Below are positions 1 to 64,000 of a stretch of DNA of 64,000 nt, piece by piece. The notes under the pieces are model-generated. The model did not search any database. It was given only the letters and a program-made list of their open reading frames with translations, and had not been told where the DNA came from. Numbering within the stretch: position 1 is the first letter of the stretch; each line of letters begins with the position of its first letter. The stretch is taken from the NCBI GenBank assembly GCA_021234155.1, contig JAJEKV010000038.1, forward strand, positions 5,131,625-5,195,624, written 5' to 3'. The DNA comes from Isoetes taiwanensis (Eukaryota; Streptophyta; Lycopodiopsida; Isoetales; Isoetaceae). The translations under genes and the position numbers were made by a program.

Positions 1-299
1 TATGATTACGAAAAGACATATAACTAATAGACGGAGAATTTATTATCCATAATAATATACCCTAGATAATATAGCTGGAATGGAATTTTCAGATGCGCGT
101 GTTATTTGAGGCAATAAATTATTCACGCTTAAGAGCTAATTAACCCTATATAAATCCGGTTCACGCTCTCAAGACCTCCATTCTGTCCCAATTTTTTTTT
201 CGCCTCGCCATGAAGCTCAAACCTCGGCTCGACCTTCATGAAGAACCCGAGGTCTCCTCATAGAGACGTCGGGTTGAAGAACCCGCTCATTTCCCCCCC

Positions 300-620
300 C
301 CTCATTGATTTTCTTTCCCAATTCTCCTCTGATTCCGATTCGGAGGATGATTCGATTTCGTTATGGAAGAGGAGGAGTTGAGCTCCTCCTGATTCCTCCT
401 CGATTCAAGAGGAGGAAGAGGAGGAAGAGGAGGAGTTGGAGGAAGAGGAGGAGATGTCCTCCCAAGAGCACATGACGCTTCTGGGCTCGGGGGTTGGCTT
501 GACCCCTCAAAACAGAGAATGAAATCGAGGAGGAGGAGGAGGAGGAGGAGGAGGAGGAGGATTCGGAAGGAGGTCGACAATTCACCACCGCTTTTGGAGT
601 GGTTAAGAGATGAACCAGGT
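300..620 (+). other. GA-rich, acidic/basic coding-like segment near the start of the element A rightward gene (copy 1)
   Basis: A (GAG/GAA)n-rich stretch that would give Glu-, Arg- or Gly-rich protein depending on frame, with ATG TCC TCC at about 452-460 in a possible opening MSSQEH. The ParB gene of element B also has an acidic stretch before its ParB domain, so this may be the equivalent low-complexity linker. The frame differs between the two copies because of indels, so no single protein can be given. The Ser-rich and Leu-rich minus-strand readings are taken as antisense of the same repeat. Confidence 0.35.
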
Positions 621-3600
621 TTGCATGTGATTTCTTTTTGTTTTTGTTTTGCACCTTTCTTTCTTTTCTAACACCTTTCTTTCTTCTTTGTTGCAAAGTG
701 GAAGAAGAGTGATGCATCCCTCAGGCCCCATTTTTGTTTCCATTCTTACGGTTTTGGACACGCCCGGGCATTTTTTTTTCAAATTGTGTGAAAAGCCTTC
801 GGCAATCAGCCTCCAAGCCTTCGGGCATCCGTACATACAACCGTTTTTAATGAAATCAAACAGTTTTCTTTATAAACTTTGTCTTCAAACAGTTTTTCTT
901 CAAACAGCTTTTCCAGACATAAATTTTTTGGATAAAATCAAACTCAGATTCTCCAATTATTTTGGCTCCAAGTCTGTTTTCTAAAATTTTGTCTCTCTAG
1001 AATTTTGTATCTCAGAATTTTTGTCTCAACAAAGTCCGGGGAACACTATAAATCAACCACATGAGAAATCTCACGATGCATCACAAAGAACCATAGGAAA
1101 TTTTCCTATACCTAAAAAAAAATTCCCCAACCTTACAAGTCATTTTTTTAGCCTTGATAACTTTGCCTTTAAAATCAATTTTAAGTTAGCCTATATAAAA
1201 TTTCTAAATTCTATTTTTTTCGAATGCAATAAATGGAATAAAATGTCATGGAGAATTTATTGCATGAAATGCAATATTCTCCATATATACCATATACATG
1301 TCATGTCCAAGGGAAGACCGTATGCAGTGTTAATTCAAGCAATCAATTATTCACGCTTAACTTTTTCTAATTGTGCCTATATAAATCCATTTTACGCTCT
1401 CAAAGTTCCTACATTTTCTTCCTTCCTTCATAATGATTTGCCGGTTATGCTTCGGTGTTTGGATCCGCCGTCCCGAAATCTTGGTGAGCTTGGATTTATA
1501 TTCATCAATGTTAGATGTTTGGTTTCGCAATTCTAACTTACTAAAAGACTCCGCTTTTTGTTCTCAGAATGCATCCGTAGCAGAGGAAATCGAGACTCGT
1601 AATTAAAACCAAAAGCAGAGGACTAAGGTCTCAGAATCGAAAAAGCCTCGAATTAAAACCACAAGCATAGTCCTCCGCTCTTCTAATCCTTCCACCCGTA
1701 ACTCAAGGTTAGTTTTCATTTAGTTTTAAGTTGCATCTCATGGCGGGTTTAATCCAAGAAGACAAGCTTTTGCATTTGCTCGAGGCGAGGGAAGCAGATG
1801 ATGTTTATGAAAACCGTAATAGTTTTTATAAACTTCATCCGCTTTTTTTTTCGAAAATTCTTGAGTTTCTCTTCCTGAATTAATCATGCTATTGCATGCA
1901 AGTTTCTATTATGAATAAGTGTAGTAGAAAGCATTAGAAAAATCTGAAGATAATATTTGAAACACGCTAAGCGTGTTTTATGGTAGCCTTGGCTTCTTCA
2001 ACATGAATACACGCCGGGCGCATTCGCCAGGAGGGAGAAAAAAAAACATGCATGCTTAGATAAGTAAATAGATAAAGGCCCGGCAATTTACATACCGGTC
2101 AGCCGAATGCACGCCGAAATGCAGTATAGTTTTTCCTATATAGCGGTTTTTTATTACTGAAGCAAACAATTGTATCCCTACTTTCAACTTTTTACGCTTA
2201 AACACGCGAAGGGCGTGTTTCTTAGTTTCTAAGTTTATAAATAAAGAAATATAACACGCCAGCGGAATACCGATAATTCGCCACTTCCTATTGATAGATG
2301 CCGGGTTACATTAATCACCCTAAGGTGACGAAGATGGATTGGAATTACATTTGGGCCAAAGAATCACCACGGCCCCCCTCCAGCTGGCTCCACCTCCAAA
2401 CTGCTGAACCGCAACAGCACCGGGCCTCGGTGAGCACCGGCCTTTGCAACCCCGGAGTACTTGGATCAAGTAATGATGATGGCAAAGAGCGCCAGTGGCA
2501 ATGATAGATCCGGGCTGGGGCCCTTTGCAATCGCATCTGAGGCTCGCCTCTTATCTAATCACTTCGAGAATGCAAGACATGCATTGATCGAGAGTGAATC
2601 TCGCGATCCGGCACCGAGATTCAAAATGAGGAGCCGTTTTCTAGTGGTTAGCCTCTATGCCCGGATGCCCCAACATCTAACCACTACCACAAAGCGTATA
2701 ATGATGCAATGGAGATGGCTCAACCAATGGAACCACTACCGCAGCGCAATAATGCATGCATTGGAGGTTCAACCAATGGAGCGGTGAGGTGGAGCGGAGC
2801 AGGAGCGGAGGTGGAGGTGGAGCAAAGGGGTGGTGGAGCTAGAGCCCGGTGTTTTTGCCGGGTTTTACCGTAAGAATTCACTATGCCCCGCAATGGAAAT
2901 GGGAGATCGATAGCCCAGCTACTCCAAGAGACCGGGCTTGAAACAAAAGAGGTCCGGGATTTTGTCCGGTTTATCCAAATTTATCCGTGACATATACAAT
3001 TGTAATCTTTTTCCAATGAATACAACAAATTTTGTCTACTTCTATAGTTCTACAATGTAATACATGTTACATACCTTTTTAAGCGGTTTCTTGGCCATGC
3101 AACAAATGTTCCAACACTTTCTCCAACCAGTATCCCCACCGGTGTTCAAGAGGTAAAGCTTCATCCATAGCTAAAGAAGAATCATCAGAATTCTCGGACA
3201 TACTTATCCCCTTCGGCCGAATTCCATGACGGTTTTCATACCGGATCGATGGAGTCGATCTTGCATAATCCTACTTTCCTTTTCCTCGATTTGTAGTTAA
3301 CATGAAACATTCATCTTCTACATCGCAGAAAATTGCTATTCGATTAACCTACTATTGGAAATTAATGTTCAAGCTATTGAATGAGATGAGTACCAAATTC
3401 TCAGAGCCATTCTTGAGAAGCCGATTTGAGTCTCCGGAAGCTGATTTGAGAAGCTTAAGGCGCTATGGAAACTCCTGGCTATCGGGAAAATTCAATTAGA
3501 AGAAAGATTAGGTTAACTACGCTTAGGCTGATAAATTTGGCGGATACTTTTTGGGTAGATTGGTTTTTTAAAAACTTAATGAAAGAAGTCTACGGACGGG

Positions 3601-4300
3601 TCTTCGCCATTATTATTTGTATGTGTCAAGAATATTTCAAACCGCATTTTGTGTTTTCTTGAAATTCAAATTTCTCTATTTCTCGCATGTAGAAAAAGCT
3701 ATTTCTTCGAAAGCGGCGGCGCGATATCCGAAGCGACCTTCCGACTGCTTCTTAGGCTTACTCCTGAGATGTCTTCTAAAACCGAGGTGGTCGAGGCCCG
3801 GACGGGGGCAGGGAAGCGGTGGAAGAGGAATCTCTAAACCCGCCTTCTCAAGCTTCGTGAGGACGTTGATCGTAATACACAGAACCCTATTCAAGGTATT
3901 TAATTTGCCACGTATACACACCGTGGTGGAGAGTATTATGCTTGCATGAATTTGAGATATTTCCTTGCCTTCGTGATAATATGCTTTGCATGAGTTTGAG
4001 TTATTATGCTTTGCATGAATTTTTAAGCATTAACATCGATTTAATGCTTTCGATTGTCCGGATTAACAGAGAACATAATTTTGCTCGCTTTTATATATAG
4101 AATATAGCGGTGTTAGACAGGTTGGAGATAGCAATGTTCAATGAGGTTAAATAGTGTGAAATATGGATTCATGAAGGGTATGTAGCTTAAAATGTGGATG
4201 CAAAATAATTTAGTTTCAAATTAACGATAGCATGGTCAATAATAGGAGATACCAACACGCCAAGCGCGTGATTTGTACTAATTTAGGTTTAAAATGCATG
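620..4300 (+). other. Element A interior without recognisable coding (copy 1)
   Basis: AT-rich DNA without a protein I recognise. It contains isolated CACGC/GCGTG palindromes at 1961-1978, 2201-2220 and 4253-4274. A G-rich stretch at about 2780-2840 reads ggtggagcggagcaggagcgg and is purer in copy 2. Short open stretches such as 1021-1536 have no family resemblance and are not kept in copy 2. It may hold introns and small exons of the rightward gene. Confidence 0.4.
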
Positions 4301-4379
4301 GCGTGATTTCTTGTTCCAAAAGTACTCTAAAAAGTGCTCATCTACATTTGCAGTCTTTGAAGAGGAAGAAAACCCCTAC

Positions 4380-7300
4380 TAATTCGGGTTCTAATCCCGC
4401 CAAGAAAGCAAGGGGCGACGACCCGTGATGCGGTACCATATGATCTCACCTTAGATGATGAAGGGCCGATTCTTATAGCAACCACTCGACCACGCCGCCC
4501 TGAAGAGGAAATGGGCGAGGGTGCCGAGTGGTACGCGTTGACCTTGCCAAGACAAATGGCAAGCTCGACTTAACTCTCTCTCGAGGAAAAAGGAAGCGCA
4601 TAAGATGGCCAAACAAGGGATCCTAATCTCTTGTGAGGAAGAGGATGACACCAACCGCAAATTGCTCTTGGAGATTACACGTAGCGTAAGAAAGATCCTC
4701 GCTTTCGGACTTACTCAATCGTAGAGCCATCGCATACAAGGATACGCTCATGAAGAGCAGATGTGAACGGTGAGACATGTTTTAAGTATGGTTGGCCAAC
4801 CAATGTAGCGATTACGCCAATATCTATTTGCCAAGGGGTTACAAATTATGCGTAGGCATGTTCACTAAACCGACACCAAGTCACTATTTGCAACAAGCTA
4901 GGAATTAAATTTGACTTGAAAGCTTCTAAGAGGGTCCTAGATCTAGGGAAGAATGTTCAACCCGCGGCTTGTCGAAGGCATGGAGGCTTCGCTTTTGAGA
5001 ATGAACAGACAAAGTGGCGCAGACTAGAGGCCATGAACAAGCTGAATAAATACTCGACCATTATCCACCGGGTCTTAAGGAAACTTTTTATGATCCATGT
5101 GAAGTCCCTCATCCGCTTCACCAAGCTCCATTTATGTTAGCGTAAGATATGATCCAAAGACATGCCATGGAGATTGTTCGAAAGCATGATTAGTAATCCG
5201 AGGTCAAATGCCTATGCCAAATGGATGTGCTACCTTGGGATATGATCTCGAACAAGCTCGGCCGTGGTGGGCGAACGTCCCGGAGATATTATTAAGTGAT
5301 GATATTAAATATGTCATCATCGACGGGCAAAGATTCCGTTGAGGCACAAAAGGCCATCATCGGTGCAAAGAACAAACGGGCCAAAAAGTGTTCTACAATC
5401 ACTATGCATTATAGGAGGTGTCGATCTTGGATGCCAATACTTCACTGCGCAGATTTGGTCGAGATTAGTGCAACTTTGAATGAAATGGGAAGACATTTCT
5501 ATACAAAAAGGTAATCAACTTGGTTTCATAAATTGTATTCACGCCCGGGGCGTGCTTTTCAAATCAAACCAATTCCGCGCCAGCGTTTTTGAAATCAATC
5601 AATTCCGCCATTCATTCCAAGTCAACCAATTGATTTGAAAACACGCCCGGCGGAATCTCGATTGATTTGAAAACATGCCCGGCGTGGAATTGGTTTGATT
5701 TGAAAGCATGCCCGCGTGAATTGCATTAGTAACTTTATTCATTTCACGCCCGCGGATTTTTCTCTTCATCAATTCTATTCAAATCGCGCGCGTGTTTCTA
5801 TTCTATGATCTTGATTCAATATCCGTACTATTGCGTCCATACGTTGAACAAGCGCGCCACGCGGCCAACAAGTGGGTGGAATATGGCTGCCCATTGCCCA
5901 CCGCATTGCATGGGGTCAAAGTCCGAGGCATTCAAGCTCAGCCGAGCTGACTCGCCGCAGACAATTATACGAGGAGAAGAAGAAGACCGCAAGAAAATCA
6001 AAGAAAAAGGTGGTGATGACATTGCGTGATCCTTTTCCGAAAAGCTCATCCAAAGTCGTGACCAACAGCGATAAAGATTGTGTTTTGTAAGGAGGCGTGA
6101 TGGCTCAAGTGGAATGAATTCAGGACGCTTTATGCACAAGGGAAGCCGCCGATACTATGGGTAGGGTGCCTCCTCGTTGATGTAAGCATCTTTGACTTGA
6201 ATGTGACAGATGAGAAAGACTCAGGGCTAGACGCCCCGAGACCATTTGGGTTTTAGACCGTCTTAAAGAAGGAAGTCTTATACAAGAAGGGTGCTTTCAC
6301 CAAGGATAGGATGTCCTTCGCTGAGTGCCGCACCATGTAAAGGATGTAATGACAATGAAGTCACCGGGAGCCGAAGTTACAAAGGCTATCTGGGGATGTG
6401 GCATTATCCGAAATTGGATTCTTGGACAAATACAAGGTCAAGAATGATGACATCAAGAAGTTTGTATTCGGTCAAAGGACTTCCTAAAGAATTGGAAGGC
6501 TAAAAATACAAAAACATAAGGAGACTCTACCCCTAAGGTACCGGGCCGAAAGTTGAGAAGAAAAGTGGCCCTTGTGAAGAAGATTACCGGAGAAGACGAC
6601 ACCGCCCAAAGATTCAGTCCCCATTGGGTACAAAGGTCTCTTGCCGATTCAACTTGGCCTTAAAAATATATCACTCTTTGTGTTGGACAAACAGGGTGGG
6701 AGAGGAGATATGGGCATGAACCGTAAGGACTACAAAAGAGCTTCTTTACCAGTTGTATAGGATTGACAACCCAGAGGTCCTTCACTATTGTCATCGTTTG
6801 TCCTTCAGGTGAGTCACATCTCGATGCACTATCTGCTCTCATGATCCGGAGTGCCTCAAAGTTTATTAGGGAGGGATGCCTAATATATGATGTTAAGGAT
6901 AATGAGTCGCGAACGAATCCGGATGGCACATGTGATCTTTATTATGATATCCATGTCATGCCGCCGGCGAGGAATATGATATTGCTAAGGCCAAGGGTGA
7001 CAATAGCGCAGCATGGGAATGTTTTTCTTCTAGATGATCCGGACTTAAGAACTATATTCTTTCATACGGATCCGGATCGATCGGGCCGTAATCGATGAGT
7101 CAAGAGGATGAGGATCGGGACCCCCCTAAGTGGGGAAATCTGGCACGAGCTACAAACTAAGGAGAAGGGCCCCTTAAATAAAAATGGATTTCCCCGCCTA
7201 TGGTCGCTTACCTGTTCGAGGCATTTGCTCCAATTGATACAACCCGCTTGGAGCTTCATGTTGGAGGTTATATTGCCCGAGAGGCTCTTATGGGTGCAAG

Positions 7301-8720
7301 AAGATGTCACCGCTTTGTGAGTGATGAGCGCCAAAGACTTTCTTGAACCATTCCTCATGCATGTGCTTGCCAAGTCTCCTAAAGGCCCTTATGGCAACCC
7401 GAAATCATCAGCAATCAAAAGTCTCGTGACTTGTCCAATTCGAAAGTGGACGCTTGCTTACGGAGTGGGAACTAGTAACTGCTTGACTGATAAGGAAAGC
7501 AAGAATGAACAAATAGCCGCTAAACCGGTTTGCTCAAAGTAATGTGGATGGCGGCGAACTTAGGGAATATTTTTGCCCACATTGCGGGTGATGCAAGCAA
7601 CAATAGAGTAGATTCACAAGTTAACAATGAACTAATTGACAGGAAAACCAAAAATGAAGGCAACGAAGGCGGCTCTAGTGATTCACCGGTTTGCCAAATC
7701 AATAGTAAAATAATGTCGGTTTGTGAAGGAATTTTAACTGAACTAATAGAAAATAACAATTCTAATGATCGATGAAGAAAGAGCGAAGATTAAGGGTGGC
7801 GAAGGGGAGAATGATCGGCGATGGCAAATAAACCAAGATGATAGGTATGGCCTTGCCTTACGAAATAGCCCACGCGTGATTTAATTTGTATTACCTTTGA
7901 ATTAAATCGGCGCCAAGCGTGCTGATTATTTTTCGCTGTCAAACTAAATCCGCGGCGAAGCCGATTTAGTTATGACTATTTCAAATCACGCTTAAGCGTT
8001 TGTATTGTTTTTGTTATAATGATCTTCTTGCCAGGATACATGTTTGATGTTTAAACTTCCATTGCGTTTCTAAGAAGGTTGTGGTGTTAGACCCTAAGCG
8101 AGTCCTTTGCAAGACTTTTCAGAAAAATAAAGTGTATTCACATGAAGCTAGAGAACGAGTTTCGCCGGACACCCGGTAGAATCAAACACCAAGTGGATCT
8201 ATCCGCCGTCGCACTTGAAGGAGATGCTAGGCGAGGCATTGGGTTATTTCGAGTTGGTATTTGGTCATCCATGGAACTAAGGAACATCAAGGATACTTTT
8301 GAGGCACTGGGAAATCGTAGACATTGGTTGACCCTTTGGGATCGGAACAAATGTGTGAAGTTCACTAATCCCAAGGATCCAACAGGCAAGCCTATCTTCA
8401 TCAAACACTTGAGTAACATGATGGACCGAACTTGGTATCGAGAATAAGGATGATATAATCATAGTGGATGATGATGCTCTCAAATGCTTCTACAATCAAA
8501 CACGTGCCCCGAATCCACCATCTTCACGATCCAAAAAAAAACTTTGGCGCATGCATGATTTTTGGTGAAGTTTGTGTCTATTATGCATAATTTGGCTATG
8601 GGGATGACCGATTGGGTGAAGTGTTAGATTCGTACCAGGAACCGGATAGAACGGTGACATGGAACCACACCTTGTTAAATACGTGGAAAAAACATGGATT
8701 GATCCCTTAATGTTTTATTG
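4380..8720 (+). pseudogene. Element A rightward gene, ParB-like plus possible methyltransferase-like (copy 1, fragmented)
   Basis: Plus-strand homologue of 52620-56960 with more frame breaks. Readable pieces include DKWQARLNSLSRKKEAHKMA near 4550, the ParB-like box around 5310-5500, CLIYDVKDNES near 6880, a stretch containing EALMGARRCHRF around 7280-7320 when frames are combined, and a clean 101-codon stretch at 8142-8447 ending NMMDRTWYRE. A palindrome cluster (5535-5800) follows the ParB-like segment and may be intronic. Stops and frameshifts fall where the two copies disagree, so part of the damage may be sequencing error. Confidence 0.45.
5535..5800. repeat. Cluster of CACGCC/GGCGTG palindromes in element A (copy 1)
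   Basis: At least seven copies within 265 bases, each embedded in AT-rich aaat/gaatt context: 5538-5555 (ttcacgcccggggcgtgc), 5571-5592, 5640-5656, 5671-5690, 5703-5722, 5744-5760 and 5780-5797. The ideal unit is a CG-centred palindrome, CACGCCnGGCGTG, bordered by ttga/aattg. Single copies also occur at 1961-1978, 2201-2220, 4253-4274, 7869-7882, 7908-7925 and 7984-8000. They could be binding or methylation sites for the element's own ParB-like protein; that is inference. Confidence 0.7.
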
Positions 8721-9009
8721 GAATATATGATATTTTTGTATGATATTTGTGCCATGTATCGATAATTTCAGTCCGGAAGTGCCTCGCGTTCCATGCAATT
8801 TGTTATTATCAAACCTAATATTATCATCTATCGAGCAAGCAATATTTGTCTCATCTATGTTAGCAACTTGCTCTTCATTTCTCGATGATATTTCAATTGA
8901 TATATGAAAAGTCACACGTGAATCGCAACCTTATGTTATTTTTGAAGTCCAAAAAGATTAAAAAACAAAAACCCCTAGAAGACAATAGCGTGTTATGTGA
9001 TTTTGGAGT

Positions 9010-9041
9010 TGACATAATCCCAATTTAATTGGATGATGGTT
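9010..9041 (-). repeat. Element A right terminal inverted repeat (copy 1)
   Basis: Identical to 57261-57292; on the minus strand it begins aaccatcatccaattaaatt and is followed outward by TATT and then the LINE. Confidence 0.85.
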
Positions 9042-9045
9042 TATT

Positions 9046-10470
9046 GCATAATAGTGAGCTTGTTCTCTAGATCGCAGAGTGAGGCCCTCAGAGAGCACCT
9101 TCGAGATCCCGGGTTCACCATCCCGGTAAGCATATTAGCCATAATAAGAATAGATAGGGGGCAAGGGGACACCCTTGTCTGATTCCTCTCCTGAGATCAA
9201 AGAGACGAGAGGGTTCTCCATTGATAAGCACAGAGGCCGAGGCCAGTTTATTCATACCCATGGAAATATTGATAAATTGTTCCGCAAATCCCATGTGAGC
9301 CATTATCTCCTTCAAGGCCTCCCATCTCGTAGAGTCATATGCTTTTCTAAAATCCATTTTGATGAGCACGTAGTGCAGCTTTTGACACCACCCGGTGCAG
9401 CCCTCTCGAAAGGGCGATAGTTATCCAGGATGTACTGTTTGGAAGGAAGGCGGTACTCCCCGCCAATAACCCCCTGCTCGAATAGGCTTTAATCGGTTAG
9501 CAAGCATCTTCATAATAACTTTATAGAGAGCATTGGTCAATGCTATGGGTCTCCATTCACCCAAAGATTGGGGCCTAGGGACTTTGGGCACCGTGTGATG
9601 AAACCCGCTTTGCCGCTAGGAGATGGGTGCAATGTTTGTGTGGCCTGGCACCCCTAATCGCCGAGGAAGTGGGAGCCTAATATATCCCGAATTCTACAAA
9701 AAGAATTGGAGGGAATCCATCCGACTGGGGATTTGCACGAAGCCAAGGAACACAATGTCTTGTAGATTTCATCATTTGTCGAGGTTGTAGGAGGATTTGA
9801 TTATCGGCGATCCTGTGACTCCGTAGTCCAATCTACTTTTGCCAACCATTGGGTTATCTCAGAATCTTATATGATGGCGAGAGGGCTCTTCTCGAATTGG
9901 GATTGGAAAACTTCCCCTCGATAAAAGCTTGGATTTCAGCCGGATCACAAGAAGACATTTTGAGATTTGTCCTTGATAGATGTGATGTTTGTTGTCGGCT
10001 AGCCTAGCTCCCCGCCATTCGAAAAAAGCACTTGGAATTTTCATGATCAAGTTCCGCGCGATACCATTTTGTTTTGGATCGTCTTGCAGCTCCCCTTTGC
10101 TTCCTCTTCTTCAATTGCTTTAGCTTTCCCTTCAAGTTCATCCTCTCGGAGTGCATGGCCTGATTAAACTTGGTCCTTTGAATAGGCAATGTTTAACTTC
10201 TCTCGAGTTAGTTGTGTAGACCGACTCTTTTTCTTGCCTAAAATGCATGGCTCTGTTCTTGCCCAGTTTAATCCACGCTTTCATGGAGTTAAGCTTTTTA
10301 TGGACCCGTGCTTTCATGGAGGGGAGGGAGAAACCTCATTACATAATGTGCCAAGGGCTTCCCTAAAAAGGGTTCTGAAGGCCTTCTTTCCTAGCCGAGG
10401 TGTTGAATTTGAAGGGGACATTGCCATTTTTCCGGGTCGTGGGGATGTCTTCCAAGACCATTTTTTGGGG
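9046..10470 (-). mobile_element. L1-like LINE, 5'-truncated, N-terminal part of reverse transcriptase (copy 1)
   Basis: Minus-strand reading with KMDFRKAYDS (fingers/palm), GEPSRLFDLRRGIRQGCPLA (RT box with RQGCPLAP) and, upstream, the WLGKKAF and MKAWIKTWGKNRA segments typical of the endonuclease-RT linker. It stops after LTIMQ at 9046, where element A is inserted. The 5' end meets the kinase fragment at 10470/10471. There is no endonuclease domain, so it is a 5'-truncated copy. The frame is broken several times relative to copy 2. Confidence 0.85.
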
Positions 10471-10800
10471 CAGGAACCCTTGAGCATCAACATTGCTATC
10501 TTTGAAATCCCTTTCTCCATGCTCACATTTGCAGATATTCTTTTGGCCAATTTACGTAAAACCAACATCATTGGAGATGGAGGATTTGAAACCGCTTATA
10601 AAACAATTCCTCCTGATTTGTGCAATTGTTGTGAAGAAGCTTAGCTAGGCTAAAAATCAAGGTAATCTGGGAGTTCCTTTGCAGAGATGCAAACTCTTGG
10701 TAAAGTTAAGACAAAAACCTTCTCTCCCTTTTTGGGTATTACTCCCTGGCAGATGAAAAGTTTCTTTTTTATGAATGGCAGAGGAAGTGGATAAGAAGGT
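10471..10800 (+). pseudogene. EMS1-like LRR receptor kinase fragment (copy 1)
   Basis: Plus-strand reading opens QEPLSINIAIFEIPFSMLTF ADIL, then KTNIIGDGGFETAYK. This is the juxtamembrane region and glycine loop of an EMS1/EXS-type LRR receptor kinase, whose usual form is GDGGFGTVYKA. It continues with VVKKLS (the ATP-binding lysine) and a stretch resembling EFLAEMQTLGKVK before decaying near 10800. The loop Gly is replaced by Glu and the frame breaks after PPDLC. Neither the LRR part nor the rest of the kinase is seen. It abuts the LINE 5' end exactly, so the LINE probably landed in an already existing kinase copy. Confidence 0.8.
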
Positions 10801-12300
10801 AATCTATAAATATCTTAATTCCATGTTGTACTAGAAAATTCTAGTCATGCTATTGTCAATAAGTCTATTCATCTCCATTTATACTTTCTTAAGACGCTAC
10901 GCCAACAAATTAAGTTTTTTTGCAAAGAAACCTATTTCTTAGCAACTCTAAGATTATCAAGCCCTTTGATTTTATTGGTGTTTTGTTCTCAAAAGTTGAC
11001 ATCAATACATCCGTAAATGGACATCTTTAATACATCTAGGGAAATACGCCTCGAAAGATTGCTTCTATCTCTATCGTTGGTCGTTGATTTTGTACCATAT
11101 ATGAATGTTCCATCCAAAATTGACCTCAGTTAAAGCTATGGAAAACTAGGTGATTTTTATGTTCTACATCTTTAAACTAATGATATATCCTTGCTCTATG
11201 GTATTGTTAGACTACGTGTTTTGGACTATGTCCTTATTGCTTTATGATTTTTGTTTATTAAAATACATTTTTTTGTAGAAGGCTAGCATAAGAGTAATCT
11301 CGATAACTATAGGATATAGAGCTAGGTACCTAATTTGATAGGTTCGAGATTTTACTTTAATTGCGAAATGGTATCTAATCTTAAAATGACAATGAAAGCA
11401 GCAAATTGTAATGCCGCATAAATTCTAGCTCCTATTTCTATGTGGTTGTATTTGCAAAGATACAACTTGAGTTCTACACGGACATACAATGACTTACATT
11501 CTAGAAAATACAACTTGAGTTCTACAAGGACATACACCGACTTACACTCTCGAAAATACAAAGGCCGGTGTATGAAGTTATGAAGTTAATATTTTTCCTT
11601 ATCCAAAGCTTACATTTAATATTATTGGCTTCATAGAACTTACAAAGAGTTATGCGAAGTTATTGAAGACCTGCTCATTATTCTACTTTAACATGCTTAG
11701 AAATTTAATTCGCAAGGGTATTGCATCATTCCCCTAACTATAAGCTAGAGATTGTGCAAGTGATTACATCTTAAACTTAAGCTACTAGAATCCAACAACA
11801 CATCTAGGCTATAAGTTATGACTCTAGCATTCTTACATCATATTGATACCATTCTTACACCATATCAATGAAATTTCAAATTAGCACTCTTGGTCTTGGT
11901 CATCCACTCGTCCAAACTTAAAACATAGAAATTGCATCGCACCGCACCCCCTCATCAATGCTCATATATGGCTATGATCTCTAAAGGTGTCATATCTAGG
12001 TCTTGAACTGTTGTTGATGCTTTAGAATATAAAAACAACAAATAACGCCTCTTCCTACAAAGTATGTAATGTTGCGTGGCAAAAAGAATAATAAAAATCT
12101 CATGTCGAATCTCAAGTCATTAGCACCATGCTAGAAATAGGCTTGGTCCATGCACAATTCATAAACAAAGGAAAATAAAACAACACAAAACAAAACCCCC
12201 TTTCAAACCATTAATAACCCCAAACACATCAAATGACCCAACAAGAACCATGAAACGAAACGACAAAGAAGAAACATGAAAACACACTCTGGCCAATCAA
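10800..12300. other. AT-rich stretch, nothing recognised
   Basis: No open frame with family resemblance on either strand, apart from faint decay of the kinase in the first bases. A doubled segment at about 11460-11560 (ttgagttctacangacatac twice) is a short direct repeat. The matching region in copy 2 is 59050-60530. Confidence 0.5.
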
Positions 12301-12350
12301 GGGCAACCCTCCGTCTGCAAAGACCTTGTTCCATTTGTATAAATTTTAAT
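12290..12350 (+). repeat. Dispersed repeat with AGGGCAACCCTCCG core, left copy
   Basis: Core agggcaaccctccg followed by the TTGTTCCATTTG segment. The reverse complement lies at 24420-24480, where the shared sequence runs over about 45-50 bases. The duplicate at 60530-60590 reads gtgcgcag after the core, closer to the 24.4-kb copy. Possibly one end of a 12-kb element, or just a scattered family. Confidence 0.6.
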
Positions 12351-12653
12351 TTGATGCATTTGCACAGTCCAAAATATTTCACAAATTATCGCCTCATGCC
12401 AATGACATTAAGTGGCGCTTACGATAAGGAAAATGAACCGTTTACCAAAGATTACCTTGTGCCATTAAGCAAAGATTAGCTTGATTTCATTGATGATGGT
12501 CTTGTGGATAAGCTAATGCCGGTCCAATTATCAATTACAAGAAGAGCTTTAGTAGATGGAAATTTCAATGTCACCCAAAGGTAACACATTGATAAAACAC
12601 AGTGGTTAGAGCTTTACAGGCATAACATTTTCGGGTTGTGCTTTAGTTAGCTG

Positions 12654-12820
12654 AGAAAATGCTGCTGAGGTTCATAATGTTTTGGGCAACTTGAACAAGA
12701 ATTCACCTTCTCGTTCATTGCAGTCTAGACAGAAAACTCAAGCTTTAGTTACCTTTGCTGTTGGATTTGCCTGTTGTATGATCTTGTTGTATCAGAAAAT
12801 TGAAACTTTGGCTACTGTAT
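12654..12820 (+). other. Exon-like open stretch with a hydrophobic segment, unrecognised
   Basis: Between two stops, this reads about 55 residues, opening ENAAEVHNVLGNLNKNSPSR and containing a hydrophobic run ALVTFAVGFACCMILLY before the stop at TATV. The same bases occur unchanged at 60894-61060. A second hydrophobic reading follows a tgcag at about 12866 (GGLLAMVGTMILVSY). The pattern (polar region then one membrane helix) would suit a tail-anchored membrane protein, but I do not recognise a family and it may be chance. Confidence 0.25.
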
Positions 12821-13059
12821 GATCTTCAAAACTCTTCTGATCAATATTGAGTTTTGTATTGCAGGGAGGCCTTCTCGCAATGGTTGGAACTATGATTTTG
12901 GTATCGTATTGTATGATATATTTTGCCATGCTTGAGCAGCTTAATTGCATTTAGTGGTCACGTTGCTATTTTGGTGTGTTTTGGATGATTTTTTGCCATG
13001 CTTGGAAAAAAAAAAAGTATTTGTAAAGTGTGGATAACAGACATGCCTCTTTCTATTTT

Positions 13060-13985
13060 CTTGGATTTGGCGGAGCGCGAGGCGGTGCAACTAGCAGAAA
13101 AGGGTTGTGCAGGATTTCTTTGCTGATCGTTTTCTGATTAGGGCTTGTTTGTTTTCTGATTGAAATCTTCTGTTCCTGGGCTTTGCAAATCCAATTGACA
13201 GTAGATCGTTGCTCTTTGCAATTAAGAGGCAGAGTCATTCAATCCTTTGTTTTTTTGCGCAGATCGGCCGCTTTATGTTGCCAATTTGTGTTGTTCTTCA
13301 TATTCTTTATTGCGGGGGTTTGCGCTTGGGCGCCAGGCCATGATTTGGTGAAGTCGGTGAAGCCATGATTTGCTTCAAATCCTCCAATGGGCTTGCTTCA
13401 TTCGTTTCTTGTATAGCACAAGGTCCCTTGTTCCTTTGTTTTCATACTTTTTTAGATAACAAGAGCATGATGCTTGGTCGGTTGCACAAGCTTGAGGCTT
13501 CAAAAATGCCATCTTTCTTTGTTTTTGTTGCTCTTTTTAATTCATTTTGAACCCTGCCCAGTTGTGGCAGAGCTAGCAGGTGGTGCTGATGTTTCATTCG
13601 GGCATTCCTAATTGCTACCAAGCAGTGGCAAAGGATTGATTCTGGCAAGTAGCAACTTAGAATAGGCTTCATGCTAACCATTGACAATTTTAGTTTTTCT
13701 TTTTTTGCATTTTTGTTGCTTCCAACCATATTTTTGATCGACACCTTAGGAAATGGCATGACATTTTTTTTCCAAAAGGATGGTAGCCGTCCATCTGGTA
13801 TCATATCCAGGATATGCTCCAGATCCATGGCTGCCATTCAACGTCGCCCCAAAAATAGTAAAAAGACATCTTATATTATAATGTTATATCGTATTGAATG
13901 GATCAAGCCCTAATTTAAATGGCTGAGATCATCTGATTGAAAATGAAGGCCGAGATTTATCGCACGACTTTCCACTACCGTGATT
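13060..13985. other. Unassigned sequence; longest open frame judged chance
   Basis: A 131-codon minus-strand frame (13442-13837, opening MAAMDLEHILDMIPDGRL) survives almost unchanged in copy 2 (61686-62078). It has no domain I know, and the two copies are near-identical at DNA level, so its conservation says nothing. Plus-strand Phe-rich frames here are T-rich low complexity. Confidence 0.4.
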
Positions 13986-13989
13986 AGTC

Positions 13990-15655
13990 ATGATTTGATT
14001 TCTTAAGGGGAAAGGAAAAGGAAAGGGAAGGTAAGGCACATGTAAAAGGGAAAAGGGAAGGGAAAAAGGGCATGGGAAAAAGGCAAAGAAAAGAGGAAAA
14101 AGCAAGGAAAAAATGACATGGAAAAAATGAAAACAAGAATAGAAATAGGGAGGGAGAAAGGAAAGGAAAAAGGGAAGGGTGGGAAAAGGAGAAAAATGTA
14201 AGGGAAAAGGGTGGGAAAAAGATGACGAACAAAGCATATGAAAAAAGGGAAAGGGAAAGGAAAAAAGAGAAGGGAGATGGAATGGGGAAAAGGGAACTTG
14301 GAAAAAAGACACGAGGAAAAGGGCAAAAGGGAAGGGGGAAAGGGCATGGGAAAAAATAAAAGAGGAAAATGGTGAAGAAAAGAGGAAAAGGGAAACGAAA
14401 AGATAGTATCGAAAAAAAAATGGAAAAGGTTAGAGAGAAAAATAGTGAGGAAAGAGGAGAGGGGAAGGGGAAAATGGCATGGAAAGAGGGAAAGGGAAAG
14501 GGGAAAAGAAAAAGAGAGGGAAAAAAGGAAGATAAAAAGGCATCGAGAAAAGGGAAATAGGGAAAGGGTGGGGAAAAAGTTGAACAGGAAAAAGGTGGAA
14601 GAAGGAGACGAAAAAAATACATGGGAAAAATGAAAGGGAAGGAAAAAAGAAAAGGGAGATGGAAAGGGGAAAAGGGAACCTAGAAAAAGGGCACGATAAA
14701 AAGGGCAAAAGGGAAGGCGGAAAGGGCATGCAAAAGAGGGGAAAAGGGAAAGGGTGAAGAAAGAGAAAAAGGGTTAGGGCATCGAAAAAAGAAAGGGAAA
14801 AGATTAGAGAGAAAAGGTGAGGAAAGAGGAGAAGGAAAAGGAAAAATGGCATAGAAATAGGGACAGGGAAAGAGGAAAAAAAAAAGAGGGGAAAAAGGAA
14901 GATAAAAAGGCACTGAGAAAAAAGAAAGAGGAAAGGGTGGGAAAAGGAGGAAAAGGGAGGGGAAAAGGGTGGAGAGCAAGGAATGGAAAAAGAGGAAGAG
15001 AGCAAAGGAAAAAGGGGACGAGAAAAAAGAGAAGAGGGAAAGGATGAGGAAAGGAAAAAAAAGCATAGGAAAGGGAAAAAGAAAGGGGAGAAAAGGGGCA
15101 AGTGGAAGAAGGAAAAGGCGGAGGAGGATGGGGAAAAAAGGAAAAGGGGCTCATAAAAAAGGTGGAGAAATGCGAAGGGAAAGAGGCATAAGAAACGGGA
15201 AAGGGAAAGCGAAAATGAAAAAGGAAGGAGGAAAGGGAAAAAGGGCACGGCAAAAAAGCGAAAGGGTGGGAAAGGGAAGGGAAAGGAAAAAAGAAAAGGG
15301 AAGCGGAAAAGGGGGAAAAAAGGCACCAGAAAAAGGGGAGAGGGAAATGGGAAAACAGAAGGGAAAAAGAGCACAGGATAAAGAGGAAGAGGGTGGAAAA
15401 GGAAGAAAAGGCCACATGAAAAGTTGAAAAGAGGAAAGGAAAAGAAAAGGGAAAATGGGATGGGCGGGAAAACGATGAAAAGGGAAGAGAAAAAGCCTAT
15501 CAGAAAAAGGAAAAGGGAAAGGGAAAAAGGGGAAGGGGAAGGGAAGGGGATGGTGAAGGGGACTAAAAAAAAGGGAGGGCGGGAGGGAAAAAGATAACGT
15601 GCAGGGAAAAGGAAAAAGGAAAGTGTGTAGGATAATGAGGAAAAAGGAAAACATA
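13990..15655 (+). repeat. 1.66-kb polypurine tract (degenerate GGGAAAA), copy 1
   Basis: The plus strand is almost pure A and G for about 1.6 kb, made of irregular GGGAAAAG-type units with scattered cat, gac and tt interruptions. Long minus-strand frames of Phe, Pro, Leu and Ser (up to 314 codons) and plus-strand Lys/Glu/Arg frames are translations of this tract, not proteins. In copy 2 the tract shrinks to about 0.5 kb and has a different interior. Such tracts can form triplexes and are hard to assemble. Confidence 0.92.
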
Positions 15656-15659
15656 AACT

Positions 15660-16205
15660 AGAGCAAAACGCAAAGGGAATGGTATTAAATGCACAAAAAC
15701 CTTTTACAGCTCAACAACACTGGGTTTGGTTTCTATTACATTGATTTATGAAAAGAAGACTGGGCTGAATAGGTTTCCGTCCACATAGGTTACCAACTTA
15801 TGCCCAGCAACGCTGGGCACCATTACTAGTATCTGATAGTAAGAGGCGTTGTGCTCTATGAAGGGCCGTAGTATATTCCAAAGCACCTATAAAATTTACC
15901 TTCCAAGCGCCTAGCCATTTTAAACGGCGAAAACACATTTTCAGCTAACTTAAAAAGTCCCTTAGGAGACCCGAAAAAAATAATCTCTAGACTTGGTCGT
16001 GGTCATGGGATAGCGCAGTGAATTCATAAATTCCATGGCACCCACCATCGTTTATGGTGTTATCAACATGGCTATTATTCTTATCCATCTTCCTTATATT
16101 ACTCAGTCTGTCAGTTCTGAGGCTCTGGCGTTGCCTCAGAAATAGACTAGTCTAGGTTGTTGTGCGCGTATAGATGATCAATGCCCAAACTTACTAGATT
16201 GCAGG
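15660..16205 (-). other. Possible 3' tail of the element B methyltransferase gene
   Basis: The minus strand downstream of the stop at 16207 holds a short reading around 15990-15900 (FGSPKGLFKLAENVFSPFKM) that could be a further C-terminal exon, but I cannot join it. An isolated GCGCGTATAG half-palindrome lies at 16160-16172. Otherwise nothing is recognised. Confidence 0.3.
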
Positions 16206-16861
16206 CTCATAACCAGCCTTTGAGTGTTGTCTGAACCATTCCAGCCTGGTTACTAGAATGGAAAACAACAATTCTCCACAAAGGGGCAGTGGTCAATTTA
16301 ACAAATCTGTTAATTAAAGAATCAAACTCCCCATATGTGAAGGGCTTGTCATCCCCTCTGCTGTCGGGGAACTTGAAACCGTAGGGGATATCAGCAATGC
16401 ACAAAGTATAAAGCTGAACTGGTAGACGCTTATCAATATAAATACAGTTTCCTTGGTACACTTGATACAAGCAGTCCTAGGCAAAAATAGTGAAGCTCTC
16501 GTACTCTGAAGGAACAAATGTTTCTTCGGCCTTTTTTTATTCTCGTAGTTTGGCGTGCTCGTACTTGCAAAGTCTGACCAATTTCAAGAAACTTGGTGGC
16601 ACAGGGCCTTTCTTTCTCTGCAAAAGACATTAAATAAACTTTAGACAAGAGGCAAAAATTAGACAGCCTATACGCGCATAGCCGAAATGCTTAACTAATT
16701 CGTGAAGTTGGAAGCATATTCATTGATTTTATGATCCGTAGAATAAGTTGGATATAAGCTCCTCACTTTATCCCACGAATCACAATTCAAGTGTTGCATC
16801 AGCTGCTATTGACAAAGAGTGTGCACAATCTTTTTGGGTGCAAAAAAATTAATTAATGCAT

Positions 16862-17405
16862 TAGGGATTTTTTGAGATCATAAAAGGGCCTTCTAAGAAT
16901 TGCTGACTAAGCTATATGAACTACCAATCAGAAAACAGAACTGGTAATCCAGTCTGCAAAACAGTTATAACTAACTCACTGGATCACATTTTCTAGCATA
17001 AGTGTTGATAGAAAAGTCCAAATGAGCTCTTGTTTGGTGCAATAGATAGATCTCATTGAGATCTTTCCAACCTGGGTGGTTTGCATATCTTTTAGCCCCG
17101 TAGGATGGTAAAAAACAGTAAAAACCATATTTTTTGGAGTTTTGACAATCATAAGTGGTTAAAATATGTGCAAAGCACCTAAGATTAGAAAGATCTCAAT
17201 GAGATCTATCTATTGCACTAAAAGAGAGCTCATTTGGACTTTTCTATCAAGAGTTATGCTAGGAAATGTGATCCAGTGAGTTAGTTATAACAGTTTTGCT
17301 GGCTGGACCCGTCAGGCTCTGATTTCTGATTGGTAGTTCATTTATCTTCATTTGGTTTAGTTGGCATGTTTTGAAGGCCCTTTTTTAATCTCAAAAAAAC
17401 CCTAA
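16862..17405. mobile_element. Foldback/MITE-like element in the intron of the ParB-methyltransferase gene
   Basis: The left arm (about 16862-17090) and the reverse complement of the right arm (about 17405-17180) match over more than 200 bases. Both begin cattaggg followed by a T run and gagat, and share aactaccaatcaga, actaactcactggatcaca, gaaaagtccaaatgagct and atagatagatctcattgaga. The loop is about 100 bases. No coding inside. It lies between the exon ending near 17443 and the exon at 16617. In the second copy the window ends inside the left arm. Confidence 0.85.
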
Positions 17406-18640
17406 TGGCTGCAGACACAAGATAAACAAGAAAAATACTTACTGCTTAAACTCTCCAGCCATTGTTTCCAAGGTAAACTGCCCATCCACAACCTTCTGCA
17501 AGACTTCGCAGATTTTTTCTTCATTTTTTAAGCTTTGCATTTCCCTCCAGGGCTGAATTCCCATATCTTTTTGCCTGCTGGAGTCACCCATCTTCTTTTT
17601 GTCTTTGCCACCATCTTTGCTTCCACCCTTTGTCTTTATTAACCCGTCAACCCGCATGTTGAAGATGTGTTCTTGCAAGTCCCAGACTCATTGCCAGAAG
17701 CTTAGCTTCTGTGTCAGTGACGCCAACATAGATGAAAGCAAAAATCTGAGAGAAGCAGTGTTTCTTTGTCTCTTCGTATAATTGCCTTCTGGCCTTAAAT
17801 CTGTGTGTCCCACCCAGTACATAATACTTGTAGCTATCATGCCACGCCCTTTTTCCCTCCAAAGAATCAAGGTGCCAGTGCACTAGAGCCACCAGAGGAC
17901 TTAGAACTTTTTTTTTTGGTTTTCTTCACTTGCGATTTCTTTTGCCTTTTGGAATTAGGCACCACTGTCTCCATCTCCTCTTCCTTTTCTGACTCTGAAC
18001 TGGAGACAATGACTTCTTCTTGGTTTGGTGGACTTTCTGGCCTTTCCTCATCTCTAAATCGTGGGTAGCTCTTTCATAGTGCATTGGAGCACATTGTTTA
18101 TGATTGTGAGCAAGTCCTAGAAAAGGTAAATAAGGTTAGAAATTCCTTATAAAGATATGGAGAACTCACAACCCACTTTAGCTTTCATGTCTGATTCGAC
18201 ATACACCTGAAGATCTTTAGGCAATGACAAACTTAGCTTGAAAAAAGAGATATCAACCGAAAAAACTTGATACTGACCCTTGTAACTGTCGTGAACTTGA
18301 TGAAGCCCATTCCGAACAACTTAACAGAGAGAATTCTACCACATTTCTTGAACTTATCAAGCTTGTATTTTGAATGTCCAACCATTGAACAAACATAGAG
18401 AAACAATGCTTGGTTGTCCCTCACAACAAGCCACTTCTGGTTTTTGCAGAAGTAAGACTGATCTGCTGCAAGTTGAAATGAATTTGGATATGTCTCAAGT
18501 TGTTGAGACTTTGGCTTAGGGTTTCGCTTCCTATAAAAAATACAAGGGAAAAAATAGGACAAGTCCAACGAAAGAAAGGCCTAACCTATGCGTGCATGGA
18601 GAGTAAATACAATCACAAGCAGAAAGAAAACAAGGCCATG

Positions 18641-18760
18641 CCTATGCACGTATACCCCAGCCTATGCGCATATAGCCAAGCTTATGTTCGAATAGCCAAG
18701 CCTATGCACGTGAAGCCAAGCTTATGCGAGTATAGCCAAGCCTATGCATGTATAACCAAG
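18641..18760 (+). repeat. Six tandem 20-bp units with CTATGCGCATAG-like core (element B)
   Basis: Exactly six units of 20 bases starting at 18641, 18661, 18681, 18701, 18721 and 18741. The consensus is cctatgcgcatatagccaag; each ends in ag and carries a variant of the CG-centred palindrome. They lie in intron 1 of the leftward ParB-methyltransferase gene. No spacer-like unique sequence separates them, so this is not a CRISPR. Confidence 0.92.
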
Positions 18761-19021
18761 CGAACGACTGCACAGGCAATGTGCTAGCACAAACATGACA
18801 AACATGACGATATGTAAAAAACCAACCATTTTGCACTTCTAAGCCATGGAACAACCAATGTTTCCATACTAAACAAGAAAATATTCCTCACATAAATGCG
18901 CCAAAACAGGACTCACAGCATAATTAAATACTTGTAAACTAGCAACATTAGGTCATGTAATTTAAGTTTTACTAAGAAAAAACAAAGAAAATGGCAAAAA
19001 GATGTACCTTTCTCCAGACAT

Positions 19022-19606
19022 CTTCAGAGGCTCTATGCAGATTCTTATAGAGAAGGTAGATGACTTTCAGGAGCAGAAGAGCGAAGGCGGAGCAGTGGCG
19101 CTTGGCTGGTGAAGGGGTATGCGCAAAATGATTCCTCTTTTATAGTATATGTAATGTCCATAGTTTTTTCATGTTTGTCTATGGAAATGGACATAGAGAA
19201 GGTCAGAGTAACATGTCAAGGTAATTCTAACAAAATCGTTATAGAGGGTGGTCACAACTTTATGTTGCCCATGCAAGAGCCTATACGCGCATAGGCTAAA
19301 CATGTTTATCCTATACGCGTAGAGGATTGAGATGCTTCGCCTATGCGCATATAGGCTATCATAAGTCCTTTACGAGTATACACAGGTTATCTTCAGCCTA
19401 TATGTGCATAGGCTATACGTATTTATTCTATACGCGTATAGGCTCGAGATTCTATCATCAGTCCCGTACGCGTATGCACTGGTTATCTTTACCCTATATG
19501 CATATAGACAGAAATATCTCTTGCCTAGACATGTGCAGAAAGGACAATCAACTTCGGTTTCCTAATTCATCTACTCTTTTACAGGGAATAAACAAAGTTG
19601 TAGGCC
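19022..19606. promoter_or_regulatory. Shared divergent promoter region of the element B genes
   Basis: This 585-bp gap separates the leftward ParB-methyltransferase ATG (19021) from the rightward DUF7869 ATG (19607). The right half is packed with CG-centred palindromes (19278-19510), so a protein binding them could act on both genes. TATA-like tatagtatat lies at 19140-19149. Inference only; no transcription start is visible. Confidence 0.45.
19278..19510. repeat. Cluster of AGCCTATACGCGCATAGGCT palindromes (element B)
   Basis: About eight copies in 233 bases: 19278-19297 (agcctatacgcgcataggct), 19310-19325, 19339-19357, 19366-19385 (weaker), 19395-19414, 19429-19445, 19463-19480 and 19493-19510. 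Most are near-perfect inverted repeats centred on CG or TG. More copies lie at 16664-16683, 22382-22398 and 22432-22450, that is across the whole element B gene pair. Confidence 0.85.
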
Positions 19607-22324
19607 ATGATGCCTCCAGAAAAGCCAGCAGGTTTACGTCGTGGACGTTTTAGTACTCCTCCTCCCATGACCCCAAGTGTTGACAACTCAGATCGACTAC
19701 CGTATTTTGATTCTCCGTCCCTGTTAAGAAGTTTACAGAATGTGGATGGTATTTTTGCCTTTCGTACACCCTCTCCGCAAAAACATCAACTAGTGTCTCA
19801 ACCGATCTTTGACACTCCTTCTCCATCTCCCTCTCTGGAGGTGCTCCGTCCCCAATGCTGCCAACTCTAGGGCCCTAGTCCAGAATGTACAACACTTCTT
19901 CTCCCGTATTACTGAAACCTTCTGAATCTTCTATTTTTGAAACACCATCACTGTTGGTTGAGCTACGCCAGCCTTTGCAAGATATCATAGACAATTCACT
20001 TCGAGAAAAGCAGTACAGTGGTCCAAGCCAGACTTCTAGTGCACATGACTTAGCAATCTTAAGACGAAACGCTAGAACATTGTTTTAGGACATACCAAGT
20101 TCCTCAAATAATAATGCGAATGCGCAATCTGGAACTGCAGAAGAGGAGGTGCCATTGAGCACTTCACAAGCACAGCCACCATGTTTTGATGGAGAAGAAT
20201 CCTAATTCTGCAAAGAGGTTTAGAAGAGATCACACGGCAAATGCAGTCAAGACTGTATTGCATAACAAACTTATGGGTTTACGACATATGCGACACCTTA
20301 GGAAGTTATTTTGTTGCCAGAGAAATTGCATTGCTAACTTGAAATACTCTTCTATATGAGAAACCTTTGGTTTCTTGTTCATGTCAAAAGGTGATCAGGA
20401 GTCTTACTTAGCGTTGCATGTAAGGCCAAAACAGAACGGTTGCTTTTCATACTACGTGGAGAACTACAAGATTGTTTGTCAACTGGCCTTTAAAAAGTCA
20501 CATGTCAAGGATACAAAAACGCTTAAACAGAAATCCTTGTATTGATATTATCCAAAGAAGGTGGTCGGAATGCACTGTCTTTTAGCAAAGGCTTGGCTGG
20601 TAGACTTCTTTGATTTAACTATGAGAAGCTGCCAAATAATCTCACTTAACAGATAGCATTGTAGAAAAAGAAGTTTACGCCATGTACAGAGATTTATTCT
20701 CATCTTCCTCACAGAAATACATTTCCTACTCATATTTCTTGTATATGTCTATAGTAGTTGATGGAATGGATCAGAAGAAAACGTCCCTTCCACATTTTGT
20801 TAATGTTCCTAAAGACTTATCCGAAGCTGACTTTCTAAAAATACATTTGGTTGGTGCAATGGTATTCAACGGATGCATAGATTGGCAAGTTTTGATGTTT
20901 CTGAACATATACGGTGATCCTAATCTTACAGTTACAATTATTAACAAGGTTCTCCTGTAAAAGAGAAATTGCCTTCTGTTCTTTATGTACAGTTGGACAA
21001 CACGACTAGAGAGAATAAAAATCAAATGCTATTTGCTTACTGTGCAATGCTGGTTGACTTAGGTGTCTTCAGAAAAATTAAGGTTGGCTTTCTGCTCGTT
21101 GGTCACATGCATGATCAGATTGATCAAATGTTTACTCGGTTTTCTGCGAGATTAAGGAAAAAAATGCACATTTTATGTATTCTTTATCTGCTGTGATTGA
21201 ACAACTCCGAAGCCTACGATTGAAGCGCTGAAGGAAACTTTTGATTTTCGGGAATTTGTATTTTAAAAGCAGTCTGGTAGGGGATCAACCATTAATCAGT
21301 TGAACAACTTGACGTTCCAGCATCATGTGAAATTTTTTCAGAGTGAAGGAAGTATATGCCTACAGGGAAAGTTCTTTGTTTCTTCTAAAGAGTGGTTCCC
21401 TAAAGAAGCTTTGCCTTATTTGAAGTACATCCCCAAAGCTTGTCAAATGTCACGTGCTCTTCAGCAACGATTAAGAAGCTCTATAGACTTTACTGATAAG
21501 AACAAGACAAAAAATCCCATGGTCTTCTTAAAACACATGGAGAAGAACATAAGATTGACATTCAAGTACCTTAAGGAAGAAGATAAGTCTTGGTGGGAAA
21601 TGTTCTTTGCAGACATGGCTGATGTAACTAAATCCTTGAACAACACTATATTAGAAGTTCCCTTCCGATGGCCTGAAAGACAAAGTTCTATCAATCAGGA
21701 GACAACAGATCAAGAGTCCACGTTCAATACGATAACGAGAAAGAAGCAGAGAATTGTGAAATGTATCTTGGGGCTAGATGTGCGAAAAAGACAGAATCTC
21801 CAACTCCTGAAAAGCTTGCAGATCTTACCAAAGGCATGTTGATTGTGGTTCCCTCTATAGATGACGATAAGAATAGGCCTTTCTAGATTGCAAGGGTTAG
21901 GGACATCGTTTTAAAAGATAATGTATGTTCCCTCTACTGTGAACGTTCAATGGTATGCTACCATAGCCGATAACCCTTACATTGGTCGATATGATCCATC
22001 CCTGTTAAGAAGGAAAAGAAGACAATGAATAAGAATCACATGGACAATATTACCTGAGCGAAAACTCAGCACCTGGTATATGACTTTACTCTTAGGGTCA
22101 ATAATAAGCTACGTCAGAAAACAATGGACTTGCTGAAGTCTATATGCGAGGAAAGCTCTGATGAGGACAATGCTGAAGGTGATGCTGCTGAAGATTATAG
22201 TTCTTCGAACTCCTCAAGTGATAATGAAGATTCTGACACAAGCACAAATGACGCTGAAGGTATGGATGAGTATGATGATAACCCAGATCCAGTGCTTCTT
22301 GGTGGCCGTAAATTTCTTCTGTAG
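19607..22324 (+). pseudogene. Element B rightward gene: DUF7869-type putative transposase
   Basis: The start at 19607 gives MMPPEKPAGLRRGRFSTPPP, a Ser/Pro-rich low-complexity N-terminus. Around 20264-20500 are GLRHMRHLRKLFCCQRNC and a region like DUF7869 N-termini. The core at 20682-21190 has DGMDQKKTSLPHF, then VLYVQLDNTTRENKNQMLFA and VGFLLVGHMHDQIDQMFTRF, the family hallmarks (D-x-MD-x-KT, LDN-x4-ENKN, GHxHxxID). A C-terminal segment (21300-21840) and WYATIADNPYIGRYDP near 21950-22000 follow. The end is acidic (SSDEDNAEGDAAED) and stops at 22322-22324. Conserved acidic residues suggest an RNase H-like nuclease fold; that is inference. Several frameshifts and stops break the frame, one just before LPSVLYVQ. 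Confidence 0.75.
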
Positions 22325-22381
22325 TGTTTCATCCTTAAAGGCATCATTTTGTTCTCTCGTTGTAATTTTGTAAAGCCAAAA

Positions 22382-22450
22382 TGCTATGCGCGTATAGTCC
22401 CTCAACAACGACATCTTTTGTAAAGTAGCTTCGCTATGCACGTATGGGCT
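22382..22450. repeat. Two distal element B palindromes
   Basis: gctatgcgcgtatag at about 22383-22397 and gctatgcacgtatgggc at about 22433-22449. They lie just after the DUF7869 gene, so the motif brackets the gene pair. No terminal inverted repeats were found around them. Confidence 0.65.
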
Positions 22451-22800
22451 CAATACATTTTTAAAACTCTTCTTTTTCTCTCTACCACTGTTTTTTGCTC
22501 TTTTTCTAGGTCTCAATTATTGAATAATTCGTTGTTCTTTTGTTTTCGGCCTTTTTGACATTTTGCATAATTTTTTCAAAATTTTCCATTATTTTTAAGG
22601 CTGAAAATGGCAACTCCATTTTAAATTCTGGCCTTCTTTATCTATCTTGACCCTAAGATTGCATTTCGAAGTTGAAATTTAGACCACTTTTTCCTTCGAG
22701 CATCCAAAAATAGCATGAATTTAGCTTAAAAATAACTTTTTTGTCGATTAGTACAACTGCAGATCATTATTGCAATTTTACTGTCACCTTGTTACGTGAG
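22450..22800. other. AT-rich spacer, nothing recognised
   Basis: No coding signal on either strand. A run of about 14-15 G bases follows at 22850-22863 and could be a collapsed or inflated homopolymer. Confidence 0.5.
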
Positions 22801-22879
22801 AAGAGTTGAATGAAGTTGCTCTTGAGGCACATAAAGAACAAGAAGGTTGGGGGGGGGGGGGGGATGAGTAATTATGTGG

Positions 22880-24060
22880 AGGTTTGTCGAAAAGAGACAT
22901 TGAAGCTACTGGATGAATTCAAGGAAATTTACAGTATATGAACAAGGTGTGGACCAATAACATCACATATTGGATAATTTGCACAAGGATATATCCACAT
23001 GCCAATCAAGGGATAAAAGCCGGGTATAGAGTCTTACCATGGCCACATGAAGAGAAGATTAGGGGTCTCTAAGCATACTTTGAGAGGAAGGCAATTTTTT
23101 TTTTCTTTTTTTTTTTGAAGAACTGTGTCATCAATATATTAAAAGAATGGTAATGTGAGAGGAAGGCAAATTGATTGGCTGATTTACAAGCTCATGGGTA
23201 TATTACAAACCCACATGTCATTTGATAGGTTCTTGAAGGATGTGGATTTTAAAACCAACAGGAGACAGGAGCACATAGTTGAGACAGCCATTATAGATGC
23301 ATGAGACCTTCCAGATGATGCTGTTAAATGGCTGAACTTCAAGGAGTGGAGGGCTGAGGTGTGAAGTCAGAATATGGATACCTGGAATGATAATTGAGAG
23401 GCATTATCTTACTTAGTAGATGTGGCATATGAGCATTGGTCCACCTGTGATTGTCCATGGGGTATGAAAGGGAATATGTGCAAGCACTAATTTAAGGTGA
23501 TCCGAATGATGGCCAAGTACGAATGGGGAGATATTTTAAGGTTTTGTGGGACTTTACATGGATCTAAAACTGACAGCTTTGTCCAATCTAAAGTGTTTTG
23601 CCGAGGCATATGATGACATCTTGCCTCCTTGAGAAGAAGGGCCATGCAATGGTCTTTCATCTGATGATGAAATTATGGACCAACGCATTGTTGGTTGTTT
23701 GAGTCAAAACACAAAGGTACTAGTGAGCACATATGACACAATGACGACAATCAAGGAGACCATAGCTAGGAGCCCTCAAGTATGGTCAAAAGCTAAGTTC
23801 CTTTTGGCTAATCAGTTGGCAAGGCTAAGTGGGAGCAAAATTGACAACACCATGGCCCAAGTCTAGCCATGGTAAAAGACTTCAATGGGAAGACCATTGT
23901 TAGACTAGTACCTTTCATGGAGAGCCGCAAAAAGAGGAAGAAGGCTAGTGCACTTAGCATTTTCTCAAAGGAATGCAAAGACCACATCACAAAATGTCAA
24001 GGTATTTACATTCATGCCAAAATTTACTCTTTGAAAGAATCTTTGTTTTTAGCCACATAA
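22880..24060 (+). pseudogene. SWIM zinc-finger protein remnant (plant transposase-associated type)
   Basis: Plus-strand reading from about 23160: QIDWLIYKLMGILQTHMSFD, then LPDDAVKWLNFKEWRAEV, then EALSYLVDVAYEHWSTCDCP with GMKGNMCKH, a C-x-C...C-x-H SWIM finger. A later open stretch (23675-23866, MDQRIVGCLSQNTKVLV) and MVKDFNGKTIVRLVPFMESR (23869 on) look like its C-terminal part, ending in a Lys/Arg-rich patch. Four in-frame stops fall before the end. SWIM fingers are typical of MULE transposases and of stand-alone plant SWIM proteins. An oligo-T/A stretch at 23094-23115 interrupts the N-terminal part. Confidence 0.65.
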
Positions 24061-24419
24061 ATAATATCATGCGACGCGGCATTTAGGTGGAGGAATAACC
24101 TGAGAAGGTCAATTATACAAGTAATATGGCATATTCCACAAGTTATTCTGTGGCATTCTCCGATGGTCTTGAAATATCAAAGGCCATCATCAACTAGGCT
24201 TCACAATTAAATGCAGTAAGGATATTGACGAATGTTATATCTTCGTGTTTGGCACCAAAAAGCTGGCATGTTTTAAAACATTGCAACGCCTATTTAGTTT
24301 CCCCTAACATTTGGGCGGAAAAAATGCATGCCCTTTTTTCCTTTTATGGGTCCATGCATATTGCACAAGCACTCTACAAAACCACCATATCTAAGACCTT
24401 CATTTCTAAAAATATAGAA

Positions 24420-24480
24420 CCCAAATGAAACAAGGGTCTGCGCACGGAGGGTTGCCCTCCATGGCCGAAGGGTGAAGTGG
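24420..24480 (-). repeat. Dispersed repeat with AGGGCAACCCTCCG core, right copy
   Basis: On the minus strand it reads agggcaaccctccgtgcgca then acccttgtttcatttg, matching 12290-12350 and 60530-60590 in inverted orientation. It sits about 350 bases after the SWIM remnant, which makes a MULE-type end conceivable. Confidence 0.6.
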
Positions 24481-24499
24481 CTTAAATCATAGTTCAAAG

Positions 24500-25400
24500 T
24501 CATGTTTTGACAATCAATTCAAATTGCTACTTCTAGACAATAGAATACTTGATACCATAACTTTATGGGAATTGGCCTAAAGAAATCTTTGGTGCTTGGC
24601 ATGGAAGAATCATTTGGAACTCAACGCTGGGAACACGAGCTCCTAAAACCGTTAAGAAATAATTCAAAACTAAATAACTGCTTTCGAAACTAAAAGAATT
24701 TGCCAAAGCCGAGCATCACTCTATGTGATTGCAACCAAAAATTCAAAGCAAAAATGGAGGTACATAACTTCTAGATAATTATGCACACCTCAATAAATGT
24801 TGTAATCTATCAAACCAAACTGGCTTTTCAACGAATAAGAATTTCTAGGAAGAAAATGGCTTACCAGGGAAACATCGAATGCCTCAATTTCATTTACCTT
24901 CTTAAGATCGGGCAAAACTCTGGGGCTGCCTGTGAAAAGTAAGTGGTTTCTGCAGTTGAAGCTCCTCTTCATCTGCTAAAATACCCTTTAGCTCCTGTTT
25001 AAAAGGAAATCTAATAGCCAAACCTTATAAAAGCAATAGCTAGGATTGATACACTGACAACATAAGTTACCTGCCATATAACAATGAATTGTCTCTACCG
25101 AGGAAAAACACTTCTTACACATTAAGCAAGTCTATGTCATTTCGGGGTTTTTCATTGGCACTTCATCCCATGTCATGACCCTAAAAACACTCTTCATCAA
25201 TCAAACATGTTTATTATGTTATGTTGCTCACTTGCGGATGGGGACGCCGATTTGTTTTTGCCATACAGATGATACGATTCCCAAGATGAAATGGCCGCCT
25301 TGTAGGAGTTGATTCTTAACCGATTAGCAATATTTCAGAGGACTTGCATGAAGCACACGGCCCGGCATCATATTGGAGCTTTGGAGTCTGCCTACGCGAT
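24500..25400. other. AT-rich stretch, nothing recognised
   Basis: Only short frames on both strands without motifs. No tRNA-like fold was noticed. Confidence 0.45.
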
Positions 25401-25449
25401 TACAGATAGGAACATCCACGATCGAGAACCACGAGACCGCCCGGTTCTG

Positions 25450-25540
25450 AAGGATGCAAAGCATATCCTAGGTATATTCCAGCATATACCTGGCATATGC
25501 TACAAACCCATGTAAGCGAGAGTTTGCCTCCCAACAGGGG
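25450..25540 (+). repeat. CATATCCTAGGTATAT repeat, copy 1
   Basis: Contains gcatatcctaggtatattcc, then agcatatacctggcatatgc and gtttgcctccc. It matches 30057-30135 in the same orientation and 36690-36780 in the opposite one. With 30057-30135 it brackets the transportin fragment. Confidence 0.65.
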
Positions 25541-25934
25541 AATGGAATATATTGGAATGGAAATATTCAATATTTTATTGAAGGTAAATATAATAGATGA
25601 TGTCGAGTTTCCACATCCAAATTTGATGGCTACATTTGCGACACTAGTTTGTATCCCTCAACTTGACTAATCAAATCATTGCAAAAGTGGTATGATCGAT
25701 GGACCAAGCGGTAGGAGTATTATCTGCCTCCATCAAGGCATTCTAGAACATAATCCGAAAATGAAAATGCAATGGCATCATTTTAGGAACATTGCACATC
25801 TAAGAATGTTCGATAAACATGTTCTTGAAAATGACCTTAAAATGCAATGGCAACTTTTTGGAAACACTACACATCTAGCAATGTTTGGAGTCACACATTT
25901 GCACATGCTAATAAATGCATGATGCCCGAGAATT

Positions 25935-26110
25935 TTATTCCCATTGGGCCAGGGCGTTATCTACACCCGGTGTTACTTCATTATTAACTGCTTGACGGTG
26001 TTGTTATGAGCCTTCTTAATAAAAACCCTAGGGTGTTATGAGTTTTCATGATAATGCCCTAGGGCATTATGACTGTTTTAGGTATAAAAACCCAAGGAGC
26101 AGGGTGTTAA
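25935..26110. repeat. CCCTAGGG/GTTATGAG palindromic cluster
   Basis: Repeated aacccTAGGGtgttatgag and atgccctagggcattatgac units near 26030-26075, with weaker copies at 25950 (ccagggcgttat) and 26100 (gcagggtgttaagg). Each core is a perfect CCCTAGGG palindrome flanked by TTAT-type sequence. Confidence 0.5.
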
Positions 26111-26429
26111 GGTGAAGTTAATCCAAATGCTAATATATGCATGATCCATATGACTCATCAAGCTACGAAAGTCTAATGATGGGAGTGTGGATGAAAAAAT
26201 CTACTTCTAGTTGACATGAAGGGTTTATTTAACTCGTGAAGCTGCCCCACTTCAAACCAAACCAGGTGACATATTCAAAGCTGTTACAACGTCTCATCCT
26301 TTATTTCCATGTTATGATCGCTGCTTCTCATGATGACAATACCGCAGTCAAAGATATTGGGATTATGGTGTCTTCAGTTGAGAAACTTGACCTCTTAAAC
26401 CCCTTAACATAAGCAGATTGAGGGCATAT

Positions 26430-29400
26430 ATGTACACACACACCTGATTAAGCTCCTCAGCAACTGCATCTGCCAGAGTTCCAATTGTATCATATAAAAT
26501 ATGTAGATTCTTCCGCTGAAAATATAGCATGCAAATATGACAAAGATTGCAGACACACCACATGTTTATAATAATATTATCCCGCGCATTATGAGGGAGA
26601 TAAGTTCAGCAACATACCTGATATTTACTAAATGCAAACATGAGATGCTGAAGAATAAGTTCCAAATGTCGCGCAAGTTCCTCGGCAGCTTCCTAAAACA
26701 GGTTGTCATAAAAACGGTGAAGCTTCCAGATAACTTGCTCTCATAATTCCTCTTCAAGAGTTGCAAATGCGAGCATGCTTTGCCTCTTGCACATGTTTAT
26801 TGCTATCAAGTATTTGACGAAGAAGACCGTTTAAAACATCATCAAACTGTTTATGCCCATCCAAATGCCCTGATGTCTGGTCATAATAGCAAGACGACTG
26901 AAACATAGCACTAAGCAAAATTATGTACGTACATGCAACAGCCAATTATCTCAGACACGCAAGGGGACCAACCTGAACTATCCATTTGTTGTAACGGACA
27001 ATGTCCAAAGATGTAATATGCACACAAGAGGATGTTTATCACCCAGCAATGGCACAAGAAACTGAACAATCTGATAAGGATATGCAGTTATGTAAGACAA
27101 AAGCCCGCAGAATAGGCTGACCAATGCCCTTTTGAGAGCAGAAAACTATTAATAGGACAAGCAGAAAATCTCCAAAGAATTATATGAAACTTCAACGTCT
27201 AGAAGACAAACAAGATCTGTTACCTGCTCTAAGCGTGGCAGAAGACCATTTATACACCTTCTGCAACAGCACCTAAAGCCAAAACTGCAGCCTCTCGTTC
27301 CTTCCATTGATCATCTAGCTTCCCCTGCAAGAGCATTTGAAGCACTTAGTTCCTCAAATATTAAAGGTACAATGTTAATTGCTAAGTGTAGAGAAAACCA
27401 TCTCAAAAAAAACTCCAACTTATGCAGTGCATTTAACATAGAACCTTGGACGTTATTTTCTAAATAGCCATTATTACACCATACAAAATGCTATGCTTTC
27501 CCTTGCAAATGACATATACTTCCTCGCAATATCTACAACATAATTTGTTGTTTTCATACTTGTTATGAGCTTATATTATGACGGGTTACTGGAAAAATCG
27601 TAATAAATATTGAAGCTTAAAAACATAACCACCTGGACCAGAGGCATCAAAATCGGAAGTATCTCATCCCCAAAAACTGTGGAGAGGATGTCAAGTCCAG
27701 CCACACTACATTTCCGCAAGTTCCATGTGCTTACTGCATCATCCTTGTCCTTTGCCATGAAATAGAAGATAGATCATCAACTTTAATTATACGTGATCAC
27801 GTGGACATGCTGCTTTGGAACATAAACAACCCGACATGCTGCAAGAACAAAAACCATATGCATTGAACATAAGTTACGGCCCACTTGAACTTGTGGATCC
27901 ATTACCAGAAGCTCACATACAATGATTGGTAAAGTTCAAAAGGAAGGCAAGTATATAGGCATCATCAGATTTCATAGATCAAAGCTCCGTCCATTTCAAG
28001 GCAGCTATCAAAGTTTTGCTGCAAGAATTATCTGGATATAGCATAGACGTTTTCTCTATTTTGCACCATTTCTGCTACCAATCTGAAAAATATACACCTA
28101 AGACCATTTGTAGATCTTTCTCCAACCTTTCCAACGCATGTTCTTGCACCGAAAATGGAGCTTATTTATGGGAGTTATGCCCATTTTTCTGATGAGGTAT
28201 AAAATAAATTTAAACTATCCTAAATTGAGCAACGAGCAAAAGAAAGGGACGCATCTAGAAATAATGCGCACAGACATAAGCTCTTGCACACAAATAGACA
28301 TAAGCTCTTGCACACAAGTAGAACTGCCATCAAACTGTAGTTCCCACCTCATCATCAATGAATGCTGCCCGGCAGTGATTAACCAGAGATCTGATTTTTC
28401 AAAACCCTCTTAGATATTTCAAAAGCCTGGCCAGGTTAAATAAAGTTAACAAAGTGGCGTCCAGCTCATACATGGCAAATGTTCCATACGACCCATCCAT
28501 ATTCACGCATTTAATCCACAAAATGAACAAACTAGAATGCAGCCTAACTGCTTAAAAAAAAAGCCAGAATAGCAAAGTAGAACAACTAGTCTCTAGTTTC
28601 TGCCACCATAGACGCTTTGAATTTTTTTCCCACGACCTGCCAAGACTTGCCACGACCTGCAAAAGCAACAAAAAACAATGCAACGGTGTGAGGGAAAGAA
28701 GAGCAAAAATATCTGATAAAATATCCCGACAATTTCTGCTGAATAAAATTGTCCCAACACTTTTGAAGGGAAGACCGCCATGAAAGGTCTACCTCACTGT
28801 TCGTTTTGGAACTCGGAGAAATATAAGATGAAAATTCAGGCACAAATATAGCCTTTTCAAAATATATACCTGCAGCAGACGTAAACACATTCTAAAACAC
28901 TTTCTTATGAGAGGCAGAACATAACCTACTAACCGTGTTGAAGACATATATCCGTAAGAGGTGGAAAAAAAATAAATTGGGATCTCTTTCTCGGCATGCA
29001 ATTAAACAAAGAAGACCTGACATAATAATGCATTTGCAAAACAAATTAAAGTTTCAGAGTCAGCAAAAGAAAAGAGATTGAATGAAATAGACATACAAAT
29101 ACATAACACAAATAGGCTTAGCGACCTGGCGCATCAAGGTAGTTCTTCCTTTGTCAGAATCCCTTGAATCTGCACCATCCAAAGACATCAGCTAATACTG
29201 CCGAAAGCAAAACCATTTTGCTGCAACCTCCATGCTTTCTAGACTATGGGCTCCATCCAAGAAAAATGTCAGATCACCTCTTGGGCAATTTAAAGAACTG
29301 GGCAAAATATCATTTACAATTTGTGCCCTGCCCAATAGTTGTATATTTAATAAGCCCTTAATATAAGGTTCTGGTAGACTGCCTCTCTCTGTTGCCTAGA

Positions 29401-29880
29401 TGAAGAAAAAAGGTAGTTCTCATCAGCCTCAAATACGATCGAACATGAACCATGAATCAAAAAAATTCACAACCCAAGGACTACTAACACTTTCCATCAT
29501 ATGAATATGCTATTGTTTCCTTCTTCGTTTTGCCCAGGAGTTACACAGTTCAACAGCTAGACCTGCATTTATATACTGATGGTCGCCGGACTGCACATGC
29601 ACTAAGATGCCCATGTACTGCATATCCCTCACCAGTAAAATCAAAGCAAGACCTCGCCTTCTAAAACCAAATACACGAACTGGTTTTTATGGAGTATCTG
29701 AATTGATCATAAGACATCTACAACTTTAGAAAGATGGCAGGCTCACTGGAAAATAAAAATTTACAAATCCTTTCCAGACTCTTTAACAAAACTTCCTTTA
29801 CCTTATTTGCACCAACATCGGCGCCAACAAAATTGGATATCCGATGATGAACAGGGCGAGGATTTTGTGCAATATTCTCA
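26430..29880 (-). pseudogene. Transportin-1 (importin beta-2) gene fragment with introns kept
   Basis: Minus-strand exons in the order of plant transportin-1: about 27756-27630 [20 protein letters not shown] to PILMPLVQ; about 27325-27230 GKLDDQWKEREAAVLALGAV AEG; about 27090-26985 IVQFLVPLLGDKHPLV; about 26905-26766 GHKQFDDVLNGLLRQILDSN; 26692-26616 EAAEELARHLELILQHLMFA; 26514-26445 RKNLHILYDTIGTLADAVAE. Several have good splice sites (ttttag and gtatgtt around 26616-26692). A weak upstream candidate is at 29870-29811. The family is a HEAT-repeat nuclear import receptor. A frameshift after AVAEG and in the WTLS exon, and the absence of the rest of the gene, argue for a captured or decayed fragment. 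Confidence 0.8.
28100..29800. other. Probable long intron or unrelated insert within the transportin fragment
   Basis: No transportin exon is recognised between about 27760 and 29810. A repeated 20-mer-like phrase acataagctcttgcacacaa occurs twice at 28274-28316, and tgccaagacttgccacgacctgc is locally repeated near 28638-28660. Otherwise featureless. Confidence 0.35.
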
Positions 29881-30056
29881 GCTTACTAGCTTACTGTAGA
29901 TTACTTCCATTCTCCTCTAAACTTGTTACTGGTAGATTAAATTCCTTACCCATCTCCATCGACTGGACCAGAAGCACGATATGGGTCTTCCGACCGATCT
30001 TGGTCGAGTTCTTTACCCAGTGACCGCCAGTTTACAGAAATAGGAGGTTTTTAGTG

Positions 30057-30135
30057 TCACCAAAGATATCCTAGGGATATTCTAGCATATACCTAGGATA
30101 TGCCAAAAGCCCATAAACAAGGGTTTGCCCCCCAG
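30057..30135 (+). repeat. CATATCCTAGGTATAT repeat, copy 2
   Basis: gatatcctagggatattcta, then gcatatacctaggatatgcc and ggtttgccccccag; direct-orientation partner of 25450-25540. Confidence 0.65.
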
Positions 30136-30676
30136 AAATTAACCCAAAAAAATGAAAAAAGGATTCTACGAAACCAAAAATAAACAAAGTGCCCGCTCAC
30201 TATAGATTTCCCTATGTCGAGAGAAGAGAGCTCATTTCCAAACTATAAAAGTTGTTTTGCTTTTCAGCCTTTCTTGAATGAACTTATCAACAAAAAGCGA
30301 GAGAGAATGCAAGCCGCAATATAGTTTCCGTATTATTTCATTGACATAGTAAGACATTCCTATAAAACTAATACAAGTTACAACCACTTTCTTTTGTGTA
30401 CAATCTCTTTTGCTTCATCACCCAATTGAGCTTTGTAGGGCTAAGGTTTTCGCAATTTACAATAGGGTAATCAACAATTGACAAAAACAAAGAAGAAAGG
30501 CCAATTATCAACTAAGTAAACTCGTTGGCTAAAAGCGTTCGGGCAAACGGCGCCCACATGATAATCGCTTCCTTCCGTAGTAATTAATTCTGGCCCTTTG
30601 GCTTTTAAATTTTAAGGCTCTTCTTTTATCATGTCGACTCTGCTTCCTTTTTGGAACAAGCACAACTTCCTTACAT

Positions 30677-30706
30677 TCATTCATTCATTCATTCATTCAT
30701 TCATTC
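30677..30706 (+). repeat. (CATT)n microsatellite
   Basis: About seven cattcattcatt units just left of the 30741-31822 element. Confidence 0.95.
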
Positions 30707-30740
30707 TTTTGATTTTTGGCCTTTGCCAAAATTTGTCTCT

Positions 30741-31822
30741 TTTAGGGGCACCTTTGCACCTGTCATTAAGTTAGGATTGTGTTAAGCTTTTGACGATTTC
30801 TAGATTTACACCATAAGTTAGACTAGTGTTCTGCTAAGTTAGATAGATGATGTTGTAGATAATGGGTTTTATTTAAATTATTGTTGTAGCTATAAAGAAA
30901 GATGAATGTAATGCTTTTATATAAATGTTAGTAGCAGCTATAAAGAAAATTCTATATTAGAATGGAATCAATGTGGAACAGCGTGTCACGCCCATGTCAC
31001 GCCTATCTAAGGCTTCAACACCGGTTCTTGCTTCATGCTTTTTAGATTTGACAGAATGCATGAATGGAACATGTTGCAGCTATGATGCACAAAGATGTAC
31101 AAGCTTTGATCTGGTTCTTGCCATTGCCAAATGTATGCCACATCAACTTTTGTGCTAAAAAGAGCAAATGGCGCAGAAGCAATGAGAAATCTTTTGTTTT
31201 GTTTTGTACTTTTGTCTTGGTTGGAATATAGTCTGCAACAAATTTTTAGATAGTTTCGAATGTGGAGTCATACATCCAGTTGAAGCAATTGGTTGATAAA
31301 TGCAATGGTTTAGAGATGGGATTAATTTTATGTGTATTGAAGAAAGTAGAATTGAAGGATTGCTGGAATATACCCTGCAACAAATTGAATCTATGTTCAT
31401 TATATTTCATATCCGACAATTTGTCATAAAGATTAGAAACCAAATTGGTGAACACCTCAAAAACACAAAGGCGTGTTAAGTTAAAAAAATAACTTAATAG
31501 TGGCATGTGCAAAGTTGTTGCTATTAATATTAAGTTAAACTAACTTAATAGGGATGTATGTGAAGGGAATGTCGTTAGCACTACGTTAACCCTAACTTAA
31601 CCAAGACATGTACGAAGCGTCCCTTTGTTTTGCCATTAAGTTAGAAAAAATAACCTAACTTATTTTTGCATGAAAGGACTTAACTGGTTTCCGTTAAATT
31701 AACATTTTAAGGACAAGTTAGCTTAATCTTGGTGCGAACGTAATTGTTTCTATAAGTTTAATTGAGTAGTTAAAAAAGGTAACTTAATTCTATCCCAATG
31801 GCGGGTACAAAGGTACCCTTAG
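30741..31822. mobile_element. 1.1-kb non-autonomous TIR element with TTAAGTTA subterminal repeats
   Basis: The left end tttaggggcacctttgcacc (30741-30760) matches the reverse complement of the right end gtctaagggtacctttgtacc (31822-31802), both followed by a c/g-CATT segment. Inside, TTAAGTTA and its inverse TAACTTAA recur more than ten times, with a near-palindrome tattaagttaaactaactta at about 31530-31549. No coding is supported; the AT-rich minus-strand frames at 31155-31512 have no motif. I could not fix a target duplication. Confidence 0.65.
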
Positions 31823-32015
31823 ACATACATTTTTTCACAATGTCGAGTCGTAGTATTTGCTTGCCCCAACAATAGCATTCCATTAATTTTTTTAACCTAA
31901 AATTCGTATCTTCAGACCAGTTTACGTTAGATTAATAAAGTCAACAAAAAGTCAAGCCAAAAATAAAAATGAACTAAAAATTAAAGTGACACACAGACGT
32001 CATTTTAAGATTGGT

Positions 32016-32275
32016 TATTCCGGAGCTCTTGAGCTCGAGCTCGAGCTCGACGGCGATGGCGATGGCTTTAGAGCAAGCGGAACAGCTATGAAACGTGAAC
32101 GTGCCCTTGCTTGTGCATTCTCTCATCAGGTGATTATCATTTTTATATTTTTCTTTTCTTTTCTTTCGGTCTTCTGGTTTTGGTTGGCTCTGGAGACCAA
32201 CTATGGACTTTGAACTTGACAATTCACACTGGGATTGGAGCTGGCTGGATCGCCTAGCCATGGCAAATGCGTGGG
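32016..32275 (+). pseudogene. IQD (IQ67-domain) protein fragment, two exon ends with intron
   Basis: Exon end 32085-32129 reads AMKRERALACAFSHQ, the signature that follows the IQ67 region in IQD calmodulin-binding proteins (usual form AMKRERALAYAFSHQ). A gtgatt donor and an intron of about 65 bases follow. The next part, around 32202-32270, reads MDFELDNSHWDWSWLDRLAM, equivalent to the IQD W-G/D-W-S-W-L-E/D-R box. A gagctcgagctc microsatellite (32027-32050) sits directly upstream. The IQ motifs are absent. IQD proteins act at microtubules and the plasma membrane. Confidence 0.75.
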
Positions 32276-32279
32276 TTTC

Positions 32280-33180
32280 AAAGGAATGCCACTAAATGCA
32301 TATCCATGTTGTTGATGATGAGCTTATATCAACTATGAATCTTGATTTTGGGGCAATGGTTTTGGTAAGAAATGTATGTGTCATGTGTACAGCATATGCC
32401 TACAACACAGGAATCTATGAAGATATCTCACAGTAAATAATTGTGGGGTGTGTTACGAATGATTTGTTCTTTCTGCAAATTCATCAACTTATTAAAAGGC
32501 CAAACACCACAGGGTACTCGATTTACCACCCAACTGGACCAACTAGAAAAGATGTCACCAAGTTAAGTTACTCCGCAAGACTGTATAAAAACAAGCTCTT
32601 TCTAGCCTCCAACCACTGGTGTTATAGGAACTCCTTTTAATGAAATGATCAAGCAAGAAACTAGAGAAAATACTACAGAGTAAGGCTAGGCTCCTCATCA
32701 AACATAGAAATAAGCAGATCTAATAGTTGTGTAGTCCGCTTAGACCCCTAAGCACCTTTCTGGACATAAACTCTCAGACCGTAAGGAATCTATGATAAAC
32801 AAGCTTAATTTAGAAAATAGACTTTGAGATCTTTCCAACAAGGTAAGGATCGCCGATTTCTGAGTTGTGGTCGCAGAGATATCACTTCTCAATTCTATTT
32901 ATAGGTAACAACAACTTCTTTGTCTTTTTGCTTTTGAAAAAAGGTCAAGGTTTATTTTTAGCTTTCTCTTTGATAATATCTTACTTGATCATATCAATAA
33001 ATATTGTTCCATGCAAGACCACTTCCCCGAGCACCATATCAGAATGACTCTTAGGAATCCCATTATAGAGCCAAGCTTGCACCGAAGTTGGTATGTGCAA
33101 AGCTTTGAGGTCCCATGCACCAGCCCCTCTCTTTAAGAATTTACTGATGGAGGTGAGTCTGCATTTGATGATTTCTGTTT
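32280..33180. other. Unassigned, possibly decayed retroelement
   Basis: Minus strand near 33190-33000 gives LTSISKFLKRGAGAWDLKAL with QAWLYNGIPKS, which looks protein-like but is not recognised. Nothing else is supported. Confidence 0.3.
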
Positions 33181-33199
33181 GAAAAATGGTATTAATATT

Positions 33200-33610
33200 T
33201 TTTTGCGAAGCGATATCATAAAGTCATATTTTTATGGATTCATAGCATAACCAATAAATATAACTCTTACATAGGCAATACAACCAAAGACTCTCATATA
33301 TTCAACATTAGGTTTTACCCCTGTCTAGAATTGTAAAGGAGTTACACCTTTTTAAGAAGCGATAGTTCTCAATTTTGCACATAGATGGCAGTAGCTTTTT
33401 GACCAAAATGCCTTACCAAACTAGCGTGAAGAAGCATACAATGAACAACATTGATTACCGTGCACGTCTTTCTTTCAGCAACACCATGTGCTTCATTAAA
33501 ATTCTTAAACTGAGAAGATGTAAATTGAGGGGAATAAGAAATGATATACTCACAAGCTATAGCATGCTCTTCATAAAAATTCTTAAACTATGATGATGTA
33601 AATTCCACAC
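33200..33610 (-). mobile_element. Ty1-copia integrase fragment
   Basis: Minus-strand reading: YSPQFTSSQFKNFNEAHGVA ERK, matching the copia integrase SPQ...NGVAERKN box, then VNVVHCMLLHASL, ATAIYVQN, and TGVKPNVEYMRVFGCIAYV, the GKKPSVxHLRVFGCxxY box. Frameshifts and an in-frame stop are present, and no LTR or reverse transcriptase is seen. A 20-base duplication (gcttcattaaaattcttaaac and gctcttcataaaaattcttaaac, near 33490 and 33569) lies at its 5' side. Confidence 0.8.
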
Positions 33611-33659
33611 CATTATCGGATCGCTTAATCAATTTTTCTAGTCTATGCCTCCACCATGC

Positions 33660-36600
33660 TCTTAAACACTTAAATTTTGGAAAACACTTGAGATTTTGTA
33701 CACTTGAGATTTTGAGATTTTGAGATTTTGTGTATTACCAAGCGGTGGTGGTCTCTTTGGATGGAGAGCTCTATGCAATGCAAAACAATTGTTTTCAGAG
33801 AAATTCATGATTAGCCACGGAAAGCCCACTTGTTTGGGCTTTGATAGAGCCCGCCTTCTTGTATGGTTCTGAAGTCGGGGGCACGCCATTAGTGCTAGTG
33901 CTTGGGAGAGCTTGAGGCGGGTGCAAAGTCCTTTTCTCACTTATAGCCTCGGTTAAAACAACAATGCCCTATGCTATTCTTTTACAAGAGACGGTTTTTG
34001 GCCTCTTCAACATTACGCCATGAAGCCATCTCCACTATATCTGCAAGGTGCACCACATGGATGATGTTAGGTATCCTGTTCTTGCACTTGCCATAGCTGA
34101 ATCTCCTCGGCTTTGAAACGATGTTGGAAAGAGCATTGCACTACATGGTTTGCCGGTTAGGTGGGTAACCAGTAGCACCTTACTGATGCTTGCCGGTTGA
34201 TCCCGAGCTTTTGGGACAATATCTCAATGGTCGTTTTCTCAAAAGATATGGGACGCAGATTACTTTGGCCCAAGTGAAAACCGGTCATTATCATGCACAC
34301 ATAAATCCCACCTTGGCACCCGAGGGCCCCAAGCTTATTTGCTTGCTTCATTGTCCAGGAACAAGCTTATAGCTATTGCATCAAGTCCCACAAAGCTATG
34401 AATTGAGACAGGTAGATGGGAGGGGCCGCAATGTCATGAGAAGCGAGACTATGTGCTGTTGTTGCGATTCACGAGTTATTGAAGATGAAAGCCATACTCT
34501 TCCGAGTTGCCACGCTTTTGAGATAGTCCCAATCATTTTTGACCCCTAGCATTCCATTCCACGCTTCCACAACTTCTCGTGAGCACCATCTCGTGCATGA
34601 CTTGGCATTATATATACTTGAGGTTCTAGATAAACGTCACGCAATTCATGAGCCCTCGGTGAGTCATTATCTCTTTGTCTAGTATCATCATTATTGCAAA
34701 GGTTTTTCCCTTGAAAACCTTTCGAGGCAGGGTTTTAATCCTAGTAGTAATGATTGTACTAGCCCATTGTGTGGGTCCCATGACCTATTGGTCTCCGTGG
34801 ACGTTAAAACAAACTATGCTATTCTATTCTATTCTATTCTATGGTTTTTATATGATTTCGTCGTGTATGGGAATGGATGTACTAATGCGTACATCTAGAG
34901 CGCGCCCAATATTTCCATGTCCTTTTTCATAAAAATTTAAGGTATTCTCCTCAATCCATTTATATTAGTATGGCTATTTTCATGATGTTTGTTGCATTTT
35001 GCCATTTTCTTTAGTTTTGCATGCAAGAATCGGCCATCGTGGTCTTTAGGGTTATTTTAGGATTACCAAGAAAGAAGGCAAAAAATCGAAGCAATACAAC
35101 AGCAATGTTGCAGTTTTTCTCACAAGAAGAAAGGGTAAGAATAAAACCATCGACACTCTAAATCACTGCGGGAGATTGTATATCTTTGATGTTTATATGT
35201 AGAAATAACCCAAAGACTTAAACTCAAGTATAATTTGCAAATAATTCAAACCAGATTTCTTCATTTCATCCCAGTCTAACTCAGCCATAGACAAATGCAA
35301 GGAAGATATGAACTAATACTGGAAAAGAAACAGATTGTGTGACCACCCCGACATGTCTCAAGAAAACTGGAAAAACTTGTGAAGGACTAATCTTACAAAA
35401 AAGTGGAGTGTCTTGGCCCTCGGCAGCCATCTTCAAAGATCATCTTCATGCTTCGGCCGATCCGGGCGTTGTGGAGAAGCGGCGGAAGCCTCTCCCGCCA
35501 ACGCCTCTAGCCGCCTGCTTTGCCCTAGCCGCATATCCCCCTCGATAGCTTTTCCGCTCCCCAAATGCAACATTACTTAAGTGCATGAGCTATTTGTATA
35601 ATAAATATAAGAATTAAAGAATGCCTTCCAAGCAAAGGTAGAAAATATACCTCAAATATGGACTCAACAACATCCCGCGTATAACAATCTTCGGGTTACA
35701 ATCACTCTACATTAAGCAAAAAAACATAAAGAATAGAAGGAAAGCAAACACTTGCATATCGCGACCTACCTTGGATCCATTGGACTTCTGCAAAGGAGAA
35801 TATATTCTATCGTAAAAGATTCCCGGGTAAGAACTTGAAATTCCTCCGAAGCTTAAAGTTTGTTTTACGCTTCTTCGCCGGTTTTGAAGCGTAAGATGTG
35901 GGCATAGAAGCAAAGACGCTGGCCGAGAATGGCGAAAAAAAATGCTCTTGAGGACATTTTGGTTTTCCGCTTTCCTTCAATCTGAGTTCTCCCCTTCCTT
36001 TTTTTCGAGCACGGGGCCAGGTGGAGAGTAAGGAGGCGGAGTGAAAAGTGCATCGGATTCAAAACCGGCAGCCAACTCGCTTTAGAAAAATACCTAAAAG
36101 CGGTGAGGGAACGCCGCATGCGTTATGCGCTGCAGCCCGCGATCGCTCCCAACTCCATCCCATTTTAAAAAGAAGATATAGGTGTATGATATCACCGGGC
36201 ATATGTATGTCAATGATGAGTTTCAATAATATATATCCGATCCTTCAAAAAAAATATATATTTTGCTCCATTTTTTCTAAATAAAATATGAAAGTAAAGT
36301 CATATGTTGGAACATTCAGCATCATAATTATGAAGTGTGTTGATGCCGCCATAGCCATATTTGTGCAGCCCGCTAATGATGATGAAACATGTCGTATTCT
36401 CAACGTGCTTAATGTTCGATAAACAAAAAGAGGAAAAGTTGAACTTGGAATAGCAAATAATAGAAAGCAATATTGTCTTCATCCCACCGCACAAGTCACT
36501 TAATTATCTTTGTAAATTTCATTGTTTTATTTGGCTTTATATTTTATATTGATGTTGCTCTATTCAAATAGCAAGTCATCGATAATGGCTTAGTCCTAAA

Positions 36601-38180
36601 TGCATCTACAAGTGGTAACCGGGCATTGTGCGAATGGTAATCTTGTAAAATGAATAGGTCAAGAATTAATATATATTTGTCTTTTGCCGTTGCTAGGGGG
36701 CAAACCTGTTTTTGTTTATCCTAGGTTTTGGCATATCCTTAGGTATAGGTTAGAATATCTCCAGAATTTAGGATATAGGGTCGTGGGTGATAACCACAAA
36801 CCTATTCTTCTCCATTTCAGAATTTCATACACCCGCTGCTATGGGTCTGTGGGATGCTTGAACCGGATTTTAACTGAAGGAAAGACAAATTTTGTGCCAA
36901 TACCATGTGTATTTTTTTCGGATGTTCTTGAGCATCCATTTAAAAACCATAAGCTCCAATAGAACGGATTCCTAATTAACGATTAAGATCCATTGTGTGC
37001 CGCTTTGACTACTCATGAAAATGGCTGCCATTAAAAGCGTGAGCCCCCATTTGAATTCAATACAGTTTTAACAGACGAAAATGGTTTTTTCTTATATATT
37101 TAATCCTGTCATTAGCAAGATTTTATCTTGAATTGGGAAGTAGCAAATTTTGTGCCAATACATTTTATACATGTGTATTTTTTTTTTCTATGCAGGAGTT
37201 TCTTTGAGCTATCGATCAATTATAGCAAGACATCAGCAACGTTTGAAGACATCATGTGTATTTTATTTGGAATGTCATAGGGTTTGCTTGTGATGCAGAG
37301 GTCTGTCACCTATACTGGCATTATTATACCCTTCAGGTAATGGCATATGCTGATTTTGCTTGCTCATGCATCAAAATATTATGCACTGTAGTGCCAATTT
37401 TATTCCAAGTATCGAAATGTAAAGGGCCTTCCCTTTTAGACATGGTGTTATATGTTGGATATGGGCTTCTAATGGATGCCAATGGTGCAAAATGATGTGG
37501 TCATTCCTGCAATTGCATGCCAGGGCAAGGAGACATCAGAATGTAGGGTTCCAGGTTGCAAATAAGTCAATCACATAGTAGAGTGATGTGGTGTTGAAAC
37601 ATAGGATGGATCAACCCATCATGAATCTTTTTCCGCATCAATCGTGGATCCTGAAGAACTCGCAGCTTAACTCAACAAATATATAGATTCATGTAGGTCG
37701 AAGGTGCAAAGAATGAAATTATGAGCAACCGTGGTTTCCTAAGTTGGTGGGAGTTCATCTTGGCATTATTTTCTGGCAAAAGTTAAAGATTAGAAGATTT
37801 GAGAAGCCAAGGTGTACATGATCAATTGGACAATACATTTTATACTCGGCGATTTAAACAACCTGCTTTTGAAGATGGATTGTTGGTAAAAGCTTTTATG
37901 CTCCACCTAAGCATGAGTATGATTTCAACTACCATTGATGTGAGTAATTAGGTTCAGATTAAGGCATCAGCTTTCCAACCCCGCGGGTCACCCGGCTTAA
38001 TGGATGCATCCCAATACATTGAGGATCTGAAATTCCACCCCGTGTACTTGTAGCCGGGTGACCTCTACCATCCGCTTCCCCTCGATAAATGAGCCACGGA
38101 GGTGCCGGATGACGCGGAGGAGGATATGAGGACCACCTTAGTCTTGGCCAGGTGACACGCATGCGTGGATAGGGTTCTCA
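33660..38180. other. No recognisable gene
   Basis: Short frames only. A gattttgagattttgagattttg run sits at 33710-33732 and an attct microsatellite at 34818-34842. The minus strand at 34351-34157 (MKQANKLGALGCQGGIYVCM) and the plus strand at 36684-36962 are open but lack motifs. GC content rises around 35400-35550 and 36000-36150 without coding evidence. Confidence 0.4.
36690..36780 (-). repeat. CATATCCTAGGTATAT repeat, copy 3, inverted
   Basis: Plus strand gggggcaaacctgtttttgt, then ttggcatatccttaggtata and tagaatatctccag; the reverse complement of the 30057-30135 copy. Confidence 0.6.
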
Positions 38181-39000
38181 GACGCACAAAATTCAAATTC
38201 GACGCGGGTCAAAGCATGGAGGTGGCGGACACTTTTTTGTGTCAACACACATGGTGCTTAGGGGTGCTTTCTCGAGCTATTTTCTTTGTATTTTTAAAAA
38301 TATTTTTCTTTTTTTTTTTTTGATATTTTTCTCTGAAACGATTCATATTACGCTTTAGAATACAAAAAAAATTCAAAGCCTACATCGGAATTATAGAAAA
38401 AAGATAAAAATAAGCAAAATTTCCACATTAGGTGCTTAGGGTGCTTACCGGGGCGAAAAAATGCCCCCAGCTCCATGCTTTGACCCACGATAAAGTCAAA
38501 AAAATGATTTTTAATAAAATACATATTTAACGTGATTAAAAAGGTCGCCGCACCGAAAAAAAATTGCGGTATGCGAACCTTCGATTCACGTGACGCCGAA
38601 AGTTTTTCACAGAAACATGAACAAGTAAAACCGCTGACGCATTTTTTTCCGAGGGCGTTACAGACGCCGAACCTTCGGTTATGGTACGCCGACGCCGAGA
38701 AGGTTTCACAGACGCAGCTAAATTTCAAATTCAGAATTTTTTTTTTTTTTTGTGCCTCATGATATAGCTGCTGACGCCGAAAAAGTTTTATGACGCTGGG
38801 TTTAGGAGTATTTCACATACGCCAAATTCAAATTTCAAACCCGTAAAAAAACTTTTTTTTTCACAGACGATTTTTTTAAGACGCGACGTCCTCGAGCTTA
38901 CAGACGCGAAAAATCCTTCACAGACGCTGAAAGATGTTTTCACAGACGCCGGTAAATCGACGACGGAATTTTTGTCCGATGAGACGCTTTTATCTAAGAA
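38180..39000 (+). repeat. Cluster of TTTCACAGACGC(CGAA) direct repeats
   Basis: Degenerate cacagacgc or acagacgcc units at about 38190, 38590, 38660, 38705, 38775, 38862, 38900, 38915 and 38940, often followed by gaaa or cgaa. They run up to the point where the LINE reverse transcriptase breaks off. No open frame uses them consistently. Confidence 0.6.
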
Positions 39001-39054
39001 TACAGACATACAATTCATAATGATTCCATATAAACGCATAAAACATTGAACCTA

Positions 39055-41300
39055 TCCCCCATCGCCCGTCAGCTCGCAGATCGTGTCCGTGGCATCTAGG
39101 GTGTGCCCGCGATGCCCTCCGGGTGTATGGGCTAAGAGGTCCACATCATCCGCATAGATGAGTTGCCGGATGACCCGGGTAAGAGCTCCCCCACTGGCGC
39201 CAGAAGCCGCCCAACCGGTCAATGTAAAGTCCAAAGAGTGTGGGTGAGAGAGGATAACCTTGCCTAACTCCAATGCCGCCGGGCAAATGGTCGTCCTTCC
39301 TGCTGATGCGCCTGCATCTCTCAGACAAACCAGACACCGCGCTCGTAGAATCCATAGGGAGCCCCGATGGTGCAATCTCGCCCATAACTTTTCCCCGGTA
39401 TGCGGTCGAAAAGCTTTTTGCAAAGTCCACAAAATAGCAAGATGATCCTCCCCGACGGTTCTCCTGTCCCTCGACTGTGGCCCCTCGAAAGCGCGAAGAT
39501 GTGATCAATGGTCTAATGTCTGCCTGGAAGCCCCGCCTCGGGTAAGTCCCCGACTTCACGCTTCTACCCATCTAGTTATCTCGCCGCTCGAGAATGCCCG
39601 CCACAGCCTTTGGCAAACACCGAAGGACCATGATGGTTCTAAGAATTATCGGACAAGTGGGTCCCCGCCTTGTAGATCTGAACAACCCCGCCAGGGTCCA
39701 TGACCGGGAAAAACTTTCCTGCAAAGCCTCCTGAACAAAGGCAGCAGCGACTCCGCACCATGGGCTGTCCCGCCCACTTGAGCAACTCCGCTTTGTAGGC
39801 CGCCTAAGTCCGCCGCCTTCCCATTAGCCAAAGGCCGCACTCTTCTACATCTTCTTCGCGGATCACCGTGGGCCATGTTGGGGCACATCCGTCCGCAGTT
39901 CCCTGGATCATAAAGTCGGCAGGTAATCGCCCCATTGCAATCGCTGCGGATGTTCCCCGTAGGGTAAGTGCAGAAACCCCACGTAAAGTTTCGTGGGCTG
40001 CCTAGTAGGCCTGGACATTTCTGGTGTTTTGCCGTACCTTGCCTTTTGTTTCCTTAAGGAAGGCGCAGTAATGGCCGGTGGCTCGAGCGCTGGTTCCGAT
40101 CCAATGGCGAGATCCGAGGCGCTGCTTATGCTCCTTACACTCAAAGATCAAACCATCTCGCTACGGAAAGGTTGCAGCCTTCATCGGCGCGGGGAGGTCT
40201 CCCAAAGCACTGGTCACGCTCGAGGAGCTCAACCAGTTGATCAATTTGTCGCCCAAGGCAGGGCCCGCAAGAAGTTTCGGGAGAGGGCTTCGGGCGAGCA
40301 TGTCAAATAACCCTCTCGCAAGCCATAATCCAAGCGCAACCGAGGTCCAAGAAGGTGTCGCTACTTAGGTTGAGCGTTTGGCCAGGCCGCCTTCACATAG
40401 AGTGGGAGGTGATCTCGAGTCGGCCTCGGGCCCGGACCGTCCGCGCCGACGGAAAATGGCTGACAAGGTGTACATCCGCAGCTACCACTATGACATAATC
40501 CACGACACACTAGTTCGGGCCGCCGGATTGTCCCGGTTCCGCGTACCCGGGAAGAGGGCCATTGTGGTAGGCCATTGCATATGAGCGGTGTCAAAGATAC
40601 CGCCGCATCGTGAGCAATTGTTCCGCCGGGCGGTGACCGACCGGCCATCCGAAGTGCCGTGGTAAGCCGCCAAGGGACGAATCGCAAAGACGCCATCCGC
40701 GAGGGGGTCCGTGATGCATGGCCTCGTTTCCACCCCGTCCCTGCATTGAAGTTCCGCGAGCATGACTTTGCCCATCCGCTTGTGCCAAGTATATGTCATC
40801 ATATAGATCGATATAATGGATCCATCCCGCCCACCGGTGGTCGTGGATAGAAGGGACTCTCCGCATGGGGAAAGTAGCAAGCGCCTAGGGAAGAGAGGGT
40901 CTCGCCGTGGTGGTGCACCTCCGACCCACAAGTAGCGTTATGTCTCACGGTCTTTGAGGGAAACCAAATGTGCCAAGGCTACCCGGTAGTAGCAGTAACC
41001 CCACCGCGTCCACATCTCCCCGCACAAACATTGAACACCTAAAATGCCGGGTACCGGCAGATCGGGGTACTGCGGGTCGGGTGTTCCCATTGCAAAACAA
41101 TAGTCGAGGGCGTAGCTGCATGACCGGGGCCAACAAATACATTTGTTCCCTAATCGGTGGAGCCAGGGCTTCTTCAGATCGGGTCGCAGGTGTGGGGCCC
41201 AAAGGGTGTCTTTTGCTTACTTTGGAACCACTTAGAGTAGGTCCGTAAGGCATTTTTGACGCGGGCACTTGGGGTCAAGCCCTCGCCCATATCAGATCTT
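39055..41300 (-). mobile_element. Degenerate LINE with endonuclease and reverse transcriptase segments
   Basis: Minus strand, 5' to 3'. Endonuclease remnants lie at about 40930-40400, ending with DHLPL, the SDH-type catalytic box. The linker with WGDYLPTL is at about 39920. RT opening LANGKAADLGGLQS is near 39820. Next come QAGFRPDHRTIDHIFALRG-like text near 39530, VDFAKSF, IGVRQGYPLSPTLFGLYIDR near 39240, and LIYADDVDLLAHTPGG near 39165-39120, the YADD catalytic site. It breaks off at about 39055 after DTICELTGDG. Frames shift repeatedly. It belongs to a different lineage from the L1-like LINE at 42911-44880. Confidence 0.85.
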
Positions 41301-42900
41301 GCTGCTGGAGACGTGATTCATGCCCCTACAAAGCGCCCTCGGATGACACATTGTTTATTTTTTAAGGTGGCCAAGATGGGCTTATACTTCCCTCCCGAGA
41401 TTCTGGCTTTTCACGCCAAGGGCGATGAGCCCGAATCCACTCGTGGCTTGTTGGAAGGACAAGAGAGCCTGCTATCGGGCGACTGAACGTAGACGCACAT
41501 AGGTGCATCTGTGTGCACACAAACGGCCGATAGGTTGAGGGGGCACTTGGCCCCGGGGTGCACCTATCCCATAGGGATATGCCACCACAGGCATATAGGG
41601 TTGTAAAACCCCCTATATAACATACACTTTTTTTAATCAAAACCCCTACCATACGATTTTCAAATTTTGCATGCATATACCCCTTCCAATTTTATACGCC
41701 ATTTATCATTTAAAACCCCCCAGATACGACCTTTCTCGTGAACATTACATATACCCCCAATATGTATAATGTAACTTTCTTTAAGTATATATAGTTACTA
41801 GAAGATTGATGTTGAAACCGAATTGAAGTATCATGTTTGTTAATGTTTGCTCATATGAGTCTCAGATTCTCCTTCATATCTCAAAACATTAAGCTTCAAG
41901 AATCATATGCAAATATCGTGATTCACCAAGTGTTGTACCGATTGATGCCCCTACTTAATAGGTTTCAATCACTAAGCCCTCTCCAGATTTCATACCATGT
42001 TTGGTTCCCCGCCAAGGAGCACCCCTCTCCGCTAGTGTACCTAAGACCAAAAAAAAGTACATTGCAAAACCGTAGGGTATACATACTAAGAACCCACAAA
42101 AGTAACCCCTTCATGTTTTACGCACGCGGGTTTGGGGGTTCTTCGAAAGTGACTCCCTTGGTACTTGGACTCTTGTTTCCCGGGAAGCTCGGGATCACCT
42201 ATGTTTCGAACAGTAAAAATGGCACACTACAAACAAAGACATAAGCCCCACCCTCGTTCGAGGCCCATAGTTCTACCCAAGGCTTCGCCCATGAAGAAGC
42301 GCCAGATCATCGCGCCCATTCGAACAAAGGCCCACCATCTTCGCTTGAGACGTGGTCGGTGGGTTGGAGAGCCGCCAGATGGGCTTTGTCGTTAGTTCAC
42401 CGGGGTTGTTGAGGATGAAAGCCATGCCTTCCGTGAGCTGTCCGTACCTTATAGTCGATTCGGCCGCTTACGCTCTCTTTGGTGCCACCGGTTCCGCCCC
42501 GCGACGAGCTACTCAAGACGCGGCCTCGATCCCTTTGGCTTGGATCTCGCTGGGATCACCCCCTCGCCTCGCCCACCGAGGTGCCGGAATTCATGTGTAT
42601 ATGTATATTTGTGACAACCGCCGCCAGTTTTTGTTGTCGCGACGTGTTTTTTTCCTCGCGGGGGGGTTTTAACTGGTAGCAACTGGTTTGTCGCACTGTA
42701 ATTGGGTCCCATATGTCGACATTGGCCTCCCGCGGACGATAAAAAGAACCTTCCTTCCTTTCTTCCTCAGACTGAAATATTCGGGCAGATCTAGTGTTAA
42801 TGGAAAAGGTTTGTCGATTTAGCCAAAATAAGATCCTAACCCATCATCAACTTCTAAGAAAGGAGGACTTTGCTCCAGCCCCTCTATAAAACGATGTAAG
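41300..42900. other. GC-mixed stretch, nothing recognised
   Basis: The plus strand near 42405-42440 (gaggatgaaagccatgcct) resembles 34473-34500. No protein family is evident. Sequence left of 42911 should be the pre-insertion flank of the L1 and might hold more kinase, but I could not see it. Confidence 0.35.
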
Positions 42901-42910
42901 AAAAATCACG

Positions 42911-44880
42911 GTTTTTTTTTTTTTTTTTGAGGGTAAGAGTATAAATTTATATATATGAAGTAAGTACAAGACGATCCCCTGAATAGGGTAAATAGGCAAA
43001 TTAAGAACAGCACGTGAGTGCACCTATTTTTTGGTAGAGTGTGTACTAATAGAGCTAGCAGTCGTCTTCGCCATCAAGTAGATACTATAGAATCATCGTC
43101 TTCTCCGCAGTGAAGGGTACTATGGACAAAACCAGTCTATTTCCACTACTCCATGCAGTAGATAGGCTCTGGAATAGTAAGAGACGAAGTTACCTTATTT
43201 GCAGGACGTCAGAGACTATTATATCATCTTTGTCACACCAATGGCATTTGAAATAGGCATAGAATCCTATGATTCTTCCAATCCTATCCAGTTCCTTGTT
43301 TATAGGCAGTTCCCATCTTTCTGTGGTGGGATAAGGCCATCAAGGCCACCTCCATATTAAAGTAGCTCTTGATTTTGTCCAGGCAAACTGCTTGCCCCCC
43401 CAAAGCCACCTCATACCGATGCTTCCAAACCACCCACAGAGCAATAGACACCAAGGAAGCCAAAATAGGGCACCGATCAGAGACCATAATGACCATACGC
43501 CAATTGAGATGGCAGGCTTGGAGCTCCAGTATAGGGGATACCAGGCCCAGAATGGTAGTATCTCAGGGCAGAAGAAGAGGTGTTGTGTAGACTCGCTAAG
43601 TACACATCCTAGAGGGCATAGGTCATCAGCAGAAGTGCATCTTCGAAATAATGTCTCTTTGGTCAAGAGGCCACCCTCGAGGGCAGTCCATCGAAAACTC
43701 AGATTCTTTCTAGAGCATAGGATTTCCGTGAGTTAGCCAGAGTCGGACATTCTTTGCCCATCGATCCCTAACCTTGATATAGCTTTGAGAGGAGTTACCC
43801 CAACAAAGCTCATGATAGATATTGGCCACACAATATCTTTGGGAGCCTAGGGATAACCAAAGTTCTTCAGGCCCATCGACTCCTGAAATTCCATGGATAT
43901 TGGCCAATATCTCCCTAAATATTTTCCTATCACCTGCGCCATTCATCTTATTTTTAAGCCTGGTCCAGGAGATCCACTTACCATTTTCCCAAAGATGACA
44001 TAATAGGTAGATCCCATGCTTTTTCCATTTGACAAAGATTCGTGGATGCACCAATGCCAAGGGAAGTCGTTTCTAGCCCCAAACTTGCTCATTCGGAAAG
44101 AGACCTGATCCTACCTGGGCATGCCGCGGGTAAGCCTGAGGGGGAACAAAGGACTTGAACTGTCTTCCATGCCTGGAGTATTTTTCTCATGACTCGGGAG
44201 GTGCCAAGTGCAATCTTGAAATCCCTGAAGGTTGCCCCAAGTTCATTCCTAGGTAGAGCAGGTTTACCTATGAGCTTACATTGGCTAAACCAGTGTTTGA
44301 CAAATACAAGAGTGGGGAGGTGTCTCCATGTAGAGGGCTGGGACAAATTTAGCAGCAAGAGCTTGAGCTTGAGTGAAGGGATCCTTACGTGACCCACCTT
44401 CTTTTTTATCTCTACAGAAGTTGGACCATGCAGCCCGAGCGGTCCACCCCGGATAAATTTCCTAATGATGACCTCGATCCGATTATAGACTCCTTTTGTG
44501 CTACTAGTACCGAGGAGAAATAAATATGGGAGGTCGCCGGGATGGCATTAGCCACGGTGGACCTCTACGACCACGGCAAGTCCTTAGCCACAGAGACCAA
44601 CCTTGGGGGAGGTGGTCCAACGTGGGGACCATATTCCTTTTAGATTATCGAGAGAGAAAGTGGAAGACCCAAGAGTTTCAACCGTCCGTCCCGCCTTCAA
44701 TAATCGGAAAACCCGTGAGCTCGACACGAGGGTCAACAACAGATTCTAAGGCCCATATGATGGAGCACTTATTTGGATTTAATCCAATTCTGGATATGAT
44801 TTCAAAGGCACCAAGGATTTCTAAAGGACTGAAACCGCCATCATCGAATCGAGAAACATAAATGTGTCATCCGAGATATT
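42911..44880 (-). mobile_element. L1-like LINE, C-terminal half with 3' end, separated from its N-terminal half by element A
   Basis: The minus strand starts at the insertion (44880) with SDDTFMFL, the second half of the YxDD motif. It continues with ISRIGLNPNKCSII, FPIIEGG, then KWKKHGIYLLCHLWENGKWI and the ending CPLGCVLSESTQHLFFCPEI (reverse-transcriptase zinc-binding, zf-RVT type) near 43590. A 3' UTR follows, and an oligo-A tail, seen as about 19 T bases at 42911-42929. With 57297-58720 it makes about 3.4 kb of one 5'-truncated copy. Confidence 0.85.
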
Positions 44881-44912
44881 AACCATCATTCAATTAAATT
44901 GGGTTTATGTCT
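44881..44912 (+). repeat. Element A left terminal inverted repeat
   Basis: Begins aaccatcattcaattaaatt and pairs with the reverse complement of 57261-57292. It follows directly on the TATT copy at 44877-44880. Confidence 0.88.
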
Positions 44913-45081
44913 TAATTTTGGGACAAATTTCATATTGCATGTTTTAGTAGCATATTCAAATTCACACATTTCACCTCAAAATTATGAAAACATTAATATC
45001 ATGTTATTTACAAAATAGTCAATATTTCACAATATAGCACCATATCATAAAAGCATTGATAACAAAAATTTACATAGTTAT

Positions 45082-48010
45082 TCAACTTTCTTCAAGCACC
45101 CCCAATGATATCATAGCCTTCTTCGACATCCACGGGGGTATTGTAATTCTCGCATTTCTAGCTGGAATAGTGTTTGGAGTCCATGAGTACAAAACACTTT
45201 CATAGTCTAGCCAAAGATCGGGATCACTTTCAGTTTCTCCTCCATCTCTTTGTCCAACAATCGGGTACCTTTCTTTTATCCGTCGTTGGTCAACCGATGC
45301 TTTGGACACCACCATTCCCCCCGCACATGGTTGAAGTTAATATTACCTTCTTCTTTGCAAATATCGAGATAGTGAACCCCAAACCACCTTTGGATATGTA
45401 TCTAAATCGATGGCTTTACTACCACAAATTGGTGGCATTCCAAGTCGAGTGGAAGGTTCATAAGCATCCATGCCTAGAAACTTTGGCCTATTGTTCTTAG
45501 GACCAACATAGTGTTTGTCGAGGAAGGAGGAGGAGCATATTGCTGCGAATGCTACTTACGGTGTCATCAAAATCCTCGGCACACCGCTAAGGTCTTCCAC
45601 CTAGTTTTAGGCAACCACCCTTCTTTCAATTCATCGAGGGATGTGTCTATCTCCCCAACGGGTTAATCACCTTCTTCCGGTAAGCCACCAAGGCACGGTT
45701 GGTGTCATGCGGATTGGTTTGCCAATGCTTTTATATAGTCTTGGATTCCTTCCTTAGTCAATCCCAATTGCTTCACTTCTTGGTGGGTTTTAAAAGCTTT
45801 TGGTTGACCTAGAGGTATCATAGGCTTGCCATTCTCATCTCGCCATATTTCCCCCCCTCCTCTCCACTCATCCTCACGAAGGTCTCATCTTCCATTGGAA
45901 GATTGGAATCCCATCTCTCACCCAAAAGTGAAGCTGGAGGCACGGAATGACCTTCAAGATCCAATGTATAACCATCCACACAAAGCTCTTCCAATCGGGC
46001 ACTTCTTCTATGAGAAGCTATAGGGTTTGGAGTAGTGCATTCATGCAAGATTTCCATTAGCCTAGGAAAGTTGGTCCTTTGTTTCTTTGCTTCATTATAC
46101 AACTATATTTGCCAAATAATGCATCCACATCCTCATGGGTATGCTGGGGGCATAGAAACCCTAAATTAACTCTTTCAAATATCCCCTGTTCTTTTCATTT
46201 GTTAAGTAGGATAGGAAAAGAAAACATCCACTGTTCTTATTTTGGCCTTACGTATGCATTATGGAAATGGACACAATTATCAAGTTGCAGTTGCAAGAGA
46301 AACCTTTTGGGTAGATCTTGAGGTTTAGCATGAAGTTGAAGCTCCAACATGTTCATTAGACCCATGCTTCCTAAACCTTGCCTTGCTGAACTTTTCAATA
46401 TTGTTAGGGTTTCCATCTAACAATGCTCTATGTAGTGCACGGCTGGCTGTAAGGTCACTGGAGGTGACCATTGTATCCATTTTCATAGTTTCTCAAACAC
46501 CTCATGATACTCCCAATATGAAAAAAACGGACCATCACTCCACAACTCCAAACTAAAATGGCCATAGTAGGTTTGATTACGCCCATGCAAGATTGCCCCA
46601 GTCATTGAGATACGTAAAGGGTATGATCTTTCCACATGACTTTGGTATGTACTTGAATTGTGGAAGACAAGTCTTTTGCTGGTCCATCTTGTCATGTATA
46701 ATACATAAATAGTTATTGGGTTCCAATGCGGATAAAGTCCTCCACATCCAATAACATGATCTACATGATAGTTGGTCAGTCATATGGTCCTTCATATGCT
46801 CCCTTATCCTAGCCCTTTGACTAGGTTGCAGGTCTTATCAAGAGTCTCCTTCAACTTAGCACATAAATTGCACTTTGCAAAGTTGTTTGAAGTTGCTATG
46901 GTGACATGATTGAAATGCTTCTTCCATAACCTACTAAAGCTAGGTTGGGATATTGGAAGAATTCCCAATTCTCAGGAGTAGGGAATTCACTTCTTCAAAA
47001 TACTCTTTTTGAGTACAATGTGATGGCAACCTTTTCTCAACAAGCTGCTCTTCCCTTTTCATCCCTTACGCTTTTGTGTGGCATAGACTACGCATTGAAA
47101 TCAATATATTTTTCAAATATCTCCACGGCAGCCCAAGGTCCTAGGCTACATTTGGTCTCAACAAACCATTATTTCCATGTAAAAGCAATCTGTTCCCCCT
47201 GCTTTTTTTTTTTGCCAATTATGCCATGAAGAAGTTGGAATTGCATGGATACTCTGCCATGCTTTTTGCACATATCCATTTGCCTAGCAAAGGGTATCTT
47301 TTTGTTTGGGTTTCTTTCATCTTGAAGTGCATGCTTTCGAAGATTGTGTACATGTAGGTCCTCCTCTCATCAGCGGTGTACTCTTGAAAAGTGGCTCTTG
47401 CTTCCACCAATTGTTCTATTGTGAAGAATTGCATACAATCACTCAACAACAATCGGAGCCCCTAACCTTCACCATTGTCTCACGTTTGGTGTCACTAATC
47501 AACTTGGCTCTTTTGCTAGGATAATGTCGGCAAGCGATACTTCTCCCCTTTTGCCTAGGTTTAGAGTTCAAGCGCCAATGGATCAATATCAAGACAATCA
47601 TTGTCCCCAACAACCTCGGGCTACGGAAAAATATAATCCTCCACAAATTGAACACTACTTATAGGCCATGCCATGATGCAAGGAACCTCAATTGCTTGAC
47701 ACAACCAAAACATTCCTTGTCACCCAAACCTTTACCTTTCGGTTGTCTTCCAACATCGAAATTGCAATACCAATATTGTCTTCCCTAGCCTTTCATCATT
47801 AACGACTTGACCGGGGGATGCTAGCACAATGACTCCTTGGCCTACTATTTCCTTGTTGCACTTGTGCATGATTCTCACCTTCTTGTTCCTCCATTGCACC
47901 CTACTATAGAGGGACTAATTGTTTTTCTTCAACATTCTTGCTAGGAGTTGGTTTTCATTGATATTGCTCTTTTCAATATGTTGCACACCATCTTGAGTTG
48001 GAGGCACCAT
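45082..48010 (-). pseudogene. Element A leftward gene: DUF7869-type putative transposase
   Basis: Minus strand. The N-terminal part at 47452-47219 reads MQFFTIEQLVEARATFQEYT to YPLLGKWICAKSM. Then PENWEFFQYPNLALVGYGRS near 46980-46930, CRSCYWMWRTLSALEPNNYL near 46760, IIHDKMDQQKTCLPQFKYIP near 46700, LHGRNQTYYGHFSLELWSDG near 46600-46500, ASRALHRALLDGNPNNIEKF near 46450-46400, and DLPKRFLLQLQLDNCVHFH near 46310, the LDN box. A C-terminal INFNHVRGEWWCP stretch and an acidic tail end at 45082. Motif order agrees with DUF7869 proteins, and the D/D pair is shared with element B. Frame breaks are frequent. It diverges from the ParB-like gene of the same element. Confidence 0.7.
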
Positions 48011-48059
48011 TGACCTAGGCAAATTGCACCCTTTTTAGTCAATGAGTAAGAAAAATTAT

Positions 48060-48560
48060 TACACCATAAGATAAAAAAATGCATTACATTTATGGAATAT
48101 GTAGAGGTAAATCAAATTTTTTAAAAGCAAGAAATTCCTTGGAAATAGGTTTAATATAATAATAACAATGAAGTAAGCGAAATCATTTAAAACAAAATTT
48201 TCATGGCAACAACAAAGGAAATGACATTTATATAAATATATCAAATTTTAATTATCGAAAATTTGGATATATGATTCTGAAAAAAGACATATAACTAATA
48301 GGCGTGAGAATTTATTATCCATAATAATATACCCTAGATAATATATGGCGGGAATTTAAATGCGCTGGCGTGTTATTTGAGGCAATAAATTATTCACGCT
48401 AAGAGCTAATTAACCCTATATAAATCCGGTTCACGCTCTCAAGACCTCCATTACGTCCCAATTTTTTTTTTTACGCCCGCCATGGCGTTCAGCCTCGGCT
48501 TTCGACCTTCATGAAGAACCGAGGTCTCCTCAAAGAGGCGTCGGGTTGAAGAACCCCCGC
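48060..48560. promoter_or_regulatory. AT-rich region between the two divergent genes of element A
   Basis: Lies between the DUF7869 gene (leftward) and the GA-rich start of the rightward gene. It includes a cctatataaatcc TATA-like box at about 48414-48427 (copy 1: 148-160), repeated as gcctatataaatcc near 49667-49681 (copy 1: 1374-1389). The motif caattaattattcacgctaa-like occurs before both boxes, so the promoter-like unit appears twice. Confidence 0.4.
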
Positions 48561-48572
48561 TCAATTCCCCCC

Positions 48573-48885
48573 TCATTGATTTTCTTTCCCAATTCTCCTC
48601 GATTCGATTGAGGAGGATGATTCTGATTCGTTATGGAAGAGGAGGAGTTGAGCTCCTCTCGATTCCCTCGATTGAAGAGGAGGAAGAGGGAGGAAGAGGA
48701 GGAGTTGGAGGAAGAGGAGGAGATGTCCTCCCAAGAGCACATGGCTCTGCCTTGAGGGGGGTTGGCTTGACCGAGAAAGCGAGGAGAATGAAAAGGAGGA
48801 GGAGGAGGAGGAGGGAGGAGGAGGAGGAGGAGGATTCGGGAAGAAGGTCGACAATTCGACCCGTTTTTTGGAGTGGTTAAGAGAT
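48573..48885 (+). other. GA-rich, acidic/basic coding-like segment near the start of the element A rightward gene (copy 2)
   Basis: Homologue of 300-620. One plus-strand frame (48608-48880) reads MKRRRRRRREEEEEEDSGRR near its end. The opposite strand gives Ser/Pro-rich antisense frames. The reading frame cannot be fixed. Confidence 0.35.
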
Positions 48886-48899
48886 GAACCGAGGTTTGC

Positions 48900-51800
48900 A
48901 TGTGATTTCTTTTTTTTTTTTGTTTTGCACCTTTCTTTCTTTTCTAACACCTTTCTTTCTTCTTTGTTGCGGCGTGGAAGAAGAGTGATCGCAGAATCAG
49001 GTGACCCATTTTTTGTTTCCATTCTTCTGAAGTTTTGGACGCGCCTCAGGGCATTTTTTTTCGTAAATTGTGTGAAAAAGCCGGACAGCTGCTTCCAAGC
49101 CGGACATCTGTACATACAAGCTTCTTTTTTAATGAAATCAAGCGGTTTTCTTCATAAACTTTGTCTTCAAAGCGGTTTTCTTCAAAGCAGGTTTTTTTAC
49201 GTACATAAATTTTTTTGGATAAAATCAAAGCTGTATTCTCAATTATTTTGGCTCCAAGCTGTTTTTCTCTAAAATTTTGTCTCTCTAAAATTTTGTATCA
49301 CGCAAAATTTTGTCTCAACAAAGTCTGGGGAACACTATAAATCAACCACATGAGAAATCTCGATGCATCCACGGTAACCATAGGAAATTTTCCTATCGAC
49401 CTAAAACAATTCCCCAACCTTACAAGTCATTTTTTTTTTAGCCTTCATAATTTTGCCTTTAAAATCATTTTTAAGTTAGCCTATATAAAATTTCTAAATT
49501 CTATTTTTGAATGCAATAAATGGAATAAAATGCAGTGAGAATTTATTGCATGAAATGCAATATTCTCCATATATACCATATACATGTCGTAATGCGGCGG
49601 GAAGGCCGTGCGCATGGCGTGTTAATTCAAGCAATCAATTATTCCGCTAACTTTTTTCTAATTGTGCCTATATAAATCCATTTTACGCTCTCAAAGTTCC
49701 TACATTTTCTTCCTTCCTTCATACGATTTGCGGTTTAAACCTGGCGTGTTTGGATCCGCCGTCCGAAATCTTGGTGGCGATTTATATTCATCAATGTTAG
49801 ATGTTTGGTTTCGGCAATTCCTAACTTACTAAAAGACTTCGCCTTTTTGTTGCGTAGCATCGTAGCGAGGAAATCGGAGACTTCGAATTAAAACCAAAAG
49901 CGAGAGGACTAAGGTCTGCGAATCGAAAAACCTCGGAATTAAAACCACAAGCATAGTCCTCCGTTCTTGAATCCTTCCAGCCCTCGAGAACTCAAGGTTA
50001 GTTTTCATTTAGTTTTAAGTTGCATCTCAATGGCGGGTTTAATCCAAGAAGACAAGCTTTTGCATTTGCTTTCGGGCAGAGGCGGCGGATGATGTTTATG
50101 AAAACCAGAATAGTTTTTATAAACTTCATGCGCTTCTTTGTTCAGTAAATTCTTGAGTTTCTCTTCTGAATTAATCATGCTATTGCATGCAAGTTTCTAT
50201 TATGAATAAGTGTAGTAGAAAGCATTAGAAAAATCGAAAGATAATATTTGAAACACGCTAAAAGCGTGTTTTATGGTAACAATAGCCTTCAACATGAATA
50301 CTGCATTTCGGCGTGCATTCGTGAGGGGAGAAAAAAAAAACACATGCTGGATAGATAAGTAAATAGATAAAGGCCGGGCAATTATTTACGGTTGGGCCTT
50401 TTTCTCCTTGAATGCGGCTCGGTTTTCTCCCCCGGCGTGTATAGTTTTCCTATATAGCGGTTTACGGCGGCGTGCAAACAATTGTATCCCTACTTTCAAC
50501 TTTTACGCTAAACAGGGTGTCTCTTAGATTTCTAAGTTTATAAATAAATAAATATAACACGCCCGGTGAATGAACCGATACTTCAGCTCACTTCCTATTG
50601 ATAGATGCCGGTTACATTAATCACCGGTTGGTGGCGAAGATGGATTGGAATTACATTTGGGCCAGCAATCACCTGACCCGACTCGGTTTGGCTCCAATCT
50701 CGGTCGGTTGAACAGCGGTAGAGCACCGGTTAATTTGGAGCACCGATCTTGCAACCCACGGAGTACTTGGATCAAGTAATGATGATGGCGGCGGCCTTGG
50801 GGCAATGATAGATACGGGCTCGGGGCCCTTACTGTCCGCGGAGGCTCGCCCTCTTATCTAATCACCGAGAATGCGGTACATGCATTGATCGAAGTGAATC
50901 TCGCATCCGTCATTTCGAGATTCAAAATGAGGCTAGCGTTTCTTAGTGGTTAGCCTCTATGCGGGATGCCCCAACACGAACCACTACCACAGGCGGTATA
51001 CGATGCAATGGAGATGGCTCAACCAATGGAACCACTACCGCTTGGCGCTATCTGATGCATTGGAGGTTCAACCAATGGGCGGGGAGGTGGGCGGGGAGGA
51101 GGCGGGGAGGTGGAGGTGGAAGCGGCGGGGGGTGGTGGAGCTAGAGCACGGTGTTTTTCTTTGGGGTTTTACGGAAAAATTCACTATGCCTGCAATGGAA
51201 ATGGGAGTATCGATAGCCCGGCTACTCGATGGGCCGGGCTTGAAAGCGATAGTCACGGGATTTTTGTGCGGTTTATCCGGTTTATCGATTATATACAATT
51301 GTAATCTTTTTCCAATGAATACAACAAATTTTGTCTACTTCTATATTTCTACAATGTAATACATGTTACATACCTTTTTAAGCGGTTTCTTGGCCATGCA
51401 ACAAATGTTCCAACACTTTCTCCAACCGTATCCCCCCCGGGGTGTCTGCGAGGTAAAGCTTCATCCATAGCGCGGCGATTAATCAACGTAACTTCGGACA
51501 TACTTATCCCCGGCGAATTCCATGGCGGTTTTCTGGTCGGATCGATGGAGTCGATCTTGCATAATCCTACTTTCCTTTTACGATTTGTAGTTAACATGAA
51601 ACATTCATCTTCGACTTTACTGCGAGAAAATTGCTATTGAACACCTACTATTGGAAATTAATGTTCAAGCTATTGGAATGAGATGAGTACGAGTGCGTAG
51701 CCATTCTTGAGAAGCTGATTTGAGTCTCTGAAGCTGATTTGAGAAAAGAAAGCTATGGAAACTTCGGCGGTCGGGAAAATTGAATTAGAAGAAAGATTAT

Positions 51801-52600
51801 GGTTAACTACGTTTAGGGCGGGATAAATTTGGCGGGATACTTTTTGGGTAGATTGGTTTTAAAAACTTAATGAAAGAAGTCGGTGGACGGGTCTTCGTCA
51901 TTATTATTTGTATGTGTCAAGAATATTTGAAAGCGCATTTTGTGTTTTCTTGAAATTCAAATTTCTCTATTTCAAATGCGGTGAAAAAGCTATTTCTTGG
52001 CGGCTTCGGCGTATCCGGCGACCCAGGCTCTGTTACTAGGCGACTCAGGAGATGTCTTCTAAAAGCGAATCGAGGTCGGCGGGGCGGAGGAGGAAGCGGT
52101 GGAAGAGGAATCTCTAAACCCGGCTCTTCTCAAGTTTCGGAGGGCGTTGATCGAGAATACGAAGAATACGAGAACCCTATTCAAGGTATTTAATTTACCC
52201 ACAGAATACACCTTTGTGTGGAGAGTATTATGCTTGCATGAATTTGAGATATTTCCTTGCCTTGAGATAATATGCTTTGCATGAGTTTGAGTTATTATAG
52301 CTTTGCATGAATTTTAAATATTAACATCGGTTAATGCTCGATTGTGGATTACGTAGAACATAATTTTGCTCTGTTTTATATATAGAATATAGCGGTGTTA
52401 GGCGGTTGGAGATAGCAATGTTCAATGAGGTTAAATAGTGTGAAATATGGATTCATGAAGGGTATGTAGCTTAAAATGTGGATGCAAAATAATTTAGTTT
52501 CAAATTAGCATAGCATGGTCAATAATAGGAGATACCAACCGCATGGCGTGATTTGTACTAATTTAGGTTTAAAATGCATGGCGTGATCTCTTGTTACGAA
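48900..52600 (+). other. Element A interior without recognisable coding (copy 2)
   Basis: Counterpart of 620-4300. G-rich ggcggggaggtggaggtgga at about 51080-51130. CACGC/GCGTG palindromes near 50250-50275, 50555-50575 and 52550-52590. No protein family recognised. Confidence 0.4.
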
Positions 52601-52619
52601 AAGTACTCTAAAAGTGCTC

Positions 52620-55600
52620 ATCTTCATTTGCGGTGCTCAAGAGGAAGAAAACCCTACTAATTAGGGTTCTAATCACGCCAAGAAAGCAAGAGGCGGGGCG
52701 ACCCGGATCACGGTACCATATGATCTCACCTTAGATGATGAAGGGCGATTCTTATAGCAACCCACCGACCACACGCCCATACGAAGAGGAAATGGGGCGA
52801 GGGTGCCGAGTGGTGCGTTGACCTTGCCAAGACAAATGGCAAGCTCGACTTAACTCTCTTCTCGAGGAAAAGGAAGCGGAACAAGATGGCCAAACAAGGG
52901 ATCCTAATCTCTTGTGAGGAAGAGGATGACACCAAGCGCAAATTGCTCTTGGAGATTACGAAGCGAGAAGAAAGATCTGCTCGGACTTACTCTTTGTAGA
53001 GCTCTCGCATACAAGGATACGTTCATGAAAAGCGGATGTGAGCGGTGAGACATGTTTTAAGTATGGTTGGCCAACCAATGTAGCGATTCGCCAATATCTA
53101 TTTGCCAAGGGGTTACGGTATGCGTAGAGGCATGTTCACTAAAGCCAGACACCAAGTCACTATTTGCGCGCAAGCTAGGGGAATTAGCTGACTTGAAAGC
53201 TTCTAAAGGGTCCTAGATCTAGGGAAGAATGTTCAACTGCGGTTGTCGAAGGCATGGAGGCTTACGTTTTTGAGAATGAGCGGGGCCAGTGGCTGACTAG
53301 AGGCCATGAACAAAATTTGAATAAATACTACGACCATTATCCATTGGGTCTTAAGGAAACTTTTGCGATCCATGTGAAGTCCCTCATCCGTTCACCAAGC
53401 TCCATTTATGTTAGCGAGAAGATATGATCCGGCACATGCCATGGAGATTGTTGAGCATGATTAGTAATCGAGGTCAAATGCCTATGCCGGCGGATGTGCT
53501 ACCTTGGGATATGATCTCGAACAAGCTTCTTTGTGTGGAATGACGTCCGGGGAGCTATTATCAAGTGATGATATTAAATATGTCATCATCGGCGGGCAGA
53601 CATTCGTTGAGGCACAAAAGGCCATCATCGGCGGCCGAGAACAAGCAGGCCAAAAAGTGTTCTACAATCACTATGCGTATAGGAGGTGTAATTATCTTGG
53701 ATGCCAATACTTCACTGCAGATTTGGTCGAGATTAGTGCAACTTTGAATGAAATGGGGAAGACATTTCTATACAAAAGGTAATCAACTTTGGTTTCATAA
53801 ATTGTATTCCGCCCGGGCGTGCTTTCAAATCAAACCAATTCGCCCGGTGTTTTGAAATCAATCAAATTCCGCCCGGTGTTTTCAAGTCAACCAATTGATT
53901 TGAAAACGCTGGCGTAATGATTTGAAACATGCTGGCGTGAATTGGTTTGATTTGAAAGCTGCGCTGGCGTGAATTGCATTAGTAACTTTATTCATTTCCG
54001 CCCGGTGATTTTTCTCTTCATCAATTCTATTCAAATGCGGCGTGTTTCTATTCTATGATCTTGATTCAATATGCGTACTATTGCGGTCCATACGTTGAAC
54101 AAGCTGCGCATACGCCCAGATCAGCGATGGGTGGAATATGGCTGCCCATTGCCCCACCGGGCGAGCGGGTCAAAGTCTGAGCATTCAAAGCTCTTTGGGC
54201 GGACTCTCATCATGAACAATTATCTGAGGAGAAGAAGAAGGCGCAAGAAAATCAAAGAAAAAAGGTGGTGATGACATTGCGAGATCCTTACGAAAGCTCA
54301 TCGGCCAGTCGGGACCAACGGACTTTCGTATAAGATTGTGTTTTGTAAAGGGCGGTATGGCTCAAGTGGAATGAATGCGGGGCGCTTATGCACAAGGGGA
54401 AGGCTGCCCGGATACTATGGGTAGGGGTGCCTCTGTTGATGTAAGCATCTTTGACTTGAATGTGGCGAGAGATGAGAAAGACTTCGGGGGGGCTAGGCAT
54501 TATTTGAGACCATTTGGGTTTTAGACCCGGTGCTTAAAAGGAAGTCTTATACAAGAAGGGTGCTTTCACCAAGGATAGGATGTCCGCCGTTGAGTCTTTG
54601 CTGATCATGTAAAGGATATGCATTACAATGAAGTCATTTGTAGAATTTGAGTTACAAAAGGCTATCGGGGGATGTGGCATTATCGAAATTGGATTCTTTG
54701 GACAAATACAAGGTCGATAATGATGACATCAAGAAGTTTGTATTACGGTCAAAGGACTTCCTAAAAAAATTGGAAGGCTAAAAATACAAAACATAAGGAG
54801 ACTCTACCCCCTAAAAGGTGCTTGGCTGAGTTGAGAAGAAAAGTGGCCCTTGTGAAGAAGATTCTTGGAGAAGGCGACCATCCAGTATTCAGTCTCCATT
54901 GGGTACAAAGGTCTCTTGCCAGATTCAAACCGGCCTTAAAATATATCACTCTTTGTGTTGGACGGGCGAGGGGGGTGGGAGAGGAGATATGGGCATGAAC
55001 CGAGAAGGACTACAGTAGCTTCTTTACCGGTGTATAGGATTGACAAGCGAGAGGTCCTTCACTATTGTCATCGTTTGTCCTTGGTGAGTCACATGCATGC
55101 ACTATCTGCTGCTCATGATCTGGAGTGCCTCAAAGTTATTAGGGAGGGATGCCTAATATATGATGTTAAGGATAATGAGGCATGAAGCGAGCGGAAGATG
55201 GCACATGTGATCTTTATTATGATATCCATCTTTGTCGGGCGAGGAATATGATATTGCTAAGGCCAAGGGTGACAATAGCGGTGCATGGGAATGTTTTCTT
55301 CTAGATGATCGGACTTAAGAACTATATTCTTTCATACGGATCGGGGATCGGTCGAAACGGGATGAGTCGAGGAAAGAGGATGAGGATCGGGGACCCCCTC
55401 CTAAGTGGGAAATCAAGTCTGAGCTACAAACTAAGGAGAAGGGCCCCTTAAATAAAAATGGATTTCCCAGATCTATGGCTGCTTACCTCGTCGAGGCATT
55501 TGCTCAATTGATACAACTGCTTGGAGCTTCATGTTGGAGGTTATATTGCGAGAGGCTCTTATGGGTGCAAGAAGATGTCTTTGCTTTGTGAGTGATGAGC

Positions 55601-56960
55601 GGGCCAAAGACTTTCTTGAACCATTCCTCATGCATGTGCTTGCCAAGTCTCCTAAAGGCCCTTATGGCAACCTGAAATCATCGACAATCAAAAGTCTCGT
55701 AGACTTGTCCAATTCGAAAGTGGGGCGTTGCTCTGGAGTGGGAACTAGTATCTGCGGACGATAAGGAAAGCGATAATGAACAAATATTTTGCTAAAGCTG
55801 GTTGCTCAAAAAATGCTTTGTGATGGCGGCGAACTTAGGGAATATTTTTGCCCACATTGCGGGTGATGCAAGCAACAATAGAGTAGATTCACAAGTTAAC
55901 AATGAACTAATTGGCGGGGAAAGCGAAAATGAAGGCAACGAAGGCGGCTCTAGTGATTCACGAGGTTTGCCAAATCAATAGTAAAATAATGTCGGTTGTG
56001 AAGGGCCTTGGAACTAATAGAAAATAACAATTCTAACGGTCGGAAGAAGGCGAAGATTAAGGGTGGCGAAGGGAGAATAGCCTTAGATGGTGGCGTGGCG
56101 AAGATGATAGGTATGGCCTTGCCCACGAAATAGCGCACGCGCGTGATTTAATTTGTATTACCTTTGAATTAAATCGCGCCAAAGCGTGCTTTGATTATTT
56201 TTCGTTGTCAAACTAAAATCCGGAAGCCGATTTGGTTATGACTATTTCAAATCACGCTTGGCGTTTGTATTGTTTGTGTTATCGTATCTTGGCCGACGGA
56301 TACATGTTTGATGTTTTGGCTTCCATTGCGTTTCTAAGAAGGTTGTGGTGTTCGACCTAAGCGGAGTCCTTTGCAAGACTTTTAGAAAAATAAATTCACA
56401 TGGCTAGAAACGGTTTCATCGGACACCGGTAGAATCAAACACCAAGTGGATCTATCGACGCACTTGAAGGAGATGCTAGGCGAGGCATTCAGGGTTATTT
56501 CGAGTTGGTATTTGGTCATCCATGGAACTAAGGAACATCAAGGATACTTTGGAGGCTTTGGGGAAATCGTAGACATTGGTTGACCCTTTGGGATCAGAAC
56601 AAATGTGTGAAGTTCACTAATCCCAAAAGGATCCAACAGGCAAGCCTATCTTCATCAAACACTTGAGTAACATGATGGGCCGAACTTGGTATCGAGAATA
56701 AGGATGATATAATCATAGTGGATGATGATGCTCTCAAATGCTTCTACAATCAAACACAGATTTTGAATCCACCATCTTACGATCCAAAAACTTTGGGACG
56801 GATGATTTTCTGGTGAAGTTTGTGTCTATTATGCATAATTTGGCTATGGGGATGGCGGTGGGTGAAGTGTTAGATTCGTTTTAAGGCTGGATAGAAGCGG
56901 TGACATGGAACCACACCTTGTTAAATCATTGGAAAAACATGGATTGATCCCTTAATGTTT
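52620..56960 (+). pseudogene. Element A rightward gene: ParB-like domain with possible methyltransferase-like C-terminal half
   Basis: Plus strand, better preserved than in copy 1. EAYVFENERGQWLTRGHEQN lies near 53250-53320. The ParB-like box at 53570-53780 reads DDIKYVIIGGQTFVEAQKAI IGG, then YFTADLVEISATLNEMGKTF. GGQ-x2-x-EA matches the ParB/Srx-type GGQH..A core. Later pieces are AELRRKVALVKKIL near 54815, REGCLIYDVKDNE near 55145, a glycine-rich VGGYIAREALMGARRC around 55530-55580 that resembles methyltransferase motif I (frames combined), and NRRHWLTLWDQNKCVKFTNP near 56570. I found no DPPY box here, so the methyltransferase call is weaker than in element B. The large palindrome cluster (53800-54060) lies inside the gene. 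Confidence 0.5.
53800..54060. repeat. Cluster of CACGCC/GGCGTG palindromes in element A (copy 2)
   Basis: Counterpart of 5535-5800: ccgcccgggcgtgc near 53810, cgcccggtgtt several times, then aaacgctggcgta, acatgctggcgtgaattgg and gctgcgctggcgtgaattgc at 53905-53965. Each differs from copy 1 only within the C/G core. Confidence 0.7.
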
Positions 56961-57260
56961 TATTGGAATATATGATATTTTTGTATGATATTTGTGCCAT
57001 GTATCGATAATTTCGAGTCTGGAAGTGCCTCGCGTTCCATGCAATTTGTTATTATCAAACCTAATATTATCATCTATCGAGCAAGCAATATTTGTCTCAT
57101 CTATGTTAGCAACTTGCTCTTCATTTCTGCATATTTCAATTCGCATATGAAAAGTCACACGTGAATCGCAACCTTATGTTATTTTTGAAGTCCAAAAAAA
57201 AAGATTAAAAAAAACAAAAACCCCCTAGAAGACAATAGCAGGTTGGCGTGATTTTGGAGT

Positions 57261-57292
57261 TGACATAATCCCAATTTAATTGGATGATGGTT
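57261..57292 (-). repeat. Element A right terminal inverted repeat
   Basis: Read on the minus strand it begins aaccatcatccaattaaatt. It differs from the left end by c for t at the tenth base and a for t in the following ttatgtc segment. The matching TATT target copy is at 57293-57296. Confidence 0.88.
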
Positions 57293-57296
57293 TATT

Positions 57297-58720
57297 GCAT
57301 AATAGTGAGCTTGTTCTCTAGATCAGGTAGAGTGAGGCCCTGTAGAGCACCTTCAGAGATCCCGAGGTTCACCATCCTGGTAAGCATATTAGCCATAATA
57401 AGAATAGATAGGGGGCAAGGGGACACCCTTGTCTGATTCCTCTCCTGAGATCAAAGAGACCAGAGGGTTCTCCATTGATAAGCACAGAGAGTAGAGGCGG
57501 TTTATTCATACCCATGGAAATATTGATAAATTGTCGGTCAAATCCCATGTGAGCCATTATCTCCTTCAAGGCCTCCCATCTCAGAGAGTCATATGCTTTT
57601 CTAAAATCCATTTTGATGAGCCTGGGAATTCTGCTTTGACACCACCTTACAGGTGCACCCCTCTCGGCGGCCAGATAGTTATCCGGGATGTTTTTGTTTT
57701 TGGAAGGAAGGGACTGCCCCACCAATAACCCATTCGAGAATAGGCTTTAATCGGTTAGCAAGCATCTTCATAATAACTTTATAGAGAGCATTGGTCAATG
57801 CTATAGGTCTCCATTCACCCAAAGATTGGGGCCCTAGGGACTTTGGGCACCAGGTGTGATGAAACCCGCTAGAGATGGGTGCAATGTTTTGTGTGGCCCG
57901 AGGCACCCCCTAAGCGCCCGAGGAAGTGGGAGCCTAATATATCCCAGAATTCTACAAAGAATTCGGGAGGGAATCCATCTGGACCTGGGGATTTGCCTGA
58001 AGCCAAGGAACACAATGTCTTGTAGATTTCATCATTTGTCAGAGGTTGTAGGAGGATTTGATTATCAGCATCTGTGACTCCCGTAGTCCAATCTACTTTT
58101 GCCAACCATTGGGTTATCTGTAACTTATATGATGGCGGAGGGGGCTCTTCTCTGAATTGGGATTGGAAAACTTCCCTGATAAAAGCTTGGATTTCAGCCG
58201 GATCTGTCAAGACATTTTGAGATTTGTCCTTGATAGATGTGATGCTGTTGTCGGCTAGCCTAGCTCCCGCCATTCGAAAAAAGCACTTGGAATTTTCATG
58301 ATCAAGTTCCGCATACCATTTTGTTTTGGATCGTACTGCAGCTCCCCTTGCTTCCTCTTCTTCAATTGCTTTAGCTTTCCCTTCAAGTTCATCCTCTCGG
58401 GAGTGCATGGCCTGATTAAACGGGTCACTGAATAGGCAATGTTTAACTTCTCTGAGTTCGTTGTAGACCGACTCTTTTTCTTGCCTAAAATGCATGGCTC
58501 TGTTCTTGCCCCAGGTTTTAATCCACGCTTTCATGGAGTTAAGCTTATGGACCCAGGCTTTCATGGAGGGGAGGGGAGAAACCTCATTACATAATGTGCC
58601 AAGGGCTTCCCTAAAAGGGTTGCAGAAGGCCTTCTTTCCTAGCCAGGAGGTGTTGAATTTGAAGGGGACATTGCCATTTTTCCGGGCCGTAGGGATGTCT
58701 TCCAAGACCATTTTTTGGGG
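57297..58720 (-). mobile_element. L1-like LINE, N-terminal half, 5'-truncated (copy 2)
   Basis: Minus strand: an open frame of 280 codons (58711-57869) with DIPTARKNGNVPFKFNTSWL, HENSKCFFRMAGARLADN and ASGKSPGPDGFPPEFFVEFW, the RT lead-in box. This is followed by NRLKPILEWVIGGAVPSFQK near 57700 and KMDFRKAYDSLRWEALKEIM and GIRQGCPLAPYLFL (57725-57369). It stops at LTIMQ next to TATT. Joined to 44880-42911 it gives a continuous ORF2 reading through the YxDD site with one extra base. The 5' end meets the kinase at about 58721. Confidence 0.9.
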
Positions 58721-58722
58721 GA

Positions 58723-59045
58723 CAGGAACCCTTGAGCATCAACATTGCTATCTTTGAAATCCCTTTCTCCATGCTCACATTTGCAGATATTCTTTTGGCC
58801 AATTTCTGTAAAACCAACATCATTGGAGATGGAGGATTTGAAACTGTTTATAAAACAATTCCTCCTGATTTGTGCACAGTTGTTGTGAAGAAGCTTAGCT
58901 AGGCTAAAAATCAAGGTAACGGGGAGTTCCTTGCAGAGATGCAAACTCTTGGTAAAGTTAAGACAAAAACCTTCTCTCCCTTTTTGGGTATTACTCCCTG
59001 GCAGATGAAAAGTTTCTTTTTTATGAATGGCAGAGGAAGTGGATA
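58723..59045 (+). pseudogene. EMS1-like LRR receptor kinase fragment (copy 2)
   Basis: As 10471-10800 but with the longer frame: KTNIIGDGGFETVYKTIPPD, VVVKKLS, GEFLAEMQTLGKVKTKTF. The loop is GDGGFE where the family has GDGGFG, and a TAG follows KKLS where Gln is usual (CAG to TAG). No further kinase subdomains. Confidence 0.8.
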
Positions 59046-59049
59046 AGAA

Positions 59050-62000
59050 GGTAATCTATAAATATCTTAATTCCATGTTGTACTAGAAAATTCTAGTCAT
59101 GCTATTGTCAATAAGTCTATTCATCTCCATTTATACTTTCTTAAGACGCTTCTGCCAACAAATTCGTTTTGCAGCAAAACCTATTTCTTAGCAACTCTAA
59201 GATTATCAGGCCCTTTGATTTTATTGGTGTTTTGTTCTGCGGTTGACATCAATACATCTGGTAAATGGACATCTTTGCGGTGATCTAGGGAAATACGTCT
59301 CAGCATTGCTTCTATCTCTATCGTTGGTGCTGCATTTTGTACCATATATGAATGTTCCATCCAAAATTGACCTGGTTAAAGCTATGGAAAACTAGGTGAT
59401 TTTTTATGTTCTACATCTTTAAACTAATGATATATCCTTGCTCTATGGTATTGTTAGACTACGTGTTTGGACTATGTCCTTATTGCTTTATGATTTTTTG
59501 TTTATTAAAATACATTTTTTTTGTAGAAGGCTAGCATAAGAGTAATCTCGATAACTATAGGATATAGAGCTAGGTACGAATTTGATAGGTTCGAGATTTT
59601 ACTTTAATTGCAGAAATGGTATCTAATCTTAAACAGACAATGAAAGCAGTTGTAATGCCGTACAAATTCTAGCTCCTATTTCTATGTGGTTGTATTTGCA
59701 GCATACAACTTGGAGTTCTACACGGACATACAATGACTTACATTCTAGAAAATACAACTTGGAGTTCTACAAGGACATACACTGACTTACACTCTCGAAA
59801 ATACAGGCCAGTGTATGAAGTTGCGAGTTAATATTTTTCCTTATCCAGGCTTACATTTAATATTATTGGCTTCATAGAACTTACAAAGAGTTATGCGAAG
59901 TTATTGAAGACTGTTCATTATTCTACTTTAACATGCTTAGAAATTTAATTCGCAAGGGTATTGCATCATTCCCTCTAACTATAAGCTAGAGATTGTGCAA
60001 GTGATTACATCTTAAACTTAAGCTACTAGAATCCAACAACACATCTAGGCTATAAGTTATGACTCTAGCATTCTTACATCATATTGATACCATTCTTACA
60101 CCATATCAATGAAATTTCAAATTAGCACTCTTGGTCTTGGTCATCCACTGGTCCAAACTTAAAACATAGAAATTGCACTGCACCGCACCCCCTGCATCAA
60201 TGCTCATATATGGCTATGATCTCTAAAGGTGTCATATCTAGGTCTTGGAACTGTTGTTGATGCTTTAGAATATAAAAACAACAAATAACGCCTCTTCCTA
60301 CAAAGTATGTAATGTTGCAGGCAAAAAGAATAATAAAAATCTCATGTCAGGAATCTCAAGTCATTAGCACCATGCTAGAAATAGGCTTGGTCCATGCACA
60401 ATTCATAAACAAAGGAAAATAAAACAACACAAAACAAAACCCCCCTTTCAAACCATTAATAACCCCAAACACATCAAATGACCCAACAAGAACCATGAAA
60501 CGAAACGACAGCAAGAAACATGAAAACACACTCTCGGGCCACTGAAGGGCAACCCTCCGTGCGCAGCACCTTGTTCCATTTGTATAAATTTTAATTTGAT
60601 GCATTTGCACAGGTCCAAAATATTTCACAAATTATCGCCTCATGCCAATGACATTAAGTGGCGCTGATAAGGAAAATGAACCGTTTACCAAAGATTACCT
60701 TGTGCCATTAAGCAAAGATTAGCTTGATTTCATTGATGATGGTCTTGTGGATAAGCTAATGCCGTCAGATCCAATTACAAGAAGAGCTTTAGTAGATGGA
60801 AATTTCAATGTCACCCAAAGGTAACACATTGATAAACACAGGTGGTTAGAGCTTTACAGGCATAACATTTTCGGGTTGTGCTTTAGTTAGCTGCGAAAAT
60901 GCTGCTGAGGTTCATAATGTTTTGGGCAACTTGAACAAGAATTCACCTTCTCGTTCATTGCAGTCTAGACAGAAAACTCAAGCTTTAGTTACCTTTGCTG
61001 TTGGATTTGCCTGTTGTATGATCTTGTTGTATCAGAAAATTGAAACTTTGGCTACTGTATGATCTTCAAAACTCTTCTGATCAATATTGAGTTTTGTATT
61101 GCAGGGAGGCCTTCTCGCAATGGTTGGAACTATGATTTTGGTATCGTATTGTATGATATATTTTGCCATGCTTGAGCAGCTTAATTGCATTTAGTGGTCA
61201 CGTTGCTATTTTGGTGTGTTTTGGATGATTTTTTGCCATGCTTGGAAAAAAAAAAAGTATTTGTAAAGTGTGGATAACAGGACATGCCTCTTTCTATTTT
61301 GCGGAGCGTGCAGGGCAGGAGCGGTGCAACTAGCAGAAAAGGGTTGTGCAGGATTTCTTTGCTGATCGTTTTCTGATTAGGGCTTGTTTGTTTTCTGATT
61401 GAAATCTTCTGTTCCTGGGCTTTGCAAATCCAATTGACAGTAGATCGTTGCTCTTTGCAATTAAGAGGCAGAGTCATTCAATCCTTTGTTTTGCTGCAGA
61501 TCAGCCAGTTTATGTTGCCAATTTGTGTTGCTCTTCATATTCTTGCGTTGCAGGGTTTGCGTTGCGGGGCGTTGCAGGCCATGATTTGGTGAAGCTGGTG
61601 AAGCCATGATTTGCTTCAAATCCTCCAGTCGTGGGCTTGCTTCATTCGTTTCTTGTATAGCACAAGGTCCCTTGTTCCTTTGTTTTCATACTTTTTTAGA
61701 TAACAAGAGCATGATGCTTGGTCGGTTGCACAAGCTTGAGGCTTCAAAAATGCCATCTTTCTTTGTTTTTGTTGCTCTTTTTAATTCATTTTGAAACCCA
61801 GGTTGTGGCAGAGCTAGCAGGTGGTGCTGATGTTTCATTCGGGCATTCCTAATTGCTACCAAGCAGTGGCAAAGGATTGATTCTGGCAAGTAGCAACTTA
61901 GAATAGGCTTCATGCTAACCATTGACAATTTTAGTTTTTCTTTTTTTGCATTTTTGTTGCTTCCAACCATATTTTTGATCGACACCTTAGGAAATGGCAT

Positions 62001-62235
62001 GACATTTTTTTTCCAAAAGGATGGTAGCCGTCCATCTGGTATCATATCCAGGATATGCTCCAGATCCATGGCTGCCATTCAACGTCGCCCCAAAAATAGT
62101 AAAAAGACATCTTATATTATAATGTTATATCAGTATTGAATGGATCAAGCCCTAATTTAAATGGTCTGAGATCATCCGATTGAAAATCCGAAGGTCGAGA
62201 TTTAAGTGACGACTTTCCACCACCGCGGATGAATC
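59050..62235. other. Copy of 10800-13985, nothing coding recognised
   Basis: Includes the AGGGCAACCCTCCG repeat at 60530-60590, the hydrophobic exon-like stretch at 60894-61060 and a chance minus frame at 61686-62078. From about 60780 to 61270 and from 61600 to 62140 it is near-identical to copy 1. Confidence 0.5.
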
Positions 62236-62239
62236 AGGA

Positions 62240-62740
62240 TTTGATTTTTCAGGGGGGAAAAGGGAAAAGGAAAGGGAAGGAAAGGAAGGAAGGAAGGAAA
62301 GAAAAGAAAAAGAAAGAAGGAATGGAATGAAATGGAATGGAGGAAATGGAAAGGATGGATCTGGAATGAAGGAAGGAATGGAAAGGATGAAAGGAAGGCG
62401 AATATCGAAAGATCAGCACCCGGGATCGAATATCTTGCAACGATCAAAATCGCTTGCGGCAAAAAGGCAGGCTTGGCGTCCGGCTCGCTTGCGCAGATCG
62501 AGCGACAGATCGAAGAGATCGGCAGAAACCGAGATCTTGCTGCGCTTGAATCAAAGGCCCACTCGGCAGTCAATCGACGCGGGATCGAGGCAGAACCAGT
62601 CGATCAAAGCGGCGACAGGCTCAGATCAGGCCAGCGGGGGAAAGGGAGAAAGAAAGGATGGAAAGGAAGGGAAGGAAAGATAGGATCAAAACGGGGGGAA
62701 AAGGGAAAAAAATGGAAAATTAAATGTAGGGGAAAAAAGG
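62240..62740 (+). repeat. Short polypurine tract, copy 2, with GC-rich interior
   Basis: GGGAAAAGG-type purines occupy 62240-62394 and 62640-62740, flanked on both sides by the same sequence as in copy 1. The middle 62395-62640 is not purine-rich and is absent from copy 1. Confidence 0.85.
62395..62640. other. GC-rich, GATC-dense island inside the purine tract
   Basis: About 245 bases with roughly ten GATC sites and mixed composition, unlike anything around it. Both plus-strand frames are open throughout (one reads KKAGLASGSLAQIERQIEEI) but match no family I know. It resembles bacterial-style coding composition. It could be a foreign insert, a contaminant read end, or an assembly chimera. 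Confidence 0.6.
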
Positions 62741-63299
62741 AAAACATAAACTAGAGCAAAACGCAAAGGGAATGGTATTAAATGCACAAAAACCTTTTCT
62801 GACTCAACAACATTTGGGTTTGGTTTCTATTACATTGATTTATGAAAAGAAGACTGGCTGAATAGGTTTCCGATCCACATAGGTTACCAACTTATGCCAA
62901 AGAACGCCGGGCACCATTACTAGTATCCGATAGTAAGAGTTGTGCTCTATGAAGGGTAGTAGTATATTCCAAAGCACCTATAAAATTTACCTTCCAAGCC
63001 TAGCCATTTTAAACGGCGAAAACACATTTTAAGCTAACTTAAAAGTCCCTTAGGAGCAGAAAAAAAATAATCTCTAGACTTGGTGCATTGGTCATGGGAT
63101 AAGCTTGATTGAATTCATAAATTCCATGGCACCCACCATCGTTTATGGTGTTATCAACATGGCTATTATTCTTATCCATCTTCCTTATATTACTCAGTCT
63201 GTCAGTTCTGAGGCTCTGGCGTTGCCTCAGAAATAGACTAGTCTAGGTTGTTGTGCGCGTATAGATGATCAATGCCCAAACTTACTAGATTGCAGGCTC

Positions 63300-63717
63300 A
63301 TAACCAGCCTTTGAGTGTTGTCTGAACCATTCCAGCCTGGTTACTAGAATGGAAAACAACAATTCTCCACAAAGGGGCAGTGGTCAATTTAACAAATCTG
63401 TTAATTAAAGAATCAAACTCCCCATATGTGAAGGGCTTGTCATCCCCTCTGCTGTCGGGGAACTTGAAACCGTAGGGGATATCAGCAATGCACAAAGTAT
63501 AAAGCTGAACTGGTAGACGCTTATCAATATAAATCTGATTTTTCCTTGGTACACTTGATACAAGCAAAGTCCTAGGCAAAAATAGTGAAGCTCTCGTACT
63601 CTGAAGGAACAAATGTTTCTTCGGCCTTTTTTTATTCTCGTAGTTTGGCGTGCTCGTACTTGCAAAGTCTGACCAATTTCAAGAAACTTGGTGGCACAGG
63701 GCCTTTCTTTCTCTGCA
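63300..63717 (-). pseudogene. Element B methyltransferase last exon, second copy
   Basis: Counterpart of 16207-16617 in the duplicated block. It reads IDKRLPVQLYTLCIADIPYG and then FDSLINRFVKLTTAPLWRIV to the stop. A small indel near 63560-63570 (aagcaaagtc for aagcagtc) shifts the frame relative to copy 1. The rest of the gene lies beyond the window end. Confidence 0.65.
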
Positions 63718-64000
63718 AAAGACATTAAATAAACTTTAGACAAGAGGCAAAAATTAGACAGCCTATACGCGCATAGCCGAAATGCTTAACTAATTCGTGA
63801 AGTTGGAAGCATATTCATTGATTTTATGATCCGTAGAATAAGTTGGATATAAGCTCCTCACTTTATCCCACGAATCACAATTCAAGTGTTGCATCAGCTG
63901 CTATTGACAAAGAGTGTGCACAATCTTTTTGGGTGCAAAAAAATTAATTAATGCATTAGGGATTTTTTGAGATCATAAAAGGGCCTTCTAAGAATTGCTG

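Follow-up and report, generated by a model that had tools for sequence, protein, structure and literature searches.

The window analysed here (the whole 64,000-nucleotide stretch of Isoetes taiwanensis DNA, from an assembly of 1,658 Mb) holds two elements, A and B, and the start of a duplicated copy of B. Element B is a decayed, left-truncated copy of a DNA-transposon group that is abundant in the I. taiwanensis genome. It carries a leftward ParB-methyltransferase gene head to head with a rightward DUF7869 gene, a pair proposed in the first-pass annotation on the basis of short motifs. The pair is real: both genes were recovered with tblastn using the proteins of relatives, including the GGTHRFKA and IADIPYGF boxes of the leftward gene and the broken frames of the rightward one. 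Features, in window positions, are as follows:

16222-16620, minus strand: decayed N-terminal half of the methyltransferase domain, with motif IV (IADIPYGF); tblastn 41%, E 6e-29, against an intact relative in L029
16666-16683: single palindrome, GCCTATACGCGCATAGCC, from a site search of element B
16704-16814, minus strand: linker region of the ParB-methyltransferase gene; tblastn 51%, E 1e-9
17451-17687, minus strand: linker region after the ParB-like domain; tblastn 43%, E 4e-8
17686-17904, minus strand: ParB-like domain remnant (GGTHRFKA), alignable with relatives; tblastn 44%, E 2e-12
18233-18580, minus strand: probable N-terminal exon of the ParB-methyltransferase gene, an open frame resembling the N-terminal region of relatives by eye
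18640-18757: 6 palindromes arrayed every 20 bp within what is inferred to be intron 1 of the methyltransferase gene, from site search and shuffles
19279-19509: array of 7 palindromes (GCCTATACGCGCATAGGC-like), mostly at 30-bp spacing, between the divergent genes, from site search and shuffles
20207-22318, plus strand: DUF7869 putative transposase gene in broken frames, with VVDGMDQ, LDNTTRENKN and GHMHDQID; tblastn E 5e-80
22382-22449: two palindromes 3' of the DUF7869 gene, from a site search of element B
22762-22793: right terminus of element B, reading AACAAGGTGACAGTAAAATTGC from outside; homology to L038 stops exactly at 22793
45889-46807, minus strand: DUF7869 remnants of element A, a divergent lineage; tblastn E 1.6e-7 and 2e-5
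53468-53779, plus strand: exon of the element A partner gene (GGQTFVEA), an open frame with 2083 candidates genome-wide
63313-63909, minus strand: start of the duplicated copy B', methyltransferase part; tblastn, 96.7% identity to 15641-16905

Element B is a pseudogene copy, with frameshifts and stops in both genes, and lacks the exon encoding methyltransferase motif I as well as the left terminus; a left terminal inverted repeat (TIR) was sought at the window copy and not found. Its right end carries AACAA, matching the ends in other lineages. The element lies inside a large duplication, the second copy of which is offset by ~47 kb and begins within the window, and B and B' are therefore not independent insertions. 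Genome-wide, the DUF7869 gene of element B has 951 related candidates (nearest 96% and 90%). A profile match to PF25273 (E 1.5e-51) supports the DUF7869 side of the pair, and acidic residues are invariant in LQLDNTTRENKN and GHTHDQID; the DUF7869 profile had no match among PDB sequences. The protein is presumed to be a transposase, putatively of the DDE/RNase H-fold type.

By profile and motif order, the C-terminal domain of the partner gene is a beta-class N4/N6 DNA methyltransferase of predicted activity. It matches PF01555 (E 8e-19) and phrog_67 (8e-27), and profile matches spanning the domain were obtained with CcrM and MboIIA at about 1e-11 (CcrM, 2.9e-11). Motif IV (D-[IL]-P-Y-G) precedes motif I (DAFSGSGTT), which is the order of beta-class amino-methyltransferases and is shared with CcrM and MboIIA. 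Because the motif reads D-[IL]-P-Y-G, adenine N6 is predicted to be a more likely target than cytosine N4. Unlike CcrM and MboIIA, the Isoetes domain is transposon-borne, is encoded by an intron-containing gene and lies downstream of a fused ParB-like domain. The methyltransferase half of the original assignment was thus borne out, whereas for the N-terminal domain the best matches (TIGR03764 ParB, 1.5e-4; phrog_1033 ParB, 1.3e-3) weakly suggest a ParB identity. A PF02195 profile search of the I. taiwanensis genome and a search of PDB sequences with the ParB-like domain profile gave no match, and hhalign of this domain against three bacterial ParB sequences, with shallow profiles on both sides, scored no better than column shuffles. 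Scans of viral and prokaryotic contigs for DUF7869, ParB-like domain or methyltransferase relatives yielded none that could be confirmed, and the best-ranked tblastn matches in phages and plasmids were confined to the methyltransferase half (21-28% identity). Neither of two plasmid matches examined is a ParB fusion: the 828-bp methyltransferase gene of L072 stands alone, and in L071 the frame preceding the methyltransferase is separate and unrelated.

Divergent pairing of the two genes recurs across the genome, as the first-pass annotation had anticipated. All 17 methyltransferase-DUF7869 pairs lying 4.7-5.6 kb apart are divergent (~0.5 expected within 20 kb), and the ParB match is upstream of the methyltransferase match in 46/46 same-strand pairs. 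ParB-DUF7869 pairs less than 6.5 kb apart are divergent in 18/18 cases in the first set and 17/17 in a second lineage, in which the ParB-methyltransferase gene shows 43-61% identity by exon; for all 35 of these, the chance expectation is well below one. Of the 150 best DUF7869 matches, at least 57 lie within 15 kb of a listed partner gene, and some copies may be without one. In six relatives that are better preserved, the element measures 7.4-8.4 kb and has TIRs of about 25-33 bp that start with AACA (inverted repeats of 33 bp in L029 and 34 bp in L034) and, in 6/6, a target site duplication (TSD) of exactly 4 bp. Exact TIR ends number 1409, against 0 for the reversed control, and the ParB-methyltransferase gene lies within the termini on the strand opposite DUF7869. 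The group is best explained as cut-and-paste-type DNA transposons with relatives of ~8 kb, and the profile matches and pairing counts uphold the proposal that DUF7869 is coupled in it to a DNA-methyltransferase gene in divergent orientation. Purifying selection on the two genes is strong: in family-1 comparisons with dS saturated or >1, dN is 0.03-0.17, and dN/dS for DUF7869 is 0.05.

The divergent layout of element A recurs as well. DUF7869-A has 8061 candidates genome-wide, and pairs of the GGQTFVEA gene with DUF7869-A within 20 kb, the window's own included, are divergent in 33/33 cases (0.33 expected within 12 kb). A chance layout is excluded for the A lineage as for the B-type lineages. 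Element A shows no palindromes and no methyltransferase profile match, and its GGQTFVEA partner is at most a possible ParB or methylase gene.

Each B-type lineage has its own palindrome, arrayed in the divergent promoter and introns. The family 1 palindrome, AAAGTGTATTCCGGAATACACTTT, occurs as 1474 exact 24-mers (reversed control, 0) with a spacing peak at 41-42 bp (224/271); core positions are ~97-100% conserved, while the 18-bp spacers average 42% identity. That of lineage 2, CGGTATAAATTTATACCG, occurs as 4415 exact 18-mers (control, 0), mostly spaced 28-33 bp apart. In the window lineage the spacing is 20/30 bp, and element B has 17 sites, compared with 0-1 in shuffles. Where exons were tested, they contained 0/14 and 0/25 palindrome sites, and shuffles gave 0 sites.

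Together, the divergent methyltransferase gene and the regularly spaced, lineage-specific palindromes suggest an element able to recognise its own DNA and mark it chemically. In the proposed mechanism, a dimer or oligomer of the ParB-methyltransferase would bind the palindromes of its lineage, arrayed at roughly whole helical turns across the divergent promoter and introns (some spacings, 28 and 33 bp, are not whole turns, which counts against the scheme), and would methylate bases at the bound sites. The methyl mark would label the element as self, and may then keep the promoter clear of host silencing, in a manner comparable to VANC for VANDAL elements, or may license and autoregulate transposition. 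Judged from sequence, this scheme is on balance probable, and a VANC-like self-recognition or anti-silencing device acting through palindrome methylation is the most likely reading. The wider proposal, that vascular-plant transposons mark their own copies with 6mA or 4mC at phased palindromes through their own ParB-methyltransferase, as a self-versus-nonself system, is put forward tentatively, as a little short of probable.

Alternatively, the DUF7869 protein or a host factor could bind the palindromes. Because both genes vary with the palindrome across three lineages, the ParB-methyltransferase and the DUF7869 protein are indistinguishable as binders, and repeated sites are common transposase targets. 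The arrays might be transposase binding sites, forming a transpososome or regulatory enhancer in the manner of subterminal repeats, with the methyltransferase acting elsewhere or more generally. We regard this as rather unlikely: the arrays sit in the middle of the element, within the divergent promoter and methyltransferase-gene introns, rather than subterminally, and DUF7869 halves are exchangeable between elements with much older methyltransferase halves.

A further explanation takes the group as a Sola1-type transposon with a known ParB-methyltransferase accessory gene, DUF7869 as the Sola1 transposase and the arrays as neutral minisatellites. The Ectocarpus element Sola1-1_Ec32, also a DNA transposon, carries opposite its transposase a gene for a ParB-like domain and an N4/N6 methyltransferase, and its authors propose that the product binds and modifies the element's own sequence (PMC12477816). 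One published Sola1 element has 32-bp TIRs and a 4-bp TSD (PMC6875170), which, in a comparison by description, resemble the ~30-bp TIRs and 4-bp TSD of the Isoetes elements. Yet perfect palindromes and fixed spacing are kept while spacers diverge, unlike neutral repeats, and arrays are present in three lineages, each with a sequence of its own, making this combined account improbable. Sola1 membership itself is compatible with the self-marking reading, so that rivalry is limited to the neutral-repeat part.

That the palindromes act as hairpins or cruciforms, as structures or recombination seams rather than protein sites, is very improbable; stable single-strand folding is seen for two of the three palindromes and the level of divergence between L030 and L032 changes near the array, but the window-lineage palindrome folds no better than shuffles (z -1.1) and regular spacing indicates a protein on the double helix. 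The methyltransferase as a functionless passenger captured by chance, as gene capture does occur in plant DNA transposons, is rejected as hardly credible, contradicted by its presence in at least three diverged lineages and by strong purifying selection in comparisons whose synonymous divergence is saturated.

For self-marking by palindrome methylation, the closest functional analogy, and an analogy only, is VANDAL21 of Arabidopsis, in which the element-encoded VANC recognises its own family through motifs repeated in tandem within introns and upstream sequence, and these motifs differ from one related element to another (PMC5735166). The Isoetes counterpart would act on similarly noncoding, family-specific arrays. 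The VANDAL21 motifs are 9 bp and in one orientation, in contrast to the long Isoetes palindromes, and VANC causes loss of cytosine methylation and is not described there as a methyltransferase (PMC5735166), whereas the Isoetes elements encode a predicted one. Transposable elements encoding DNA methyltransferases also include retrotransposons of dinoflagellates and charophytes, but these acquired eukaryotic cytosine-5 DNMTs (PMC5890265), as opposed to the bacterial-type amino-methyltransferase in the Isoetes DNA transposon. The earlier view that no named superfamily has this content is not entirely correct, as Sola1-1_Ec32 already carries a ParB-methyltransferase gene opposite its transposase; with ParB-methylase accessory genes known from algal transposons, the class is not new. 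Sola1-1_Ec32 is 21.5 kb, compared with ~8 kb in Isoetes, and the passage describing it does not mention arrays (PMC12477816). Within the literature searched, the vascular-plant setting and the lineage-specific phased arrays appear to be new.

In the Isoetes group, a bacterial-type methyltransferase carried by a transposon is both abundant and strongly conserved, and a concrete candidate target sequence is at hand for it. DNA methylation at adenine N6 and cytosine N4 in land plants is disputed. Native Nanopore reads contributed to the I. taiwanensis assembly (PMC8566536), and with these reads and a candidate target the land-plant 6mA/4mC question is therefore directly testable. If true, self-marking by these elements would be convergent with VANC anti-silencing, differing from it in that the mark is written rather than removed.

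Genes encoding the presumed transposase, DUF7869, and an N4/N6-type methyltransferase recur as head-to-head pairs across the Isoetes taiwanensis genome (1,658,258,908 bases in 1110 contigs). Profile searches returned at least 150 matches to DUF7869 (PF25273) among 9912 candidates and at least 150 to N6_N4_Mtase (PF01555) among 1444 candidates. Among the matches listed, all 17 methyltransferase-DUF7869 pairs separated by 4.7-5.6 kb are divergent, as are 5 further pairs at 9.7-12 kb, and a single tandem and a single convergent pair occur at ~9 kb; ~0.5 pairs would be expected by chance within 20 kb. In 46/46 same-strand pairs the methyltransferase exon follows the ParB-like exon, and in 18/18 pairs closer than 6.5 kb the ParB-like exon is oriented divergently to DUF7869. 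Lineage 2, exemplified by element L070 and sharing 51% identity with family 1 (L029-L034) in the ParB-like domain and 43-61% in the methyltransferase exons, has ParB matches divergent from DUF7869 in 17/17 pairs at <6.5 kb. At least 57 of the 150 DUF7869 matches listed have a partner inside 15 kb. The divergent ParB-methyltransferase partner that the first-pass annotation had proposed for DUF7869 is found genome-wide, and so is the divergent arrangement it described for element A, the other element of the window: all 33 pairs of the GGQTFVEA gene and DUF7869-A within 20 kb are divergent, 30 of them within 12 kb compared with 0.33 expected.

The encoded proteins match the predicted families to differing degrees. 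DUF7869 is recovered at E = 1.5e-51. The methyltransferase assignment is supported, with matches to PF01555 (E = 8e-19), phrog_67 (8e-27) and, in the PDB, MboIIA (1.4e-11) and CcrM (2.9e-11); its motifs stand in the beta order, motif IV (D-[IL]-P-Y-G) ahead of motif I (DAFSGSGTT). DPPY-like motifs, unlike SPPY-like ones, usually indicate N6-adenine methylation. The ParB-like domain carries an invariant Y-V-L-G-G-x-H-x-x-K-A-R box and matches the ParB profiles TIGR03764 (1.5e-4), phrog_1033 (1.3e-3) and phrog_723 (0.024), but a PF02195 search gave no match and comparison with three bacterial ParB sequences scored no better than shuffles, so a ParB fold for this domain is only probable.

The six family-1 copies span 7.4-8.4 kb between termini of the form AACARGRTTGCRWATTAAACGRGAG or a near variant, and all six are flanked by exact 4-bp duplications (TTAA, CTTA, ATGT, ATAT, GGTC and ATAT; chance ~(1/256)^6). 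A published Sola1 element has 32-bp terminal inverted repeats and a 4-bp target duplication (PMC6875170). Target sites are often quasi-palindromic about the duplication, for example TTCTCATATGAGAA in L034. Exact family-1 ends number 1409 genome-wide (reversed control, 0), and related AACAA ends occur in other lineages. Among the places listed, the distance between opposite ends is in many cases 8.2-8.5 kb; in others it is 2.8-4.8 kb, and these are probably non-autonomous derivatives. One 4.3-kb element with family-1 ends (G000:C2:264860-269143), a probable non-autonomous copy, retains an exact palindrome at C2:268331.

When L029 is compared with L030 or L032, synonymous divergence in the exons for ParB and the methyltransferase has mostly reached saturation, with dN at 0.04-0.17; for DUF7869, dS is 1.3, dN 0.07 and dN/dS 0.05. 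Both genes have therefore been maintained as functional proteins. Between L030 and both L032 and L034, the DUF7869 halves are near-identical (dS 0.08-0.11) whereas divergence is much greater in the ParB-methyltransferase halves and reaches saturation in L032, which suggests exchange of element halves near the palindrome array.

In the window, the leftward GGTHRFKA/IADIPYGF gene and the rightward DUF7869 gene are both present in element B, as annotated, but decayed:
17686-17904, leftward gene, GGTHRFKA stretch
16222-16620, leftward gene, IADIPYGF stretch
20207-22318, rightward, DUF7869 gene
22793, right terminus

The methyltransferase motif-I exon and left terminus are missing from this copy, and by eye a MITE-like foldback insertion with long inverted repeats lies inside its methyltransferase gene (~16850-17410). 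Element B and the start of B', its second copy at the window end, are parts of one larger segmental duplication (~95-97% identity, offset ~47 kb) pairing 10000-14036 with 58256-62285 and 15641-16905 with 62734-64000; 19125-23831 is matched ~47 kb downstream, just beyond the window. A long purine-only-rich G/A tract (13929-15650) varies in length or assembly, because its duplicated copy occupies only ~450 bp between flanking matches compared with ~1600 bp. A dispersed repeat (88-89% identity) occurs at 3291-4574, at 51585-52854 and at L070 7540-8801, where it adjoins the element end.

Each lineage carries its own palindrome. Family-1 palindromes (24-34 bp, core AAAGTGTATTCCGGAATACACTTT; 1474 exact copies genome-wide, reversed control 0) occupy the divergent promoter and one methyltransferase intron, with centres 41-42 bp apart in 224/271 neighbours, about four helical turns, and ~97-100% core conservation against 42% mean identity in the 18-bp spacers. 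The lineage 2 palindrome is CGGTATAAATTTATACCG (4415 exact copies genome-wide; control 0). One element contains 25 of these sites, spread over the promoter, two methyltransferase introns and the 3' region and separated for the most part by 28-33 bp or ~40 bp. Element B has 17 GCCTATACGCGCATAGGC-like palindromes compared with 0-1 in shuffles: 6 lie 20 bp apart in the inferred first methyltransferase intron, 7 lie in the promoter, mostly 30 bp apart, and a few more occur elsewhere. None of the 14 sites in L029 or 25 in L070 is exonic, with exons making up 54-61% of sequence and the sites clustered and so not independent. A DNA-binding protein co-evolving with its sites would produce this pattern, in which three protein lineages have three different palindromes at the same positions.

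The first-pass annotation knew of no named superfamily with this content; however, a transposon with a ParB-methyltransferase accessory gene is an already known kind, exemplified by Ectocarpus Sola1-1_Ec32, in which that gene lies on the strand opposite the transposase and is proposed to bind and modify the element's own sequence (PMC12477816). The literature searched contained no description of such abundance in a vascular plant or of lineage-specific phased palindromes, and no mention of DUF7869, an absence that does not prove novelty. VANC offers the nearest functional parallel: the motifs it targets are likewise arrayed in tandem within introns and upstream regions, and related families have different motifs (PMC5735166). 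In the mechanism proposed here, the ParB-methyltransferase would bind the palindromes and methylate them, and the methylated arrays may mark the element as self, its promoter staying active or regulated.
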